Assembly: GCF_029626265.1 (NCBI RefSeq)
Contig: NZ_JARUBN010000001.1
Location: 1,922,001 to 1,986,000, forward strand
Direction of reading: 5' to 3'
Source of the DNA: Micromonospora sp. WMMD1102
GTDB taxonomy: Bacteria; Actinomycetota; Actinomycetes; Mycobacteriales; Micromonosporaceae
DNA: 64,000 nt
The position numbers were made by a program, and so were the translations under genes. Within the stretch, counting starts at the first letter, position 1, and each line of letters begins with the position of its first letter. Below, in pieces: positions 1 through 64,000 of the stretch. Below the pieces are notes generated by a model. It searched no databases. It saw only the letters and a program-made list of their open reading frames with translations, and had not been told where the DNA came from.

Positions 1-677
1 ATCGTCGTCGGGGTGGCCCGGTTGATCCGCCACTCCTTGAGCTGCCCGTTGGTCTTGGTGCCGATCAGCACGTCCACGGCGGCACTGCCGGTGCCCTCGC
101 TGCGCTCGTAGGTCAGTGTGTTGACCGTGTCCCAGCCGGTGCCGGCCAGCTTCACCGGCGACGACAGGGTGAACACGTCGTCCACGTAGGTTTCGGTGTA
201 ACGGTAGAGCGATGTGCCCGCCACCCGGTAGAGGTACGGCGACGCCGTGGCGAGGACGCGGGTGTTGGCGAACCCGCTCTTGAGCCGGCTTGCGGTCTGC
301 GCCGTGATCTCCCAGGTGCCGTCGACCAGCTCGCCCTGACGGCTCACCTTGTAGACCCAGCCGTCGGTCGGGTGCGCCGCGTATTCGGTGCTGCGGAAGA
401 ATCTGTCGTCGCCGGAACCGCCGATCTGCTGGTGCGCCGACGGCACCCAGCCGAGATTGTCGTTGACGTAGGCACTGGTGCTGGTCGTCCTGTCCCGGTA
501 GGCGTAGCTGAGCCGCTGACCGTCGGATCGGTACGCCGCCGTGGAGACACCGCAGTCCGCCGGAACGTCGCTGAGGGCCGCGGTCGCCGGCCCGACAGGC
601 CCGACGACTCCGGCCACGGCGAGACCGGTCGCGACAACGCTCAGCGCTGTCGCGGTGGCCACGATGGATTTACGCAT
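1..677 (-). CDS. Secreted tachylectin-like protein (5' part, runs off left edge)
   Basis: The first 225 codons of a minus-strand gene are present; the stop lies beyond position 1. The ATG is preceded by a strong GGAGG ribosome site. Residues 1-35 form a Sec signal peptide (MRKS, then an Ala/Val-rich core ending near GPATAA). The mature part is rich in aromatic, Thr and Ser residues, with repeating WVYKVS / YLYRVAG / SLYRYTE strand patterns such as those of tachylectin-2-like beta-propellers that bind sugars. An exported carbohydrate-binding role is inferred from this pattern only. The family call is tentative because the C-terminus is not visible; a generic secreted beta-propeller is the alternative. 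Confidence 0.6.
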   Translation of the reverse strand, partial: MRKSIVATATALSVVATGLAVAGVVGPVGPATAALSDVPADCGVSTAAYRSDGQRLSYAYRDRTTSTSAYVNDNLGWVPSAHQQIGGSGDDRFFRSTEYAAHPTDGWVYKVSRQGELVDGTWEITAQTASRLKSGFANTRVLATASPYLYRVAGTSLYRYTETYVDDVFTLSSPVKLAGTGWDTVNTLTYERSEGTGSAAVDVLIGTKTNGQLKEWRINRATPTT

Positions 678-897
678 GGGTGAAGTTCCTCCAGGTAGGG
701 CTGGTCCTGCATGGTGAGGGTCGGGCCGCCGGGCGCCCCGCCGGCCGAGCTCTGCGCGTCGTCGTGTCACCAGTGCACAGAGTGCCCTCCGGTGGGGCGG
801 TGCGGCCTGGGCAACCGTACGGTGCGGTGCGTACATCCCGGGCACAACTGGCGTACAGGGCGGCCGGTCACCCGCCCGTGCACGGCTGGCCGGAGGA

Positions 898-3494
898 TCA
901 GCCGGTGCGTTCGAGACGGCGGCGGGTCTCCTCGGCGGCCGGGTCGCCCAGATCGTCGTAAATTTGCGCCGCTCGCCGCCAGGCGGCCGCCGCCCCGGGC
1001 AGGTCGGCCAACGCCTCCCGGGTCTCGCCGAGCCGGATGAGGGTCTCGGCCTCGTGGTACCGGTCCGCGGAGTCGCGGAAGAGCTGCACCGCCTGTTCGT
1101 AGCAGCTCACCGCCCGGTCGTGTTCGCCGAGCCGGTCGTACGCGAAGCCGAGACTGTCCAGCGTCGCCGCCTGGCCGTTACGGTCGCCACTGCGCCGCTG
1201 CTGGGCGAGCGCCTCCGTGCAGCTCGCGATGGCCTGGGCATAGTCGCCCGCGCTGGCGTGCAACCAGCCGATCGCGTTGAGGGTGCGCGCCTCCCCGGCC
1301 GTGTTGCCGGCCAGCCGGTAGAGCCGCAGCGCCTCGCGACCGTGCGCGAGTGCCTCGTCCGGTCGACCGCACAGATAGCAGAGTTCGCAGTAGTTGTGCA
1401 GGGTCTGCGCCTGGCCGGTCGGATCGCCGAGGCGTTCGTGCAGTTCGAGGGCGCGCTGGAGCCGGTACTCGGCGGTGTCGTGCTGACCGAGCCGGGTGAA
1501 CGCGCGGGCCAGCAGCCGGTTGGTCGCGGCCTGCCCGGCGACGTCGTCGATCTTCTCCGCGCCACCAGCGCGACCTGCTGGGTGGCGAGTTGCTCCTGCC
1601 AGAGGCCGCGCGGGGCGAGGAACGTGTTGAGCGTCCAGGCGAGCTGCCAGGCGTACGCCTCGAATCCCGTCTCGGCGGCCTGGCCGACCAGGCGGAACAG
1701 CACGTGTTGCTCCGCCGCGAACCAGGCGAGCGCGGTGTCGTGCTCGGTCGCGGGCCGGCCCGCGTACGTCGGCAGCGGTGGCACCGGCTCGATGGCCGCC
1801 CACTGCGGCTGGAACAGCAGGGCGGCGGGATAGGCGTTGTGCAGGTAGTGGTCGTACAACCGGTGTCTGGTGGCCACCCGCTCGTCGGTGTGCTCCGACG
1901 ACTCCGCGAGTTCGGCCGCGTAGCCGCGCAGGAGATCGTGGAAGGCGTACCGGCCCGGCACGTGTTCGGTAAGCAGGTGGAGCCGGGTCAGCTCACGCAG
2001 TGCCGGTACGACGGCCGGTACGGGCACTCCGGCGAGGGCCGCGGCGGTGTCGGCCGTCAGGTCGGGGCCGGGATGCAACCCGAGCAGCCTGAACAGTCGT
2101 GCGGAGTCGCGGCTCAGCGCCAGGTACGACCACGAGAAGACGCGCCGGGCGTCCCCGTTGGCCAGGGCGTCGAGTCTCGCCTCGGCCCCGTGCAGTTCGG
2201 CGGCGAAGGCGTCGAGCGGGAACGAGGGGTGCGTGGCGATGCGGGCGGCCACCATCGACAGGGCGAGGGGAAGCCGGCCGGTGGCGGCGATGATGCCGGC
2301 GGCCGCGGCCGGCTCGGCGACGAGCCGGTTGGCGCCGAGTCGGCTGGCCAGCAGGCTCATCGACTCCTCGGGGGTGAGTACGTCAAGCGTCAGCGGCACG
2401 GCGCACTCGGCGGCGACCAGGCCGCCGAGCTGGTCGCGGCTGGTGACCACCACCACGCAGCTGCCGGCGCCGGGCAGCAGGGGACGTACCTGGACGGAGT
2501 CGCGTGCGTTGTCGAGGATCACGAGCATCCGGCGGGAGGCCAGCAGGCCTCGGTAGAGCGCGGAGATGGCCACCGTCGTCGACCCCTGCGCCGCTGCGTC
2601 GAGGAGCGCGTCGAGGCTGGCGAGTTCGGTGCTGCGGCCGACGAATCCGGACACCGCGAGCGGCAGTTGCTCGGGGCGGCCGCTGAGCGGGTCGCGCGGT
2701 GCGACGTCGGGCACCGGCCGGCTCGGGCCGGTGCCCGGCTCGGCGGCCAGGTGCGGGCGGTGGTGCAGGATGTCGTCGTGCAACCGGGTCAGCTGCGGCG
2801 CCGGGTCCAGACCGGTCTGCTCGGCGAGTACCTCCCGGGCCTGCCGGAACGCGTCGAGTGCGGCGGCCACGTCGCCGATGCGGTACAGACCGAGCATCAG
2901 CTGGCCCCACGCGCGCTGCCGCAGTGGATGCCGGTCGAGCAGGGTCCGTAGCCGCTGGACCACCTCGGCCGAAGAGCCGAGCGCCAACATCGCCTCGGCC
3001 AGGTCCTCCTCGGCGACCATCCGCCGCTCCTCGAGCTGCCGGACCCGCCGGGCCAGCAGGGGATGTGCCGGCAGGTCGGACAGCGCCGCCCCGCGCCAAA
3101 TGCCGACGGCGGTGGAGAGTTCACGCTCGGCCCGGGCCGCGTCTCCGGCGGTCAGGGCGTCCCTGCCCCGGGCCGCGGCCGCGTCGAACCGGTCCAGATC
3201 CCGCTCGTCGGGCTCCACCCGGAGCCGGTAGCCGCCGGCCGCGGCGGAGATCCCCGGCCACGACTCGCCGCCGCCGAGCGACCGCCGCAATCCCCGCACG
3301 TAGGTACGCAGGTTGGCCGCCGCCGACGGCGGTGACTCGTCGACCCACAACACTGCGGCCAGCTCGTCGGTGCCGACGACCTCGTTCGGGCGCATCAGCA
3401 GGGCGGCCAGCAGCAGGCGCTGCTTCACCGAGCCCAGCGGGACCGGTCGGCCCGCACGCCGGACCACCAGCGGGCCGAGAAGGTCGAAGCGCAT
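898..3494 (-). pseudogene. Broken SARP/NB-ARC/TPR (AfsR-type) regulator
   Basis: The N-terminus (MRFDLLGPLVV, SVKQRLLLAALL, then a bacterial transcriptional activation domain) is a SARP DNA-binding region of about 245 residues. An NB-ARC ATPase region and C-terminal TPRs follow. Two lesions are visible. First, the P-loop segment is missing: the text runs from STTVAIS straight to ALYRGLLASRR, whereas the paralogue at 26354-28741 has some 65 residues there including GVGKT. Second, near 1558-1565 the frame is lost after QQVALVA, and the TPRs (AATNRLLARAFTRLGQHDTAEYR onward) continue in another frame to the stop at 898. One missing base would explain the shift. An alternative start lies at 3521. 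The encoded protein should be unable to bind ATP and should lack its sensor repeats, so I treat the gene as inactive. Confidence 0.8.
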
Positions 3495-3636
3495 GAGCAC
3501 CCGTCCATTTGTACCCGACATGCCCGCGAGTTGTACCTGACAGGCAGGCGGCTTGTGCCGGACATGCCCGCACGGCGCCCCCGCCGTGGTTCGTCCGTGG
3601 TCTGGGCACCTTGCGTCCGCGTCCTAGCGTGACCGG

Positions 3637-4860
3637 GTGACAGCACCCCGTGTGGCGCCGCTGCCGGAGCTGAGCCCCCGGCTGACGTTCCTGTTCGCGG
3701 TCGCCGCGGGAGCGTCGATCGGCAACCTGTACTGGGCGCAGCCGATACTCGGTTTCATCGCGGCCGACCTGCGTGTCGGCACCGGGACAGCCGGTTGGCT
3801 CGTCACCGCGACCCAGCTCGGGTACGCCCTCGGCGTACTCCTGCTGGTCCCGCTCGGCGACGTCCTCGACCGCCGGTTGTTCGTCCCGGTGCTGCTGTCG
3901 GCCTCGGCCGTCGCGCTGCTGCTGTGCGCGTTCGCGCCGTCGATCGGACCGCTTCTCCTCGCGCTCGGCGCGCTCGGCGTGACGACGGTTTCCGGGCAGG
4001 CGCTCACACCGCTGGCCGGGGACCTGGCCGGCGACGCCCACCGTGGCCGGGTCGTCGGCGCCGTCGGGTCCGGGACCCTGACCGGTATCCTCGCCTCCCG
4101 CACCATAAGTGGATTCGTCGCCGGTGCCGCCGGATGGCGTGCGGTATTCGTCCTCGCCGCGGTCGTCGCGGTGCTGCTCGCGGTCCTGCTGCACCGCGCG
4201 ATCCCGCCGCTGGCCCCGCGAACGAAAATGTCGTACCCGGCGCTGATCGGTTCGGTCGGCGTGGTGGTCGTACGCGAGCGGGCGGTCCGTTGGACGCTTG
4301 TCCTCGCGGCCATCGGATTCGCCGTGTTCTCGTTGTTCTGGACGGCGTTGACGTTTCTGCTCAGCGGGCCGCCGTTCGGATATCCGGTGTCGGTGATCGG
4401 GCTGTTCGGGTTGGCCGGCCTGGCCGGTGCCCTGGTCGTCCAGCACGCCGGTCGGTTGCACGACCGCGGTTGGTCGGTTCCGGCCACCGGCGCGGCCTGG
4501 CTACTGGCGCTCGGCGCCTTCGTCGGCGCGGCGTTCGTCGGCCGGTCCGTCGTACTCGTCGTCGTCGTGATCGTCATGGTCGACATCGCCGTACAGGGGC
4601 AGGCCCTGCTGAACCGGGCGCGGCTGTTCGCCCTCTCGTCCGAGGCGCGGAGCCGGCTCAACACGGCGCTGGGCACCGCCAACTTCGCCGGCGGTGCGGT
4701 GGGGTCCGGCACCGCGACGGTGCTCTGGTCCGCGGCCGGCTGGACGGCGGTGACGCTCGCGGGGGTGTCGCTCTGCTGCTGCGCGCTCACCGTGTGGGCG
4801 CTGGGACGTCGAGGTCCACTGGCGGTCCGGCTGGCCGTGACCGACGTTCCGCAGTCGTGA
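3637..4860 (+). CDS. MFS transporter (drug/metabolite exporter type)
   Basis: A 407-residue integral membrane protein with about 12 hydrophobic segments and no signal peptide. The opening FAVAAGASIGNLYWAQPILGF and the loop LGDVLDRRLFVPVLL after TM2 (a variant of the MFS motif A, GxxxDRxGRR) are typical of the DHA-type subfamily that exports small molecules by proton antiport. Substrate cannot be read from sequence. The GTG start has no good Shine-Dalgarno, so translation may be leaderless. It starts 143 bp from the start of the broken regulator on the other strand, which may once have controlled it. Confidence 0.85.
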   Translation: MTAPRVAPLPELSPRLTFLFAVAAGASIGNLYWAQPILGFIAADLRVGTGTAGWLVTATQLGYALGVLLLVPLGDVLDRRLFVPVLLSASAVALLLCAFAPSIGPLLLALGALGVTTVSGQALTPLAGDLAGDAHRGRVVGAVGSGTLTGILASRTISGFVAGAAGWRAVFVLAAVVAVLLAVLLHRAIPPLAPRTKMSYPALIGSVGVVVVRERAVRWTLVLAAIGFAVFSLFWTALTFLLSGPPFGYPVSVIGLFGLAGLAGALVVQHAGRLHDRGWSVPATGAAWLLALGAFVGAAFVGRSVVLVVVVIVMVDIAVQGQALLNRARLFALSSEARSRLNTALGTANFAGGAVGSGTATVLWSAAGWTAVTLAGVSLCCCALTVWALGRRGPLAVRLAVTDVPQS

Positions 4861-4893
4861 CCGACGGCCCGCAGCCGTGACCGAATAAGTATT

Positions 4894-4915
4894 GTCGAAC
4901 TTCAATCAATTCGAC
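4894..4915. promoter_or_regulatory. Inverted repeat upstream of serpin
   Basis: GTCGAA and TTCGAC form perfect 6-bp arms around a 10-bp AT-rich spacer, about 45 bp ahead of the serpin ATG in an otherwise GC-rich gap. The position fits a repressor or activator site. No protein can be assigned to it. Confidence 0.35.
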
Positions 4916-4960
4916 CACTCGACCTGGCGTGTCCGGGTGGGACTGCTCTAACGTCGGAAC

Positions 4961-6253
4961 ATGGTCTCGCGTCGATCTGTCCTGCGGGCGGTGCCGCTCA
5001 CGGCCGCTGCCTTCACCGCCGGCCCCGGAGGCTTCCGTTCGCCCGGCGGGTCGTCCACGTCCGCCGATCCGGTGCGCATCCCGCCCGATCCGGCCACGAC
5101 GCAGGCCGCCGCGACCGCGGTGCGCGGCTTCACGGCCGACCTCTACCGCACGCTGGCGTCGACCCAGCCGGGCGGCAACGTGGTGTGCGCGCCGTACTCG
5201 GTCGGGCTCGCGCTCGCGATGACCAGGGCGGGCGCCGGCTCGACCACCGCTGACGAGATGGATGCCGTGCTGCACGCGCCGCATCCGCGCCCCGGCGCGC
5301 TCGACGCCGGACTGAACACCGTCGACCAGATGCTCGCCACCCGCTACCGGGACGGCGACGGCATCAAGCAGCCCCGGCTGACCACCGCCAACGCCCTGTG
5401 GACCCGACTCGATCTGGACCTGCGACCCGGGTTCCGGGACACCCTGGCCGGCTACTACGGTGCCGCCCCGCACCCGGTCGACTTCCGGGGCGCGACCGAG
5501 GCGGCCCGTCAGGAGATCAACACCTGGGTCTCCGATCGGACCAACGCGAAGATCCCGGAGCTGTTGCGGTCCGGCGTCCTGAGTCCCGACACCAGCCTGA
5601 TGCTGACCAACACGACCTACCTGAAGGCCGCCTGGACCTACCCCTTCAGCGCGACGGCCACGGCGGCGGCACCGTTCATCCGGGACGACGGCAGTGTCGT
5701 CGACGTGCCGACGATGCGCGGGCCGTTCGACCCGATGGGCTACCTCGAAGGGGACGGGTGGCGTGCGGTCGACGTGCCGTACGCGGGCGGCGGGCTGTCC
5801 ATGGCCGTCGTCATGCCGACCCGGGCCGACCTCGCCGCGGTCGAGGCGAATCTCGACGCGACGTGGCTGGGTGCGCTGTTGACCGGGTTCCGCTTCACCG
5901 ACGTCCAGCTGCGCCTGCCCAAGTGGACGTTCCGGCTGCCGGCCGAACTGGGCGCCCTGCTGACTGACCTCGGTATGCCCACCGCGTTCAGCTCGCGTGC
6001 CGACTTCGCCGCGATGAGCACCGAACCGGCCCTGCGCATCGACGACGTGGTGCACGAGACGTTCATCGCGGTGGACGAGAAGGGCACCGAGGCGGCAGCC
6101 GCGTCGGCCGTCATCGTCCGGCCGCCGTCGATCCCGCAGGGGCCGCAGTTCTTCGTCAACCGGCCGTTCCTGTACGTCATCCACGACCGGTTCACCGGCG
6201 TACCGCTGTTCCTCGGCCGGGTCCACGACCCGCTGGTCACCGGCCCGGCCTGA
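4961..6253 (+). CDS. Tat-exported serpin (serine protease inhibitor)
   Basis: A 430-residue serpin. The N-terminus MVSRRSVLRAVP carries a twin-arginine motif and a hydrophobic Ala-rich stretch, suggesting Tat export. Serpin landmarks are present in order: NVVCAPYSVGLALAM, LMLTNTTYLKAAW (breach/strand 3A region), VDVPYAGGGLSMAVVMP, FIAVDEKGTEAAAASAV, and FFVNRPFLYVI near the C-terminus. The hinge GTEAAAAS with small residues from P15 to P8 is the signature of inhibitory serpins, which trap proteases by loop insertion. Aligned to alpha-1-antitrypsin spacing, P1 falls at the RPPS segment, so the target protease is uncertain. It stands alone between an MFS gene and a LacI repressor. Confidence 0.9.
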   Translation: MVSRRSVLRAVPLTAAAFTAGPGGFRSPGGSSTSADPVRIPPDPATTQAAATAVRGFTADLYRTLASTQPGGNVVCAPYSVGLALAMTRAGAGSTTADEMDAVLHAPHPRPGALDAGLNTVDQMLATRYRDGDGIKQPRLTTANALWTRLDLDLRPGFRDTLAGYYGAAPHPVDFRGATEAARQEINTWVSDRTNAKIPELLRSGVLSPDTSLMLTNTTYLKAAWTYPFSATATAAAPFIRDDGSVVDVPTMRGPFDPMGYLEGDGWRAVDVPYAGGGLSMAVVMPTRADLAAVEANLDATWLGALLTGFRFTDVQLRLPKWTFRLPAELGALLTDLGMPTAFSSRADFAAMSTEPALRIDDVVHETFIAVDEKGTEAAAASAVIVRPPSIPQGPQFFVNRPFLYVIHDRFTGVPLFLGRVHDPLVTGPA

Positions 6254-6463
6254 CCGGTCCCGGAATCCGTCGCGGTCACCGGTGCACGGTGGGCCGCGAC
6301 CGCACCCACCCGCGCCGTGTCGGCCCGCGTGATCCGGGCGGCGCTGCCACCAAAGGCGGTGTGGCCTGCGGAAGCCCCTGTCTGGATGCCGCGTCCCGGT
6401 CGGGGCGTCCCGGACTCTTGTCCTCGTGATCTTCGTGAACTACTTTGGCAACACCTTGGAAAC

Positions 6464-6475
6464 GTAACCGATAAC
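6464..6475. promoter_or_regulatory. LacI-type operator candidate before lacI-family gene
   Basis: GTAACCGATAAC fits the symmetrical pattern GTWAYCGRTWAC with a central CG, the usual layout of LacI-family sites. It sits 22 bp ahead of the repressor ATG inside an AT-richer patch, consistent with autoregulation. This is a pattern match only. Confidence 0.45.
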
Positions 6476-6496
6476 GATTGCAGTCCGAGAGGCGAC

Positions 6497-7519
6497 ATGG
6501 TCGAGGGCAGCGCGCCAATCACCATGAGTGACGTCGCTCGTGCGGCGGGCGTCTCCACCGCCACCGTGTCGAGGGTTGTCAACGGGCAATACGGCGTCAG
6601 TGCCAGCACCACGGCCCAGGTCCGTTCGGCCATCGAGCGGCTCGGCTACGAGTCGAGCCTGGTCGCCAGCAGCCTGCGCCGCAACCGCACCAACGTGCTG
6701 GGCCTGGTGACCCACAGCTTCCAGTCCTACACCGCCGAGGTCCTCAAGGGCGTGATGCGGGCCCTCGGCCGCTCGGGCTTCGACCTGATCGTCTACGCCA
6801 ACAGCGATCTCTACGAGACGTACTCGGAGGGTTGGGAGCAGCGGCACCTGAACCGGCTGTCCGGCACGCTCACCGACGGGTGCATCGTCGTCACCCCCTG
6901 GGGCGAGGTGGCGAGTCGTGCCCCGGTCGTGGTCATCGATCCGGCCAGGGACTCGACGACGCCGTCGGTGACCGCGGACAACCTCTCGGGTGCCATCACG
7001 GCGGTCGAACACCTGTTGCGGCTCGGCCACCGGCGGATCGGGTTCATCGGGGGCCGGTCCAGGCTGGCGGCTGCCTGGTCGCGGGAGGAGGGCTACCGGA
7101 AGGCGCTGGCCGCGGCCGGCGTACCGGTCGACCCGACACTGGTCTGCCGGGGGAGTTTCAACCCCGAGTCCGCGGCTCCGTTGGCGCGGGACCTGCTGGA
7201 ACGAGCCGACCCGCCGACGGCGATCTTCGCGGCCAGCGACGGGATGGCCCTGAAGGTCCTGGAGGTCGCGAGAAAGCTGGGGTTGGAGGTCCCCGGCGAT
7301 CTGTCGGTCGTCGGATTCGACAACATCCCGGAGTCGGCGCTGGCCGAGCCGGCGCTGACCACGGTGGACCAGTCGATGTGCCAGCTCGGATACGAGGCGG
7401 CGCGCATGCTGAAGTCCCTGGTGATCGGTGATTGGGAGGGCCCGCGCCAGATAGTGCTTCCGACCAGTCTCCAGGTCCGCGGTTCCACCGCGGCACCGAA
7501 GAGCATCCCGGATCTGTGA
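6497..7519 (+). CDS. LacI-family transcriptional repressor
   Basis: A 340-residue LacI/GalR regulator. The N-terminal HTH reads TMSDVARAAGVSTATVSRVVNGQYGVS, followed by the hinge helix VASSLRRNRTNVLGLV and a periplasmic-binding-protein-like sensor domain (HRRIGFIGG, AIFAASDGMALKVLEVA, VPGDLSVVGFDNIPES). The open frame extends upstream to 6317, but I chose the ATG at 6497 because GAGAGGCGAC precedes it; 6524 is a possible shorter start. It lies directly upstream of the tandem esterase and the sugar ABC genes on the same strand, so it most likely represses that set and is released by an oligosaccharide or its breakdown product. Confidence 0.9.
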   Translation: MVEGSAPITMSDVARAAGVSTATVSRVVNGQYGVSASTTAQVRSAIERLGYESSLVASSLRRNRTNVLGLVTHSFQSYTAEVLKGVMRALGRSGFDLIVYANSDLYETYSEGWEQRHLNRLSGTLTDGCIVVTPWGEVASRAPVVVIDPARDSTTPSVTADNLSGAITAVEHLLRLGHRRIGFIGGRSRLAAAWSREEGYRKALAAAGVPVDPTLVCRGSFNPESAAPLARDLLERADPPTAIFAASDGMALKVLEVARKLGLEVPGDLSVVGFDNIPESALAEPALTTVDQSMCQLGYEAARMLKSLVIGDWEGPRQIVLPTSLQVRGSTAAPKSIPDL

Positions 7520-7631
7520 AACCAGGCCCAGTGGTGACGAGTTCCGGGCTGACCCGCGCAGTCAGTTCGAACACGAGAGCAGCCAGTCCGAACACCCGAG
7601 CAGTCAGCTCGAACGCGCAACTGAGGTAGCC

Positions 7632-7660
7632 GGAAGGAGGTGAGCCGAAGAGACTTCGGC
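7632..7660 (+). promoter_or_regulatory. Strong Shine-Dalgarno followed by a short hairpin
   Basis: GGAAGGAGGTGA (7632-7643), almost fully complementary to the 16S anti-SD, is followed at once by the perfect hairpin GCCGAAG-AGA-CTTCGGC (7644-7660), and then an ATG at 7662. The linear SD-to-start distance is about 20 nt, too long for normal initiation, but folding of the hairpin would bring it to a few nucleotides. This could make leader translation depend on RNA structure. Confidence 0.4.
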
Positions 7661-7661
7661 G

Positions 7662-7730
7662 ATGTCCACCGATGAGTCGAGCTGCCAACGGCTCGCATCC
7701 GTGCCAACGCACGAAAGGAGTGGAGCGTGA
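7662..7730 (+). CDS. Putative 22-residue leader peptide upstream of esterase
   Basis: This small ORF begins MSTDESSCQRLA and ends THERSGA. Its TGA overlaps the GTG start of the esterase (GTGA), a layout used for translational coupling. It lies just downstream of a strong SD and hairpin. No family is recognised. It may be chance, but the overlap and the SD make a coupled leader plausible. Confidence 0.35.
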   Translation: MSTDESSCQRLASVPTHERSGA

Positions 7731-9910
7731 CGACAACACCGTATCACGGGCGCCTGCACCGTATCGGCGCGCGTCGACTGTCGGCGGTCTTCGCCGCCGG
7801 ACTTCTGGCGATCGCGGCGGCCCTGGTCGCACCGCAACCGGCGGCGGCGGACACCCCGTGGCTGGATGTTTCCGAGGACCGGTACGCCTCGTTCAGTGTC
7901 CCGGCGGCCTACGTCCAGGAACAGGTCGGCCAGGTGTCACAGGTTGTCATCGAGGGAAACTTCGGCCCCTCCGCCGCCTGGGCGGAATTCGGCCTGACCC
8001 GCCGCGGTGACGCGTGGTCGGGAGTTCTCGGTCCACTCGAACCGGGGCTGTATTACTACCAGGTCACCGGCGACGACACCAAGAGCCTCAAGGATCCGAC
8101 GAACGGTACCCGGGTGGCGTCCGAGCCGCTCCTGAGCACCTTCTTCGTCCCCGGCGAGTCGGCGCGCCTGCTGGCGGACGCACCACCGGGAACGGGCGGT
8201 GCGGTCGCGCCGCTCACCTACCGGAGCGGCCGGGAAGAACGGACGGCCCTGGTCTGGACGCCGCCGGGTTACCGGGCCAAGGGCGCCGGACGTTATCCGG
8301 TGCTGTTCCTGCGGTCCGCCGACGGCGCGGCCGCCACCGACTGGCTCGACCTCGGTCGGACCAGGCAGATCCTCGACAACCTGTCGGCCGAGGATGCCAT
8401 GGAGCCGATGGTGGTGGTGATCGGGGACGGCAACGGGTCGGGCGACGACCGGGAGCTGAAGGACCTCGGCAGGGCGGTCGCCGACAACTACCGCGTGCAC
8501 CGGGACCCGGCGCACCAGGCCATCGCCGGCATTTCCGAGGGCGGTACCCAGGCGCTGCGGGCCGCGTTCACCAACCCGACCCGGTACGGCTACGTCGGCT
8601 CGTTCTCGGGTCCGCCGACCCGTACCGTCGACCGGAAGAGTGCGGCGGCGGCCAACCGTAACCTCAGGCTGCTGCGGCTGTACACCGGAAACGTCACCGA
8701 CCCCGGCCACAACGCCACCTACCGGCTGACGAAGATGCTCGACCGGGCCGGTGTCAGGTACGAGTTCGACGGCGTCAACCCGGACGGCGGCGCGAACTGG
8801 ACCGCCTGGCAGGAGAACCTCGTCGACTTCGTGCCGCGACTGTTCCGCAGGGTGTCGGACCACGGTCCGAGCGACGGCCACCTACCGTTGCGGCGGGAGT
8901 TCACCCCGCCACCGGCGGGCACCACCCCGACGCCCTTCGTGACCAGGGACGGATTCGTCACCTTCGAGACCACGACGGAGTTCACCGACGCCCAGCACGT
9001 CACCGTGTGGGCGAACGTGGCACCCGGCGGAAGCTGGCTGCGCGTTCCGCTGTCCCGGGACGGCGACCGGTGGCGGGCCACCGTGGGTCCGCTGGACCCG
9101 TGGTTCTACTACTACCGGTTCATCGTGGACCGGGTCCCGGTCAAGGACGCGTCCAACCCGACGAAGGTGACCACCGAGCCGGTGTGGAGCACCTTCCTCG
9201 TGCCGGGCAAGCAGGCCCGGCTGCTCACCGACGTGCCGGCCGGGCAGGGCGGCGAGGTCACCAGCATGACCTACCGGAGCACCGTGGCGAACCAGGACCG
9301 GACCGCCCTGGTGTGGACACCGCCCGACTACGACCCGGAGCGCGCGCAGCCGTACCCCGTCCTCTACCTCCAGCACGGCGGCGGCCAGAGCTACACGGAC
9401 TGGCTGGAGATGGGGCGGGCCAAGCAGATCCTCGACCACCAGTTCCTCGACGGCGACCTGGTGCCCATGGTGGTCGTGATGGGCAACGGGAACGTCTCGA
9501 ACTTCAACCAGGAACTGCTGGGGAACATCGTGCCGGCGGCCCGGGCCCGCTACCACATCTCGGCCGACCCGGCGCAACAGGCCGTCGCCGGCCTGTCGAT
9601 GGGTGGCGGGCACGCGTTCGGGGTGCTCAAGGCACACCCTGGCGAGTTCGCCTACGTCGCGGCGTTCTCGGCCGGCTTCGGCAGCGGCGCGGGCGTCGAC
9701 GCCGCGGCGATAAACGCCGGCACCAGGATGCTGCGGCTGTACGTCGGCGACCGGACCGACTTCGTCTACCCGTCCTTCATGGCCTCGCTGACCACGTTGG
9801 ACGACCTCGGTATCCGTTACGAGTTCGACGGGGTCACCCCCGGGCCGCACGGTTGGGACGTGTGGCAGAAGAACCTCATCGACCTGGCGCCGCGGCTGTT
9901 CCGGCGCTAG
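7727..9910 (+). CDS. Secreted tandem esterase, first copy apparently inactive
   Basis: A 727-residue secreted protein with a signal peptide ending near PAAAD (residue 42). It contains two copies of an E-set (beta-sandwich) domain plus an alpha/beta-hydrolase of the esterase D/enterochelin esterase family, at about residues 43-380 and 395-727. Copy 2 has the full set: the oxyanion motif YLQHGGG, nucleophile GLSMG (Ser624), LYVGDRTD and the catalytic His708 in GPHGW. Copy 1 keeps GISEG (Ser270) but has LFLRSADG in place of the HGGG motif, TGNVTD in place of VGDRTD, and GGANW where the His should be. Feruloyl or acetyl esterase action on plant polysaccharide is the likely activity. The next gene is a sugar-binding lipoprotein. 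The GTG is preceded by AAAGGAG. Confidence 0.85.
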   Translation: MTTTPYHGRLHRIGARRLSAVFAAGLLAIAAALVAPQPAAADTPWLDVSEDRYASFSVPAAYVQEQVGQVSQVVIEGNFGPSAAWAEFGLTRRGDAWSGVLGPLEPGLYYYQVTGDDTKSLKDPTNGTRVASEPLLSTFFVPGESARLLADAPPGTGGAVAPLTYRSGREERTALVWTPPGYRAKGAGRYPVLFLRSADGAAATDWLDLGRTRQILDNLSAEDAMEPMVVVIGDGNGSGDDRELKDLGRAVADNYRVHRDPAHQAIAGISEGGTQALRAAFTNPTRYGYVGSFSGPPTRTVDRKSAAAANRNLRLLRLYTGNVTDPGHNATYRLTKMLDRAGVRYEFDGVNPDGGANWTAWQENLVDFVPRLFRRVSDHGPSDGHLPLRREFTPPPAGTTPTPFVTRDGFVTFETTTEFTDAQHVTVWANVAPGGSWLRVPLSRDGDRWRATVGPLDPWFYYYRFIVDRVPVKDASNPTKVTTEPVWSTFLVPGKQARLLTDVPAGQGGEVTSMTYRSTVANQDRTALVWTPPDYDPERAQPYPVLYLQHGGGQSYTDWLEMGRAKQILDHQFLDGDLVPMVVVMGNGNVSNFNQELLGNIVPAARARYHISADPAQQAVAGLSMGGGHAFGVLKAHPGEFAYVAAFSAGFGSGAGVDAAAINAGTRMLRLYVGDRTDFVYPSFMASLTTLDDLGIRYEFDGVTPGPHGWDVWQKNLIDLAPRLFRR

Positions 9911-9935
9911 GCAGGGCCCGCTGACGGCGGGGTGA

Positions 9936-9962
9936 CCGGGGCGGGGGAGTTCCCCGCCCCGG
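9936..9962 (+). terminator. Hairpin after the esterase gene
   Basis: A perfect 11-bp GC stem (CCGGGGCGGGG / CCCCGCCCCGG) with a 5-nt loop lies 26 bp after the esterase stop. There is no U-tract, which is usual for terminators in high-GC actinobacteria. Confidence 0.6.
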
Positions 9963-10125
9963 GCAGCGCTCCGCAGCCCGCGGGAGTGTGTCGCGCATCC
10001 GCGCAAGGACGGTCGGACGGCGGACCGGCGGTGGACGTCCCACCCCGGCCGTCGCCGCCCGGCCGTCAGCCCTCAGCGACGGCGCCCGACCCCGGGCGCG
10101 GTGATCCCGAAGGGAAGTCACGTCA

Positions 10126-11469
10126 ATGAAGACGAAACGCATATTCGTCACCGCAGCCGTGCTCGCGGCCGCGAGTGGCCTCGTCGCCTGTTCCTCGGAC
10201 TCCGGCGGCGGCAGTGACGCGAGCAACTGCACGAACACCATCACCAAGAAGGAGCTGCCGGTCGTCACGATGTGGGGCTGGTACCCGAACATGCAGCTCG
10301 TGGTCGACAACTTCAACAAGCAGAGCAGCGAGGTGCAGGTCTGCTGGACCAACGTCGGCCAGGGCAGCGACCAGTACGACAAGTTCCAGACGGCCATCTC
10401 GGCCGGTACCGGGGCACCCGACGTCGTCATGATCGAGATGGACCGGATCCCGACCTTCCAGATCCAGAAGGCGCTCGTCGACATCAAGAAGTACGGCTTC
10501 GACGCCGTCAAGGCGAACTACGGCGAGGGCGCATGGAAGGACGTCTCGATCGGTGACGCGGTCTACGGCGTACCTGTCGACGGCGGTCCGCTCGCGATGA
10601 TCTACCGGAAGGACATCTTCGACAAGTACGGCATCACGCCGCCGAAGACCTGGGCCGAGTACGAGCAGGCGGCGCAGAAGGTGAAGGATGCCGGCGGCCC
10701 GCTCTTCGGCGACTTCGGCGCGAACGTCTCGGCGCTCACCATGGCGCTCCAGATCCAGAAGGGCGCCTCCCCGTTCGCCTACGACTCGGCCCAGCCGACG
10801 ACGATCGGGGTGAAGCTGAACGACCAGGCATCCAAGGACGTGCTCGACTACTGGGGCGGCCTCGTCCGGAAGGGGCTGGTCGGCAAGCAGGACCAGTTCA
10901 CCCCGGAGTACATCGCCGGCGTCATCAACGGGCAGTACGCGACGTACATCTCGGCGGCCTGGGCACCCGGCTATCTCACCGGTGCCGGGGTCGGCAAGGG
11001 CCAGGACACCGGCAAGTTCGCGGTGGCCCCGCTGCCGCAGTGGGACCCGAACAACCCGGTCCAGGTGAACTGGGGCGGTTCGGCCTTCTCGGTGACGAGC
11101 CAGTCCAAGAAGCAGGAGTTGGCGGCGAAGGCCGCGTACGGCCTCTACGCCGACAAGGAGTCGCTCACCGACGGCTGGACCAACCAGATCATCTTCCCGC
11201 TGAACCTGACGGCGCTCGACGACCCCGCGTTCAAGGACCTGAAGGTGGCGTTCTTCAACGGCCAGCAGGCGAACAAGGAGGTGTACGTGCCGGCGGCGAA
11301 CGCCTACAAGGGCATGGTCTACAGCCCCTTCGGCCAGTACTACTTCGACGCGATGACGGAGCAGGTCAGCGAGATCCACAAGGGCTCGATCACCGGCTCC
11401 CAGGCTGCCGACCGGCTCCAGGAGGACGTGGCGAAGTACGCCAAGGAGCAAGGTTTCACCGTTCAGTGA
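10126..11469 (+). CDS. Sugar ABC transporter, substrate-binding lipoprotein
   Basis: A 447-residue extracellular solute-binding protein (family 1). The signal ends in the lipobox LVAC, followed by a Ser/Gly tether, so it is lipid-anchored outside the membrane. Motifs VVTMWGWYPNMQLVVDNFNKQ, SAGTGAPDVVMIEMDRIP and YGVPVDGGPLAMIYRKDIFDKYGI are typical of oligosaccharide binders. The ATG follows GAAGGGAAG. It is followed by a hairpin and then two permease genes. Given the neighbouring esterase and LacI repressor, the ligand is probably a plant-derived oligosaccharide; the exact sugar cannot be told. Confidence 0.93.
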   Translation: MKTKRIFVTAAVLAAASGLVACSSDSGGGSDASNCTNTITKKELPVVTMWGWYPNMQLVVDNFNKQSSEVQVCWTNVGQGSDQYDKFQTAISAGTGAPDVVMIEMDRIPTFQIQKALVDIKKYGFDAVKANYGEGAWKDVSIGDAVYGVPVDGGPLAMIYRKDIFDKYGITPPKTWAEYEQAAQKVKDAGGPLFGDFGANVSALTMALQIQKGASPFAYDSAQPTTIGVKLNDQASKDVLDYWGGLVRKGLVGKQDQFTPEYIAGVINGQYATYISAAWAPGYLTGAGVGKGQDTGKFAVAPLPQWDPNNPVQVNWGGSAFSVTSQSKKQELAAKAAYGLYADKESLTDGWTNQIIFPLNLTALDDPAFKDLKVAFFNGQQANKEVYVPAANAYKGMVYSPFGQYYFDAMTEQVSEIHKGSITGSQAADRLQEDVAKYAKEQGFTVQ

Positions 11470-11475
11470 CCGGCC

Positions 11476-11508
11476 GGGTGGGCCGCGCCGTCCCCGGCCG
11501 GCCCACCC
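11476..11508 (+). terminator. Intercistronic hairpin between binding protein and permease
   Basis: A perfect 10-bp stem (GGGTGGGCCG / CGGCCCACCC) with a 13-nt loop fills the gap after the binding-protein stop. Such stems often protect the upstream message or partly terminate transcription, giving more binding protein than permease. Confidence 0.5.
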
Positions 11509-11541
11509 CCGACCCGCAGCGTCCACGTCCCGGAGCCCAAG

Positions 11542-12483
11542 ATGACCCTCCTGACCGAAGAGCGCGCACCGCGCGCCGAAGAGAAGACGCCGAAGATCCG
11601 CGGCAAGGCACACCTCCGTGAGCACCTGATGGGGTGGTTCTTCGTCGGGCCGTTCGCAATCGTCTTCCTCGCGTTCCTCATCGCGCCGCTGGGGTACGCG
11701 CTCTATCTCAGCCTGTTCCAGAAGAAGCTGATCGGCGGCACCAGCTTCGTCTTCCTCGACAACTACGTGAAGGCGTTCACCGACCCGAGCTTCCTCTCCG
11801 GCTCGTGGTTCGTGCTCCGCTTCTCGCTGGTCTCCATCCCGCTGCAGATCGCCGTCGCGCTGGCGATGGCCCTGATCCTGGACGCGGTGACGACCCGGTT
11901 CGCCCGCTTCTCCCGCCTGATGATCTTCCTTCCGTACGCGATCCCGACGGTGATCGGTGCGGTGATGTGGGGCTTCCTCTACAGCAGGAGCTTCGGGCCG
12001 CTCACCGACGTCTTCGGGCTGTTCGGCGCGACCGCGCCCGACTTCCTGAGCGGTAACCTGATCTTCTACGGCCTCCTCAACATCGTCACCTGGCAGTGGG
12101 CCGGCTATTACATGATCATTCTGTACGCGGCATTGCAGGGCATCGACCCGACGCTCTACGAGGCCGCCCGGATGGACGGCGCCGGACGGTGGCAGGTCGC
12201 GGTCCGGATCAAGATCCCGCTCATCGCTCCGGCGCTGATCCTGATCCTGGTCTTCTCGCTCATCGGCACCCTCCAGTTCTTCAACGAACCGCAGATCCTC
12301 CGCTATCTCGCCGCCGGGACGATCGGAGCGGACTTCACCCCCAACATGTACGCGTACCAGCAGGCCTTCTCGCTGGCCAACTTCAACTACGGGTCGGCGA
12401 TCTCCTTCGCGCTCGGCGGGCTGGTCTTCGTCTGCGTGTACGCCTTCCTGTTCTTCACCCGCAAGCGGAGGAGCTTCCTCTGA
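11542..12483 (+). CDS. Sugar ABC transporter permease (MalF type)
   Basis: A 313-residue membrane protein with six predicted helices. After a charged N-terminus, GWFFVGPFAIVFLAFLIAPLGYALYLSL is the first helix. The EAA loop that contacts the ATPase reads YEAARMDGAGRWQVAVRIKIPLI. It pairs with the next gene, whose start overlaps this stop (TGATG). No ATP-binding gene is nearby, so a shared MsiK-type ATPase elsewhere in the genome probably powers uptake, as known for many actinobacterial sugar transporters. Confidence 0.93.
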   Translation: MTLLTEERAPRAEEKTPKIRGKAHLREHLMGWFFVGPFAIVFLAFLIAPLGYALYLSLFQKKLIGGTSFVFLDNYVKAFTDPSFLSGSWFVLRFSLVSIPLQIAVALAMALILDAVTTRFARFSRLMIFLPYAIPTVIGAVMWGFLYSRSFGPLTDVFGLFGATAPDFLSGNLIFYGLLNIVTWQWAGYYMIILYAALQGIDPTLYEAARMDGAGRWQVAVRIKIPLIAPALILILVFSLIGTLQFFNEPQILRYLAAGTIGADFTPNMYAYQQAFSLANFNYGSAISFALGGLVFVCVYAFLFFTRKRRSFL

Positions 12484-13364
12484 TGTCCGACCGCAACAGC
12501 TCCACCGCACAGCGCCGGCCGCAACGCCACCTGCCGCTACAGGTGCTCCTCGGCTTCCTGGTGGTCTACTTCCTGGTGCCGTTCTGGTGGGTGATCGTCA
12601 ACAGTTCCAAGGACGCCCCCGGCCTCTTCGGCGGCGGAAACACGCTGTGGTTCGCCGACCAGGTCGACTACCTCGGCAACCTGCGGCAACTGTTCACCTA
12701 CGACGGCGGCATCTACGGCAGGTGGATCCTCAACTCCACCCTCTACGCGCTCGCCGGTGGAATCGGCGCCACCGTCCTGGCCGTGATGGCGGGCTACGGC
12801 TTCGCGAAGTACCGGTTCGCCGCCCGCCGCTTCAGCTTCGCCGTCGTGCTCGGCGCGCTGATGGTGCCCGCCACCGCCCTGGTCATCCCGACGTTCATCA
12901 TGTTCTCCGAACTCGGCATGACGAACACGATCTGGGCGGTCATCCTGCCGTCCCTGCTCAACCCGTTCGGCGTCTACCTGATGCACGTGTACGCCCGCGA
13001 CGCCGTACCCGACGAGATCCTGGACGCGGCCCGGGTCGACGGGGCCGGAGAGGTGCGTACGTTCCTCCAGATCGCACTACCGCTGATGCGCCCGGCGGTG
13101 GTGACCGTGCTGCTGCTGTCGGCGGTGGCGTCGTGGAACAACTACTTCCTGCCGCTGGCCATGCTCTCCGACAACCGCCTCTTCCCGGTCACGGTCGGGC
13201 TCGGGCTCTGGCAGGGGGTCGCCTCCGCGAACAACGCGGGCAGTACCTCGCTCTGGAGCCTGATCATCCTCGGCGCGCTGGTGTCGGTGATCCCGCTCAT
13301 CATCGCGTTCTTCAGCCTCCAGCGGTACTGGCGCGGCGGACTCTCCGTCGGAGGGCTCAGGTAG
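12483..13364 (+). CDS. Sugar ABC transporter permease (MalG type)
   Basis: A 293-residue inner-membrane protein with six helices. It starts at the ATG overlapping the previous stop; the frame is open further upstream but that region belongs to the preceding gene. Family features: NSSKDAPGLFGG in the first periplasmic loop, AGYGFAKYRF, and the EAA loop ILDAARVDGAGEVRTFLQIALPLM. It forms the translocation channel with the MalF-type partner. It is the last gene of the uptake operon; a 550-bp gap follows. Confidence 0.93.
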   Translation: MSDRNSSTAQRRPQRHLPLQVLLGFLVVYFLVPFWWVIVNSSKDAPGLFGGGNTLWFADQVDYLGNLRQLFTYDGGIYGRWILNSTLYALAGGIGATVLAVMAGYGFAKYRFAARRFSFAVVLGALMVPATALVIPTFIMFSELGMTNTIWAVILPSLLNPFGVYLMHVYARDAVPDEILDAARVDGAGEVRTFLQIALPLMRPAVVTVLLLSAVASWNNYFLPLAMLSDNRLFPVTVGLGLWQGVASANNAGSTSLWSLIILGALVSVIPLIIAFFSLQRYWRGGLSVGGLR

Positions 13365-13914
13365 ACCAGGTAGAGGTGCCGGCACAGCCGGCAGGACCAC
13401 CTCCCGGCCGCACAACGTCGCGATCCCCAGCCCCAACGGCTCAATATGTCGGAACTGCCGCGTGACGGCGAAGGCTGGACAGCGCATATCGGGGAACTCA
13501 TGGTTATCAGGAGCCCTGCGAACGGATGAGGTTTTGCAGGCCATAGCTTGATCGCCAATTAACAATTGTAATGTGGACCTTGGGCGTGGGAAAAATCCCG
13601 CCAAACTGGGCTTCCGATCTGGATCAACTTTCGGTGGTCGTCGAATAAGAGCAGGTCAGCTGCATGCTGTTGGCTGATCGGATCTGAATAGTTGCGGTTG
13701 AAGCTCTCGAAAGGCGCTCAAACTCCTACTGGGACATATCGCAGCAAGCGACCTTTGAAAAGGTGTGGCTTTAGCATTCGGGCGCGCGTGCGTCAATTGG
13801 AGAGACGACACCCGCAATTCTTGGTGGTCGCAGCCGTCATTGATAGCCTTCGCTGGCACCTCAATAGTCCTCGATGGACTGCTCACCGGTCTTCTCCTCA
13901 TCGGAGGTCAGTAC
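13365..13914 (+). other. Long AT-richer leader region before the exopolysaccharide operon
   Basis: About 550 bp without a convincing gene. The composition is clearly less GC-rich than its surroundings, with tracts such as CAATTAACAATTGTAATG near 13555-13575, and codon bias is lost on both strands. It probably holds the promoter(s) and a long 5' leader for the operon that starts at 13915. An open frame joins the deacetylase gene from 13765, but it lacks a good ribosome site and looks non-coding. I could not match the region to a known riboswitch. Confidence 0.5.
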
Positions 13915-16053
13915 ATGGTCCACACCGGGCCTAGTCGCCAGCGCCTGACACGACTCGCCCTCGCCGGGATGACCGCGCTCGCGGTAGTCCTCGGCGGCCA
14001 GACTCCCGGGTTCGCCCGACCGACGACCACGCCAGCCCAGCCGCCCTCCGTTCCCGGCTTCGGCGAGGTCGCGAGCCCGAAGCCGGCCCGCCCCGGCCCG
14101 CTGCCCAGGAAGTCCGGCACGGTCCGGAACGACCCGTCCAAGGCGGCCGCCCAAAGCCGCGGTATCGGCGTCCAGGGGCTCAACGACCAGGTCGCGCTCC
14201 GCGCGCTGATCGTGGCGACCAACACCGCCGACTTCGGCGTACCCACCCTCACCACCACCCTCGACCGGCTCGGTGCCTCCTACGACGTCCTCTACTCCGC
14301 CACCGACCCGCTCTCGCCGAGCACGCTGGTCCGGCCCGACGGGGTCGGCAACTACAACGCGATCCTGCTCACCAACAGCATGCTGCTGTACGAGTCGGGC
14401 GGCAGCTACCTGAGCGGGCTGACCAGCACCGAGTGGAACACCCTCTGGGCGTACGAGCGCAACTTCGGGGTCCGGCAGGCGTCCCTGTACACCAGCTACG
14501 GGACCTGGCCCGAGGACCACTGCCTCACCGGCGTCAGCGAGGGCGGGGTCGGCGACACACCCCTGCCGGCCTCGCTGACCACCAGCGGCGCCGCGGTCTT
14601 CGACTACCTCGACAGCGCCGCCCAGATCCCCCTGACCCAGTCGTACGTCTACCGCACCGCCATCCGGCCCGGCTGCGCCGCCCAGGCCCTGATGACGAAC
14701 GGTTCCGACGTGCTCGGCGTGCTCACCACCTCGACCGACGGCCGGGAGCGGATCGCGCTGACGTTCACCTCGAACCAGTTCCTGCTCCACTCCGACCTGC
14801 TGGTCTACGGCCTGGTCCGGTGGGCGACCAAGGGGCTGTACTTCGGCGAGCAGAAGCACCACCTGAACGTCGACGTCGACGACTGGTTCAACACCTCCGA
14901 CCACTACCTGGAGAACGGGACCGTCGAGTACACCCCCGGATTCCAGGTCACCGGACACGACACGGTCAACCTCGACGCGCAGCAGACCGCGCTGCGCACC
15001 GCGCACCCGCTGGCGGCCGGGTTCACCTTCAACATCGCGTACAACGGCGCCGACATCGACCCGTTCGCCGGCAGCACGTGCAGCCCCAACGGCGACGCCA
15101 GCACGCTGACCGCCACCACCAAGTGCCTCAAGGGCAACTTCCGGTGGATCAACCACACGTTGAACCACCCCGAACTGAACGCGACGAACTACGCCACCTC
15201 GTACGCCGAGATCAACGACAACCGGACCGCGGGCAACGCGATCGGGCTCAACGCACCGGACAGCGTGCTGAAGACTCCCGAATACTCCGGCCTCGGCGTC
15301 TACAACGACGACCCGGAGAACGACACCGGCCCGCCGACCGACCACGGGCTCGAAGGGTCCAACCCGGCGCTGCTACAGGCCGCGGAGGATCTCGGCGTCA
15401 CCACCGTGGTGGGCAACATGTCGTTCACCAGCCACAAGCCGGCGAACTTCAACGCCGGCATCGTGCACCCGCTGGAGCCGAGCATCCTGATGGTGCCGGC
15501 CTGGCCGACGGACATCGCCTACCACACCACCACCCCGGCCGAGCAGACGGTCTTCTACAACTCCTTCTACGGCCCGAACGGACACTTCCCGTACTGGCCC
15601 TCCGACCGCACCTACGCCCAGCTCCTGGACTACGAGGCCGGGATGGCGCTCCAGCACGTGGCGTCCGGCTCGATCTACGCGCACACGTTCCACATCGCCA
15701 ACGTGCGCGACTACGGGGCCGGGGACACCCTGCTCACCGACTGGGTCGACGCGGTACTGACCAAGTACGACTCCTACTACTCGGTGCCCCTGCTGAACTC
15801 GTCGTGGGTGGACATCGCCGCCTACGGCCGGGCGCGGACGGCGCACTTCGCCGCGCTCGACGCCGGGGCCGGCGCGGTCTACGACCGGAGCACCGGCACC
15901 ATCACGGTGACCTCGCCGGCCGCCGGCACGGTCCAACTGGGCGGGGTGACCGCGGCCACCGCGGGCGCCACCAGCTATGGCACCGACGTCACCGTCCCGG
16001 TGACCCTCACGGCCAACACCGCCGTGACGTTCAACGCCGCCCCCCGCCCCTGA
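13915..16053 (+). CDS. Secreted Agd3-like (CE18) polysaccharide deacetylase
   Basis: A 712-residue secreted protein. The ATG at 13915 has GGAGG upstream and begins a signal peptide (MVHTGPSRQRLTRLALAG, then a hydrophobic core). Residues ~95-310 resemble the N-terminal Rossmann-like and CBM87-type region of Agd3, the fungal galactosaminogalactan deacetylase. Residues ~315-650 form the NodB-like barrel: HHLNVDVDDWFN supplies Asp322/Asp323 and WINHTLNHPEL supplies the metal-binding His414 and His418. It probably de-N-acetylates an amino-sugar exopolysaccharide outside the cell, making it cationic and adherent. It is the first gene of the nine-gene operon with PelF-like and GH114-like genes. A generic polysaccharide deacetylase is the fallback call. 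Confidence 0.8.
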   Translation: MVHTGPSRQRLTRLALAGMTALAVVLGGQTPGFARPTTTPAQPPSVPGFGEVASPKPARPGPLPRKSGTVRNDPSKAAAQSRGIGVQGLNDQVALRALIVATNTADFGVPTLTTTLDRLGASYDVLYSATDPLSPSTLVRPDGVGNYNAILLTNSMLLYESGGSYLSGLTSTEWNTLWAYERNFGVRQASLYTSYGTWPEDHCLTGVSEGGVGDTPLPASLTTSGAAVFDYLDSAAQIPLTQSYVYRTAIRPGCAAQALMTNGSDVLGVLTTSTDGRERIALTFTSNQFLLHSDLLVYGLVRWATKGLYFGEQKHHLNVDVDDWFNTSDHYLENGTVEYTPGFQVTGHDTVNLDAQQTALRTAHPLAAGFTFNIAYNGADIDPFAGSTCSPNGDASTLTATTKCLKGNFRWINHTLNHPELNATNYATSYAEINDNRTAGNAIGLNAPDSVLKTPEYSGLGVYNDDPENDTGPPTDHGLEGSNPALLQAAEDLGVTTVVGNMSFTSHKPANFNAGIVHPLEPSILMVPAWPTDIAYHTTTPAEQTVFYNSFYGPNGHFPYWPSDRTYAQLLDYEAGMALQHVASGSIYAHTFHIANVRDYGAGDTLLTDWVDAVLTKYDSYYSVPLLNSSWVDIAAYGRARTAHFAALDAGAGAVYDRSTGTITVTSPAAGTVQLGGVTAATAGATSYGTDVTVPVTLTANTAVTFNAAPRP

Positions 16054-16101
16054 CAACGGAGCGGGAAATCCGGTGACGCGCAACTCCAACGGGAGCACTC
16101 G

Positions 16102-17826
16102 GTGAGGATCGCACTGGTCTCGGAAGGCACGTACCCGTACGCCATGGGCGGCGTGAGCGTCTGGTGCGAGCAGCTCATCCGGGGCATGCCGGACCACCGC
16201 TGGGAGGTCGTGGCACTCACCGTGGACGGGACCGAGCAGCCGGTGTTCGACCGGCCGGCGAACCTGGACCGGGTGCACTCGATACCGCTGTGGGGCGGAC
16301 GGCCGCCGGGCCGCCGCCCCCAGCGGGGGTTGCCGGTCCGGGCCGGCCGGCCCGGCGTCGGGTTCATCGAGTCCTACGAGGTGTTCCTGCGTGCGCTCGT
16401 CACCCCGCTGGAGTCGACCCGCTCCCAGGCGGGCGCGGTCAACCGGAGCACCTTCCTGCTCGCCCTGCGCGGCATGTTCGAGTACGCCGCCGACGGCGGC
16501 GACCTGAGCGCGGGCCTGCTCTCCAACCAGGCCCTGGGGATGATGCTGGACGCCTGGCGTTCCCTCCGGGTCGACGAGGCCGAACCCGCGCTCACCGTCG
16601 CCGACGCCCTGGAGGCGGCCTGGCTCATCTCGCACATGATGCGGCCGCTGAGCGCGCCGCCGGTCCGGGCCGACATCGTGCACTCGTCGATGAACGGCCT
16701 CGCGATGCTCGTCGGAATGGCCTCGACCTGGGCACACGGAACCCCGCTGGTCCTCTCCGAACACGGCATCTACCTGCGCGAACGCTACATCTCGTACCTG
16801 AACGACAAGGCGCCGCACCCGGTCCGGGTACTGGTGCTGAGCTTCTTCCGGTCGCTGGCCGGCGCGGCCTACCTGATCAGCCACGCGCTGGCGCCGCACT
16901 CGCAGTACAACCGGCGCTGGCAGTTGCACAACGGGGCCGACCCCGAGCGGATGTGGACGATGTACAACGGCGTCGACCCGGACGAGTTCCCGCCGGCGGC
17001 CAGCGAACCGGAGACGCCGACCATCTCGTTCATGGGCCGCATCGACCCGCTGAAGGACCTGCACACCCTGATCCGGGCGTTCGCGCTGGTCCGCGCGGAG
17101 ATCCCGAACGCCCGGCTGCGCGTCTTCGGCGGTACGCCGGCCGCCAACCAGGTCTACCACGCCAGCTGCCAGGCACTGATCGACGAACTCGGGCTGACCG
17201 GGCAGGCCACCCTGGAGGGGCGGGTCGGCAGCGCGGTCGAGGCGTACCACGCCGGCAACCTGGTCGCGCTGACGAGCATCTCCGAGGGCTTCCCGTACAC
17301 GGTGGTGGAGGCGATGGCGTGCGGGCGCCCGACCGTGTGCACGAACGTCGGTGGCGTCGCCGAGGCGGTCGGCGACACCGGAATCGTCGTCGCGCCCCGG
17401 GACGTGCCCGCCGTCGCCGCCGCCTGCGTGAAGCTGCTGCGGGACCGGGAACTGCGGCTGCGGCTCGGTGCCGTCGCCCGGGCCCGGGTCCTGGAGCGGT
17501 TCACGCTGCGGCGCTCGCTCCAGGCGTACCGCGACATCTACCAGGGGCTCGTCGCGCGACCGACGGTGTCGGTGCCGCAGATCCAGCCGCGCGGCCAGGC
17601 GCAGGGCCGGGTCAGGGTGCCGGACCACAAGATCCAGCCCGGGGTGGCCGCCGTCAACACCCGGATACCCCGGCAGCGCGACCCGGAGGAGTACGCCCGG
17701 TCCAACGCGGCGCAGGTGCCGCGTCGTGAACCGAACCCGTCCGGCTGGCTGCGGCGGGCGGCGCCGGCCGGCCCGGCCGACGGACCGACGGACGAGACTC
17801 CGCGACTCGTCGGCGAGCCGCGATGA
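16102..17826 (+). CDS. pelF-like: PelF-like GT4 glycosyltransferase
   Basis: A 574-residue cytoplasmic GT4-fold enzyme. The start [20 protein letters not shown] is the glycine-rich opening seen in PelF, and the middle region [10 protein letters not shown] ... [19 protein letters not shown] matches the DUF3492/PelF pattern. The C-terminal donor-binding half shows [18 protein letters not shown] and [21 protein letters not shown] with the EX7E-type glutamates. PelF polymerises UDP-GalNAc-type donors into the Pel exopolysaccharide. A basic, Pro-rich tail from about residue 490 is extra. The GTG start has GGGAG six bases upstream, and the stop overlaps the next ATG (ATGA), implying coupled translation with the membrane partner. 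Confidence 0.82.
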
Positions 17827-19373
17827 CCCCCGGCGACCGCAGCGTGCCGCCCTCCCCGGACGACGACGCCGAGCCGGCACGGCAGCGCGGCGGCACGGTG
17901 ACCGCCGAGGCGGCACCGGAGCAGGATGCCGACCAGCCGGGCGAGACCGAACGCACGATCCTGCTGCCGAGGATCTCCACCGACCCGGTCGACGACCTGG
18001 TCGAACGGGTCCGGCCCCGGCTGGGCCGGGCGGTGGACGCGTTGCAGGTCGCCGCCGCGCTGGAGGCCGACGGGCACACAGACCGGACGGCGCAGGTCGA
18101 GTACGGCTACTCGGACGTCTTCCGGCTCGCCTCCGAGGTGTTCTGGCGGATGGGGCCGCCGTCACCGGTCGACGACCAGGCAGGCCCCTCGGAGGCGACC
18201 GGCACGCACCGGTGGGACGGCCTGCGCACGATCGCACACGGGCCGCTCTACCTGCTGCCGGGCGCGGCGTTCCCGGCCGTGCTGGCGGTCGTCGGGCGGC
18301 CGGGTCTGGTACTCGGACTGGTCATGGCCGGAACGCTCGGCTGGGTCTACTCGGGCGTGGCCGCGTACTCGGCGTACCGGCTGCTCGGCCTGCGCCGGCC
18401 GGGCTCGGCGAGCCGGGTACTCCGGATGGCGGCGCTGACCGGTCCACTGCTCGGCGTACTCCTCGGCGCGGTGATGTTGCCGCACCACGGCCTGCCGCTG
18501 GCCGTGATGATGGTCTGCCAGCTCGCGTACCAGATGGCCAGTACGCTGCTGGTCTTCTACCGGCGCGAGTCGTGGCTGGCCGTGGCGATGCTGCCCGCCC
18601 TGCTGTCCGGCGTGGCCTACCTGGTCGTCGGCGGCCCGGCCCTGCGCCGGTCGGCGGTGACGGTGGCGGCGGTCTGCGTACTGGCGACGCTCGCCGCCGC
18701 CCTGTGGGCCGCCCGGCCCGCCGCCGGTGCCGAGGAACCGGCGCCCCGGCACCCGCTGTGGCCGGAGGCGTCCATGCTGCTCGGCGTCGCCGGCTACGGG
18801 CTCTGCTCGGCCGGGCTGCTCTTCCACGCACAGGCGCCGTACCTGGACCGGTTGGACGTCGTGGTGGGTGCCGTACCGCTGTTCCTCTCGATGGGATTCG
18901 TGGAGTGGCGGACCAGCCGGTTCCCGGCGGCGGCGATCGCGGCGACCCGGCGGGCGCGCCGGCCGGACGAGTTCGTCGCCGAGGTCTGGCGCACGGTCGG
19001 CCGGGACGTCGCGGCCTGCCTCGCGGTGCCGGCGGTGCTCGGGGCGGCACTGCTGGCCGGCCTCGCCCACGCGAAGATGCTGTCGGCGGCCGGCACGGTG
19101 ATGACGGTCGCGCACGTCGCGCTCGCCGGCGCCTACTACCTGGCGTTCCTGCTGACCGGCCGGGGGCGGTACGGCTGGCTGTGCCTGTCCATCGCGCTCG
19201 TGGTGGCCCTGCACGTCGGGGTCGGAGCGCTGCTCGGTGCCGCTCCGCTGCTCGGCCAGCACGGCTCCGTGTTCGTCGACACCTCGCTCTACCTGGGCAG
19301 CATCGTGCTGCTCCAGGCGCTGTTCGCGCTCGGTCTGCTTCCGGTGATCGGGCAGGTCCGGCACTACCGGTAG
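17823..19373 (+). CDS. pelG-like: PelG-like polytopic membrane protein
   Basis: A 516-residue protein with a ~125-residue charged cytoplasmic N-terminus and then about 11-12 membrane helices (from [22 protein letters not shown] to [17 protein letters not shown]). The order after a PelF-like gene with a 4-bp overlap, the length, and segments such as [25 protein letters not shown] and [20 protein letters not shown] resemble PelG, the inner-membrane Pel export component that partners PelF. Pairwise similarity cannot be measured here, so the name rests on context and general pattern. The extended N-terminus is longer than usual for PelG and may contact the synthase. Confidence 0.65.
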
Positions 19374-19399
19374 TTCACTCGGCCTATGGGGAGGTCAGG

Positions 19400-20248
19400 T
19401 TGCATGCGGTGATTCTCGCAGGCGGCAAGGGAGTGCGGTTGCGGCCGTATACGACGACGCTACCCAAACCCCTGATGCCGATCGGCGACAGCCACTCGAT
19501 CCTGCAGATCGTGCTCGACCAGCTCGCGTCGCGCGGGTTCACCTCGGTGACCCTGGCGATCAACTATCTCGGCCCGTTGATCCAGGCGTTCGTCGGGGAC
19601 GGCCGCCGGTGGGGGCTGGACATCGACTACGTGGAGGAGGACCGTCCGCTCTCCACGGTCGGCCCGCTCTTCGCGTTGAAGGACCGGCTGCCCGACGAGT
19701 TCCTGGTGATGAACGGAGACATCCTCACCGACCTGGACTACGCCGACCTGCTGCACACCCACCGGGTCTCCGGCGCCGGGCTGACGCTGGCGACCTCCGA
19801 GCGGGTGCACCAGATCGACTTCGGCGTGCTGGACGTGGACGCCGGCCGGATCGTCGGGTTCCGGGAGAAGCCGGCACTGCGCTACCCGGTCAGCATGGGC
19901 GTGTACGGGATGTCGCGGAAGACGCTCGGGCCGTACCCGCCGGGACTTCCGCTCGGCTTCGACCAGTTGGTGCTGGACCTGCTCGCGGCCGGCGAGCACC
20001 CGGCGACGTACCCGTTCGACGGCTTCTGGCTGGACATCGGCCGGCCGGAGGACTACGACGAGGCGAACCTGACGTTCGCACAGCTCAAGCCACTGTTGCT
20101 GCCGGGCCGTCCGGAACCCGGTCCGGCGGTGCCCGGGTCGGCCGTGCCGGCGCCGGTCGGGTCGGGGTCGGCCGTGCCGGCGCCCGTCGTGCCGGGGCCG
20201 GCCGTCGGCGAGCGGGTCGAGGCCGTGCGCTCGGGGGAGCGCGGGTGA
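19400..20248 (+). CDS. Sugar-1-phosphate nucleotidyltransferase
   Basis: A 282-residue nucleotidyltransferase that makes NDP-sugars. The signature [28 protein letters not shown] and the metal-binding [12 protein letters not shown] are clear. The C-terminus (residues ~240-282) is a repetitive Pro/Val/Gly tail ([18 protein letters not shown]). I chose the TTG at 19400 because GGGGAGG lies six bases upstream and the family fold starts at that residue; the frame is open far upstream but antisense-like. It probably supplies the donor for the exopolysaccharide. The base and sugar (UDP, GDP or dTDP) cannot be decided. Its stop overlaps the next start (GTGA). Confidence 0.85.
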
Positions 20249-21141
20249 CCCGGGTACTCCTCTTTGGGGCGTCCGGCTTCATCGGCCGGCACACCCGTGC
20301 CGCGCTGGAGTCGGACCCGAGGATCACCGAGGTGATCTGTCCGGACCGGACGACCTACGACCTGCTCGACGGCGCACCGGAGCTGCTGGTGGGGAAGCTG
20401 CGCGAGGTCGCCCCGGACGCGGTGGTCAACTGTGTCGGCGCGCTCACCGGTTCCGCCAACCAGCTGCTCAGGGCGAATACGCTTGTCGCGGTGAAGCTGC
20501 TCGAAGCCGTCGGCACGGCGGCGCCGCGGGCCCGGCTGGTCCGGCTGGGCTCGGCCGGCGAGTACGGCGTCGTGCCGTCCGGTGTTTCGGTCAGCGAGAC
20601 CGATCCGGCGCACCCGGTCAGCGAGTACGGCGTCAGCCACCTGGCCGGGACCCGGCTGTTCCAGCTCGCCGGCGAATCCGGGCAGGCCGACGCGGTGTCG
20701 GTGCGGGTCTTCAACCCGATCGGCCCCGGCATGTCGGAGGAGAACCTGCTGGGCCGGGCCGCCGCCCGGATCCGCGCCGCGCTGGCCGGCGGTGCACCCG
20801 AGATCACCCTGGGGCCGCTCTCCGCGTACCGGGACTTCGTCGACGTGCGGGACCTCGCCGCGCTGATCGTCGCCCTGGTGCTCGCGCCCGAGCTGCGGCA
20901 CCGGGTCTTCAACGCGGGCAGCGGCCGGTCGGTCACCGCTCGGGAGGCGGTCGAGCTGCTGGCCGCCACGGCCGGCTACCACGGCCGGATCCGGGAGGCC
21001 GGTGCCGGGCCGCCGCGCTCGACGGCGGTCGGCTGGATCAGGGCCGACGTCAGCCGGGCGGGTCGCGAACTGGGCTGGTCGCCGGTGCGCGACCTGGCGA
21101 CGTCGGTCAAGGACGTCTGGGCCGCCGGGGAGGCGAGGTGA
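20245..21141 (+). CDS. NAD-dependent epimerase/dehydratase with altered active site
   Basis: A 298-residue extended SDR. The NAD-binding motif is [14 protein letters not shown], followed by [10 protein letters not shown], an S/SAGEYG segment, and [10 protein letters not shown]. The usual catalytic YxxxK reads Y128-G-V-S-H132, so the conserved Lys is His. That would alter or remove redox chemistry on the sugar. It may be a reductase or epimerase variant in the NDP-sugar branch of the exopolysaccharide pathway. It overlaps both neighbours by 4 bp. Confidence 0.8.
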
Positions 21142-22319
21142 GCCACCGGAACCCGGGCGGCCGGCCGGGCGAGGCGGCGCACGCCGGCACCGGCCGGCGC
21201 CGGTGGCTCGGCACCGGGCGGCGACGGCTCGTGGCCGGCCGGCGGCGGTGGCTCGGCACGGGCCGGCGGCGATGGCTGGTGGCCGGCCTCGCCGGGGTGA
21301 CGGTGCTGGCGGTGGCCGCCGGCTGGGCGCTGGTCACCGGCCGGTCCGGTCCCACACCGACGTCGGCGCCGGCAGACGCCACCGGCACGACGCCGGGGCC
21401 GGGCGGTGACCGCCCCGCGCCGAGCGGCACCGCCAGCCCCACGCCGCGGCCGGACCGACCGGCCACCAGCACACCCGGCGCCGCCCCGGCCAGGCCGCCC
21501 GCACCCCGGACGATCAAGAACTGGGCGTACCAACTCCAGGGGTACTCCGGCGGCGGTCTCGACGCGCTGACCCGGGGCCGGTACCAGCTCGCCGTCGTCG
21601 ACCTGGCCCGGGACGCACACACCGGCTACTTCAGCCGGGCCGAGATCGGCGCGCTGCGGCGCAGCGGCAAGCGGGTGCTGGCGTACTTCGAGATCGGCAG
21701 CATCGAGGACTTTCGTCCGGAGTACCCGGTGCTCCGGCGCGACGCCCCCGACCTGTTGGCCAACGAGTGGCCGGACTGGCCCGGCGAGTACTTCGTGCAC
21801 TACTGGGACGGCCGCTGGTGGGAGCGGGTGGTGCGGCCCCGGGTGGACCGGGCGCTGCGGGCCGGCTTCGACGGGGTCTACCTGGACACGCCGCTGGCGT
21901 ACGAGGAGATCGCCCTCGACGCCGCCGGGGGCCGGGACCGGGCGCGGCTCGCCGTCGAGATGGCCGCCCTGGTCGTCCGGATCAGTGCGTACGCCAAGGC
22001 CCGCCGGCCCGGCTTCCTGATCGTCCCGCAGAACTCCCCGGAACTGCGCAGGCAGTCGGGTTACACCGCCGCCATCGACGGCATCGCGATGGAGGAACTC
22101 TTTTATCTCGCCATGGACGAGCCGTGCACCCGGGACTGGTGCGCGGAGAACCTGGCACACACCCGGGCGCTGCGGGACGCGGGCAAGTTCGTGCTCGCCG
22201 TCGACTACGCCGTACGGGCCGACCACGTGCGGGCGGCCTGCGACCGCTATCGCGCGGAACGGTTCGCCGGCACGGTCACCGTCCGGGAACTCGACCGGCT
22301 CACCGCGCCCTGCGGCTGA
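21138..22319 (+). CDS. GH114-like endo-alpha-1,4-polygalactosaminidase, membrane-anchored
   Basis: A 393-residue protein. The N-terminus has Arg/Trp-rich repeats (RRRWLGTGRRR twice) and one hydrophobic helix (LVAGLAGVTVLAVAAGWALV), probably a signal anchor, then a Thr/Pro linker to about residue 120. The rest is a TIM-barrel glycosidase: WAYQLQGYSG, VVDLARDA, VLAYFEIGSIEDFRPEY, GFDGVYLDTPLAYEE and LIVPQNSPEL are GH114/TM1410-type motifs, with Glu and Asp candidates in YFEIG and VYLD. GH114 enzymes cut alpha-1,4-linked galactosamine polymers such as fungal galactosaminogalactan. In this operon it would trim or release the polymer made by the PelF-like synthase. Confidence 0.8.
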   Translation: MSHRNPGGRPGEAAHAGTGRRRWLGTGRRRLVAGRRRWLGTGRRRWLVAGLAGVTVLAVAAGWALVTGRSGPTPTSAPADATGTTPGPGGDRPAPSGTASPTPRPDRPATSTPGAAPARPPAPRTIKNWAYQLQGYSGGGLDALTRGRYQLAVVDLARDAHTGYFSRAEIGALRRSGKRVLAYFEIGSIEDFRPEYPVLRRDAPDLLANEWPDWPGEYFVHYWDGRWWERVVRPRVDRALRAGFDGVYLDTPLAYEEIALDAAGGRDRARLAVEMAALVVRISAYAKARRPGFLIVPQNSPELRRQSGYTAAIDGIAMEELFYLAMDEPCTRDWCAENLAHTRALRDAGKFVLAVDYAVRADHVRAACDRYRAERFAGTVTVRELDRLTAPCG

Positions 22320-22438
22320 GTCGTACCCCCTTCGGCGCGGTCGCACCGTCGCGACGGCGAGCACCAGGCATCGGGCGGTCCGCCCAGCGGACCCTCCGCC
22401 CTCCGGACAGGACATCCGTGGCACGGAAAGGAAACAGC

Positions 22439-23848
22439 ATGGGCTGCAAAGTCGGGGTCGTGGGGATGGGCTACGTGGGGCTCACACTTAGCGCGGCGCT
22501 CGCCGACAAGGGCTTCACGGTGTACGGCGCGGACGTGTCGCCGACGGTTCTGGCGTCGCTGTCCCGTGGTCGGCCGCACATCTTCGAGCCCGGCGTCGAG
22601 GAGATCTTCGCCGCCCGGATCGGCCGCGACATCCAGGTGGGCGCCGAACTGCCCCGGGACACCGTCGACGTGGCGGTGATCAGCGTGTCGACGCCGGTCG
22701 ACGACATCACCCGCCGGCCGAACCTGGCGAACCTGGCCGCCGCCGCCCGGGCGGTCGCCGCCACCTGCCGCCCGGACACCCTGGTCGTGGTCCGCAGCAC
22801 CGTGCCGGTCGGCGCCAGCCGCCGGGTGGTACTGCCCGAGCTACGGGCCGCCTGGGGCGGCCGGGTACGGCTGGTGATGGCGCCGGAACGGACCATCCAG
22901 GGCCAGGCGCTGCGCGAACTGGTCGAGCTGCCCCAGGTGGTCGGCGGGCTGGACGCCGAGAGCCTGGCCGCCGGGGTCGAGTTCTTCACCGGGCTGGCCC
23001 AGACCATCGTGCCGGTCAGCGGGCTGGAGACCGCCGAGTTGGTGAAGCTCTCCAACAACTGCCACACCGACCTGATCTACTCCTTCGGCAACGAGATCGC
23101 GCTGATCGCCGAGCGGCACGGCCTCGACCCGCTGGAGGTGATCAGGGCGGCGAACGTCGACTATCCGCGGCCGGACCTCGCCAAGCCCGGGTACGTCGGC
23201 GGCGGCTGCCTCTCCAAGGACCCGTACATCATGGTCGACAGCGCCGGGGACCGGCGGCCGTTCCTGGTCGGCAAGGCCCGGGAACTCAACGAGTACCTGC
23301 CGATCCACGTGGGGGAGACCGTGGTCCGGATGCTCGCCGAGGCGCGCGGCGGCAGTCTGGGCAGCCGCCTGGCGGTGCTCGGCTGGGCGTACAAGGGCTG
23401 GCCGCCCACCGACGATATGCGGGGCACCCCGATCGCCACCATGATGCGGGTCTTCTCCGCCGCCGGGGTCATCGTGCTCGGGCACGACCCGATGGTCACC
23501 GACGACGTGATCCGGCAGTACGGCGGCGAGCCGATCAGCCTGGACAAGGCGTTCACCGACGTCGACGGCGTACTGATCATCAACGACCACCCGGACTACC
23601 GGGCGATCCGGATCTCGGAGGTACTCGACACGGTCCGACCGGCCTTCGTCTACGACTCGTGGCGGGTGCTGGACGCCGACGCGGTGACCGGTGCCGGCAT
23701 CCGCTACGCGGGCCTCGGCTACCTGCCGCCGGCCCCCGAACCGGGCGCCGCGTCACCGGCCCCCGCCAACTCGTCGCCAGCCCCCGCCAACTCGTCGCCC
23801 GCTTCCGCCGGGTCGCCCGCTTCCGCCGGAGGGGTGGTGCCGGCATGA
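22439..23848 (+). CDS. UDP-sugar 6-dehydrogenase (nucleotide-sugar dehydrogenase)
   Basis: A 469-residue oxidoreductase converting an NDP-hexose or NDP-HexNAc to the uronic acid with two NAD. Motifs in order: KVGVVGMGYVGLTLSAALA (Rossmann), HIFEPGVEE, APERTIQGQAL, the catalytic GYVGGGCLSKDP with Cys257, and the C-terminal Rossmann VLGWAYKGWPPTDDMRGTP. The ATG at 22439 is chosen because GGAAAGGA precedes it. A 35-residue tail of Ala/Pro/Ser repeats (SPAPANS) is added. A 119-bp gap separates it from the previous gene and it overlaps the next by 4 bp. Its presence suggests the polymer, or a side residue, contains a uronic acid, which classical Pel and GAG lack. Confidence 0.88.
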   Translation: MGCKVGVVGMGYVGLTLSAALADKGFTVYGADVSPTVLASLSRGRPHIFEPGVEEIFAARIGRDIQVGAELPRDTVDVAVISVSTPVDDITRRPNLANLAAAARAVAATCRPDTLVVVRSTVPVGASRRVVLPELRAAWGGRVRLVMAPERTIQGQALRELVELPQVVGGLDAESLAAGVEFFTGLAQTIVPVSGLETAELVKLSNNCHTDLIYSFGNEIALIAERHGLDPLEVIRAANVDYPRPDLAKPGYVGGGCLSKDPYIMVDSAGDRRPFLVGKARELNEYLPIHVGETVVRMLAEARGGSLGSRLAVLGWAYKGWPPTDDMRGTPIATMMRVFSAAGVIVLGHDPMVTDDVIRQYGGEPISLDKAFTDVDGVLIINDHPDYRAIRISEVLDTVRPAFVYDSWRVLDADAVTGAGIRYAGLGYLPPAPEPGAASPAPANSSPAPANSSPASAGSPASAGGVVPA

Positions 23849-24813
23849 GGGCGCTGCTGCTCGGCGGGGCCGGTTTCATCGGCCTGCATCTCGCCCGCCG
23901 GCTGGTGGACGACGGCCACCAGGTGACGATCGTGGACGACTTCTCGCGCGGCCGCGACGACGCCGACCTCGACCGGCTCCGGAGCGACCCGGCGGTGCGG
24001 GTGGTCTCCGGAGACCTGACCGCACCGTCGACCTGGGCCGCCCTGCCGTCGGGTTGGGACCAGGTCTACCTGCTTGCAGCCGTCGTCGGCGTCCGCAACG
24101 TGCAGCAGGACCCGGCCCGGGTGGTCCGGGTCAACACCCTCGCCGCACTGCACCTGCTCGACTGGGTCAGCCCCGGCGAGCGGGTCTTCTTCGCCTCCAC
24201 CAGCGAGGTCTACGCCGGCGGCGTGACGGCCGGGGTGGTCCCGGTGCCGACGCCCGAGACCGTGCCGACCATGATCTCCGACATCACCGAGCCCCGGTTC
24301 GCGTACGCGGTCAGCAAGCTGCTCGGCGAGGCCGCCCTCCTGCACACGGCCCGCGCCCGGGGCTTCGAGACGGTGGTCGGCCGCTTCCACAACGTGTACG
24401 GGCCGCGGATGGGTGCCGACCACGTCATCCCGGAGATGTCCCTGCGCGCCATCAGCGGAGTCGACCCGTTCCGGGTGCCCGGTGCCGACCAGTTCCGGGC
24501 GTTCTGCCACGTCGACGACGCGGTCGAGGCCATGCTGCGGCTGATGGCCACCCCGGCCGCCACCGGGCAGATCGTGCACATCGGCAACGACCGCGAGGAG
24601 ACGAACATCGGCGACCTGGCCAAGCTGGTCCTGCGGGTGGCCGGGGCGAGCCCCGCCATCGAGGCGGAGGCGGCGCCGCCAGGTTCGGTCGCCCGCCGCT
24701 GCCCGGACCTGTCCCGGCTGCGCGAACTGACCGGCTACGAACCCACCGTCAGCCTGGAGGAGGGCGTACGCGGCACGTTCTCCTGGTACCGCGAGCACGG
24801 GTGGCCGCGATGA
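23845..24813 (+). CDS. NAD-dependent sugar epimerase (GalE/Uge-like SDR)
   Basis: A 322-residue extended SDR with an intact site: MRALLLGGAGFIGLHLARRL binds NAD, FFASTSEVYAG gives the Ser/Thr, and YAVSK supplies Tyr and Lys. RFHNVYGPRMGADHVIPEM is the substrate-binding region typical of UDP-glucose/UDP-GlcNAc 4-epimerases and UDP-glucuronate decarboxylases. It likely provides UDP-GalNAc or a related donor, like Uge3 in the fungal pathway. The start overlaps the dehydrogenase stop and the stop overlaps the next ATG. Confidence 0.87.
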   Translation: MRALLLGGAGFIGLHLARRLVDDGHQVTIVDDFSRGRDDADLDRLRSDPAVRVVSGDLTAPSTWAALPSGWDQVYLLAAVVGVRNVQQDPARVVRVNTLAALHLLDWVSPGERVFFASTSEVYAGGVTAGVVPVPTPETVPTMISDITEPRFAYAVSKLLGEAALLHTARARGFETVVGRFHNVYGPRMGADHVIPEMSLRAISGVDPFRVPGADQFRAFCHVDDAVEAMLRLMATPAATGQIVHIGNDREETNIGDLAKLVLRVAGASPAIEAEAAPPGSVARRCPDLSRLRELTGYEPTVSLEEGVRGTFSWYREHGWPR

Positions 24814-25505
24814 GCCGCCGGCCGATCTGCTTCTACTACGGTGACGGGCGGCTGGACGAGCTCACCGGATATCTGCGGGTGGTGCTCCAGCCGGACTTCT
24901 ACCAGCCCGCCGAGCTGCGCTACCTGGCGGAGCGGAACGTCCAGACCCTCGGCTACCTGTCGTTGTCGGAGGACCAGGGTCCACCCGCCCCCTGGCAGCG
25001 CCGGGAACGCAACCCGGACTGGGGTGGCGCGTTCGTGCACGTCGACCACCCGCTCTGGGTGGCGCACGTGGTCGGGGCGGCGAAGGAGGCGATCGCCCGC
25101 GGCTTCGCCGGGCTCTTCCTGGACACCCTCAACGTCGAGCTGACCTTTCCCGAGGACGTGCCGCACCTGCTCACCCTGGTCGCGGCGGTACGCGAGGAGG
25201 CGAACCCCGCGTACCTGCTGGCCAACCGGGGCTTCGGCATGCTGCCCCGGCTGGCCGAGATCGTCGACGGGATCGTCTTCGAGTCGTTCTCGGCCCGGTG
25301 GACCGAGGACGGCTACTACGCCCCGTGGCCGCCCGACGTGCTGGAGTTCCACGCCCAGATCGCCGAGCAGCTGCTGCAACTGGAACTGGACCTCTACAGT
25401 CTCGACTACGCCGACAGCCCGGGACTGGCCGACTTCGCCGAACGCCGGGCCCGCCAGTTCGGCCTGCAGTCCTTCGTCGCCGACCGTGCCCTGTCCCGCA
25501 CCTGA
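24810..25505 (+). CDS. Second GH114/PelA-hydrolase-like protein, no export signal
   Basis: A 231-residue TIM-barrel glycosidase-like protein. Landmarks are PICFYYGDGRLDELTGY, TLGYLSLSEDQGP, GFAGLFLDTLNVEL, AYLLANRGFGMLPRLAEIVDGIVFESFSARW. These follow the GH114 and Pel hydrolase layout, with an acidic residue in LFLD and in VFES. Unlike the first GH114 gene there is no signal peptide or anchor, so it is predicted to be cytoplasmic. It could remove mis-sited polymer inside the cell or act on lipid- or nucleotide-linked intermediates. It ends the operon, with a hairpin just after. Confidence 0.72.
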   Translation: MSRRPICFYYGDGRLDELTGYLRVVLQPDFYQPAELRYLAERNVQTLGYLSLSEDQGPPAPWQRRERNPDWGGAFVHVDHPLWVAHVVGAAKEAIARGFAGLFLDTLNVELTFPEDVPHLLTLVAAVREEANPAYLLANRGFGMLPRLAEIVDGIVFESFSARWTEDGYYAPWPPDVLEFHAQIAEQLLQLELDLYSLDYADSPGLADFAERRARQFGLQSFVADRALSRT

Positions 25506-25513
25506 CGCCGGCC

Positions 25514-25594
25514 CGGCTTCCCCGCCGGGCGGTGGCCGGTTCGCCCGGGTGGCTTCCCCGGCACGCGAACCAGCCCCGCCCGGCGGGAAAGCCG
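25514..25594. terminator. Bidirectional hairpin between convergent genes
   Basis: Arms at 25514-25532 and 25576-25594 are 19 nt long and complementary except for one position, with a loop of about 43 nt. It lies between the end of the exopolysaccharide operon and the convergent secreted-protein gene, and can serve both strands. Confidence 0.6.
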
Positions 25595-25640
25595 TGACCC
25601 CCACGGTCTGCCGAGCCGCCGGCTGACGGGTCGCGACCTG

Positions 25641-26147
25641 TCAGCCGGTCGACATCGAGGTCAGGTTGCAGGTGCGGATCCAGGGGCCGGGGGCGACCGG
25701 CTGGCGGGCACAGGACCAGGTCGAGCTGACCGTCGAGGTGCCCGGGGTCAGGCTGTGGTACGACCCCTGCCAGGTCCCCTCCGGGAAGAAGACGTACCCG
25801 TAGTACTCGCTCCAGCTCTGGTAGCAGCGCACGTCCAGCGCGATGGTGGTCGCGCTGGCGGGGATCGCCTTGGTCCACAGCCTGGTCGAGGAGGCGGGAT
25901 TGAACGGGGAGACGGTGTCCACCGGAAGCCATCCGGAGCCGGGTGAGCCGGGCCAACCTCCGGCGCCCAGGCTCACGTACGGCCCGACCGGGGGGACCCC
26001 GGACGTGCTGCAGGTCGTACTCCCGCTGATGATCCGGGTAGCGTCGGCCGCGGCCGGCGGCGGCGCGACGGATAGCGCCGCCACCGTGGTCGTCGCCAGC
26101 AGGCCGAGGGTGGCCGTGATTCGCCGCAGTCTTCCAGTAGCCGTCAA
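25641..26147 (-). CDS. Small secreted protein of unknown function
   Basis: A 168-residue protein with a clear signal peptide (arginine-rich start, LGLLATTTVAALSVA core, cleavage near AAADA). The mature part has Cys residues at RIISGSTTCST, LDVRCYQSW, SSTWSCARQ and RTCNLTSM, an even number that could form two disulfides, plus aromatic-rich strands (YYGYVFFPEGTWQGSYHSL). I do not recognise a family. The start appears to be TTG at 26147 with AAAGGAC upstream. It is divergent from the NB-ARC regulator 207 bp away, which might control it. Confidence 0.7.
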   Translation of the reverse strand: MTATGRLRRITATLGLLATTTVAALSVAPPPAAADATRIISGSTTCSTSGVPPVGPYVSLGAGGWPGSPGSGWLPVDTVSPFNPASSTRLWTKAIPASATTIALDVRCYQSWSEYYGYVFFPEGTWQGSYHSLTPGTSTVSSTWSCARQPVAPGPWIRTCNLTSMSTG

Positions 26148-26353
26148 CGCGCGACCGTCCTTTCTCGGGGCACTCCGGTCGGGTGCTTGAGGGCATCCTC
26201 CTCAATGGATAGCGTGGGCGGCGGATGGTGCGGACAGGTGCGGACGACCGGGGCCGACGTGGCAGGTAGCGACGGTGCAGCCGTCCGGTGCGCTGGACAG
26301 CGCCGGACAACGCCGGGGTTTGCGCAGCGCCGGACAAGACCGGGGATCACCGG

Positions 26354-28741
26354 GTGAGCGCTGACGACGGCCGCCTGCTGCTGCGGCAGCTCTGCGACGA
26401 CCTGCGGCTGCTCCGACTCCAGGCGGGCGGCCCGAGCCTGCGCGGCCTGGCGGCGCGGGTACGCCTGGGCAAGAGCCAGGTGGGTTCGATCTTCAACGGC
26501 CGGATCGGACGGCTGCCCGACTGGGAGGTCGTCCGGGGTGTCGTCGACGGCTGCCGCCAGTACGCCCAGGACCACGGCCGGTTGGACCGGCTGTCGGTGG
26601 CCACCGGCATCGAGGAGTTCTGGCGCCCGAGGTACGCCCTGGTGGAGCACGCGTTGCAGCAGGCCCCGCGGCAGCGGCCAGCGGCGCCGGCACCGCCGAC
26701 GCGGCCGGCGCCGGTACCCCGGCAGTTGCCGGCCGCCACCCGGCACTTCGCCGGGCGGGCCGGTCCGCTCGCCGCGCTGGACGCGCTGCTGGCCGACGCC
26801 GCCACCGCGAACACCGCGGTGATCTCGGCGATCGGGGGTACCGCCGGCGTGGGCAAGACGGCCCTAGCCGTGTACTGGGCGCACCGGGTCGCCGACCGCT
26901 TCCCGGATGGGCAGCTCTACGTCAACCTGCGCGGCTTCGGGCCGACCGAGCCGGCGATGGAGCCGGGCGAGGCGATCCGCCGCTTCCTCGACGCCCTCGG
27001 CGTGCCGCTCCGGCGGATCCCACCGGAGCCGGACGCGCTTGCCACGGTGTACCGGAGCGAACTCGCCGGTCGGCGACTGCTGATCCTGCTGGACAACGCC
27101 CGCGACGGCGCGCAGGTCCGGCCGTTGCTGCCCGGGGCCGCGGGCTGCCTGGTCCTGGTCACCAGCCGCGATCCGCTCACCGGCCTGGTCGCCGCCGAGG
27201 GCGCCCAACCCGTCACCGTCGACCTGCTCAGCCGCGACGAGGCCGGGCAGTTGCTGGCCCGCCGGCTCGGCAGTGCGCGGATCGCCGCCGAGCCGCACGC
27301 GGTGGACGAGATCATCACACGCTGCGCCCGGCTGCCGCTGCCACTGGCGATCGTCGCCGCGCACGCCGCGACCCGCCGGGTTCCACTGGCCGAGCTGGCC
27401 GGACAGCTCCGCGACGGCAGGTACGCGGTCGGGCTGCTCAACACCGGCGATCCGGGCACCGACGTGCACGCGGTGTTCGCCTGGTCGTACCGGGCGCTGG
27501 CCCCGGCCGCGGCGCGGGTGTTCCGGCTGCTGGGCCTGCATCCCGGGCCGGACACCACCGCGCCCGCCGTCGCCAGCCTCGCCGCACTGCCGTTGCCGGA
27601 CGTGCCGCCGCTGCTGGCCGAACTGACCCGCGCCAACCTGCTCGGCGAACCCGCCCCCGGTCGGTACGCCTGCCACGACCTGCTGCGCGGCTACGCCACC
27701 CACCTGGCCGGCGCCCTGGAGTCCGAGCCGGACCGCGAGGCCGGGACAGGCCGCATCCTCGACCACTACCTGCACACCGCCGCCGTCGCCGACCGGCTGC
27801 TGCATCCGAACCGGGACGCGGTCACCCTCGAACCGCCCCGGCCGGGCGCCGCGCTGGAACCGCTGGGCAGTCCGGCCGCGGCCCGGGACTGGCTCGCCGC
27901 CGAACTTCCGGTGCTGCTCGCGGCGGTGGAGTTGGCCGCCGCTGCCGGGTACGACCGGCACGCCTGGCAGCTCGCCTGGGTCCTGACCGGGTACCTCGAA
28001 CACAGTCGGCGCTGGCCCGAACAGCTGGCCGTCGGCGGTGCGGCGACGTTGGCCGCCGGACGGCTCGCCGACCGTCGCGGGTCGGCGGTCGCGCACCGGA
28101 TCCTGGCCCGCCCGTACATCGAGACCGGTCGGCACGCCGACGCCCGCGTCCACCTCGACCGTGCTCTCGCCCTCGACACCGGCACCGGTGACCTCGCCGC
28201 GCAGGCCCATGACCAGCACCTCCTCGCCTACCTCGGCGAACGGCAGGGCCGGTACGCCGTCGCCCTCGACCACACCCGGCAGGCCCTCGCGCTGTACCGC
28301 AGGGCGGACCACCGGCACGGGCAGGCCTCCGCCCTCAACGCGGTCGGATGGTTCCAGGTCCACCTCGGCGAGCACGCCCAGGCCGTCACCGTCTGCCAGG
28401 AGGCCCTCGCCCTGCTCCGCGGACTCGACGACCGTGCCGGCGAGGCGGCCACGCTGGACAGCCTCGGCTACGCGTACCACCATCTCGGTGACTACCCGCG
28501 CGCCGTCGGTTTCTTCCGTCAGGCGGTCGTCCGGCTGCGGGCCCTCGGTGCGCGCTATCCGGAAGCGAGCACGCTCACCCATCTCGGCGACAGCCACCAG
28601 CTCGCGGGTCGGCCGGGCGCGGCGCGGACCGCGTGGCGGCGGGCACTGGCGATCCTCGGCGAGCTCGACCACCCCGACGCGGAAGGGGTGCGGGCGAGGC
28701 TCGCCGCCACCGACGCCGGCCCGGACCGCCCGGGTGGCTGA
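26354..28741 (+). CDS. HTH/NB-ARC/TPR (AfsR-like) transcriptional regulator
   Basis: A 795-residue STAND-type regulator. Residues ~1-75 are an HTH of the XRE kind (LRGLAARVRLGKSQVGSIFNGRIGR) in place of a SARP domain. The NB-ARC ATPase has Walker A (GGTAGVGKTALA, about residue 165), LLILLDNARD as Walker B, LVLVTSRD, and the winged-helix segment VFRLLGLHPGPD. The C-terminal ~250 residues are TPRs (AHDQHLLAYLGERQGRYAVAL and related). Such proteins switch on adjacent pathways after ligand or protein sensing by the TPRs. It is the intact counterpart of the broken gene at 898-3494. Confidence 0.88.
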   Translation: MSADDGRLLLRQLCDDLRLLRLQAGGPSLRGLAARVRLGKSQVGSIFNGRIGRLPDWEVVRGVVDGCRQYAQDHGRLDRLSVATGIEEFWRPRYALVEHALQQAPRQRPAAPAPPTRPAPVPRQLPAATRHFAGRAGPLAALDALLADAATANTAVISAIGGTAGVGKTALAVYWAHRVADRFPDGQLYVNLRGFGPTEPAMEPGEAIRRFLDALGVPLRRIPPEPDALATVYRSELAGRRLLILLDNARDGAQVRPLLPGAAGCLVLVTSRDPLTGLVAAEGAQPVTVDLLSRDEAGQLLARRLGSARIAAEPHAVDEIITRCARLPLPLAIVAAHAATRRVPLAELAGQLRDGRYAVGLLNTGDPGTDVHAVFAWSYRALAPAAARVFRLLGLHPGPDTTAPAVASLAALPLPDVPPLLAELTRANLLGEPAPGRYACHDLLRGYATHLAGALESEPDREAGTGRILDHYLHTAAVADRLLHPNRDAVTLEPPRPGAALEPLGSPAAARDWLAAELPVLLAAVELAAAAGYDRHAWQLAWVLTGYLEHSRRWPEQLAVGGAATLAAGRLADRRGSAVAHRILARPYIETGRHADARVHLDRALALDTGTGDLAAQAHDQHLLAYLGERQGRYAVALDHTRQALALYRRADHRHGQASALNAVGWFQVHLGEHAQAVTVCQEALALLRGLDDRAGEAATLDSLGYAYHHLGDYPRAVGFFRQAVVRLRALGARYPEASTLTHLGDSHQLAGRPGAARTAWRRALAILGELDHPDAEGVRARLAATDAGPDRPGG

Positions 28742-28789
28742 CGCCCGGGGGAGCAGAGCCGAATCCTCTCGAAAAATTCCGGGTGAGGT

Positions 28790-28816
28790 TGTCGATCGGG
28801 CTCGGTCCCTTTCGTA
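28790..28816 (+). promoter_or_regulatory. ECF42-type promoter candidate
   Basis: TGTCGA (28790-28795) and CGTA (28813-28816) are separated by 17 bp and lie 50 bp ahead of the first gene of the sigma operon. TGTCGA is the -35 type I recall for ECF42 sigma factors, and the operon encodes such a sigma, so positive autoregulation is likely. Confidence 0.5.
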
Positions 28817-28865
28817 GCCCTGGTGAGAGCCCGGCACCGAGCCGGTCCACAGCTCACCGGAGGAA

Positions 28866-29285
28866 ATGATGAGCACGACCCTGGACACCACCACCCGCGT
28901 CAGCACTCCGACCGTCGGTTGGCTGATCCGGACCGGTCTCGCCGCCACGGCTGCCGCGAGCGTCGCCACCACGGCCGTCGCCGCCGCCGGCCACGCGGCG
29001 GGAATCAGCCTGGACGTCGGCGGCGCCCCGATCCCGGCCATGGGCTTCGGGGTACTGACCGCGATCTTCTCGCTGGTCGGCGTGGTGATCGCCGTGCTGC
29101 TGTCCCGGTTCGCCCGGCGCCCGCGGCGTACGTTCGTCCGCACGACCGTACTGTTGACCGTCCTGTCGCTGGTGCCGGACGTGATCGTGGACGCCGGAGC
29201 GGCCACCAAGGCACTGCTGATGCTCACCCACCTGGTCGCGGCCGCGATCGTGATCCCCGCTGTCGCGCGCCGCCTGGCCGCCTGA
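28866..29285 (+). CDS. DUF6069-type four-helix membrane protein
   Basis: A 139-residue membrane protein with four helices (GWLIRTGLAATAAASVATTAVAAAG; GFGVLTAIFSLVGVVIAVLLSRFA; TTVLLTVLSLVPDVIV; LLMLTHLVAAAIVIPAVA). Length and helix pattern fit DUF6069. GGAGGAA precedes the tandem ATGs at 28866 and 28869; either can be the start. It is the first gene behind the ECF42-type promoter and 40 bp ahead of the DGPF gene, so it is probably an output of the sigma factor. No biochemical function is known to me. Confidence 0.75.
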   Translation: MMSTTLDTTTRVSTPTVGWLIRTGLAATAAASVATTAVAAAGHAAGISLDVGGAPIPAMGFGVLTAIFSLVGVVIAVLLSRFARRPRRTFVRTTVLLTVLSLVPDVIVDAGAATKALLMLTHLVAAAIVIPAVARRLAA

Positions 29286-29325
29286 CCTGCCGCCATTCCG
29301 ACAACGAACCACCGGAGGACTTGTC

Positions 29326-29679
29326 ATGAAGCAGTACCTGCTTTCCGTGCACTTCGTCGAGGGCGCACCGGAGTTGTCCGACGAGGAGACGCAGACCATG
29401 TTCAGGGAGACCGACCGGATCAACGAGGAGATGCAGGCGTCGGGGGCCTGGGTCTTCGGCGGCGGACTCCTCATGCCGGAGAGCGCCACCGTCGTACGGG
29501 TCGACAACGGCACCACCACGATGAGCGACGGGCCGTTCGCCGAGACCAAGGAGCACATCGCCGGATTCTGGGTGATCAAGTGCGCGGACCTGGACCAGGC
29601 GTTGGCCTGGGCCGAAAAGTGCGCGGTGGTCTGCGGCCCGATCGAGGTGCGGCCCTTCGACGACCTGTCCGAAGCCTGA
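29326..29679 (+). CDS. YciI/DGPF-domain protein, ECF partner
   Basis: A 117-residue ferredoxin-like-fold protein. The defining DGPF motif is in TMSDGPFAETKEHIAGFWVI, with MKQYLLSVHF as the first strand and GPIEVRPF at the end. Members of this family are nearly always encoded beside ECF41/ECF42 sigma factors, where they act as partners or targets. GGAGGA precedes the ATG, and the sigma gene starts 15 bp after the stop. Confidence 0.92.
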   Translation: MKQYLLSVHFVEGAPELSDEETQTMFRETDRINEEMQASGAWVFGGGLLMPESATVVRVDNGTTTMSDGPFAETKEHIAGFWVIKCADLDQALAWAEKCAVVCGPIEVRPFDDLSEA

Positions 29680-29694
29680 GCGCCGAGTCGTTCA

Positions 29695-30897
29695 GTGACG
29701 GACCTGGCGAGCATCTACCGCGCGGAGTACGGCCGCTGCGTCGCCACCCTGACCCGCCTCCTCGGCGACATCAACCTCGCCGAGGAGGCGGTCCAGGACG
29801 CCTTCACCACGGCGTTGCAGAAGTGGCAGACCCCGCCGCCGAACCCCGGCGCCTGGATCGTGACCACCGCACGCAACCGGGCCGTCGACCGGCTCCGCCG
29901 GGAGTCGACCCGCCAGGCCCGGCACGCCCACGCCCTGCTGCTGCAGCAACCCGACGAGCCCCAGGAGGTGGGACCGGTGAAGGACGACCAGCTGCGACTC
30001 ATCTTCACCTGCTGCCACCCGGCACTCGCGCCGGACGCGCGGACCGCCCTCACGCTGCGCCTGCTCGGCGGTCTGGAGGTACCGCAGATCGCCCGGGCCT
30101 ACCTGACCCAGGAGGCGACCGTCGCGCAGCGGATCGTGCGTGCCAAGAAGAAGATCCGTGACGCCGGCATCCCCTACCGGGTGCCGGCCGAACACGAGCT
30201 GCCGGACCGGCTGCCGCCCGTGCTGACCGTGCTCTACCTGATGTTCAACGAGGGCTACACGTCTACCGCCGGACCGCTCATCGACGCGGACCTGTGTGCC
30301 GAGGCGATCCGGCTCGCCCGCGAACTCGCCGGGTTGATGCCCGACGAGCCCGAGGTCCTCGGCCTGCTCGCCCTGCTGCTGCTGACCGAGGCGCGCCGTC
30401 CGGCCCGGCTCGACCGGGCCGGCGAACTGGTCCTGCTGGCCGACCAGGACCGGTCGTTGTGGAACCGGGCACTCGTCGCCGAGGGCCACGACCTGGTCCG
30501 CCGTTGCCTACGGCGCAACCGTCCCGGCCCGTACCAGATCCAGGCCGCGATCAGCGCGGTGCACACCGACGGCACCGCCACCGACTGGTCGCAGGTCCTG
30601 GCGCTCTACGACCAGCTTCTCGCGCTCGCACCGACCCCGGTCGTCGCACTCAACCGTGCGGTCGCCGTAGCCGAGGTGCACGGGCCGGCGGTGGCTCTCG
30701 CAGCGTTGGAGGACGTCGATCTTCCGGGCTACCACCGGCTGCCCGCGACCCGGGCCGAACTGCTGGCCCGGCTCGGCCGCGACGCGGAGGCCCGAGCCGC
30801 CTACGACCAGGCGATGGCACTGGCCACCAACGAGACCGAGCGGGCCTTCCTGCGGAGCCGCCGTACCGAACTCACCAGGACAAGGAGAGAACCATGA
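29695..30897 (+). CDS. ECF42-type RNA polymerase sigma factor
   Basis: A 400-residue sigma factor. Region 2 runs from IYRAEYGRCVATLTRLLGD to NPGAWIVTTARNRAVDRLRR, and region 4 contains LTLRLLGGLEVPQIARAYLTQEATVAQRIVRAKKKI. The remaining ~220 residues are a helical TPR-like extension (LPDRLPPVLTVLYLMFNEGYTST, LALYDQLLALAPTPVVALNRAVAVAE). This extension replaces a membrane anti-sigma factor in the ECF42 group. The GTG at 29695 sets the start; the next gene overlaps by 4 bp. It likely directs its own operon and stress or detoxification targets. Confidence 0.93.
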   Translation: MTDLASIYRAEYGRCVATLTRLLGDINLAEEAVQDAFTTALQKWQTPPPNPGAWIVTTARNRAVDRLRRESTRQARHAHALLLQQPDEPQEVGPVKDDQLRLIFTCCHPALAPDARTALTLRLLGGLEVPQIARAYLTQEATVAQRIVRAKKKIRDAGIPYRVPAEHELPDRLPPVLTVLYLMFNEGYTSTAGPLIDADLCAEAIRLARELAGLMPDEPEVLGLLALLLLTEARRPARLDRAGELVLLADQDRSLWNRALVAEGHDLVRRCLRRNRPGPYQIQAAISAVHTDGTATDWSQVLALYDQLLALAPTPVVALNRAVAVAEVHGPAVALAALEDVDLPGYHRLPATRAELLARLGRDAEARAAYDQAMALATNETERAFLRSRRTELTRTRREP

Positions 30898-31472
30898 CCG
30901 CCACCTACACCTTCGACGTCTTCTCCAGCCTCGACGGCTTCGGCACCACCAGCGGCGACTGGGGCGGCTACTGGGGCAAGCAGGGTCCCGAGCTGCTCGA
31001 ACACCGCCTCGCCCTGTACAGCGAGGAACAGCGGGTGGTCTTCGGGGCGGACACGTACCGGGTGTTCGCCCGGATGCTGGCGGCGAGCACCGAGGATTCC
31101 GAGGTCCGGGACCCCTGGGTGACCCGGATGAGGGAACTCCCGGCGACGGTGGTGTCGAGCACCCTGGAAGGTCCCCTCGACTGGCCGGACGCGACCCTCG
31201 CCAGCGGTGACGCCGTCGACGTCGTCGCACGGCTCAAGAAGGAGTCCGAGGTACCGCTGCGGTCGCACGGCAGCCTCTCGTTGAACCGGGCACTGATGGC
31301 CGCCGGTCTGGTCGACTTCGTGCAGGTGACGATCTTCCCGGTGATCACCGGGCGGACCGGGACGGAGCCGGTCTTCCAGGGGGCGGCCGACTTCGACCTG
31401 GAGCTGGTCGACAGCCGGATCCTGGACGGCCGGACCCAGCAACTCGTCTACCGGCCCACCCTGCACGCCTGA
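30894..31472 (+). CDS. RibD C-terminal/dihydrofolate reductase-like protein
   Basis: A 192-residue protein of the RibD-C/DHFR-like fold. TYTFDVFSSLDGFGT opens the first strand, VVFGADTYRVFARML and LRSHGSLSLNRALMAAGLVDFVQVTIFPVITGRTGTEPVF are family hallmarks for NADPH binding. Substrate is unknown; such genes are common ECF targets. The ATG overlaps the sigma stop (ATGA) and has AAGGAGAG upstream, so it is the last gene of the ECF42 operon. Confidence 0.88.
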   Translation: MTATYTFDVFSSLDGFGTTSGDWGGYWGKQGPELLEHRLALYSEEQRVVFGADTYRVFARMLAASTEDSEVRDPWVTRMRELPATVVSSTLEGPLDWPDATLASGDAVDVVARLKKESEVPLRSHGSLSLNRALMAAGLVDFVQVTIFPVITGRTGTEPVFQGAADFDLELVDSRILDGRTQQLVYRPTLHA

Positions 31473-31524
31473 GAACCGTCGGGGCGGGGGAGTCGGATCA
31501 TCGGCGGACCGGGCGGGCCGGCGA

Positions 31525-32115
31525 CTATTCGAAGCGATCCGCCAGCTTCGTGAGTTTGCCGACGTACGCCGGCCAGTCGTGGTCCTGCGGGATGTTGGTG
31601 TTCTCCCGGCGCAGGCCGATCGCCGAGTCGTGCTGCTCGCGCATGATGTCGGCGTGGCCGGCGTGCCGGGCCAGGTCGCAGATCACGTGCACGATGATCC
31701 TGTGCAGCGTCACGTCCTGCCCGCCGGGTCGCCACCACGGCACCCGCCCCGGCGCGTCCAGCGGTAGCTGTTCGATCGTCTGGTCCGCGAAGGTCCCGAC
31801 CCGGTGGTACAGGTCGATCAGCCCGTCCTTCGTCTCGTCCTCCCGTGCGTACCAGTCGGCCTGCGGGTCCTCCTCGTACGCCTGCATGGAAATCAGTTCC
31901 TCGGGCGTCGGGAACTCGCTCCCGAAGGTGGTCCCGAAGTAGCCGGCCTCGACATTGAGGCAGTGTTTGAGGAGTCCGAGCAGGTTGTTGCCGGTCGGGG
32001 TGCGCGGCAGTCTGGCTTCGCGTTCGCTCAGCCCGTCGAGTTTCCAGATCAGGTCCTCGCGCAGTCCCTGGAGGTAGTGGTGCAGCGCGGTCTTCGCATC
32101 GCCCAGGTCAGCCAT
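31525..32115 (-). CDS. DinB/DUF664 family protein
   Basis: A 196-residue four-helix-bundle protein. The His pattern of the DinB superfamily is visible: LLGLLKHCLNVEAGYFG, then LHRIIVHVICDLARHAGHADIMRE. These His residues usually bind a divalent metal, and some relatives are thiol-dependent S-transferases. It is convergent with the ECF42 operon. Function is unknown beyond the fold. Confidence 0.88.
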   Translation of the reverse strand: MADLGDAKTALHHYLQGLREDLIWKLDGLSEREARLPRTPTGNNLLGLLKHCLNVEAGYFGTTFGSEFPTPEELISMQAYEEDPQADWYAREDETKDGLIDLYHRVGTFADQTIEQLPLDAPGRVPWWRPGGQDVTLHRIIVHVICDLARHAGHADIMREQHDSAIGLRRENTNIPQDHDWPAYVGKLTKLADRFE

Positions 32116-32293
32116 GCCCGCCAGTCTTCCCTACCGGTGCCGGCCGGCGGCGTCAGCACCGGCGGTTCGCCGGCCCGGACCCGGCGAATCAATCGACGAA
32201 CTTCACTTGACAGCGTACCTGGTCGCGATCAAGCTGACGGTGACACCGGCGCTACGCGTCCTGGCGCCACCCCACCGTCCCGGGAGGAACAGG

Positions 32294-33568
32294 ATGGCAC
32301 CGTCCCGCCACCGGCTGCCCCGCATCGTGCTGGCCGGCACCGTCGGTCTCGCCACGGTCGCCGCGGCCGGCCTATTGGGCACGACCGCCGCCCAGGCCGC
32401 ACCCGGCTGCGGCGTCGACTACACGATCCCCAGCTCGTGGAATGGCGGTTTCACCGCGGCGGTCACCATCACCAACCTCGGCGACCGCCTCACCAGCTGG
32501 AACCTGACCTGGTCGTTCGGCGCCGGGCAGACCGTCACACAGCTGTGGAACGGTTCGGTCAGCCAATCCGGATCACAGGTCACCGTCACGAACGCCTCCT
32601 ACAACGGCACGATCGCCACCGGCGGCACCGTCTCGTTCGGCTTCAACGGTGCGTGGAACGGCAGCAACCCGAGACCCGCCAGTTTCACCCTCAACGGCAC
32701 CCTGTGTACGGGCACGGTCAGCCCGACCTCGCCGCCCACGTCGACCCCGGGGACCCCGACACCGACGCCGGGCACCCCGACACCGACGCCGGGCGGTCCC
32801 ACCCCACCGCCGGTCACCTCCGTCGGCGGATCCGGCCCGTACCCGGCGGGCTACGAGACGTCGAGCGGCCTGAACAACCACACCATCTACCGGCCGGCGA
32901 GCTTCCCGGCGAGGCCGCTACCCGTCTTCGTCTGGGGTAACGGCGCCTGCTCGGCCAACGGGACGTCCGCGTTGCCCTTCCTGCGCGAGATCGCGTCACA
33001 CGGCTTCCTGGTGATCTCCAGCGGCCGACCGAACGGCTCCGGCAGCACGACCGCCGCGCTGCTGACCCAGGCGATGAACTGGGCCGTCGCCGAGAACAGT
33101 CGACAGGGCAGCTTTTACCAGGGCCGGATCGACACCACGAAGATCGCGGTGGCCGGCTTCTCCTGTGGCGGACTGGAGGCGTACGAGGTATCCAACGACG
33201 CCCGGGTCAGCACGACCATGATCTTCAGCAGCGGGCTGCTGGACGACAACAACGACTTCCAGCTGCGCCGGCTGACGAAGCCCATCGCGTACGTCGTCGG
33301 TGGTCCCAGTGACATCGCCTACCCGAACGCGATGGACGACTGGGGCAAGCTGCCGAGCGGCCTGCCGGCGTTCATGGGGAACCTGCCCGTCGGGCACGGC
33401 GGGACGTACAGCCAGACCAACGGCGGCGAATTCGGCCGGGTCGCGGTGCTCTATCTCAAGTGGCGCCTGCTCGGCGACCGCACTGCCGGCCAGACCTTCG
33501 TCGGCAGCGACTGCGGCCTGTGCCGCAACACCCAGTGGACCGTCCAGCAGAAGAACCTGACCCTCTGA
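32294..33568 (+). CDS. Secreted CBM2-linked alpha/beta-hydrolase (carbohydrate esterase-like)
   Basis: A 424-residue secreted protein. A signal peptide (to about residue 35, AQAAP) is followed by a CBM2 cellulose-binding module (CGVDYTIPSSWNGGFTAAVTI ... GTLC) and a Pro-Thr linker with PTPTPG repeats. The catalytic part is a chlorophyllase/PHB-depolymerase-like hydrolase with nucleophile GFSCGG and HGG near the C-terminus (VGHGGTYSQ). It is likely to remove esters from plant cell-wall material while held on cellulose. GGGAGGAACAGG precedes the ATG. A GH5 gene follows 39 bp later on the same strand, so the two are probably co-transcribed. Confidence 0.85.
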   Translation: MAPSRHRLPRIVLAGTVGLATVAAAGLLGTTAAQAAPGCGVDYTIPSSWNGGFTAAVTITNLGDRLTSWNLTWSFGAGQTVTQLWNGSVSQSGSQVTVTNASYNGTIATGGTVSFGFNGAWNGSNPRPASFTLNGTLCTGTVSPTSPPTSTPGTPTPTPGTPTPTPGGPTPPPVTSVGGSGPYPAGYETSSGLNNHTIYRPASFPARPLPVFVWGNGACSANGTSALPFLREIASHGFLVISSGRPNGSGSTTAALLTQAMNWAVAENSRQGSFYQGRIDTTKIAVAGFSCGGLEAYEVSNDARVSTTMIFSSGLLDDNNDFQLRRLTKPIAYVVGGPSDIAYPNAMDDWGKLPSGLPAFMGNLPVGHGGTYSQTNGGEFGRVAVLYLKWRLLGDRTAGQTFVGSDCGLCRNTQWTVQQKNLTL

Positions 33569-33607
33569 CCGGCCGGCGGCGCTCCCGCCCAGCTCGGAAG
33601 GTACCGG

Positions 33608-35317
33608 ATGACCAGGCGGTCCCGGACGCTGCGCACGTCGCTGGGCGCGCTGGCCCTGGTGGCCGCGCTCACCACCCCGGTGCGGCCGGCCGCTGCCGAC
33701 GGCGACGTCGGCAGCGGCGGTCGTCCGTCCGGCATCCTGCGCGTCGCCGGCCAGCAGATCGTCGACGATGCCGTCCGGCCGGTCGCGCTGCGCGGGGTCG
33801 CCTTCGGCAATGCCGTCTGGTCGGACGTGGAGCTGCCCGTCGCGCACCACGGTGAGGTCGACTACCGACGGGTACGGGCCATCGGGATGAACCTCGTCCG
33901 GTTCTACCTGAACTACCGGACGTTCGAGGACGACGCCAGCCCCGGCGTGTGGAAGGAGGCCGGCTTCCGGTGGATCGACCGGAACATCGCGTGGGCCCGG
34001 AGGTACGGCATCCGGTTGCAGCTCAACATGCACGTGCCGCAGGGTGGGTTCCAGTCGCTGGGTAGGGGTGTCGCGCTCTGGAACGACGTCCGGAACCAGG
34101 ACCGGCTGACCGCGCTGTGGCGGGAGATCGCCCGGCGTTACCGCGCCGAGCCGGTCGTGCTCGGCTACGACCTGCTCAACGAGCCGATCACCGCCGGCGA
34201 GAAGGTGCAGTGGGTCCAGCTCGCCAACCGTCTCGTCCGGGCCATCCGCGAGGTCGACCCCTGGCACGTCGTCACCGTGGAGCGCCTGAACGGGAAGAAC
34301 GCCGACGGCAGCGGCGCCTACCAGCCGGTGCACGACGCTGACCTCGGCTTCTTCCTCGTCGACGACCCGAACGTTTTCTACGAGTTCCACACCTACCAGC
34401 CGATCGAGTTCACCCACCAGTTCGCGTCCTGGATGCCGTGCTGCCAGACCCCGACCTCGTATCCCGATCCGTCCGCGATAAGCGTCTCCTGGGACCACCT
34501 CACCTGGCGACACTGGACCTTCGACGGCACCCCGCCGGCCGGCGCGCTGCGCGTCCCGGACGGCAGCACACCCTGGACGGCGTACCGGGTGCGCTACACG
34601 GTCACGGACCCGACCTGGCACGTCGGGCGGCCCACCTTCATGTCCCAGCGCAACGCCGGCACCGTCTACTTCGACGACTTCGAGGTGCACGAGTACGACC
34701 CGCAGGGCAACCTCGTGCGGCAGTTGGCGAAGGGGGACTTGGAGGAGCCGGCCGCCTGGCACCTGTGGCTCGACCAGAGCACCCCGCAGGCCACCGGCAC
34801 CCGGGTCGTCGGGCCGGACGGCCACGCGGGTATGCGTTCCGTCGGGATCTCCGGGACCGACACCGACGCGTCCCTCTCCTCGGACGCGTACTGGTTCCGG
34901 GTGCGGGCCGGACACACCTACGAACTCACGTACTGGGCCCGAGGGCAGGACAGCGCCGGAGGCTCGACGTCGCTCGGGCGGCTCGAATTCCTCACCAGCT
35001 CCGTGCCCGTACTCGGCCGGGAGAAGGCGCTGCTCGCCGCCGAACTCGACAGGTACGCCAGCTGGGGCCGGGCCCACGACGTGCCGCTCTACCTCGGCGA
35101 GTTCGGCACCGTCCGCGACTCGTTCGCCCGGGGCGGCGCACGGTGGGTGGCCGACCTGCTCGACCTGCTCGCCACCCGGGGGATCTCCTGGACCTACCAC
35201 TCCTACCGTGGTGACGGCGGTTTCGGCATCTACCACGACGAGTACCCGGACCCGGTGGACCCGGCGAACGCCAACGACACGCTCATCGACCTGTTCCGGC
35301 GGACGCTCGCGCCGTGA
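33608..35317 (+). CDS. Secreted GH5 glucanase with an inserted beta-sandwich domain
   Basis: A 569-residue secreted enzyme. After a signal peptide ending near PAAAD, the GH5 barrel shows LRGVAFGNAVW, GMNLVRFYLNYRTFED, GYDLLNEP (acid/base Glu192), FYEFHTYQP and LYLGEFGT (nucleophile Glu498). Some 300 residues separate the two glutamates, far more than usual. The segment ~280-450, with VYFDDFEVHEYDPQGNLV and AYWFRVRAGHTYELTYWARG, looks like a carbohydrate-binding beta-sandwich inserted in the barrel. Endo-beta-glucanase or mannanase action on plant cell walls is likely. It follows the CBM2-esterase gene. Confidence 0.87.
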   Translation: MTRRSRTLRTSLGALALVAALTTPVRPAAADGDVGSGGRPSGILRVAGQQIVDDAVRPVALRGVAFGNAVWSDVELPVAHHGEVDYRRVRAIGMNLVRFYLNYRTFEDDASPGVWKEAGFRWIDRNIAWARRYGIRLQLNMHVPQGGFQSLGRGVALWNDVRNQDRLTALWREIARRYRAEPVVLGYDLLNEPITAGEKVQWVQLANRLVRAIREVDPWHVVTVERLNGKNADGSGAYQPVHDADLGFFLVDDPNVFYEFHTYQPIEFTHQFASWMPCCQTPTSYPDPSAISVSWDHLTWRHWTFDGTPPAGALRVPDGSTPWTAYRVRYTVTDPTWHVGRPTFMSQRNAGTVYFDDFEVHEYDPQGNLVRQLAKGDLEEPAAWHLWLDQSTPQATGTRVVGPDGHAGMRSVGISGTDTDASLSSDAYWFRVRAGHTYELTYWARGQDSAGGSTSLGRLEFLTSSVPVLGREKALLAAELDRYASWGRAHDVPLYLGEFGTVRDSFARGGARWVADLLDLLATRGISWTYHSYRGDGGFGIYHDEYPDPVDPANANDTLIDLFRRTLAP

Positions 35318-35408
35318 CGAGGCACGGCCGACCACCGGCCCCGCAGCGGTCCGGTCCCGGGTCGCCTGCGGCCGGTGCCCGGCAGCGGGAGCCGGTGCCG
35401 TGTGCCGG

Positions 35409-35924
35409 TCAGCAGTCGAAGACCGACCAGCAGATCTCGTTGCGTAGCCGCTGGTCGTCCAGCACGAGGTCGCGGATCGCCGCCGGAAGCTGGTCCCGCT
35501 GCCACCGGCATTCCCGCCGCCCCTCGGCAACGCTCTCGCAGTCCGGCGCGGCGGCCCGCACGGCCTTGATCGCGTAGGCGGCGGCACCGAGTTCGTGTGC
35601 GGCGACGTGCGCGACGACCGCCGCCTGGCCGGCCGCGTACGCGGCATGCCGGGCCGCCCCACGCAGATCCCTGGCCGCGCCCATGGCGTGGCCCCCCGCC
35701 GCGCGGGCCCGCATCATCTTGACCTCGCCACGCACCCAGGCACGGGCGTGCTCGATCGCTTCGCGCGGTCGCGGATCGTCCGGTCGAACCGACTCGAACA
35801 GGTGCAGGACATGCTCGGCGCAGGACGCCGCCCAGAGCGCGAGCAGATGATGATCCGGATCGGTGAGGCTCCCACCCCGCCGAACCGTGACGAAACGAAG
35901 GTCCCGAACCTTCGGCAGGATCAT
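35409..35924 (-). CDS. Imm5-like putative immunity protein
   Basis: A 171-residue, Ala- and His-rich helical protein. SLTDPDHHLLALWAASCAEHVLHLFE, DPRPREAIEHARAWVRGE and the repeated AARHAAYAAGQAAVVAHVAAHELGAAAYAIKAV match the Imm5-type immunity family, known from polymorphic-toxin loci. The start at 35924 is supported by AAGGAGC upstream. No toxin gene is visible in the window, so it may be an orphan immunity gene. The divergent neighbour at 36077 is a second immunity-like candidate. Confidence 0.75.
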   Translation of the reverse strand: MILPKVRDLRFVTVRRGGSLTDPDHHLLALWAASCAEHVLHLFESVRPDDPRPREAIEHARAWVRGEVKMMRARAAGGHAMGAARDLRGAARHAAYAAGQAAVVAHVAAHELGAAAYAIKAVRAAAPDCESVAEGRRECRWQRDQLPAAIRDLVLDDQRLRNEICWSVFDC

Positions 35925-36076
35925 GGTCGGGTGCTCCTTCCGCCGGGGACGGCCGCCGTCGACCCTAGCTCCGCGCCCAGGGAAGGTGAGGAATTCCGCG
36001 CAATGGTTGACCACGGGGCAACCGGTCCAGGCGCGGGCGTGCCCGCGCTGGTGACGAGAAGGAGGCCGCGGCGGAG

Positions 36077-36685
36077 ATGGTCGAGCAGCTTGTCTCCCGG
36101 ATGGATGCCGCCTACCAGCGGTGGTTGTCGTCGGTCACCGCCGACGTCGTCGCCGACGGGGTGGTCGTGTACTGCCTCGGATCCCTGCTGGAGCGCAACA
36201 CGACCTACGGGATCGGTAACTGGCTCCCGGGCTACCTCATGATCGGCCAAGAAGGCGATCGGGGATTGTTGCTCAGGTGCGACGGTGGCGGGGGCCCGGT
36301 GTTCCGGGCCGACCTGGGCGGTCTCGGCGAAGTCGACCTCGCTGTTGTCGCCCCCGTGTTCGAGGTGTGGCTGCGTTCCGGGTTCGCCCTGCCCCCCGAC
36401 CCACAGCCGGACCTGCCGCCAACCGCCGACGTCTACCTGGACAAGCTGCCGGACGATGCGGTTCGGGTGCTGGTGCGGGCAAGGAAGCTGCTGGGTGTGG
36501 ATTGGCGGTTCGGGGATCTCAAGGCCCTGCACGCCGCTCAACCGTTCCTGGCGGCGAGGTCAGCTCGGCTGTACGCGCTGCGTCGCGACCTGGAATACGC
36601 CCCCGAGTTGCGGCCGTACCTCTTCTACGCCACCGACCACGGCCTGGCAACGGTATGGCCGACCGACAACCCGGACAACCGGTGA
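36077..36685 (+). CDS. SUKH-like protein, possible immunity protein
   Basis: A 202-residue soluble protein. YGIGNWLPGYLMIGQEGDRG followed by LLLRCDGGGGPVFRADLGGLG resembles the core of SUKH (SMI1/KNR4) domains, whose bacterial members often neutralise toxins. The second half (VYLDKLPDDAVRVLVRARKLLGVDWRFGDLKAL) is unassigned. AAGGAGG precedes the ATG. It is divergent from the Imm5-like gene, supporting a small immunity island. The family call is tentative. Confidence 0.5.
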   Translation: MVEQLVSRMDAAYQRWLSSVTADVVADGVVVYCLGSLLERNTTYGIGNWLPGYLMIGQEGDRGLLLRCDGGGGPVFRADLGGLGEVDLAVVAPVFEVWLRSGFALPPDPQPDLPPTADVYLDKLPDDAVRVLVRARKLLGVDWRFGDLKALHAAQPFLAARSARLYALRRDLEYAPELRPYLFYATDHGLATVWPTDNPDNR

Positions 36686-36689
36686 CTTG

Positions 36690-37130
36690 GCACAACGGTG
36701 CTGCGCCTCTTCGTCGCAGGCCAGCACCAGCAGCAGGCTGGTGGCCAGGGAGAGCTCCGGAACACGCGCCGTGTCCGGCAGGGCGGCGAGGACGACGACG
36801 GCGAACAGGAACGTGGCGATGAACAGCCCCAGAGCCAGCTGAATGACGCGGTCCTGGAGAGAGTTGCGCAGAACTCGGGGAGAGTACTGACTCGCTGTCA
36901 GATGTAGGGCCGACCATGGCGATCGAGAAGACCAGGGCGGTGAAGGAGATCATCGCGGTGATGATCGCCGACAGTAGCGCCCGCGCGCACGCGGACGCAC
37001 TGGGCAGGATGATGTCCAGCGGTACGGCGAGCCGCAGTTCCAGCGTCGACATGGCGATCGCCAGAAAGACCGATCCGGCCGTGGAGCAGGCGGACCACGG
37101 CGGCTGGCCGGACGCCGTGCCGAAGCCGGC
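36690..37130 (-). pseudogene. DUF2254 membrane protein remnant, frameshifted and truncated
   Basis: Minus-strand translation gives SACARALLSAIITAMISFTALVFSIAMV in one frame, then, after a one-base insertion near 36907-36915, LHLTASQYSPRVLRNSLQDR and LALGLFIATFLFAVVVL in another. Together these match the N-terminal part of DUF2254 membrane proteins, which are about three times longer. The remaining C-terminal domain is absent, and the match stops near 36690 where the SUKH-like gene ends. The upstream limit is approximate. Confidence 0.65.
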
Positions 37131-37180
37131 ACCGGCTGACCGGGCTGCTGGAGAAGCGTCGGGGAGGCGCGGTCGGGCCG

Positions 37181-37936
37181 CTAGCCGGCCCTGCGGGTGT
37201 CGGAGGACGTCCCGTCGTCGTCCGCCGGACCCGGTCCGGAGGTCGTCGGGCGGGAACCGGAAGGGCCGGTCGGTTCGTCTCGCCGGTCGTCGACCCCCCG
37301 TTGCTCGTCGAGGAAGAACGCGCCGATGCTTCCGGCCAGGGTGGCGAAGACGAGTACCGAATAGGCGGCCAGGCCGACCTCGACGGCCTGGCCGACTCCG
37401 CTGCTGGCGTTGAGGGGTTGCCCGGCGATTGTGGTGAGGGTGACGTCGTGCAACGTCCGTGGATAGGACGGGTGGCTGCCGGAGAGGTAGGTCAGGTGGG
37501 TGCCGACGAGGATCACGATGGCGGTGAACACACCGAGCCGGATGAGCCGTCCGGAGAGCAGTTGGGTGGCCGAGCGCGAGCCTCGTACGGCGGAACTGAG
37601 CAACTGCGCGAAGCCGGCGACCCGCAGCACCCGCAGGAGCGCGAAGAGCCGGAGGAACGGCACCGCGAGGATGATCAGACGCCACCAGTTCCGCCGGAGG
37701 AACCTGCGACGGTCCGCGGCGATCCACCAACGGAAGGCGAACTCGGCGACGAAGGCTGCCCAGAGCAGGTATCCGAGGACCGACAGCGTCAGGGACAGCG
37801 TCCGGTCACGGCTGAACGGCTCGACCAGTACGACGACGAGGAAGACCACCGCCAGGATGCCCATGGCTCGGTTTAGTCGCCGGTCGAGCTGGTCACTGAC
37901 TCGCCGGTGCGCGGTGCGGTGGTCATGCGGTGGCAC
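37181..37936 (-). CDS. Voltage-gated-channel-like membrane protein lacking the K+ filter
   Basis: A 251-residue protein with the layout of a six-helix voltage-gated channel: helices at about 27-45, 52-70 and 88-105, an S4-like basic helix (FLRLFALLRVLRVAGF), then ILVGTHLTYLSGSH and a last helix YSVLVFATLAGSIGAFFL. The pore loop reads DVTLTTIAGQPLNA where potassium channels have TVGYGD. It therefore keeps the TLTT entry but not the selectivity signature. A hydrophilic acidic tail follows. The first start is GTG at 37936; an internal ATG (MGILAVV) is an alternative. Ion selectivity is unknown. Confidence 0.75.
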   Translation of the reverse strand: MPPHDHRTAHRRVSDQLDRRLNRAMGILAVVFLVVVLVEPFSRDRTLSLTLSVLGYLLWAAFVAEFAFRWWIAADRRRFLRRNWWRLIILAVPFLRLFALLRVLRVAGFAQLLSSAVRGSRSATQLLSGRLIRLGVFTAIVILVGTHLTYLSGSHPSYPRTLHDVTLTTIAGQPLNASSGVGQAVEVGLAAYSVLVFATLAGSIGAFFLDEQRGVDDRRDEPTGPSGSRPTTSGPGPADDDGTSSDTRRAG

Positions 37937-38024
37937 GTGAGCCGGTCCCCGTTTCGGTCCGTGCGCCCAGTGTGACCCGCCGGCTGGCCCGGCCGCCCGG
38001 CTTTCGCCGAGGTTCGTCCGCTCC

Positions 38025-38477
38025 TCAGCCGCCGGTCCTGCCCCGTCGCGCTCGGGAGGCGGACTCCGCGACGGCCAGTTGCACGCCCGCCAGCAGCAGG
38101 TAGATTGCGGAGGCGAGCGCTCCGGCCACCGGCCACGCCTCCGGCCCGGGGAGTAGTTCGCCGATCAGCCAGGCGACTCCGAGGGTGATGCCGACGGACA
38201 GGAAACTCAGCGAGACGCCGAACGCGCTGACGATCACGGATTCCTCCTCCAGGGGCCGGCGGAAGCCCTTGGTGGCGAGGATCTCCAGGAGGGTGAACGC
38301 GGCGGCGGCTCCGAACCCGAAGAGCATGATCTCGATCCCGCTGGGCGTACCGGTGGTCGTGGTGAGAAGGCCGAAACTGCCGGTGATCGAGACGGAAAAC
38401 CCGTACGCCTGCCCGTTGTTGCGGATCGAGGCGCGGACGCCCCGGTAGACCTCGTCCCTGGCGTTTCGCCCGCCCAT
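38025..38477 (-). CDS. Conserved four-helix membrane protein, function unknown
   Basis: A 150-residue membrane protein with about four helices (AYGFSVSITGSFGLLTTT; IEIMLFGFGAAAAFTLLEILA; SVIVSAFGVSLSFLSVGITLGVAWLIGELL; VAGALASAIYLLLAGVQLAVA). No catalytic motif is visible and I do not recognise a named family. It lies 88 bp upstream of the channel-like gene on the same strand, so the two may form a small operon. Confidence 0.7.
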   Translation of the reverse strand: MGGRNARDEVYRGVRASIRNNGQAYGFSVSITGSFGLLTTTTGTPSGIEIMLFGFGAAAAFTLLEILATKGFRRPLEEESVIVSAFGVSLSFLSVGITLGVAWLIGELLPGPEAWPVAGALASAIYLLLAGVQLAVAESASRARRGRTGG

Positions 38478-38670
38478 GCCGGCTCCGTGGGATCGCCCTC
38501 GCTGACCCGCCGCACTTACCCGCCCTCCGCGGGGTCGAACCGGCCGGCGTCCGGTTCGACCCCGCGGCGGGACCGTCGGGCCACGGTTGCGCGCCCGATT
38601 CGGCCCGGACGACCGTGCCGGGGGTACGCCAGGGCCGGTCGCCGGGGCGCGGGGTGGCGTTCGGCGGAGG

Positions 38671-38925
38671 TCAGGTGTACGGCTTCTCCGCGCTCGGGCT
38701 GCCGTCCGCGTTGCGTACCGCGCCGGTCTCCGGTGAGCCGGGAGCGGCCTGCGCGACGTCCCGCCGGACGGGTACGCTCCGCCCGAGTACCTGCCCGGTG
38801 CTGTTGCCGGGATCGTCGACAGCCGGGTCGTCGCCGGTCGGCTGCTGCCCGGACGAGTCGGTCGTCCCCGCCTCCTCGTGCTCCTGTCGCTCCGCGTCGG
38901 CTGGTCCGCCGGACCGCTGCGTCAT
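38671..38925 (-). CDS. Small hydrophilic, probably disordered protein
   Basis: An 84-residue product rich in Asp, Glu, Gln, Gly, Pro and Ser (MTQRSGGPADAERQEHEEAG ... SAEKPYT), with no hydrophobic core. It is supported by a good ribosome site (GGAGGTGG, 5 bases before the ATG) and coding-like composition. The open frame extends further upstream, but only the segment from this ATG looks real. Function unknown. Confidence 0.45.
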   Translation of the reverse strand: MTQRSGGPADAERQEHEEAGTTDSSGQQPTGDDPAVDDPGNSTGQVLGRSVPVRRDVAQAAPGSPETGAVRNADGSPSAEKPYT

Positions 38926-39065
38926 GCCATCCACCTCCGCTTCCACCGCCACCTGCTCGGGCGGACCACGCCTTCCTACCCAGGTGGTCGGGGTGCCAAC
39001 CGGATCGGCCGGCTCTCGGGTGGCCGGCACCGGCCGAGGGCCGGCGTCCGGTCGCCGCCGGACCG

Positions 39066-39485
39066 TCAGTGCGGATCGCGCGGGTGGGTGACCACCAGGA
39101 CCGGTCGGGGCGACTTCCTGATCAGCGCCAGCGGCAGGCTGCCGAGCAGCCGTGCGGCCACCGCCGGCCGGGTGCTCGACCCCACCACGATCAGGTCCGC
39201 CCGCTCCTCGTCGGCGAACTCGAGGATCTGTTGCAGCGGCCGGCCGGATCGTACCGTCTGACTCGCCTCGATCCCGACGGCGGCCAGCCGCCGCACGGCG
39301 GCGGAAGCGGCCTGTTCCGCCCGCTCGACGAAGACACTGCGTGGCACCGCGGTCAGGCGTTCGAGTTCCACCTCGTCGACGGCGACCACGGCGACCGATC
39401 CACCGCTCTGCCGGACCAGGTCCGCGACGGCGTCGGCGACCCACGGCTGGTCGGCCTCGGGGTTGGCACCTAGCACGATGTGCAT
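39066..39485 (-). CDS. Universal stress protein (UspA family)
   Basis: A 139-residue UspA-fold protein. MHIVLGANPEADQP is the first strand and loop, ADLIVVGSSTRPAVAARLLGSLPLALIRKSPRPVLVV contains the nucleotide-binding G-2x-G-9x-G(S/T)-type region (here VGSST then LLGSLPLALI). ATP binding is likely but the motif is not perfect. GGAGG precedes the ATG. It is divergent from the APC permease. Confidence 0.85.
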   Translation of the reverse strand: MHIVLGANPEADQPWVADAVADLVRQSGGSVAVVAVDEVELERLTAVPRSVFVERAEQAASAAVRRLAAVGIEASQTVRSGRPLQQILEFADEERADLIVVGSSTRPAVAARLLGSLPLALIRKSPRPVLVVTHPRDPH

Positions 39486-39700
39486 GTCGTCCTCCGATGA
39501 CGGGCTCGGCTACGGCAGCGGGTCCCGCCCCGCACCTGACGCCTGGGTCAATGCTGGGCCGCGCCGGCCGCCCGGACAAGACCGCTCCGGCACGACGCCG
39601 GCATCGTCCATCGAATACCGTGTGGCTCTGCGCATCGACGAGAGTTACCACGCCGCGCACCGAGTCGTCATCTCGGCCGCGGACGTCGAGGGGAGGGGCC

Positions 39701-41137
39701 GTGGCGGACGCCGGGGGGACCGAGGAGACCGGCAAGGGTGGTGAGCCGACCCTCAACCGGGTGATCGGCCCCGGCCTGCTACTGCTGTTCGTGGTCGGCG
39801 ACATCCTCGGCACCGGGATCTACGCGCTCACCGGCAAGGTCGCCGCCGAGGTGGGCGGAGCGGTCTGGCTGCCCTTCCTGGTGGCGTTCGTGGTCGCCCT
39901 GCTGACCGCGTTCAGCTATCTGGAGCTGGTGACGAAGTACCCCCGGGCGGCGGGTGCGGCGTTGTACACGCACAAGGCGTTCGGCGTCCACCTGCTGACC
40001 TTCATGGTCACCTTCACCGTGATGTGCTCGGGCCTCACCTCCGCGTCCAGCGCGTCGAAGGCGTTCGCCAGCAACTTCGTCGAGGCGTTCGACCTGTCGG
40101 TCGGCGAGGGTCTCGGGCTCACGGCGGTGGCGATCGCCTTCATGACGCTCATCGCCGTGGTGAACTTCCGGGGCGTCGCCGAGAGCGTGAAGCTGAACGT
40201 GGTGCTGACCTGCGTCGAGCTGACCGGCCTGCTCATCGTCATCTTCATCGGCGCCTGGGCGCTGGGCGGCGGCGACGGGGACATGTCCCGGCTGCTGGAG
40301 TTCGACTCGCCGCCCGGCGAGAGCGGGTTCCTCGCGGTCACCGCGGCCACCGCACTGGCGTTCTTCGCCATGGTCGGCTTCGAGGACTCGGTGAACATGG
40401 CCGAGGAGACCAGGGACCCGGCCCGGATCTTCCCGAAGGTCATGCTGACCGGGCTCTGCGTCACCGGGGTGGTCTACATCCTGGTGTCGATCTCCGCGGT
40501 CGCCCTGGTGCCGCCGGAGGAACTCGGCGAGGGGGACGCTCCGCTGCTGAAGGTCGTCGCGGCCGGGGCGCCGGCATTCCCGCTCACCATCTTCGCCTTC
40601 GTCACCATGTTCGCGGTGGCGAACTCAGCCCTGATCAACATGATGATGGCCAGCCGGTTGCTCTATGGGATGGCGAACGAGGGCGTACTGCCCCGGGTCC
40701 TCGGCCGGGTGCACCGGACCAGGCGTACGCCGTGGGTCGGCATCGTCTTCACCACCCTTGTCGCCTTCGGACTGATCTGGTTCGCCGACCTGACCGCGCT
40801 GGGCGGTACGACGTCGCTGCTCCTGCTCAGCGTCTTCACCGTCGTCAACATCGCCGTACTGGTGCTGCGGCGCGATCCGGTGCGGCACGCGCACTTCCGC
40901 GCGCCAACCGCCATCCCGGTGATCGGCGCGCTCGCCTGCGCCTACCTGGTCAGTCCGTTCTCCGGCCGGGCCGTCGACGACTACCGGGTGGCCGGCGTGC
41001 TGCTCGTCATCGGGCTGCTCCTCTGGGCCGCCACCTACCTGACCGACCGGTTCGTCCTGCACCGGGACCGGTCCCCGGCACCGGACCGGAGCGAGCGCGG
41101 GGACGAGTCGCAGCGGGGGACGGGGCGCGAGCCGTAG
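39701..41137 (+). CDS. APC-family amino acid permease
   Basis: A 478-residue permease with 12 helices. GPGLLLLFVVGDILGTGIYALTGKVA is the TM1 glycine-rich substrate site of APC carriers, and ALAFFAMVGFEDSVNMAEETRDPARIFPKVM is the TM6 consensus. Uptake of an amino acid or polyamine is likely; the substrate cannot be read. The GTG at 39701 is chosen because GGGGAGGGG precedes it and the TM1 region follows correctly; the frame is open far upstream. A hydrophilic Arg/Asp tail ends the protein. A hairpin follows the stop. Confidence 0.9.
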   Translation: MADAGGTEETGKGGEPTLNRVIGPGLLLLFVVGDILGTGIYALTGKVAAEVGGAVWLPFLVAFVVALLTAFSYLELVTKYPRAAGAALYTHKAFGVHLLTFMVTFTVMCSGLTSASSASKAFASNFVEAFDLSVGEGLGLTAVAIAFMTLIAVVNFRGVAESVKLNVVLTCVELTGLLIVIFIGAWALGGGDGDMSRLLEFDSPPGESGFLAVTAATALAFFAMVGFEDSVNMAEETRDPARIFPKVMLTGLCVTGVVYILVSISAVALVPPEELGEGDAPLLKVVAAGAPAFPLTIFAFVTMFAVANSALINMMMASRLLYGMANEGVLPRVLGRVHRTRRTPWVGIVFTTLVAFGLIWFADLTALGGTTSLLLLSVFTVVNIAVLVLRRDPVRHAHFRAPTAIPVIGALACAYLVSPFSGRAVDDYRVAGVLLVIGLLLWAATYLTDRFVLHRDRSPAPDRSERGDESQRGTGREP

Positions 41138-41149
41138 CCGGGGGACAGC

Positions 41150-41169
41150 CTGACGTCGACGTCTGTCAG
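41150..41169. promoter_or_regulatory. Operator-like sequence similar to the site at 42123
   Basis: CTGACGTCGACGTC is shared with the palindrome at 42123-42140, followed here by TGTCAG instead of a direct continuation. It lies downstream of the hydrolase gene, so the two copies bracket that gene. It could be a second binding site for the same regulator. Confidence 0.35.
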
Positions 41170-41180
41170 CCCAGTCAGCC

Positions 41181-41203
41181 GACTCGGCCCAGTCAGCCGA
41201 GTC
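41181..41203. terminator. Hairpin between convergent permease and hydrolase genes
   Basis: GACTCGGC and GCCGAGTC form a perfect 8-bp stem with a 7-nt loop, ending at the hydrolase stop codon. Position between convergent genes fits a bidirectional terminator. Confidence 0.5.
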
Positions 41204-42062
41204 AGTTGAGGAAGCGGTGCAGCGCCGCCACCAGGTCGTCCGGGTTCTCCTCGGCGACGTGGTGCCCGGACTCGATCGGCTCGCCGCGCAGGTCCCGCGC
41301 CCAGGGCCGCCAGACGGCGAGCGGGTCGCCGTAGAGGGCTTCCATGTCGTCCCGGGTCGACCAGAGGAAGAGCGTCGGGCATTCGACAGCCCGCCCGGCC
41401 CGCCGGTCGGCCTCCTCGTGTTCCCGGTCGACGCCGAGGCCGGCCCGGTAGTCCTCCAGCATCGCCCGCACCGTGGCCTCGTCGTGGATCGCCTGCCGGA
41501 ATTCCCGATGGTTCTCCGCTCCCATGGTCTCCGGCCGGGCACCGCTGTACCAGGCGTCGGGATCGGCGGCGATGGCCCGTTCCGGCTTGTCCGGCTGGGC
41601 GAAGAAGAACCAGTGGTACCAGTCCCGGGCGAACGTGGCATCACACCTGGCCAGCGCCTCGCTGATGGGTACGCCGTCCATCACCACCAGCCGGCTGACC
41701 GCGTCGGGATGGTCCAGGGCCAGGCGCAGTGCCACGTAGCAGCCGCGGTCGTGCCCGACCGTGGCGAACCTCGGGTGGCCCAGCGCGGCCATCAGCCGGA
41801 CCAGGTCCCCGGCCACCGCACGCTTGGACTGCTGGGAGTGGTCCGGCAGGACCGGTGCCTTGCCGGACTGCCCGTAGCCGCGCATGTCCGGGCAGACGAC
41901 CGCGAACCCCCGGTCCACCAGCTGCGGCGCGACCCGGTGCCAGGTCGATCCGGTACGCGGATGGCCGTGCACGAGCAGGACCGGCTGCCCCTGCCCGGCG
42001 TACCGGACCCGGAGTCGCACCTCTCCGACGTCGATCCGCTCGTCGGCGAAACCCTCGAACAT
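41202..42062 (-). CDS. Haloacetate dehalogenase-like alpha/beta-hydrolase
   Basis: A 286-residue alpha/beta-hydrolase. The oxyanion motif is LLVHGHPRTGSTW, the nucleophile is Asp in VGHDRGCYVALRLALDHP, and the catalytic His is in ESGHHVAEE. DWYHWFFFAQPDKPE carries the His-Trp pair that holds halide in fluoroacetate dehalogenases, and a Tyr follows in EDYRAGLGVD. The first Arg of the dehalogenase HDRGxR motif is kept, but the second, which contacts the carboxylate, is Tyr here. An aspartate nucleophile points to dehalogenase or epoxide-hydrolase chemistry. It diverges from an SDR gene with an operator-like palindrome between them. Confidence 0.8.
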   Translation of the reverse strand: MFEGFADERIDVGEVRLRVRYAGQGQPVLLVHGHPRTGSTWHRVAPQLVDRGFAVVCPDMRGYGQSGKAPVLPDHSQQSKRAVAGDLVRLMAALGHPRFATVGHDRGCYVALRLALDHPDAVSRLVVMDGVPISEALARCDATFARDWYHWFFFAQPDKPERAIAADPDAWYSGARPETMGAENHREFRQAIHDEATVRAMLEDYRAGLGVDREHEEADRRAGRAVECPTLFLWSTRDDMEALYGDPLAVWRPWARDLRGEPIESGHHVAEENPDDLVAALHRFLN

Positions 42063-42122
42063 GCGGCAGCATTACCCGGTGCGGCCCCGCTTGCCGCGAT
42101 GACCCCCGTCACAGTACTTGCA

Positions 42123-42140
42123 TCTGACGTCGACGTCAGA
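42123..42140. promoter_or_regulatory. 18-bp perfect palindrome, TetR-type operator candidate
   Basis: TCTGACGTCGACGTCAGA is perfectly palindromic and lies in the divergent promoter gap between the dehalogenase-like gene and the SDR gene, 16 bp ahead of the SDR ATG. Length and symmetry suit a TetR-family dimer pair. No TetR gene is present within the window. Confidence 0.6.
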
Positions 42141-42155
42141 TTTTACCGTGGCCGT

Positions 42156-42836
42156 ATGCAGATCTCTGGATCAGTCGCCCTGGTCACCGGGGCCAACCGT
42201 GGCCTCGGCCGGCACTTCGCGAGCCAACTGCTGGCGCGCGGCGCCAAGGTGTACGCCACCGCCCGCCGGCCCGAACTCATCGACCTGCCGGGTGCGCACG
42301 TGCTGCGGCTGGACATCACCGACCCGGCCTCGATAACCGCCGCCGCCGACGCGGCCCCGGACGTCACGCTGCTGGTCAACAACGCCGGCCTGGACACCGT
42401 CACCAATCTCGTCACCGGCGACCTGGCCGCCGTCCGGCGCGAGATGGACACCCACTTCTGGGGAACGCTCGGCATGATCAGGGCCTTCGCGCCCCGGCTC
42501 GGCGGCGGGGCGATCCTGAACGTGCTCTCCGTGATGTCGTGGTTCAACTACCGCGGGCACACCGCGTACGGGGCGGCGAAGGCCGCGCAGTGGAACCTGA
42601 CCAACGGCGTACGCCTGGAACTCGCGCCGCAGAAGACGCTTGTGACCGCCCTGCACATCGGTGTGGTGGACACCGACATGTCCCGGAACCACGAGGGCCC
42701 GAAGATCGACCCGGCGGTGGTGGTACGGAGCGCGTTGGACGGGCTGGAGCAGGGACGGATCGAGGTGGTCGCCGACGAGTGGAGCGGCCAGGTGAAGGCA
42801 TCCCTGGCCGGCGACCCGAGTACCTTCTACGGATAG
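42156..42836 (+). CDS. Short-chain dehydrogenase/reductase
   Basis: A 226-residue classical SDR. The NAD(P) motif is VALVTGANRGLGRHFASQLL, NNAG is present (LLVNNAGLDTV), and the catalytic set is Ser in VLSVMSW with YGAAK in HTAYGAAKAAQWN. The basic residues ATARRPE after the second strand suggest NADPH. Substrate unknown. The operator-like palindrome at 42123 lies just upstream, so a TetR-type repressor probably controls it together with the divergent hydrolase. Confidence 0.9.
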   Translation: MQISGSVALVTGANRGLGRHFASQLLARGAKVYATARRPELIDLPGAHVLRLDITDPASITAAADAAPDVTLLVNNAGLDTVTNLVTGDLAAVRREMDTHFWGTLGMIRAFAPRLGGGAILNVLSVMSWFNYRGHTAYGAAKAAQWNLTNGVRLELAPQKTLVTALHIGVVDTDMSRNHEGPKIDPAVVVRSALDGLEQGRIEVVADEWSGQVKASLAGDPSTFYG

Positions 42837-43101
42837 CCTGCCCGCCCGCCGAGAACGGAACTCCGGCGACGACCCGGTACGCTCCGCCGGGCCGCAGCCG
42901 GGGCCGCCGCCGAGGTCGCCGGGCTGCTCGGGCCGAGCGGTTGGCTCAGGCGGAACACGACCGGGGACAGGCTCGTCCGGGCCGGCGTTCCGGCCGGGAT
43001 GCGGGCCGGCGGCCCCGCCCTCGGTGCGGGGCCGCCGGCGCCTGCGGTCGGCTCCGGGCGCAACGCCCGGAGAGACGCCCGACCGGCGGTGGAAGATCTG
43101 G
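42837..43101. other. Gap with no gene seen
   Basis: This stretch between the SDR stop and the GH62 remnant has no frame with supporting motifs or ribosome sites on either strand. Confidence 0.5.
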
Positions 43102-43350
43102 TCAGCAGGTGGAGTTGGTCTGGGTGAGCAGGCGAGGCGCCAGGGCAGGCTGTCGTGGTCGCCACCGGCGTTGGGGCCCATGCCCTGGTAGGCGTAGCGG
43201 ATGTCGGGCTGATGGTCAGGGTCCGGTCGACCTGGTCGCGGATCACCTCGCCGTGGCTGGTGTCCCTGCGCCAGGCGCCGCCGGGAAACGTGACGTTGTT
43301 GGCCCGGTGGTAGGCGCCCCCGCACGCCGTGCTGGCGGCACCCCGGATGC
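43102..43350 (-). pseudogene. C-terminal remnant of a GH62 arabinofuranosidase
   Basis: Reading the minus strand across frames gives RANNVTFPGGAWRRDTSHGE, VIRDQVDRTLTISP, then RYAYQGMGPNAGGDHDSLPW, then LLTQTNSTC and a stop. That order is the C-terminal end of secreted GH62 alpha-L-arabinofuranosidases. Two single-base deletions break it, one after TISP and one after PWRLA. The catalytic domain is absent. Its position beside the sigma factor carrying an arabinose-binding AbfB module suggests a lost arabinoxylan gene once under its control. Confidence 0.65.
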
Positions 43351-43811
43351 GGTACACATCCGTGCCCAAGGGTGGACGCCTGAGTGAGCGATAACATAAC
43401 GTCTGGTAGAGGACGCTCGCAAGAGGACGATTGCCGGGTGGCTGATAAGCGTGTCGCGCTTTCCGGGGGCCGCGTGTCGCCCGCGTTCTCTGCGGCCACC
43501 GGAACGGGGAGAACGTACGATATCCGTCGCGACGATCGCGGCCCACCGCGCCATTGTCGCGATTCTGTGGCCCGTCGCGGCCCCGACCGGTCGCCGCCGA
43601 ATTCGCGGCTGCTCCTTGACTCGGACGCCGACGTCCACCACAGTCAACCACCACACCGTCGGCGGCTCGGCTCGGGCAGGCTCGGCGCGTGGCGCGGTCG
43701 GTACCGCCTCGCCGTCCGCCCGGGGCGTCCCGCGGCCGGTGGTGCCGACCGGGCCCAGTGCCGTCCGGGCTGCCGTGACCACCGTGCGGGCAACTGGGAC
43801 AGCGATGGGAC
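43351..43811 (+). other. Gap before the sigma-AbfB gene
   Basis: About 460 bp without a recognisable gene on either strand. It contains AT-richer patches (GATAACATAACG near 43390) and a TTGACT hexamer near 43616. It likely holds the promoter of the sigma-AbfB gene; several overlapping open frames here look like GC-bias artefacts. Confidence 0.4.
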
Positions 43812-45428
43812 ATGCGAGCTACCCGTAGGAACGAGACGAGCCTGGTCGTCGCCGCGCAGGCCGGTGACCGGCAGGCGCTCGACGAGCTCACGATGGCGTA
43901 CCTGCCGGTGGTGTACACCATCGTCCGCAGGGCGTTGAGCGGCCATCCGGACGTGGACGACGTCGTGCAGGAGACGATGCTGCGCGCCCTGCGGGAGCTG
44001 CGCGGGCTGCGGGAGCCGGAGAGTTTCCGACCCTGGCTGGTGGCGATCACCCTGCGTCAGGTCAGCTCCCAGCTACAGCGGCAGCAGGTTGCCGCGGAAC
44101 GCGCGGCCGACCTGGACGAGGTGATCGGCGAGCCGGACGAGGCGGCCGGGATCGAGGACCAGACGCTGCTCCGCCTGGACCTGTCCGACCAGCGCCGGCA
44201 GGTGGTACGTGCCAGCCGTTGGCTCGACCCCGAGGACCGGGCGCTGCTCTCGCTCTGGTGGCTGGAGGTCGACGGAGGGCTGAGCAGGGCGGAGCTGGCG
44301 GCATCGCTGGGTGTCGGTACGGCGCACGCCGGCGTACGCGTCCAGCGGATGCGCCAGCAGCTGGAACTCAGCCGGACCCTGGTCGCCGCGATGGACGCCA
44401 GGCCGGGCTGCGACCGTCTCGTCGAGGTGCTGGCCGACTGGACCGGCGAGCCGAGTCCACTGTGGCGCAAGCGGATCAGCCGGCACGTCCGGTCCTGCCC
44501 GGTCTGCCTACGGCACGCCGACGGCCTGGTCGCACCGGAACGCCTGCTCGTGGGTCTCGTGCTGCTTCCCGTTCCGGCGGCGCTGGTGGTGTCGCTGACC
44601 GGTAAGGGCACCGTGGCGGGCACCGCGCTCGGCGGCGCCACGACGGTGGCTGCCGGGGCCAGCGGGATCGGTGGTTCCGGAGCGGTCGGTGCGGGCATCA
44701 AGGCGGGGCTGTTCAGCCAGCTCGGCCAGGTGATCGCGTCGCATCCCATCGTGACCGTGGTCGCCGCCGGCACGGTCGTGGCCGGTGCCACGGTCAGCAC
44801 GGCGCCCTGGTCGTCGTCGCCGTCCCCGCCGCCGCCAGCCGTGGCCGCGCCGACCCGGACACCCCAGGTCACCCCCTCGGCGGCTCCGAGCGTCGTCCCG
44901 CCCAGGTCGGCGCCGCCCGCGACGGCGACGGTCCCGCAGCGCCCCGAACCGACAGCTGCCGCGCCGTCGAGCACCGGGCTGCCGCAGCTGCCGCTGGGGA
45001 GCGTGTCGATGGAGTCGGTGAACCAGGTCGGACTCTTCCTGACGACCGGCGACGGTGGCCTCGGGGCGCTGGCCAGGGTCGGCGCCGACAGCGATCCGGC
45101 CGCCCGGCAGCGGGCGACGTTCCAGGCCGTCCCCGGTCTGGCCGACGACACCTGCGTCTCCTTCCGGGCCGAGGACGGGCGCTACCTGCGTCATCTGTCC
45201 TGGCGGGTGCGGTTGAGCGAGGACGTCGGCACCCCGCTGTTCCGGCAGGACGCAACGTTCTGCGTACGGGAGGGGGTGGTTCCGGGCTCCGTGTCGCTGG
45301 AGTCGTCAAACTACCCCGGCTGGTTCCTGCGCCACCGGAACTTCCAGTTGTGGGTGGACCGGTCGACCGGGGATCCGGGGTTCCGCGCCGACGCCTCGTT
45401 CCGGTCCCGGCCGCCACAGGCCGGTTGA
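43812..45428 (+). CDS. ECF sigma factor fused to zinc-binding segment, membrane span and AbfB sugar-binding module
   Basis: A 538-residue protein with an unusual order. Residues ~1-190 are an ECF sigma factor: region 2 (AYLPVVYTIVRRALSGHPDVDDVVQETMLRA) and region 4 (RALLSLWWLEVDGGLSRAELAASLGVGTAHAGVRVQRMRQ). Residues ~222-235 carry HVRSCPVC, the HxxxCxxC pattern of ZAS anti-sigma domains. Hydrophobic stretches follow (LLVGLVLLPVPAALVVSL; HPIVTVVAAGTVVAGATV). A Pro/Thr linker (~345-395) leads to an AbfB (CBM42-type beta-trefoil) module: SLESSNYPGWFLRHRNFQLWV and RADASFRSR. The sensor half is predicted outside the cell and the sigma half inside. It may be a one-protein receptor for arabinose-containing polymers, released by proteolysis or conformational change. 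Confidence 0.82.
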   Translation: MRATRRNETSLVVAAQAGDRQALDELTMAYLPVVYTIVRRALSGHPDVDDVVQETMLRALRELRGLREPESFRPWLVAITLRQVSSQLQRQQVAAERAADLDEVIGEPDEAAGIEDQTLLRLDLSDQRRQVVRASRWLDPEDRALLSLWWLEVDGGLSRAELAASLGVGTAHAGVRVQRMRQQLELSRTLVAAMDARPGCDRLVEVLADWTGEPSPLWRKRISRHVRSCPVCLRHADGLVAPERLLVGLVLLPVPAALVVSLTGKGTVAGTALGGATTVAAGASGIGGSGAVGAGIKAGLFSQLGQVIASHPIVTVVAAGTVVAGATVSTAPWSSSPSPPPPAVAAPTRTPQVTPSAAPSVVPPRSAPPATATVPQRPEPTAAAPSSTGLPQLPLGSVSMESVNQVGLFLTTGDGGLGALARVGADSDPAARQRATFQAVPGLADDTCVSFRAEDGRYLRHLSWRVRLSEDVGTPLFRQDATFCVREGVVPGSVSLESSNYPGWFLRHRNFQLWVDRSTGDPGFRADASFRSRPPQAG

Positions 45429-45627
45429 CAGCCGCGGTCAGCCGTCGACCCGTCCGCGGGTCCGGGTGCCTCGTCGGCCTCTTCCCTGCGTACGGGCGTC
45501 CGGCGTCGGCCCGACCTGCTGGCGTCCTCGCTGATAACAGAAAAACATTGTGAGATTCCTGCCAGCCGCCGAGGCGATCCGGGGCGGTGGAAAGTGTTGC
45601 CGTCGCCGGTCGTGGAACGTCGCATTC

Positions 45628-45639
45628 GAAAGCGCTTTC
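45628..45639. promoter_or_regulatory. LacI-family operator (GAAAGCGCTTTC)
   Basis: A perfect 12-bp palindrome with a central CG, in an AT-richer patch. This is the classic form of LacI-family operators ahead of xylanase, cellulase and arabinofuranosidase genes in actinobacteria. No such gene follows here. Confidence 0.6.
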
Positions 45640-45779
45640 CCGTTAGCCCCGACGACGGATCGGGCCCGGACATTGATGCATGCTCTTGAATACCTCAAAG
45701 AGGTCTGGCAATATCCCGTATATCCGCGTGGCGGGTCTACCTGGTTCCGTTCGACGTCGTGGCAAATTCTGTCATGAGG

Positions 45780-45795
45780 ATGTTAGCGATCACAT
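45780..45795. promoter_or_regulatory. Second LacI-type operator-like site
   Basis: ATGTTAGCGATCACAT matches a TGTTAGCGCTAACA-type operator at 12 of 16 symmetric positions. It lies 140 bp from the first site. The degenerate right half may show decay. Confidence 0.4.
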
Positions 45796-46233
45796 GATGG
45801 CTTGCAGCCGAGCGTCCGACCGGGTCGGCGCCGTGGCGCGGGCGTCGGGAGCCGGTGCGAGGTGGGTCGGACCGGCTCCCGGCACGCATCTGGACAAGTC
45901 GCCCCAGCCGTGGCTCGGCTGATCCGTGACTCCGCCGGACCGCACTCCTCCGGTCCACTCTGCGAAGTGTCCGATCGTTGAGGCGCGGCAGGAGCAGCCG
46001 GCGTGTCCGGATGATCTGGATTGTCGCGCCCCGTCTGTGCGCCCAGCTCGACAGTCTGCCCGCGAGGTATCACCCGGCCGGCGAGGCAGCGCTCCGCGCT
46101 GTCGAGCCGGCGCTGCTCGTCGGCAGATTCTCGGGAACCCATGGGGCATAGCGGCCAGGAACTGACCGCTATTGGTCCTAGTGTCTGAGTTGCCAGTTCG
46201 ACGAGGTGACTTCGAGACAGAGGAATGACGACC

Positions 46234-46761
46234 ATGGCGACGACGATCGAGAGCACCCTGACCGGTGAGCGGGCCGACCTGCTGGACGCCCTGGGCAAGG
46301 CGCGGTTCTTCCTGCGCTTCACCGCCCGTGAGCTCGACGACGAGCAGGCCGCCACCCGCAGCACGGCCAGCGAACTCTGTGTCGGCGGCCTGGTCAAGCA
46401 CGTCGCGGCGATGGAGCGGCAGTGGGCCCGGTTCATCGTCGACGGACCCTCGGGAATGCCGGCCGGCGACGACCCCGCCGCCTACGAGCAGCACGCGGCC
46501 AGTTTCCGCATGCTGCCCGGGGAGACCCTGGCCGGGATACTGGCGGAGTACGAGGAGATCGCGCGGCGCACCGACGAGCTGGTGCGTACGCTGCCCGACC
46601 TCGACGCCGGTCACGAGCTGCCGCCCGCCCCGTGGTTCACACCGGGTACCCGGTGGAGCGCGCGGCGGGTCATCCAGCACGTGATCGGCGAGACAGCGCA
46701 GCACGCCGGGCATGCCGACATCATCCGGGAGGCCATCGACGGGGCCAAGTCGATGGGCTAG
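46234..46761 (+). CDS. DinB-family protein
   Basis: A 175-residue helical protein. The metal-site histidines lie in LCVGGLVKHVAAMERQWARF and RRVIQHVIGETAQHAGHADIIREAIDG, the hallmark of the DinB/DUF664 superfamily. The open frame begins at an ATG at 46225, but GAGGA is directly adjacent to it; the ATG at 46234 has proper spacing and is preferred. Function is unknown; thiol transferase or stress roles are known for relatives. It is similar in type to the gene at 31525-32115. Confidence 0.88.
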   Translation: MATTIESTLTGERADLLDALGKARFFLRFTARELDDEQAATRSTASELCVGGLVKHVAAMERQWARFIVDGPSGMPAGDDPAAYEQHAASFRMLPGETLAGILAEYEEIARRTDELVRTLPDLDAGHELPPAPWFTPGTRWSARRVIQHVIGETAQHAGHADIIREAIDGAKSMG

Positions 46762-46821
46762 ACCCGGTCGGTGAATCCGGTCCATCGATGGCTGTCGCAA
46801 TCTTCCGAGGGGTGGCAGGAT

Positions 46822-46850
46822 GAAGTTAGTTGTCTGTCCAAACTAACTTC
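46822..46850. promoter_or_regulatory. Long inverted repeat upstream of GH12 gene, ROK/XylR-type operator candidate
   Basis: GAAGTTAGTT and AACTAACTTC form perfect 10-bp arms with a 9-bp spacer (GTCTGTCCA), 47 bp ahead of the GH12 start. The AGTTAGTTTG/CAAACTAACT style resembles sites I associate with ROK-family sugar repressors in actinobacteria. It overlaps the likely promoter, so repression in the absence of substrate is the simplest reading. Confidence 0.6.
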
Positions 46851-46897
46851 GGAGGCCGTCGCCGGTCGGTGCGACCCGAGAGGACCAGGAGGCGCAG

Positions 46898-48004
46898 ATG
46901 AGATCCACCCGCTCGCCCGGGAACCCGCCACGGCGGCTCCGCGCCGGCCTCACGCTGGCCGCCGTGCCGCTGCTGGGCATCGGCCTGACGGTGGTGCTGA
47001 CCGCGCCGGCCAGCGCCGCCACCGGCTGCCGCGTCGACTACACGGTCAACCAGTGGTCCGGCGGCTTCAGCGCCAACGTCGCCCTGACCAACCTCGGCGA
47101 CCCGCTCAACGGGTGGCGGCTGGAATGGACCTTCCCGAGCGGCCAGACCGTCACCCAGGGCTGGGGCGGCCAGTTCAGCCAGAGCGGTGCCCGGGTGACG
47201 GTGACCAACGCGTCCTGGAACGCCACACTGGGCACCAACGCCACCGTCACCCCCGGCTTCAACGGAAGCTGGAGCGGGACGAACTCCCCGCCCACCTCGT
47301 TCAGCCTCAACGGGGTGCCCTGCACCGGCGCACCCGGCACGACACAGCAGCCCACCGCCACTCCCGCGCCCACCCCCTCGCAGCCCGGCGCGGTCGCCTG
47401 GCGGTCCTCCGAGCAGTGGGGGACCTGGACCAACGGCGGGTACACGCTCTACAACAACATCTGGGGCAGCGGTGCCGGGAGCCAGACCATCTGGGCCAAC
47501 TCCTACGGCAACTGGGGCGTCACCGCCAACCACCCGAACACCGGCGGGGTGAAGTCCTATCCGAACGCCACCCGGAACGTCAACCGGAACCTGAGCGCGA
47601 TCGGCAGCCTCACCAGCGGCTTCAACGTCACGGTGCCGAACAGTGGGGCGTACGCGAGCACGTACGACATCTGGGCCGACAACCACAAGTACGAAATCAT
47701 GCTGTGGATGAACAAGACCGGCCCGGTCGGTCCGCTCGGCTCGTTGCAGACCACCGCGTCGTTGGGTGGACACACCTGGCAGGTCTACCGCGGCTCCAAC
47801 GGCGCCAACGAGGTCTTCTCGTTCATCCGCACCAGCAACACCAACTCGGGAACCGTCGACATCCGCGCCGTGCTGAACTGGATCCGCAACGCCGGCTGGT
47901 ACGGCGACGTCCTGGTCGGTGACGTCCAGTTCGGCTACGAGATCACCTCCTCGGCGGGCGGACTGAACTTCACCACGAACAGCTTCTCGGTGTCGTACAG
48001 CTGA
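46898..48004 (+). CDS. Secreted CBM2-GH12 endoglucanase
   Basis: A 368-residue secreted enzyme. The signal peptide ends near ASAAT. A CBM2 module follows (CRVDYTVNQWSGGFSANVAL ... GVPC), then a Thr/Pro linker and a GH12 beta-jelly-roll. Catalytic residues are the nucleophile Glu in KYEIMLWMNK and the acid/base Glu in VQFGYEITSS; GPVGPLGS and HTWQVYRGSNG are also typical. It cuts cellulose, mixed-linkage glucan or xyloglucan. AGGAGG lies five bases before the ATG. The inverted repeat at 46822-46850 probably controls it. Confidence 0.93.
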   Translation: MRSTRSPGNPPRRLRAGLTLAAVPLLGIGLTVVLTAPASAATGCRVDYTVNQWSGGFSANVALTNLGDPLNGWRLEWTFPSGQTVTQGWGGQFSQSGARVTVTNASWNATLGTNATVTPGFNGSWSGTNSPPTSFSLNGVPCTGAPGTTQQPTATPAPTPSQPGAVAWRSSEQWGTWTNGGYTLYNNIWGSGAGSQTIWANSYGNWGVTANHPNTGGVKSYPNATRNVNRNLSAIGSLTSGFNVTVPNSGAYASTYDIWADNHKYEIMLWMNKTGPVGPLGSLQTTASLGGHTWQVYRGSNGANEVFSFIRTSNTNSGTVDIRAVLNWIRNAGWYGDVLVGDVQFGYEITSSAGGLNFTTNSFSVSYS

Positions 48005-48062
48005 TCCACCGGGCGGGAAACCCGATCGACACCGCGGGAGCGCTGCGGCACCATCACCGGTC

Positions 48063-49379
48063 GTGAACCGCCTGCTCCGCAGGATGGCGCTCGACGTCAC
48101 TCCGTTACGCACCTCGCGGGACTTCCGGCTGCTCTTCGCCGCCAGCGGTGTCTCGGGGTTCGGCTCGTTCATCACCTACGTGACGATCCCGTTCCAGGTG
48201 TACGCGCTCACCGACGACCCGCTGCTGGTCGGCCTGCTCGGCGTCTGCGAACTCGTACCCCTGCTGGTGATGGCGTTCGTCGGTGGCGCACTGGCCGACT
48301 ATCTCGACCGCCGCGCACTCGTGCTGGGCGCGGAGGTCGGGTTCAGCGTGCTCGCCGGCGTACTCCTGGTCAACTCGCTCTTCGACCAGCCACACCTCTG
48401 GCTGCTCTACCTGGTCGCCGCGCTCACCGCCGCGATCGACGGCATCGCGCGCCCGGCGCTCGAAGGGCTCACCCCGCGGATCGTCGCCCTGGACGAGATC
48501 CCGGCGGCCAGCGCACTCAACGCGCTGCGGATGCAGGTCGCCCAGCTCGGCGGCCCCGCCGTCGCCGGAGTGCTGATCGCCTCGGTCGGCATGCCGTGGG
48601 TGTACGCGATAGACCTCGGCACGTTCGCGTTCTCGCTGGTCTGCCTCTACCTGATCAGGGCCGTTCCGCCCCCGCCGGCCGCCGAACGGCCGTCGCTGCG
48701 CTCGGTGCTGACCGGCCTGCGCTACGCGCGGAGCCGGCCGGAGCTGCTCGGCACCTACCTGGTGGACATCAACGCGATGTTCTTCGGCATGCCGCAGGCG
48801 CTCTACCCGTTCATGGCGAGCAAGCTCGGCGGCCCGGCCGTACTCGGGCTGCTCTACGCGGCGCCCGCCGCCGGTTCCCTGCTGGCGACGGTGACCTCCG
48901 GCTGGACCGGTCGGGTGCACCGGCACGGGCTGATGGTGGTGCTCGCCGCCGGGCTGTGGGGTGTCGGGATCGTCGGCTTCGGCCTGAGTGACTGGCTCTG
49001 GCTGGCGCTGCTCTTCCTCGCGTTCGCCGGCGCGGCCGACATGGTCTCCGGCATCTTCCGGATGACCATCTGGAACCAGACCATCCCCGACCACCTGCGT
49101 GGCCGGCTGGCCGGCATCGAGATGCTCTCCTACCTCACCGGGCCGCTGCTCGGCCAGCTCCGCTCCGGCGTCGCCGCCCGTTACCTCGGCATCGGCGGGT
49201 CGATCGTCTCCGGCGGCGTGCTCTGCGTGGTCGGCACGGTGGCGCTGGCGGCGGCCCTGCCGGCGTTCCTCCGCTACGACGGCCGGGACGGGCTGGCCCG
49301 GAAGCGGGCCGCCGACGAGGAGTGGGCGGCCCGGGCGGCCGCCAGCGAGGCGTCCCCGACTCCCGCCCCACCCGGATAG
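48063..49379 (+). CDS. MFS exporter (EntS/MFS_3-like)
   Basis: A 438-residue protein with about 12 helices. DFRLLFAASGVSGFGSFITYVTIPFQVYALT and GGALADYLDRRALVLGAEV (motif A variant) match the MFS_3/EntS-like group, which often exports siderophores or drugs. IWNQTIPDHLRGRLAGIEMLSYLTGPLLGQLRSG is a conserved loop of that group. The C-terminal tail is acidic and Pro-rich. The GTG start has no strong ribosome site. No siderophore genes are nearby. Confidence 0.87.
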   Translation: MNRLLRRMALDVTPLRTSRDFRLLFAASGVSGFGSFITYVTIPFQVYALTDDPLLVGLLGVCELVPLLVMAFVGGALADYLDRRALVLGAEVGFSVLAGVLLVNSLFDQPHLWLLYLVAALTAAIDGIARPALEGLTPRIVALDEIPAASALNALRMQVAQLGGPAVAGVLIASVGMPWVYAIDLGTFAFSLVCLYLIRAVPPPPAAERPSLRSVLTGLRYARSRPELLGTYLVDINAMFFGMPQALYPFMASKLGGPAVLGLLYAAPAAGSLLATVTSGWTGRVHRHGLMVVLAAGLWGVGIVGFGLSDWLWLALLFLAFAGAADMVSGIFRMTIWNQTIPDHLRGRLAGIEMLSYLTGPLLGQLRSGVAARYLGIGGSIVSGGVLCVVGTVALAAALPAFLRYDGRDGLARKRAADEEWAARAAASEASPTPAPPG

Positions 49380-49936
49380 CGCGCTGGCACCTCTTCCGGG
49401 CGCACTCTTCTCGGCGCACCTGCCTGACCACCCGGTCTGCCGACCCGCCCGCACCGTCGGGTGCCGGCCGGCCCGCCGGCCGGTGGGTATCCGACAGACA
49501 GCATCCCAATAGTCAGGAAGGACGCTACGCTTTCAGTCGATCCACCGGGGGGAGGGATCGCGCGTGTGGGGCAGGGCGGGGTCGGCGGATCGCCGGGTAC
49601 CCGGCGCGGTTCTCCGCCAGCGTGCCGGTGCGCCAGGCCATCCAGCCTGCGTTCAGTCGCGGTCCAGTCGCGCCTGGCATCGTCGGCCGAATCCGACGAC
49701 ATTGTGAGTTCCCGTGACGCTGGCAGAACATTCGAATGCGGCGATTCCGAACGGCGGGCCGGAGGGCACGCGCCCGGCCGGCGACACCACCGGTCCGACC
49801 GCCATTTTCGTACGTCGCCGGGAAAGCACCGGAACGTCCGGGAGGTGTTGCCAGCTGGCTTAGCCGTACCGCATTCCGGACGGCACTGTCGACATCCGCG
49901 CAGATGTCGGTGTCCGCGGCAGGGAGGGGGCAATCC
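49380..49936. other. Gap with no supported gene
   Basis: About 560 bp between the MFS exporter and the LAL regulator. Long open frames on both strands here look like composition artefacts with no motif or ribosome site. It likely holds the promoter of the LAL gene. An ATTGTGAG-type AT-richer patch is near 49700. Confidence 0.4.
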
Positions 49937-52591
49937 GTGGACCGCATCCGGACTACGCTGGTCGCACGAACCGAGCTGGTACAGCAGATCCTGACCGCGG
50001 TCACCACCGACCGGGGGGCGGTACTGGTGGGGGAGCGCGGAACCGGCCGCACCACGCTCGTCGAACTCGTGACCCGGCAACTGTCCACCGACCGGTACGC
50101 CGTGACCCGTACCACCGCCACCGAGGCGGGTCGGCCGATCCCGTTCGGGCCGTTCTGCCAGCTGTTCCCGGTCATCGGGGACCCGGCCCTGGCACCGAAC
50201 CGGATCCGTGCCGAGCTGGTCCGACGTGGACAGTCCCGTACGCCGCTGCTGGTGGTCGAGGACGCGCACTGGATGGACGACCCGTCGGCGAGTACGCTGC
50301 TCAGCCTCGCCCACGACGGGCACGTCCGGCTGATGGTCACCGCCCGGACGGACCTGGCCACCCCGGACGCGGTCGTGGCGCTCTGGAAGGACCGGCATCT
50401 GCGCCGGATCGACCTGCCACCGCTGGACCTGGCGGAGACGGCGGCCCTGATGCGGGCGATGCTCGGGCACCCGGTCGCCACCACCACCGTGCAGCTGGTG
50501 TACCAGTGGACCGGTGGCAACCCGCGACTCGCCACCGAACTTGTCCGGCACGGCACCGCCACCGGTCGGCTGGTCCGGGAGCGGGGACTGTGGTGGTGGC
50601 GTGGCCCGCTCAGCGTGCCGCCGCACCTGGTCGAGCTGTTCCTGCCCGAACCGAACCGGCTCACCCCGACCCACCGGGACGCGCTGGCCGCGGTCGCCGT
50701 CAGCGACGAGCTGCCGATCGAGCTGATCGACCGGGTCGCCCCGGCCGCCGTCGAGGAGCTGGAGGACCTGGGCCTGTTGCGCACGACGGACACCGAGGAC
50801 GGGGTCCGGGTCGGGTTCGCCCATCCGCTGCTCCAGGCGGTCGTCTGGGCCCAGGTGTCGCCGGCCCGCCGACGCCGGGTCGCGGCGGCGCTCGTCGAGA
50901 CGACGCGCGAGGTCGGCGGTGCGAGCCCGGACCCGGTGACGCTGGCCCGCTGGCAACTGGCCGCCGGCAGCGCGCCGGTCAGCGCCGCCGTGTTGGCCGA
51001 GGCCGCCCGACGGGTACTCCCGCACAGTCCGGAGCAGGCGCTGCGGCTGGTCCGGGCCACACCGGACCGGTCCGCCCGGGCCACCGTCGTACTCGCCGAC
51101 GCGCTCGTCGAGCTGGGCACCGGCCGCGAGGCGCAGTCGGTACTGCACCAGGCGACCGCGTCCGACCGGTCGGCCACCGGACGCGTGCTGCTCTCGACGG
51201 CGCTCGCCCTGCACCGGTGCGCGGCCGAGCGTGACCCGGCGGCGGCCCATGCCGACCTGCGGGCGCTGCGCACCGTCGCCGCCCTCGCCAGCCCCGAGGC
51301 GGTCGACGTCGTCGACGGCGCCGACGCGCTGGTGCTGCTGCTCGGCCAGCGTCCGGCCGAGGCGCTCCGGGTCGCCGACGGCGTGCTGGACCGGACGCCC
51401 GGCCGCGGAGCGGCCGGCGGCTGTGCCGTGCCACGGTGCCGGATCGTCCGGACGGTGGCGCTGGCCCTGCTCGGGCGCACCGACGAGGCGGCCGCCGCCG
51501 GAGCGGCGGTGCTGGCGGACCCCGGCGGCGGCCGGGACGCGGAGCCGGCGGGTCTGGTGGCGGCGGCGCTGTCCCTGATCGGGCTCTGGCGGGACGGCAG
51601 CGCCCCGCCGCCGCTCACCGACCCGGTCCTCGGGCGCTGGCCGAGGCCGCCGGGAACGATCCCGGGGACCCGGCTGCGGGCCGTGGACTGGCCGCTGCTG
51701 GTCGGGTACGCGCGGCTGCTCCGCGCCGAGTACCCCGCCGCGGTCGAACCGCTGCGCGAAGCGCTGGCGCAACAGGCGGAAGGGTTCCGGCCGTTCCGCT
51801 CGGAGGCGTCCGCCTGGCTCGCCGTGGCGCTCGCCGGAGCCGGGCGGCCGGACGACGCGCAGCGGGTGCTGGACACGGATCCGCCGGACCGGCTGGCGGT
51901 GCTGCCGGGCCTCGGGCCGTGGGCCGCCGGTGCGGTGGCCGCCGCCCGGGGCGACACCCGGTCCGCCGGCCGGGGTTTCGACGAGGCGGCGGCAGCGGCC
52001 CGGGCGGCCGGCTGCCGCAGCGTCGAGTTGCAGTACCTGACCTGGGCGGCGCGGTTACCGCCCGCCGACCATCCACCCGGACTGGCCGCCCGGATCACCG
52101 ACTGCCTGCCGGAGGTCGAGGCGGGACGGCTGGTGAGCGAGGCGCGCGGCGAACTGGCGCTGCTCGACCGCGACCGCGCGGGCCTGCTTGACCAGGCCAC
52201 CCGGCTCGCCGCTATGGGGCTGCCCCGGCGGGCGTGCCGGCTGGCCGAGGCCGCCACCCGGGCCTCGCCCGGTCGGGACCAGGACTACGCCGCGGCCGTC
52301 GCGCTCGCCGGCCGGCTCCGCAGCGTGCTCGGCCTGCCCGCACCGAATCTGGCGTCGCCGACCCTCACGGCCAGGGAGAACGAGGTCGCGGCCCTGGCCG
52401 CCGCCGGCCTGCCCACCCGGGAGATCGCCACCCGGCTGGTCGTGTCGGCCCGGACCGTCGAGAGCCATCTGGCCCGGGTGTACCGGAAACTCGGCATCGG
52501 TTCCCGTCGGGAACTGCGGGCCGACTGGTTCAGCCGAGCGGTCGAGGGCGTCGGGGAGTCGCCGGTCGGTCCGGAGAGTTACCTGGGCTGA
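49937..52591 (+). CDS. LAL-type LuxR-family transcriptional regulator
   Basis: An 884-residue regulator. An AAA/STAND ATPase opens with LVARTELVQQILTAV and Walker A GERGTGRTTLVEL; Walker B is PLLVVEDAHWMDD. A long helical TPR-like middle follows. The C-terminal LuxR HTH is LTARENEVAALAAAGLPTREIATRLVVSARTVESHLARVYRKLGI. GTG at 49937 is preferred because AGGGAGGGGG sits six bases upstream; an in-frame ATG lies about 30 bp further upstream. Such proteins activate nearby metabolic or antibiotic genes. It converges on the ABC exporter, and the two coding regions overlap by 13 bp. Confidence 0.9.
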   Translation: MDRIRTTLVARTELVQQILTAVTTDRGAVLVGERGTGRTTLVELVTRQLSTDRYAVTRTTATEAGRPIPFGPFCQLFPVIGDPALAPNRIRAELVRRGQSRTPLLVVEDAHWMDDPSASTLLSLAHDGHVRLMVTARTDLATPDAVVALWKDRHLRRIDLPPLDLAETAALMRAMLGHPVATTTVQLVYQWTGGNPRLATELVRHGTATGRLVRERGLWWWRGPLSVPPHLVELFLPEPNRLTPTHRDALAAVAVSDELPIELIDRVAPAAVEELEDLGLLRTTDTEDGVRVGFAHPLLQAVVWAQVSPARRRRVAAALVETTREVGGASPDPVTLARWQLAAGSAPVSAAVLAEAARRVLPHSPEQALRLVRATPDRSARATVVLADALVELGTGREAQSVLHQATASDRSATGRVLLSTALALHRCAAERDPAAAHADLRALRTVAALASPEAVDVVDGADALVLLLGQRPAEALRVADGVLDRTPGRGAAGGCAVPRCRIVRTVALALLGRTDEAAAAGAAVLADPGGGRDAEPAGLVAAALSLIGLWRDGSAPPPLTDPVLGRWPRPPGTIPGTRLRAVDWPLLVGYARLLRAEYPAAVEPLREALAQQAEGFRPFRSEASAWLAVALAGAGRPDDAQRVLDTDPPDRLAVLPGLGPWAAGAVAAARGDTRSAGRGFDEAAAAARAAGCRSVELQYLTWAARLPPADHPPGLAARITDCLPEVEAGRLVSEARGELALLDRDRAGLLDQATRLAAMGLPRRACRLAEAATRASPGRDQDYAAAVALAGRLRSVLGLPAPNLASPTLTARENEVAALAAAGLPTREIATRLVVSARTVESHLARVYRKLGIGSRRELRADWFSRAVEGVGESPVGPESYLG

Positions 52592-54507
52592 CCCGAGCCG
52601 GCCGGCATCTCGTCCCGGTGCGTCGCCGAGGCCGGCACGACCGCCGGGCCGGTGGCGTACGCGGCGGCGTGCAGGGCGTACAACTGGGCGTAGCGGCCGG
52701 CCCGCGCGACCAGTTCGGCGTGTGTGCCGTACTCGACGATCCGGCCCTCGTGCAGGACCACGATCAGGTCGGCGTCGCGTACCGTGGTCAGCCGGTGCGA
52801 CACGACCACCGTGATCGGGGCGGCGGCGCCCGAGCGGGCCGGCGCGAGATACCTGTGCAGCAGTTCCGCCTCGCTGTCCGGGTCGAGACTGGCCGCCGGC
52901 TCGTCGAGCAGCACCAGCGTCGGCGAGGTTCGCATCCGCCCCCGGGCGAGCGCGAGTTTCTGCCACTGCCCGGACGACAGGTCGGTACCGTCCGGGAAGG
53001 TCCGGCCGAGCCGGCTGTCCAGCCCGGCGGGCAGCTCGGCCACGATGCCGGTCGCGCCCGCGTCCGCCAGCGCGCTGCCCACCGCCGCCCGGTCGTCGAC
53101 CGCGTCGAGCCGGCCGACCCCGACCGTCTCCCGGGCCAGCAGCTCGAACCGGCAGAAGTCCTGGAAGACGGCGGTGATCCGGCCCCGCCACACGTCCGGG
53201 TTCACCGCTGCCAGGTCCTGCCCGCCGAAGCTGATCCGCCCGGTCGACGGCGGATAGAGCCCGGCCAGCAGCGCGACCAGGGTGGACTTGCCGGCACCGT
53301 TGTCGCCGACGACGGCGACGGTGGCGCCGGCCGGCAGCCGCAGGTCGATCGGGCCCAGCGCGGCTGCCGGCTCGCCCGGGTACCGGAAGCTGACGCCGTC
53401 GAGGACGAGGTCACCGCGCTCGGGCAGCTCCGCGCACCGTCCGCCGGTCGCGTCGTCGCGCTCGGGAGTGGTCGGGTTGCGTCCGTCGGTCGCGTCGTCG
53501 CGCCGGGCGGTGGTCGGGATGCGGTTGCCGGCCGCGCCGTCGCGCGGATGTCCGGCCAGGCGCTGGTACAGGGCGACGGTGTGCAGCGCGCGGCGCAGCC
53601 ACCCGATCAGCCAGCTCAGTCCGGTGGTGGCGCCGACCAGCCGGGTGCCGAGCAGCAGGACCAGCACGGCCTCCCCGGCCGAGGCGGTGCCGGCGAGGAC
53701 GGAGCGGGTGACGAGGTAGAGCCCGGCCACCAGCGCGACGCAGAACAGCAGCCAACCGGCGGCCACCGCCACGGCGCCCCGGGTCCGGGCCGCCTCCCGG
53801 CGTCGCGCCGAGACCGCGAAGGCCGCCCGGTGCCGGGTGGCGATCTCGCCGCCCAGCCGGTAGAGCCGGACCTCGGCGGCAGCGGCCGGCTCGGTGGCCA
53901 GGGTGAGCAGGGCGGCACGCTGCCGGTCGGCCTCGGCACCGGCGACCTCGGCCGCGGCGACGACGTTCGCCTGCCAGCGCAGCGCCAGCACCAGCGGCAC
54001 GATCGCCAACGGCAGCAGAGCCAGCAGCGGGCTGACGAACGCCATCAGGGTCACCGCGCCGACGAACCGGGCCAGCAGGCCGGCGTTCTCCACCAACGCC
54101 GCGAACGCCCCGCCGAACTCGGTCCGACGCTGGCGTACCAGCTCGGCGGTGTCGAGAAACTCCGGATCGTGGTAGTGGTCGAGGTGCGCGGGCCCGGAGC
54201 AGAGCTCCATCAGGCGGCGGTCGAACTCCAGCCCGACCCGCTGCTGGAGCACCTGCCGAAGGTCGGTGGCGACCGCGCTCGCCTGGTGCACGAAGACGGT
54301 GACGCCGACGAGGACCAGCCCGCCGGTCAACGCCCCGGTGAGCTGCCGGCCGGCCGCGCCGTCCACCATGGCGCGCAGCCCGAGCGCCTGCGCCGCCGCG
54401 ACGATGTTGAACAGCGGGATGAGTACCAGCACCGACACCGCGCGGCGCGGATCCGCCCGGACCGCGACACCCACCACCAGGCGGGCGGCGCCCAGCCAGC
54501 TAACCAC
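52579..54507 (-). CDS. ABC exporter half-transporter (subunit 2)
   Basis: A 642-residue fusion of six membrane helices and an ATPase. The nucleotide-binding domain has Walker A GDNGAGKSTLVALLAG, Q-loop VFQDFCRFEL, signature LSSGQWQKLALARG (LSSGQ rather than LSGGQ), and Walker B TLVLLDEPAASLD. An Arg/Asp/Thr-rich linker with repeats (NPTT-ERDDATGGR type) joins the halves. It forms a heterodimer with the upstream gene, whose stop it overlaps by 8 bp. GGGAGG precedes the GTG. Substrate may be a peptide or drug; the radical SAM gene is near. Confidence 0.92.
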   Translation of the reverse strand: MVSWLGAARLVVGVAVRADPRRAVSVLVLIPLFNIVAAAQALGLRAMVDGAAGRQLTGALTGGLVLVGVTVFVHQASAVATDLRQVLQQRVGLEFDRRLMELCSGPAHLDHYHDPEFLDTAELVRQRRTEFGGAFAALVENAGLLARFVGAVTLMAFVSPLLALLPLAIVPLVLALRWQANVVAAAEVAGAEADRQRAALLTLATEPAAAAEVRLYRLGGEIATRHRAAFAVSARRREAARTRGAVAVAAGWLLFCVALVAGLYLVTRSVLAGTASAGEAVLVLLLGTRLVGATTGLSWLIGWLRRALHTVALYQRLAGHPRDGAAGNRIPTTARRDDATDGRNPTTPERDDATGGRCAELPERGDLVLDGVSFRYPGEPAAALGPIDLRLPAGATVAVVGDNGAGKSTLVALLAGLYPPSTGRISFGGQDLAAVNPDVWRGRITAVFQDFCRFELLARETVGVGRLDAVDDRAAVGSALADAGATGIVAELPAGLDSRLGRTFPDGTDLSSGQWQKLALARGRMRTSPTLVLLDEPAASLDPDSEAELLHRYLAPARSGAAAPITVVVSHRLTTVRDADLIVVLHEGRIVEYGTHAELVARAGRYAQLYALHAAAYATGPAVVPASATHRDEMPAGSGQPR

Positions 54508-56455
54508 GACGGCCTCCCGCGGAGTCGGTGAAGGGCGCGGACTGCACCCGGAACATCTGGGCGTACCGGCCGTCGGCGGCCAGCAGTTCGTCGTGACTGC
54601 CGTACTCGCTGACCCGGCCGTCCCGCAGTACGGCGATCCGCTCAGCGAGCCGGACGGTGGCGAACCGGTGTGACACCAGGATCGTGGTGATCCCGGCAGT
54701 GATCTCCAGGAACCGGGCGTACAGCTCGTACTCCGCCTCGATGTCCAGGTGTGCGGTGGGCTCGTCCAGCACGAGGACCCGGGCGCCGTGCCGCACCGCG
54801 TAGAGCGCCCGGCTCAGCGCCAGCCGCTGCCACTGGCCGCCGGACAGCTCTGTCCCGCCCGTGTAGGCGTTGCTGAGCGGCGTGTCCCAGCCGTCGACCA
54901 GGCCCTGCTCGACGCCGAGGAAGCCGCCGAGACGGGCCGCCTCGACCACGGCCTTCTCGTCGGCCGGCGCCTCGACCGCGCCGAAGGCGATGTTGTCGCG
55001 TACCGAGAACGGGTACCGGCCGAAGTCCTGGAGCACCACGGCCAGCTGCCGGCGCCAGCTCGCCAGGTCGTGATCGTGCAGGTCCCGACCGTCCACCTGG
55101 ATCCGGCCGCCGTCCGGCCGGTACAGCCCGGCCAGCAGCTTGGTGACGGTGCTCTTGCCGGCGCCGTTGTCGCCGACCAGCGCCAGCGAGGACCCGGCCG
55201 GGATGACGAGGTCGAGAGCGTCCAGGACCGGGCGGCGGTCGCCGGGATAACCGAAGGAGACTCCCGAGAAGCGGATCTCGCGGCGGGGCAGCCCGCTCGC
55301 GTCCGCTCCGTCGCGTGCCCGGTCGTGGCGTGCCCGGTCGAGCGTCCGCTCGTCGCGTCTCCGCTCGTCGTGCGCCTGCTTGTCGTGCGGCTGCTCGTGG
55401 CGTGCCCGGTCGTGGCGTGTCAGGTCGTCGTCGGGGTGGTTCGGGGTGCCTAGTGCGCTCACGGCCAGCGCCGGTGGCACCGCCGCACTGGCCAGGTGCA
55501 ACCGCCGTTGCAGGTCACCGGTGAACCCGAGGGCGAACAGGCCCAGCAGTGCCTGGAGGGCGACGGTCAACTGGCCGACCGGCGGGTCGCCGGTGCTGGC
55601 CCCGTACGCCAGGGGCACCACCACGACCAGGTGTGCCGCCAGCAGCAGTCCACTGGCCGCCAGGTGCCGCCGACCGTCGGTGGTCATCCGGCGCATCTCC
55701 ACGATGCCGTCCCACCACTGCCGGGTGAAGCGCTCGACGAGCCAATGGTGCAGGCCGAACAGCCGTACCTCCTTGGCCGACGGCGCGGTCACCGCGAGAT
55801 CCCGCAGGTAGGCCGCGTGCCGCAGCTGGACCGTACGGGCGGTGTTGGCGGCGACGGCGCGGGCCATCTCCTTCTCCTGCCAGCGGCCGGCGACCACCCA
55901 GGCGGCACCGAGTACCACAGGCATCCACCACTGCCCGGCCCAGCCCAGCAGGATCGCGGAGGCCAAGCCGGTGAGCCGGAGCGGTACCAGGGCGGCCAGC
56001 GCGTTCACGGCCTGCCCGGGGGCGTGCGCGCCGATCCCGACCCCGCGGGCCTGCTCGATCCGGTCGGCGACCTCGGGGTCGTCCAGGTGCGCGACCCCGG
56101 CCGGGCGCAGCGCGCCCTCGACGGTGCGTTGGGCCAGGCTGCCGTCGACGGCGGCGGCCAGCCGCGCGGTGACCATCGCACGGATCGGTTCCAGGGCGAT
56201 GTCCAGGACCAGCGCCAGCGCGAGGAGGGTGAGCCCGGTCCACGCCTGCTCGGCCGCTGCCGGGCCGTCGTCGCCGGTCAGCGCCGTGACCAGCCGCCCG
56301 ATCGCCAGGGGCAACAGTACGACGCCCGCGACCTGTCCGGCGACGAGCCCGCCGAGCAGCGCGGTGAGCGGGGCGTGCACGCGCGGCAGTTCGCGGACGA
56401 GCGCCGGGACGCTGCCGGGACGGCGACTCAGGCCGGCGGGCGGTGCGGTCGACAC
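54500..56455 (-). CDS. ABC exporter half-transporter (subunit 1)
   Basis: A 651-residue membrane/ATPase fusion. The ATPase shows Walker A GDNGAGKSTVTKLLAGL, Q-loop VLQDFGRYPF, signature ELSGGQWQRLALSRAL and Walker B VLVLDEPTAHLD. Between the membrane domain and the ATPase is a linker of about 50 residues with many His, Asp and Arg (RHDRARHEQPHDKQAHDERR). A frame starts at GTG 56464, but AAGGAG is only one base from it; GTG at 56455 has eight-base spacing and is the likely start. Expression is probably controlled by the mini-ORF and hairpin upstream. Confidence 0.92.
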   Translation of the reverse strand: MSTAPPAGLSRRPGSVPALVRELPRVHAPLTALLGGLVAGQVAGVVLLPLAIGRLVTALTGDDGPAAAEQAWTGLTLLALALVLDIALEPIRAMVTARLAAAVDGSLAQRTVEGALRPAGVAHLDDPEVADRIEQARGVGIGAHAPGQAVNALAALVPLRLTGLASAILLGWAGQWWMPVVLGAAWVVAGRWQEKEMARAVAANTARTVQLRHAAYLRDLAVTAPSAKEVRLFGLHHWLVERFTRQWWDGIVEMRRMTTDGRRHLAASGLLLAAHLVVVVPLAYGASTGDPPVGQLTVALQALLGLFALGFTGDLQRRLHLASAAVPPALAVSALGTPNHPDDDLTRHDRARHEQPHDKQAHDERRRDERTLDRARHDRARDGADASGLPRREIRFSGVSFGYPGDRRPVLDALDLVIPAGSSLALVGDNGAGKSTVTKLLAGLYRPDGGRIQVDGRDLHDHDLASWRRQLAVVLQDFGRYPFSVRDNIAFGAVEAPADEKAVVEAARLGGFLGVEQGLVDGWDTPLSNAYTGGTELSGGQWQRLALSRALYAVRHGARVLVLDEPTAHLDIEAEYELYARFLEITAGITTILVSHRFATVRLAERIAVLRDGRVSEYGSHDELLAADGRYAQMFRVQSAPFTDSAGGRRG

Positions 56456-56576
56456 GAGAGACACTCCTTGGCGAGGTCGACGGTTCCGGTCGTCCGGCCA
56501 GCGGCATCGGCTGCCGGGGCAGGCAGGTCGTCCGGCGTGCGGCTCGGCGGTTGCCGGGGCGGGCTCGTGGTGCCGC

Positions 56577-56604
56577 GGTGGTCACCCCCCACGGGGTGAC
56601 CACC
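56577..56604 (-). promoter_or_regulatory. 12-bp hairpin in the leader of the ABC exporter operon
   Basis: GGTGGTCACCCC and GGGGTGACCACC form a perfect 12-bp stem with a 4-nt loop, 20 nt after the mini-ORF stop and about 120 nt before the transporter start. It could be an attenuator whose folding depends on ribosome position on the mini-ORF, or a stem that lowers read-through from a precursor gene to the transporters. There is no U-tract. Confidence 0.6.
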
Positions 56605-56623
56605 GCCATCAGGCACGTTGCCC

Positions 56624-56656
56624 TTACAGGGCGTCGACCGGCGGGTAAGCGCGCAT
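56624..56656 (-). CDS. Ten-residue mini-ORF (MRAYPPVDAL): leader peptide or tiny precursor
   Basis: The ORF MRAYPPVDAL is preceded by AAGGAGGTGG at ideal spacing from the ATG, one of the best ribosome sites in the window. It lies in the promoter gap between the ABC exporter (same strand, downstream) and the radical SAM gene (divergent). The hairpin at 56577-56604 follows its stop. Two readings fit: a leader peptide whose Pro-Pro pair can stall ribosomes and control the transporter, or a minimal RiPP precursor modified by the radical SAM enzyme. Neither is shown. Confidence 0.5.
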   Translation of the reverse strand: MRAYPPVDAL

Positions 56657-56926
56657 GATCCACCTCCTTCGCTGGCGGCGGGCAGCGGACCGTGGCGGCC
56701 GCCACGCCAGAACGCTAGGTGTCCGGGCGCACCGGGGAATCGGTAGCCGGGTACGCAACCGCGCCGCCGCGACCACCGAGACCCGACCGGTACGCCGGTG
56801 CCGCCGGCGGCTCGCGGCTGCGTACCCGGCCGCAGCTCTTGCGTACCCGTCGCCGATGCCGGGGACGGTCCGCCGCCCGTACGGTTCCGGCGACCGCACT
56901 GCCGACCCGTCCGGGAGACCCGTCTC

Positions 56927-58018
56927 ATGAATGTCGACGCAGTTCCGAACGTCCTCATCTGGGACGTCACCTTCGCCTGTCCACTGCGCTGCTCGCACTG
57001 CTACACCGAGTCCGGCCGGCGCCGCCCGCAGAACCTCAGCCACGAGGAGATGCTCAGGGTGGCGGACGCCCTCATCGCCTTCCGCCCGCTCCAGATCACG
57101 CTGTGCGGGGGTGAGCCGCTGACCGTGCCCCGCATCGTGGAGGTGGTGGAACGGTTCGCCGCGGCCGGCGTACGGGTCTTCCTCTACACCAGCGGCTGGT
57201 CCGTGCCGGAGGAGACCGTGCGGCGGCTGGCCGGCAGCGTCAGTCGGATCGTGGTCAGCGTGGACGGTGCGACCGCCGAGGTGCACGACCGGATCCGTGG
57301 CCGCGTCGGTTCCTTCGACCGGGCGATGGCCGCGCTCGCGCTGCTGGACGCGGAGAGCGCCCGGCGGATCGCGGCGGGGGAGTCCCCGCTGCGGTTCGGC
57401 ATCGACAACGTGGTGGTACGCAGCAACTACCACCAACTCGACGAGTTGTGCTCCTCCGTCGCACCGCGCTTCCCACACCTGACCGACCTGGCGTTCGGCG
57501 CGGTGGTGCCGACCGGCCTGGCCAGCCGGGTCTCGTACGGCGAACACGAGATGCTCGGCGACGAGCAGGTCGCGGCCCTGGTCGAGGAGGGGACCAGGCA
57601 GCGGCTCCAGCAGGCGGCCCCGCCCTCGGTCAAGGTCACCACCACGGACAACTTCGGTGTGCAGATGCATCCCGACTACATCGCCAGCCATCCCGACTTC
57701 CGCCCCATGGAGGTCGAGCCGGACGGCGAGGTACGCGCGATGCCGATCTACGAGGGGACCGTCGGCAGCCTGCTGACCGAGGACCCGTTCGTGCTCTGGG
57801 AACGCGCCCGGAGTCGCTGGCACGACCCGTTCGTGGTGGAGACGCTGCGCGGCATCCGGAGCAGGACGGACTGGGCCGAGGCGGTGCGCCGGATCGACTA
57901 CCGGTTCGGCTCGGCGGAGGTCCGGGCCCGGATCGACCGTCGCCCGGTCTTCGACCCGACCCAGGCGCCACGCCAGCTCGCGCTGCGCCCGGTCGGCGGC
58001 GGCGGCGCACGGCGCTGA
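56927..58018 (+). CDS. Radical SAM enzyme (peptide-maturase type)
   Basis: A 363-residue radical SAM protein. The [4Fe-4S] motif is C18-PLR-C22-SH-C25 (CxxxCxxC), followed by ITLCGGEPL (the GGE SAM-binding motif), VFLYTSGWS and SRIVVSVDGATAEVHDRIRG. These match the peptide-modifying and heme-d1 NirJ-like branch. The C-terminal half has almost no cysteines, so a SPASM domain with auxiliary clusters is absent. It is divergent from the ABC exporter and mini-ORF, and convergent with the response regulator. The ATG at 56927 has GGGAG about nine bases upstream. The substrate is unknown. Confidence 0.85.
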   Translation: MNVDAVPNVLIWDVTFACPLRCSHCYTESGRRRPQNLSHEEMLRVADALIAFRPLQITLCGGEPLTVPRIVEVVERFAAAGVRVFLYTSGWSVPEETVRRLAGSVSRIVVSVDGATAEVHDRIRGRVGSFDRAMAALALLDAESARRIAAGESPLRFGIDNVVVRSNYHQLDELCSSVAPRFPHLTDLAFGAVVPTGLASRVSYGEHEMLGDEQVAALVEEGTRQRLQQAAPPSVKVTTTDNFGVQMHPDYIASHPDFRPMEVEPDGEVRAMPIYEGTVGSLLTEDPFVLWERARSRWHDPFVVETLRGIRSRTDWAEAVRRIDYRFGSAEVRARIDRRPVFDPTQAPRQLALRPVGGGGARR

Positions 58019-58084
58019 GTCCGGATCCGGGTACGGCGCTGAGCCGACCCCGCGCACGGCGGTAGCCGAATGTCGCAGCAGCGG

Positions 58085-58738
58085 CTACAACTGGGTGTCC
58101 TCCAGGAAGCGTAGGACCGCGGTGACCCGTCGGTCCGCCCGGTCGTCGGGCGGCAGGTCCAGCTTGGCGAAGATGCTGCGGATGTGCTTGTGCACGGCGC
58201 CCTCGGTGACGAACAGCCGCTCGGCGATGGCGCCGTTGCCCAGTCCTTCGGCCATCAGCGCCAACACGTCGCGTTCCCGGGGGCTCAGCCGGCTCAGCGT
58301 ACTGTCGGGCCGGCTGCGCGACAGCAGTTGGCCGACCACCTCGGGATCGAAGGCGGTGCCGCCCCCGGCGACCCGGCGCAGCGCGGCGAGGAACTCCTCG
58401 ACCCGGCCGACCCGTTCCTTCAGCAGGTAGCCGAGCCGTTCGGTGCCGCTGGCGAGCAGTTCGGTCGCGAAGGTCTGCTCGACGTACGCGGACAGCACCA
58501 GTACGGCGAGGCCCGGCTGGCGGCGCCGGGCCTCGACCGCGGCGACGATACCCTCGTCGGTGTGCGTCGGCGGCATCCGGACGTCGACGATGGCCACGTC
58601 CGGGGCGTACGCGTCCACGGCCGCGAGGAACGCGCCCGGTGTGTCGGTGGTGGCGACGACGTCGAGCGACTCGGCCCGCAACAGCAGCGCCAGACCCTCG
58701 CGCAGCAGCGCGTCGTCCTCGGCGATCACGATCCGCAC
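58085..58738 (-). CDS. NarL/LuxR-type response regulator
   Basis: A 217-residue regulator. The receiver domain has VIAEDDALLREGL (acidic pocket), the phosphoryl Asp in VAIVDVRMPP, and the conserved Lys region GYLLKERVG. The C-terminal HTH is LSPRERDVLALMAEGLGNGAIAERLFVTEGAVHKHIRSIFAKL. The GTG start at 58738 overlaps the end of the kinase gene by 13 bp, so the pair is co-translated. The likely target is the divergent membrane-protein gene at 60164 and perhaps the pair itself, through the palindrome at 60060. Confidence 0.93.
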   Translation of the reverse strand: MRIVIAEDDALLREGLALLLRAESLDVVATTDTPGAFLAAVDAYAPDVAIVDVRMPPTHTDEGIVAAVEARRRQPGLAVLVLSAYVEQTFATELLASGTERLGYLLKERVGRVEEFLAALRRVAGGGTAFDPEVVGQLLSRSRPDSTLSRLSPRERDVLALMAEGLGNGAIAERLFVTEGAVHKHIRSIFAKLDLPPDDRADRRVTAVLRFLEDTQL

Positions 58739-59997
58739 GGCAGTTCGACCTCCATCGTCGTCGGCCCGCCGGACGGGCTGGTCAGCCGGAACCGGCCGTC
58801 GTACGCCTCGACCCGTCGGCGGATGCCGGCGAGCCCGGAACCGTCGCGCTCCTCGGCGCCGCCGTGGCCGTCGTCGGCGACGCGCAGCAGCAGCCGGTCG
58901 CCGGCCCTGCGCACGCTGACGGTGGCGCCGGTCGCCCCGCTGTGCCGGGTCACGTTGGTAAGCGCCTCGGCCACCGCGAAGTAGGCGGTGGCCTCGACCG
59001 AGGCGGCACACCGACCGGGCAGGTCGACGTCGACCCGGCAGGGCACGCCGCAGTTGGCGGCGAGTCCGCCGAGCGCACCGGCGAGTCCCCGGTCGGCGAG
59101 TACCGGCGGGAGGATGCCGCGCACGACGCCGCGCAGTTCGGCGAGTGCCTGCTCGGCGGCGTCCTGGGCCCGGGCCAGCACGTCACCGGCGAGCACCGGG
59201 TCCCGGGCCAGTGCCCGCCGGGCGGCGCCGAGCAGGACGGTGACCGCGACCAGCCGGTTCTGGGTACCGTCGTGCAGCGAACGCTCGATCCGGCGCAGCT
59301 CGACCGCGTGGGCGTCCAGCGCCGCCGCCCGGGTGGCGGTCAGCTCCGCAACCCGCAGCGACAGGTCCGTGCCGGGCGACGGTGCGAGCAGGCGCCGCCC
59401 GGGCCATGCCTGTAGCCGCGCCATCCCCGGGCCGAGCCCGACGACGACCGTCAGCCAGCCGATCCCCGTCAGCCCGACGGCAAGCGCGTCGGCCAGCCCG
59501 TCGATCCGCCAGTATACCAGGGCGGGACCGCCGGCCTCGGGTGGCAGCAGCCAGAACCACAACGGGAAGGTCAGGCTCTGCACCGCGTAGAGGGGCAGGC
59601 TGAGGCCGAGCAGCCCGATCACGAACCCGCCGGTGGCATGGATGGCCAGCCAGCCGGCATCTCGCCGCACGGCGGGGTCCCGCAGAGCCGCACGCGTCCC
59701 GGCCGGCACCGGCGCCGGGCCGATGATCTCCGGGCCCCACCGGGACAGCCGGTCCCGTTCCCGGTCGGCGACCGCCCGCACCACGCGCAGCGCCGACGGC
59801 ACCAGCAGCAGCCCGACACCGGTGAGACAGGCCAGCGCGACCGCGAGCAGGTAGCTCAGCCCGGCCAGCGCCAGCAGCGCGGTGCCCAGCCCGCCGACCA
59901 GGTGCTCCAGGGCGTCGACGGAGACCCGCGCCCGGTCCCGCAGGTAGTTCCGCCCGGAATCCGCGCGCCCGGCGCCGGCCGAACCGTCGGTCGTCAT
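58726..59997 (-). CDS. Sensor histidine kinase (NarL/DesK type)
   Basis: A 423-residue membrane kinase. The N-terminal half has about four helices (LEHLVGGLGTALLALAGLSYLLAVALA; GWLAIHATGGFVIGLLGLSLPLY; and two more), resembling the 'putative sensor' domain. The phosphoacceptor is His in ELRRIERSLHDGTQNRLV (HisKA_3). The ATPase domain has AVAEALTNVTRHSGA (N-box), VADDGHGG and GSGLAGIRRRVEAYDGR. The signal is unknown. GGGAGGTGGA precedes the ATG. It forms an operon with the response regulator. Confidence 0.93.
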   Translation of the reverse strand: MTTDGSAGAGRADSGRNYLRDRARVSVDALEHLVGGLGTALLALAGLSYLLAVALACLTGVGLLLVPSALRVVRAVADRERDRLSRWGPEIIGPAPVPAGTRAALRDPAVRRDAGWLAIHATGGFVIGLLGLSLPLYAVQSLTFPLWFWLLPPEAGGPALVYWRIDGLADALAVGLTGIGWLTVVVGLGPGMARLQAWPGRRLLAPSPGTDLSLRVAELTATRAAALDAHAVELRRIERSLHDGTQNRLVAVTVLLGAARRALARDPVLAGDVLARAQDAAEQALAELRGVVRGILPPVLADRGLAGALGGLAANCGVPCRVDVDLPGRCAASVEATAYFAVAEALTNVTRHSGATGATVSVRRAGDRLLLRVADDGHGGAEERDGSGLAGIRRRVEAYDGRFRLTSPSGGPTTMEVELPCGS

Positions 59998-60059
59998 TCC
60001 ACCTCCCGGCCAGACCCTAGGACACCGGGTGGCGGCTCGGCGAGGACGCGGGCCGAGAA

Positions 60060-60075
60060 GTACAGCCTGCTGTAC
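60060..60075. promoter_or_regulatory. Palindrome in divergent promoter, response-regulator site candidate
   Basis: GTACAGC and GCTGTAC are perfect 7-bp arms around a 2-bp centre, located between the kinase start (59997) and the membrane-protein start (60164). The place and symmetry fit a site for a dimeric NarL-type regulator. Confidence 0.5.
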
Positions 60076-60163
60076 CCCGGTCGGCGTGCTGGTGGGATCG
60101 TCGCCGGGCGCGGGCGTTCCTAGCGTTTGTCACATCAACTCGACGACATCGCAAGGAGTGGTC

Positions 60164-60415
60164 ATGTCCGACCCGTACCGCGCCCCGACGGCGCCCCGAC
60201 CCGGCACCCCGGCCCATCAGGTGGCCGGTCGAGGGGTGCTGCGTCCGCTGCTGTGGGTGCTGCTGATCGCGAGCGCCGCCGCCAACGGGATCTCCTCGAT
60301 GACCGACCTGTCGCCGCTGGTCGGCATCGGATTCGGGCTCGGCACCCTCGGCTGCGCCGGCGCCCTGATCCTGCACCACTACCGGCACCGCCGCCCGGCC
60401 GACCCGACCGGCTGA
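60164..60415 (+). CDS. Small two-helix membrane protein
   Basis: An 83-residue protein with two helices (VLRPLLWVLLIASAAANGISS and LVGIGFGLGTLGCAGALILHHY), a Pro-rich N-terminus and a basic C-terminus. AAGGAG precedes the ATG. It is divergent from the two-component system, and such small proteins are common targets of the linked regulator. No named family is recognised. Confidence 0.75.
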   Translation: MSDPYRAPTAPRPGTPAHQVAGRGVLRPLLWVLLIASAAANGISSMTDLSPLVGIGFGLGTLGCAGALILHHYRHRRPADPTG

Positions 60416-60428
60416 ACCCGGCACCCGG

Positions 60429-60504
60429 CCGCGTCGGAACACGGTGGCCGGGTCGGAGGACGGCGACCGCGTCGGGACACGGTGGCCGGGTCGGAGGACG
60501 GCAC
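60429..60504. repeat. 38-bp tandem duplication
   Basis: Two adjacent 38-bp copies (60429-60466, 60467-60504) differ at only a few positions. They lie in a 290-bp gap (60416-60708) with further short GGGTC iterations near 60535-60550. No gene is supported in this gap other than the promoter and ribosome site for the next gene. Confidence 0.7.
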
Positions 60505-60708
60505 AGGCCGGCGCGCGACCGGACCCGGCCGGGTCGGGTCGGGTCGGGTTGGAGGACGGGGCGCGGCCGGGAGCGGGAGCCGGGCCGCGACCGGGGACCG
60601 CCGCGCCGCTGGGCCGGGATCGAGGTTGGGCACGCCGCCCTCGGGTACGACGAGGACGGGGCGGGAGCCGACCGCAACGGTGACGACGAGGTGCGGAGGG
60701 AGGTCCGG

Positions 60709-62508
60709 ATGTCCGACGAGCAGGCCACGACTTCGGACGTGTTGGTGGAGCGGCTGCGGGCCTGGGGAGTCGACCGGGTCTTCGGCTACTCCGGTGACGG
60801 CATCGACGGGGTGCTGGGCGCGCTGCGCCGGGCCGGTACGCCGCGATTCGTGCAGGCCCGGCACGAGGAGGCGGCGGCGTTCATGGCCGTCGGGCACGCG
60901 AAGTACACCGGTGGGGTGGGGGTGTGCCTGTCGACGCAGGGGCCCGGGGCGGTGCACCTGCTCAACGGCCTGTACGACGCGAAGCTGGACTCCAAGCCGG
61001 TGGTGGCGATCGTCGGCCAGCAGATGTCGACGGTACTGGGCAGCGCCTACCAACAGGAGATCGACCTGGTACGGCTGTTCGGCGACGTCTGCGCGCAGTT
61101 CGTACAGGCGGCGTACACCCCGCGTCAGGCGCCGATGCTGCTGGACCGGGCGATGCGTACGGCGCTGGCCACCCGCAGCCCCACCTGTGTGGTGCTGCCG
61201 CACGACGTGCAGACCGCCCCCGCCGACGAGGCCGATCCCACCGGCCACGAGCACGGCCTGATCGCCACGAGTCCGGGTCTGGAGGCGGGGCGGCTGCTGC
61301 CCCGGGACGAGCAGTTGCGGGCCGCGGCGGAACTGCTCGGCTCGGGAGAGCGGGTGGCGATCCTGGTCGGCCAGGGCGGCTACGGCGCCGAGACGGAGAT
61401 CATGGAGCTGGCGGACCGGCTCGGGGCCGGGGTGTCGGCCTCGCTGCTCGGCAAGCCCGTCCTCGACGAGAGCCTGCCCTACCACACCGGCGTGATGGGT
61501 CACCTCGGCACGACCGCCAGCGCCGAGCTGATGGGTCACTGCGACACCCTGTTGCTGGTCGGCACCAACGATCCGTGGACCGAGTTCTATCCGGCTCCCG
61601 GGCAGGCCCGGGCGGTGCAGATCGACATCGACGGGCGCCGGCTCGGCGTGCGGTACCCGGTGGAGGTGCCGTTGCTCGGCGACTCGGCCGAGACGCTGCG
61701 GGCCCTGCTGCCGCTGGTCGAGCCGCGCGCCGACCGGTCGTGGCGGGACCGGGTCACGGGCTGGGTGCGGCGCTGGCGGGAGATCGCCGCCGAACGCGCG
61801 GAGGCAGGGGCGGAGCCGCTCAACCCGCAGTACGTGGTCCGCGAGCTGAGTTCCCGGTTGCCCGCCGACGCGCGGGTGTCGGTCGACGTCGGCTCGATCA
61901 CCTACTGGTACGCCCGGCACCTGCGGCTGCCCCCCGGGGTTCCGGCACACCTGTCCAGCACCCTGGCCTCGATGGGGTCCGCGCTGCCGTACGGTGTGGC
62001 GGCCAAGCTCGCCGCGCCGGACCGGCCGGTGGTGGCGCTGGCCGGGGACGGCGCGATGCAGATGAACGGGCTCAACGAGCTGATCACCGTCGCCGCCCGC
62101 TGGCGGGACTGGGCGGACCCGCGGTTCGTGGTGCTGGTGCTCAACAACCGCGACCTGGCGGAGGTGAGCTGGGAGCAGCGGGAGATGGAGGGCGAACCAC
62201 GCTTCGCGGCCGCGCAGGACCTGCCGGACGTGCCGTACGCGCAGTGGGCGAAGCTGCTCGGCCTGCACGGCGTACGGATCAGTTCCCGGGACGAGGTCGG
62301 CGCGGCCTGGGACGAGGCCCTGGCCGCGGACCGTCCGACGGTGATCGACGCGGTGGTCGACCCGGCGACACCGCTGCTGGCCCCTGGACAGTCGGCCGGA
62401 AAGACCGCCCGGATGTACTCCGGACTGGACCAGGAGCGCGGCGATCTCGCCGACCGGGCCAGGGAGCAGCTCCGGCGGGAGCGCCGTGCCGAGGGTCACC
62501 AGGAGTGA
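60709..62508 (+). CDS. ThDP-dependent oxidase/decarboxylase (pyruvate oxidase-like)
   Basis: A 599-residue thiamine-diphosphate enzyme. The activating Glu is in RFVQARHEEAAAFMAVGHAKYTG, the FAD/central domain spans about 200-330, and the ThDP/Mg motif is LAGDGAMQMNGLNELITVA ... VLNNRDLAEVSWEQ (GDG-X-N). This arrangement matches pyruvate oxidase (PoxB) and acetolactate-synthase relatives; the substrate is probably pyruvate or a close 2-oxo acid. GGAGGGAGG precedes the ATG. The C-terminus is charged and helical (LDQERGDLADRAREQLRRER), which in PoxB-type enzymes can bind membrane. It stands alone. Confidence 0.88.
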   Translation: MSDEQATTSDVLVERLRAWGVDRVFGYSGDGIDGVLGALRRAGTPRFVQARHEEAAAFMAVGHAKYTGGVGVCLSTQGPGAVHLLNGLYDAKLDSKPVVAIVGQQMSTVLGSAYQQEIDLVRLFGDVCAQFVQAAYTPRQAPMLLDRAMRTALATRSPTCVVLPHDVQTAPADEADPTGHEHGLIATSPGLEAGRLLPRDEQLRAAAELLGSGERVAILVGQGGYGAETEIMELADRLGAGVSASLLGKPVLDESLPYHTGVMGHLGTTASAELMGHCDTLLLVGTNDPWTEFYPAPGQARAVQIDIDGRRLGVRYPVEVPLLGDSAETLRALLPLVEPRADRSWRDRVTGWVRRWREIAAERAEAGAEPLNPQYVVRELSSRLPADARVSVDVGSITYWYARHLRLPPGVPAHLSSTLASMGSALPYGVAAKLAAPDRPVVALAGDGAMQMNGLNELITVAARWRDWADPRFVVLVLNNRDLAEVSWEQREMEGEPRFAAAQDLPDVPYAQWAKLLGLHGVRISSRDEVGAAWDEALAADRPTVIDAVVDPATPLLAPGQSAGKTARMYSGLDQERGDLADRAREQLRRERRAEGHQE

Positions 62509-62647
62509 TGTGTCGCAGCGGGTGCCGGGCGCGTTGCTCCGACCGGGAGTAACGTGTTCCCTGGGTCAAGACGCGCGCCCGGATCGCCTTTGCCATCCTC
62601 GCAGCACCGGACGGATGGGCGGTTTCCGCCAAACGACCGGAGGCGCT

Positions 62648-63214
62648 ATGTCGATCGAGAACGGCACGACCACGCTCGGGAACGGCACGACCACGCTCGG
62701 GAACGGCACGACCACGCTCGGGAGCGGTGCGACCGGTTCCGCGGGCGACCCGACCGGCGCTCCGATAATGTCCCTCGACCTGGTGCGGGCCGGCACGACC
62801 ACCGTGGTCACGGCCCGGGGCGAGGTCGACATGAGTAGTGCCGGCAGTCTCGTGGAGATGATCGGGCGGGTGGCGGACAGCCGGCCCGACCGGGTCGTCC
62901 TCGAACTGTCCGGGGTCACCTTCTTCTCCGCCCACGGGATCACCGCACTGCTGCGGGTGCGGGACATCGTCCGCGAGGGGCACGGCGAACTCTTCCTCCG
63001 CGGCATCTCACCGTCCGTGACGCGTGTCCTGGCCCTCACCGGGCTGCTGTTCGAGTGGGAGCCGGGGCGGTCGCCGTGTGCGGTCGGACGTGACCTGAGC
63101 CCCCGCCCGGCGCCCGCCACCACCGGCTGGCGCACCGGCAACCGGAGGAGTCCCGGCAACCGCAGGAGCGTCGGCAACCGGCGGGCCGGCAGCGACGACC
63201 GGATCCGGGGGTAG
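62648..63214 (+). CDS. STAS-domain anti-sigma-factor antagonist-like protein
   Basis: A 188-residue protein. Residues ~40-145 are a STAS domain (TVVTARGEVDMSSAGSLVEMI, VVLELSGVTFFSAHGITALLRVRD). In classical antagonists the loop reads DSSG with a phosphorylated Ser; here it is SAHG, so switch-type phosphorylation is doubtful. The N-terminus has three NGTTTLG repeats and the C-terminus has GNRR repeats. GGAGG lies just before the ATG. No anti-sigma kinase is next to it. Confidence 0.8.
   Translation: MSIENGTTTLGNGTTTLGNGTTTLGSGATGSAGDPTGAPIMSLDLVRAGTTTVVTARGEVDMSSAGSLVEMIGRVADSRPDRVVLELSGVTFFSAHGITALLRVRDIVREGHGELFLRGISPSVTRVLALTGLLFEWEPGRSPCAVGRDLSPRPAPATTGWRTGNRRSPGNRRSVGNRRAGSDDRIRG
62660..62722 (+). 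repeat. Three perfect 21-bp tandem repeats in the STAS gene
   Basis: Three identical 21-bp units (62660-62680, 62681-62701, 62702-62722) encode NGTTTLG repeats at the N-terminus of the STAS protein. The perfect identity suggests recent expansion; copy number may vary between strains. Confidence 0.9.
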
Positions 63215-63260
63215 GACTCACCGAACCCCGGGGCAGCCGTTGCCGGTCGCGGCCGGCCGG

Positions 63261-63569
63261 TCAGTCCTCGCCTTTCTGCCGCTCGCGCCAGTCGCGTACC
63301 GCGTCGCGCATCCGGTCGAAGAGCGCCAGGGGTGGACCGGCCAGCAGATTCGCCTGGGCTGACTCGCCGGTGTGCGGGTGCGGCCGGGTCGGTGCCATCG
63401 CCTCGACCTCCTCTGCGCCCTCGTGCCCGGCGAGCAACCGGACCAGCTCCTCGAACAGCTCCCGCTTCTGCGTACCTTCGGCCCGGCCGAGCTGGCCGAA
63501 CAGCGTCCTGATCTGTTGGTGCTGCTCGGTCAGCAGGTCCAGAACGTCCTGCTGCACGCCTGCTGTCAC
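63261..63569 (-). CDS. Shortened hemerythrin-like protein
   Basis: A 102-residue product. The N-terminus DVLDLLTEQHQQIRTLFGQLG and LFEELVRLLAGHEGAEE match the first part of hemerythrin HHE proteins. It then jumps to EAMAPTRPHPHTGESAQANLLAGPPLALFDRMRDAVRD, the usual C-terminal tail of actinobacterial family members. Some 75-80 residues with the remaining iron ligands are missing between them, in frame. It probably cannot bind a di-iron centre. GAGGAGGAA precedes the GTG. It may be decaying or repurposed. Confidence 0.7.
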   Translation of the reverse strand: MTAGVQQDVLDLLTEQHQQIRTLFGQLGRAEGTQKRELFEELVRLLAGHEGAEEVEAMAPTRPHPHTGESAQANLLAGPPLALFDRMRDAVRDWRERQKGED

Positions 63570-63680
63570 GCTTGCGTTCCTCCTCCGTCGACGTCGTCAG
63601 CGCTGGTTTCCCGCCACCGCGACGTCCATGTGCTCACCCCGGTCCGCACGGCGCGCCGGTTGTTGGGCTCTGCCTTGCGT

Positions 63681-64000
63681 TCAGCCGAGCAGCGCCAGCA
63701 GTGCCAGGCCCACCAGGATGGCCGGAATCGTGGTGATCACGGTTGCCGTCGCGGCGGCGCGGCGGCGCAGGGCCGCGAGTGGGATCAGGGCGTCCCCGTC
63801 CTGGCTGATGGCGTTGGCCACGAGTGTCGTCATGGGCAGGCCGCCGCTGACGAAGATGCCGGTGAAGACGATCTGGACGGCGCAGCCCGGGACGAGACCG
63901 ATCAGCGCTCCGACGAGCACTCCGGCCACCCCGGCGAAGGCGAGTTGGGAGCCGTCGAATCCGGTGGCGCTGCTGAGAACCTGCCAGCCGAGATAGGCGA
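63681..64000 (-). CDS. Heavy-metal/manganese exporter-like protein (C-terminal part, runs off right edge)
   Basis: The last 106 codons of a minus-strand membrane protein whose start is beyond 64000. The helices and loops GALIGLVPGCAVQIVFTGIFVSGGLP, TLVANAISQDGDALIPLAAL and TATVITTIPAILVGLALLAL match the C-terminus of the 10-helix putative metal exporter family (ArsP_2/PF11449). The conserved SQDGDALIPL loop is the clearest hallmark. Substrate in the family is often suggested to be manganese or other heavy metals. Confidence 0.75.
   Translation of the reverse strand, partial: AYLGWQVLSSATGFDGSQLAFAGVAGVLVGALIGLVPGCAVQIVFTGIFVSGGLPMTTLVANAISQDGDALIPLAALRRRAAATATVITTIPAILVGLALLALLG

Follow-up and report, generated by a model that had tools for sequence, protein, structure and literature searches.

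A probable Pel/galactosaminogalactan-type exopolysaccharide operon in Micromonospora with an apparently cytosolic hydrolase

The window analysed here, a 64,000-nucleotide stretch of the Micromonospora sp. WMMD1102 genome, contains a nine-gene operon that probably directs synthesis of an N-acetylgalactosamine-rich exopolysaccharide of the Pel/galactosaminogalactan (GAG) type, handled on both sides of the membrane. What seems new is a conserved, apparently cytosolic hydrolase (g9). The central claim of the first-pass annotation, a hybrid Pel/GAG operon in an actinomycete, is not new, as operons combining a CE18 deacetylase, a glycosyltransferase (GT), a membrane protein and glycoside hydrolases are described for actinobacteria in a passage of a 2020 paper (PMC7229062).

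Gene content and conservation

All nine genes are encoded on the + strand (13915 to 25505, from open reading frames and translations). As first noted, most neighbours overlap by 4 bp; this is the case at six of the eight junctions (g2/g3, g3/g4, g4/g5, g5/g6, g7/g8 and g8/g9), with gaps of 48 bp at g1/g2 and 119 bp at g6/g7. For g1, the ATG at 13915 was favored over a longer GTG frame starting at 13765 because GGAGG lies just before the ATG. The features are:

13915..16053, + strand: g1, predicted secreted CBM87-CE18 (Agd3-like) polysaccharide deacetylase with an N-terminal leader (Pfam, motifs, hydrophobic leader)
16102..17826, + strand: g2, PelF-type GT4 polymerase (DUF3492, NCBIfam PelF equivalog)
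17823..19373, + strand: g3, multi-span membrane protein, putative PelG-like translocator (adjoins PelF; hydropathy)
17979..18161, + strand: N-terminal domain of g3, residues 53-113, common to PelG-type PelF partners (HMM)
19370..20248, + strand: g4, sugar-1-phosphate nucleotidylyltransferase (NTP_transferase, 115 bits)
20245..21141, + strand: g5, NAD-dependent epimerase/reductase of the SDR type (Epimerase, 120 bits)
21138..22319, + strand: g6, predicted N-terminally anchored GH191-type galactosaminidase (Env-GH191 similarity, hydrophobic anchor)
22439..23848, + strand: g7, NDP-sugar 6-dehydrogenase (TIGR03026, motif GGGCLSKD)
23845..24813, + strand: g8, SDR nearest to UDP-glucuronate decarboxylases (bits to UXS1, TSE(V/A)Y motif)
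24810..25505, + strand: g9, leaderless GH166 (PelA hydrolase-like) enzyme (fold and profile comparison)

The deacetylase and polymerase assignments made at first reading hold up. Against the Pfam models CBM87_Agd3 and Agd3_CE (cut-off 27.6 bits for each), g1 scores 43.2 and 35.6 bits, and a hydrophobic leader is visible at the N terminus of its translation. The motif DxDDWF occurs in 48 of 73 CE18-type rows, the others having other xxDDxF/L forms, and the second motif is NHTxxH in all 67 rows for which it is listed. The g2 protein, the only PF11997 match in the genome, scores 154.4 bits against DUF3492 (cut-off 23.3) and 165.8 bits against the NCBIfam PelF equivalog (cut-off 100). Our PelF tree is a quick build from 100 rows, with identical and short PelF pieces dropped, in which several long branches are unsure. 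A domain search of the nine operon proteins found no PelD-type (c-di-GMP receptor) domain, as the first-pass annotation had stated.

Synteny in other Micromonosporaceae had been proposed as a check; the gene order is kept there and recurs in Streptosporangiaceae. A non-exhaustive scan of named species genomes for PelF, using six 8-residue peptide patterns, gave 56 loci. Of these, 44 have both CE18 and PelF together with the membrane protein (g3 identity of at least 34%), and thus the gene grouping is not due to chance. Among these 44, of which L008, L012 and L036 are truncated by contig ends, g4 and g5 are present in 43, g7, g8 and g9 in 40, and g6 in 35. Operon genes, where present, are collinear across loci, the sole exception being a stray 28% g8-type match in L036. 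The flanking genes u1 and u2 (upstream) and d1 (downstream) have no match at 1e-5 in any of these PelF loci; therefore, the conserved unit is g1-g9. Distribution is patchy: g9 exceeds 350 bits in 34 of 200 genomes of the family (its own genome counted) and in none of six congeners.

Upstream in the window there are also a LacI regulator and some components of an ABC sugar importer. The importer was rejected as a system component, as u1 and u2 are not beside the operon at other loci.

Donor-sugar genes, membrane protein and identity of the polymer

The closest solved chains to g4 and g5 are mannose-1-phosphate guanylyltransferase beta (105.6 bits) and GDP-6-deoxy-D-mannose reductase (76.8 bits). 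The g7 protein scores 281.8 bits against TIGR03026 (cut-off 189.8), and GGGCLSKD is found in 40 of 42 orthologues. Its closest relative is a predicted UDP-ManNAc dehydrogenase (4r16, 160 bits), followed by Cap5O (147 bits), CalS8 (141 bits) and UDP-glucose dehydrogenase (130 bits). For g8, similarity to human UXS1 (125.1 bits) exceeds that to the best UDP-glucose 4-epimerase (98.4 bits), TSEVY or TSEAY is present in all 42 window-type rows, and no NCBIfam equivalog cut-off is reached. Thus, g8 most resembles UDP-glucuronate decarboxylases, but it may instead be a 4-epimerase.

The first-pass annotation took the dehydrogenase to imply a uronic acid, and the polymer to be a mixed amino-sugar/uronic acid chain. 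It is true that g7 is a real NDP-sugar 6-dehydrogenase, and the g8-g9 fusions described below link donor module and hydrolase. However, the dehydrogenase is not enough to conclude a uronic acid, because the closest relatives of g8 are decarboxylases, which would convert uronate to pentose, and because g4-g8 is a block separable from the rest of the operon. In Nonomuraea dietziae, about 5 Mb separate g4-g8 from g1-g2-g3-g9; in Micromonospora okii, an additional g4-g5-g7-g8 block lacks PelF. Among the locus contexts shown, moreover, a g7 match occurs only in the window-type loci L081 and L094, several others having g4- and g5-like genes. We therefore consider a mixed chain unlikely.

The membrane protein is harder to place. 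No Pfam or NCBIfam model matches g3, including the PelG model PF16933, so that a plain PelG by Pfam is ruled out. Crude hydropathy counts put the number of spans at 9 in L081 and 10 in L094, both window-type orthologues. Single sequences compared with the g3 alignment by hhalign gave mixed results (L051 99.9%, L058 91%, L053 73%, L059 53%, L055 and L057 26%, and L054, L056 and L060 near 0), and thus g3 was split into an N-terminal domain and a membrane part. An HMM of the N-terminal domain matches 104 of 11,609 ORFs, each in a different locus. All 104 are on the PelF strand and within 2.5 kb downstream of PelF, and among them is the L056 protein that Pfam recognises as PelG (matched at E 1.7e-8). 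In profile comparisons, the membrane part reaches 42% probability against the PelG group and 1.5% against a Clostridiales/Blastocatellia group. What stands of the earlier PelG-like label is the N-terminal domain common to PelG-type proteins; the membrane part is weakly PelG-like.

Failure to recognise g3 as PelG, and the GDP-sugar enzymes that are the closest solved relatives of g4 and g5, would fit an operon making some other glycan (a cell-wall polymer or glycolipid) with merely borrowed PelF-like enzymes. Yet alpha-1,4-GalN(Ac) polymers are the substrates of the families to which the deacetylase and both hydrolases belong, and all of the g3-domain matches are directly downstream of PelF, which makes another glycan improbable.

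Hydrolases predicted on two sides of the membrane

The first-pass annotation listed two GH114-like proteins. This label is too coarse, as g6 and g9 are different things. The g6 protein scores 265.6 bits against Env-GH191 (9ep5), 114 against TM1410 and 33 against the GH114 of Ega3 (120 bits against Pfam Glyco_hydro_114, a broad model), and has a hydrophobic anchor close to the N terminus of its translation. It is predicted to be a membrane-anchored relative of GH191 galactosaminidases.

By contrast, g9 is nearest to the GH166 hydrolase of PelA, and is predicted to be a relative that keeps both catalytic residues and has no signal sequence. The fold and the catalytic Asp/Glu pair of GH166 are present, with D105 and E158 falling on PelA D160 and E218 (positions in the alignment counted by hand). 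Catalytic residue numbers for Sph3, Ega3 and PelA are those given in passages of the literature; E218 is named in PMC7112168 and PMC9894940, and D160 in PMC12054363, which however prints Glu223. From rank 10 onward, the VIA-align fold comparison of g9 returns many other TIM barrels (GH168, GH66, PgaB and others), which are taken as fold background. Assignment of g9 to GH114 was rejected on fold and profile comparison, and the idea of a GH114 whose specificity has shifted was abandoned.

In 36 of 41 loci, the g9 start closest to where one is expected is offset by -6 to 0 bases from the g8 stop; of the other five, L023 is at +86, L034 at +81, L031 is fused, and L046 and L053 lack g8. An FYYG motif is present in 117 of 120 listed database homologues, in 114 of these 117 no more than 16 residues from the start; regular expressions find the E-motif in 107 of the 120 and the D-motif in 117. 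Among the 40 matches listed, 30 are SDR(g8)-g9 fusions of 544-563 aa, such as that of L031. All 30 open with a bare Rossmann glycine motif, and all motifs are matched by regular expression in 25. Given the fusion to a cytosolic-type SDR and the absence of a leader in homologues, g9 appears to be cytosolic, on the same membrane side as the polymerase.

Non-classical export, with g9 working outside like Pseudomonas PelA, has in its favor that PelA-type hydrolases are described as periplasmic or as having a signal sequence (passages in PMC9894940 and PMC7112168). In addition, our leader test, a hydropathy rule made for this analysis (not SignalP) and applied to start codons picked by position, flags g9 of L053, where an alternative upstream start adds a hydrophobic stretch. 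The 30 fusions, the leaderless state of 114 of the 117 FYYG-bearing homologues and the fact that GH135 in the same slot also begins at its domain in the loci shown make export very unlikely. Equally hard to credit is a catabolic g9 that breaks down imported galactosamine oligosaccharides for food from an incidental operon position, as the upstream importer parts and LacI regulator might suggest, since u1 and u2 do not accompany the operon elsewhere and in the minimal N. dietziae cluster g9 is retained alongside CE18, PelF and g3.

The slot occupied by g9 is filled differently elsewhere. Among 68 PelF loci with a same-strand CE18, a set that includes near-duplicates (L014 and L094 look like one genome), g9 is present in 42, a spherulin-4/GH135 protein in 21, both in none and neither in five (L008, L012 and L036 end early; L048 and L071 do not). 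L051 and L086, from one genome, were counted as CE18-less, their CE18 being on the opposite strand; L073 has no CE18 call. The GH135 Asp and Glu are conserved in all 21 CE18-positive GH135 loci; no Spherulin4 (GH135 Sph3) match was found among the nine proteins of the operon itself. The leader test flags the GH135 rows of L054 (upstream start) and of L076, L080, L082 and L096 (a stretch within the domain itself). A GH191/GH114 of the exported kind is present in 51 of the 68 loci and was not seen in 17 within the sequence piece examined around each; that of L082 has no visible leader.

Other actinobacterial CE18-type operons have a leaderless, Sph3-like GH135 inside and an Ega3-like GH114 lipoprotein outside. 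L079 is an example: its leaderless protein scores 49.7 bits against Sph3, and its exported protein 189.5 bits against Ega3. This suggests two hydrolase slots, one inside and one outside, filled by different families in different operons. GH135 is described as acting on acetylated and GH114 on deacetylated polymer (in PMC11356417), and acetylated Pel as more easily cut by the PelA hydrolase (in PMC12022489). The filling of the slots, with the two leaderless types never together in 68 loci, points to cutting of acetylated polymer inside the cell and of deacetylated polymer outside it.

Proposed mechanism and comparison with known systems

The sequence itself gives the protein families, the gene order, the leaderless g9 and the g8-g9 fusions; substrate, linkage, transport by g3 and the role of g9 are what we infer. 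We propose that PelF (g2) polymerises UDP-HexNAc in the cytosol and that g3 moves the chain across the membrane. Outside, the secreted CE18 enzyme (g1) would strip some of the acetyl groups and so make the polymer cationic and adhesive. The membrane would separate two endo-hydrolases that differ in specificity: leaderless g9 would meet the chain in the cytosol while it is still acetylated, and anchored g6 would meet it outside once deacetylated. The most likely role of g9 is to shorten or remove chains that are not exported, or to determine chain length. The genes g4, g5, g7 and g8, with g6, may form a portable donor-sugar module.

In P. aeruginosa and B. cereus, adherent biomass is reported to increase when the hydrolase is lost (passages in PMC9894940 and PMC7112168), and N. 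crassa lacking its GH135 was still adherent (in PMC11356417). Thus, the inside enzyme need not be essential. A more speculative idea, which we hold only tentatively and think may well be wrong, is that actinobacterial Pel/GAG synthesis needs a cytosolic GalNAc endo-hydrolase as a standing PelF partner, one that has been exchanged between GH166 and GH135, joined to a donor-sugar enzyme by fusion in some lineages, and reduced to a catalytically dead polymer-binding protein in deacetylase-less operons. If true, it would bear on why Aspergillus sph3, a GAG cutter, is needed for GAG; the mechanism of GAG loss on sph3 disruption "remains unclear", in the words of a passage of PMC7329490.

These findings bear on the unsettled question of why exopolysaccharide operons encode a destroyer of their own product. 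The physiological role of such hydrolases is called unclear in part of PMC9894940, where the PelA hydrolase is linked to low-molecular-weight secreted Pel. A hydrolase apparently on the polymerase's side of the membrane makes this question testable in soil actinomycetes. The findings also correct the view of fungal-type GH114 throughout such actinobacterial operons.

The agd3-like actinobacterial operons of Bamford et al. (2020; PMC7229062) share the three-domain CE18 deacetylase, cytoplasmic GT, multi-span membrane protein and hydrolase genes. The passage describing them names GH114 and spherulin-4 only, and in it no inside/outside split of hydrolases, GH166, GH191 or donor module is mentioned.

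Shared with Pel operons (P. aeruginosa pelABCDEFG; B. cereus pelDEADAFG, as given in a passage of PMC7112168) are PelF, a GH166-type hydrolase, a deacetylase and a membrane partner with the domain common to PelG-type proteins. Here, however, CE18 replaces the PelA-type deacetylase, the hydrolase is leaderless rather than secreted, and the operon has neither PelD nor outer-membrane parts. Whereas P. aeruginosa PelA combines hydrolase and deacetylase in one protein, GH166 (g9) and CE18 (g1) are separate, and the g9 type is single-domain, lacks a signal peptide and is sometimes fused to an SDR.

With the fungal GAG cluster (uge3, sph3, gtb3, ega3 and agd3, as described in parts of PMC7329490 and PMC11356417) the operon shares a CE18 deacetylase, a polymerase, an epimerase-type gene and two hydrolases that differ in acetylation preference, but with GH166 and GH191 in place of GH135 and GH114. 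Sph3 is described there with a transmembrane domain near its N terminus, whereas its counterparts in bacteria have no leader. The combination of GH135 and GH114 does occur in related loci, L079 among them.

Operon structure, distribution and donor module

The first-pass annotation described nine same-strand genes with mostly 4-bp overlaps. This was borne out, with a 4-bp overlap at six of the eight junctions. The host genome (8.9 Mb) contains a single PF11997 (PelF) match, and the database protein nearest to the g3 membrane protein is from Plantactinospora sp. WMMB782 (95%). Features identified in the window are:

6317-12483: upstream of the operon, a LacI-type regulator, a putative esterase, and two ABC importer components (solute-binding protein and permease)
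13915-25505 (+): the operon, g1 to g9
17979-18161: N-terminal domain of g3, with the motif A..LE..G.tD..A...G..DvF.LA
25641-26147 (-): a 168 aa frame directly 3' of g9, with an N-terminus that by eye resembles a secretion leader

The two importer genes compared were not found next to the operon in relatives, and no Pfam match was obtained for the 168 aa frame.

Scanning one genome per species identified 56 PelF loci. The trio of CE18 deacetylase (g1), PelF (g2) and g3 recurs in 44 of these (g3 identity at least 34%). Within the 44 trio loci, the nucleotidylyltransferase (g4) and SDR (g5) occur in 43, the NDP-sugar 6-dehydrogenase (g7), UXS-like SDR (g8) and GH166-like g9 in 40, and the anchored GH191-type g6 in 35, with the gene order conserved. 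Among the hosts are Micromonospora, Catenuloplanes, Actinoplanes and split genera, Asanoa, Virgisporangium, Nonomuraea, Spongiactinospora and one Dermatophilaceae MAG. Matches to g9 above 350 bits were found in 34 of 200 Micromonosporaceae genomes (its own genome counted), to CBM87 in 5 of 61 relatives (four over the cut-off), and to PF11997 in 50 of 393 genomes of the class. Thus, the operon is widespread but patchy.

The PelF locus of Nonomuraea dietziae encodes only g1, g2, g3 and g9; its g4 to g8 form a separate cluster on that contig, at a distance of about 5 Mb. In Micromonospora okii, a g4-g5-g7-g8 block is present for a second time (L118, 6107-10186), without PelF and near weak GT4-type matches. 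Because of these two arrangements, we divide the genes into a core (g1, g2, g3 and g9) and a donor module (g4, g5, g7 and g8, with g6). The dehydrogenase had been taken to imply a uronic acid, but its presence says little, given that the donor module is separable from the core. At another locus (L080, 2805-4550, - strand), a g4-like nucleotidyltransferase and a g5-like SDR form a single 581 aa frame adjoining a PelF operon.

A putative PelG counterpart

The description of g3 as PelG-like holds in part. The PelG model PF16933 does not match g3, and the membrane part is not demonstrably homologous: profile comparison with a group including a Pfam-recognised PelG (L056, 46 bits) gave a probability of 42% (E 2.6e-4), and with a Clostridiales/Blastocatellia group 1.5%. 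Compared with each other, those two groups score 100%. With residues 53-113 of g3 as a model, we obtained 104 matches among 11,609 ORFs, one per locus in 104 loci, all on the PelF strand and at most 2.5 kb downstream of PelF; there was no match in 8 of 112 PelF loci, four of them short pieces. The g3 domain motif also occurs in PelF partners at L051 and L053-L060. This short domain, which has no Pfam name in the proteins scanned, characterises the membrane protein encoded next after PelF, in a range of hosts extending from Actinobacteria to Bacillota, Acidobacteriota and Bathyarchaeota. Judged by its position and its N-terminal domain, g3 is thus the probable counterpart of PelG.

Hydrolases predicted inside and outside the cell

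Taking for each of 41 loci the g9 start codon closest to where one is expected, we found it -6 to 0 bases from the stop codon of g8 in 36. An FYYG motif is present in 117 of 120 listed g9 homologues, at most 16 residues from the start in 114 of the 117. In L031, g8 and g9 form a single open frame of 557 aa, and its junction region, used as a database query, returned 40 proteins, 30 of which are fusions of 544-563 aa. As the fusion N-terminus is a bare Rossmann fold, the SDR-g9 protein is expected to be cytosolic.

In other members of the class, the surroundings of PelF show CE18-PelF-membrane protein operons in which two hydrolase genes occur: a spherulin-4 (GH135) gene lacking a leader (Pfam 93-125 bits in seven examples scanned) and a GH114 gene whose product has a leader or lipobox (Pfam 271-291 bits in three scanned). 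We tabulated hydrolases at 105 PelF loci. Among the 68 with CE18 on the same strand, g9 occurs in 42, GH135 in 21, both in none and neither in five, three of which are contig ends. Exported-type GH191/GH114 was identified in 51 of the 68, a count that reflects sequence pieces not always extending far enough to show one; its N-terminal hydrophobic stretch is missing in L082 and unconvincing in L080. A hydropathy check flagged the GH135 of L054, L076, L080, L082 and L096 and the g9 of L053. With a start further upstream, the L053 and L054 proteins could gain a leader; in the other flagged proteins the hydrophobic stretch coincides with the beginning of the domain or falls within it. In a quickly built PelF tree, the Micromonosporaceae and Streptosporangiaceae g9 loci form one branch of 46 rows (42 with g9, four with none), and Deinococcales L053 falls outside it.

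GH135 is reported to be specific for acetylated polymer and GH114 for deacetylated polymer (PMC11356417), and acetylated Pel is described as the easier substrate for the PelA hydrolase (PMC12022489). In docking, a galactosamine oligomer fitted the Env-GH191 crevice better; a T. maritima relative of that enzyme is reported as inactive (PMC12054363). These specificities suggest that in both operon types the inside families act on acetylated chains and the outside families on deacetylated ones. This correspondence, drawn from relatives, is the strongest support for a two-sided model, which we consider fairly probable, with g9 cutting acetylated chain inside the cell and g6 deacetylated chain outside.

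A further class of PelF operons, inferred to be Streptomyces-like, has neither CE18 nor exported GH114 called and comprises 22 rows on one branch of the PelF tree (L099 and L106, with short PelF pieces, were left out). We scored the GH135 residues of the FLDQ and TFEG motifs, whose Asp and Glu are, on our reading, the putative catalytic pair; those reported for Sph3, the fungal GH135, are Asp196/Glu222 (PMC12054363). Both residues are kept in 21 of 21 CE18-positive loci. In the CE18-less class the Glu is replaced by Ser, Arg, Gln, Ala or Cys in 21 of 21 (L085, L087, L088, L090, L097-L099, L101-L103, L105-L112 and L114-L116), and the Asp is also lost in nine; GH135 was not called in L100, L104 and L113. 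Six further rows counted as CE18-less keep both residues (L051 and L086, two each, L054 and L073), L051 and L086 being one genome with CE18 on the other strand. The Glu-less proteins are probably pseudoenzymes and perhaps polymer-binding subunits.

More speculatively, and with the balance against it, actinobacterial Pel/GAG-type synthesis might depend on a cytosolic GalNAc endo-hydrolase as a standing PelF partner, with GH166 and GH135 exchanged for one another, the partner fused to a donor-sugar enzyme in some lineages, and a dead polymer-binding form retained in CE18-less operons. In P. aeruginosa and B. cereus, loss of the hydrolase increases adherent biomass (PMC9894940, PMC7112168), which makes both this proposal and the two-sided model slightly less likely.

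Relationship to known systems

Our search of titles and the first parts of abstracts, in literature mostly outside subscription journals, found no description of the leaderless, GH135 or GH166 aspect. Pel operons are reported from Actinobacteria (PMC7112194), and agd3 homologues from this phylum are described as sharing operons with genes for a GT, a multi-span membrane protein and GH114, and in some cases with spherulin-4 genes (PMC7229062). We regard the operon as belonging to this known kind, and its present form as an apparently new variant.
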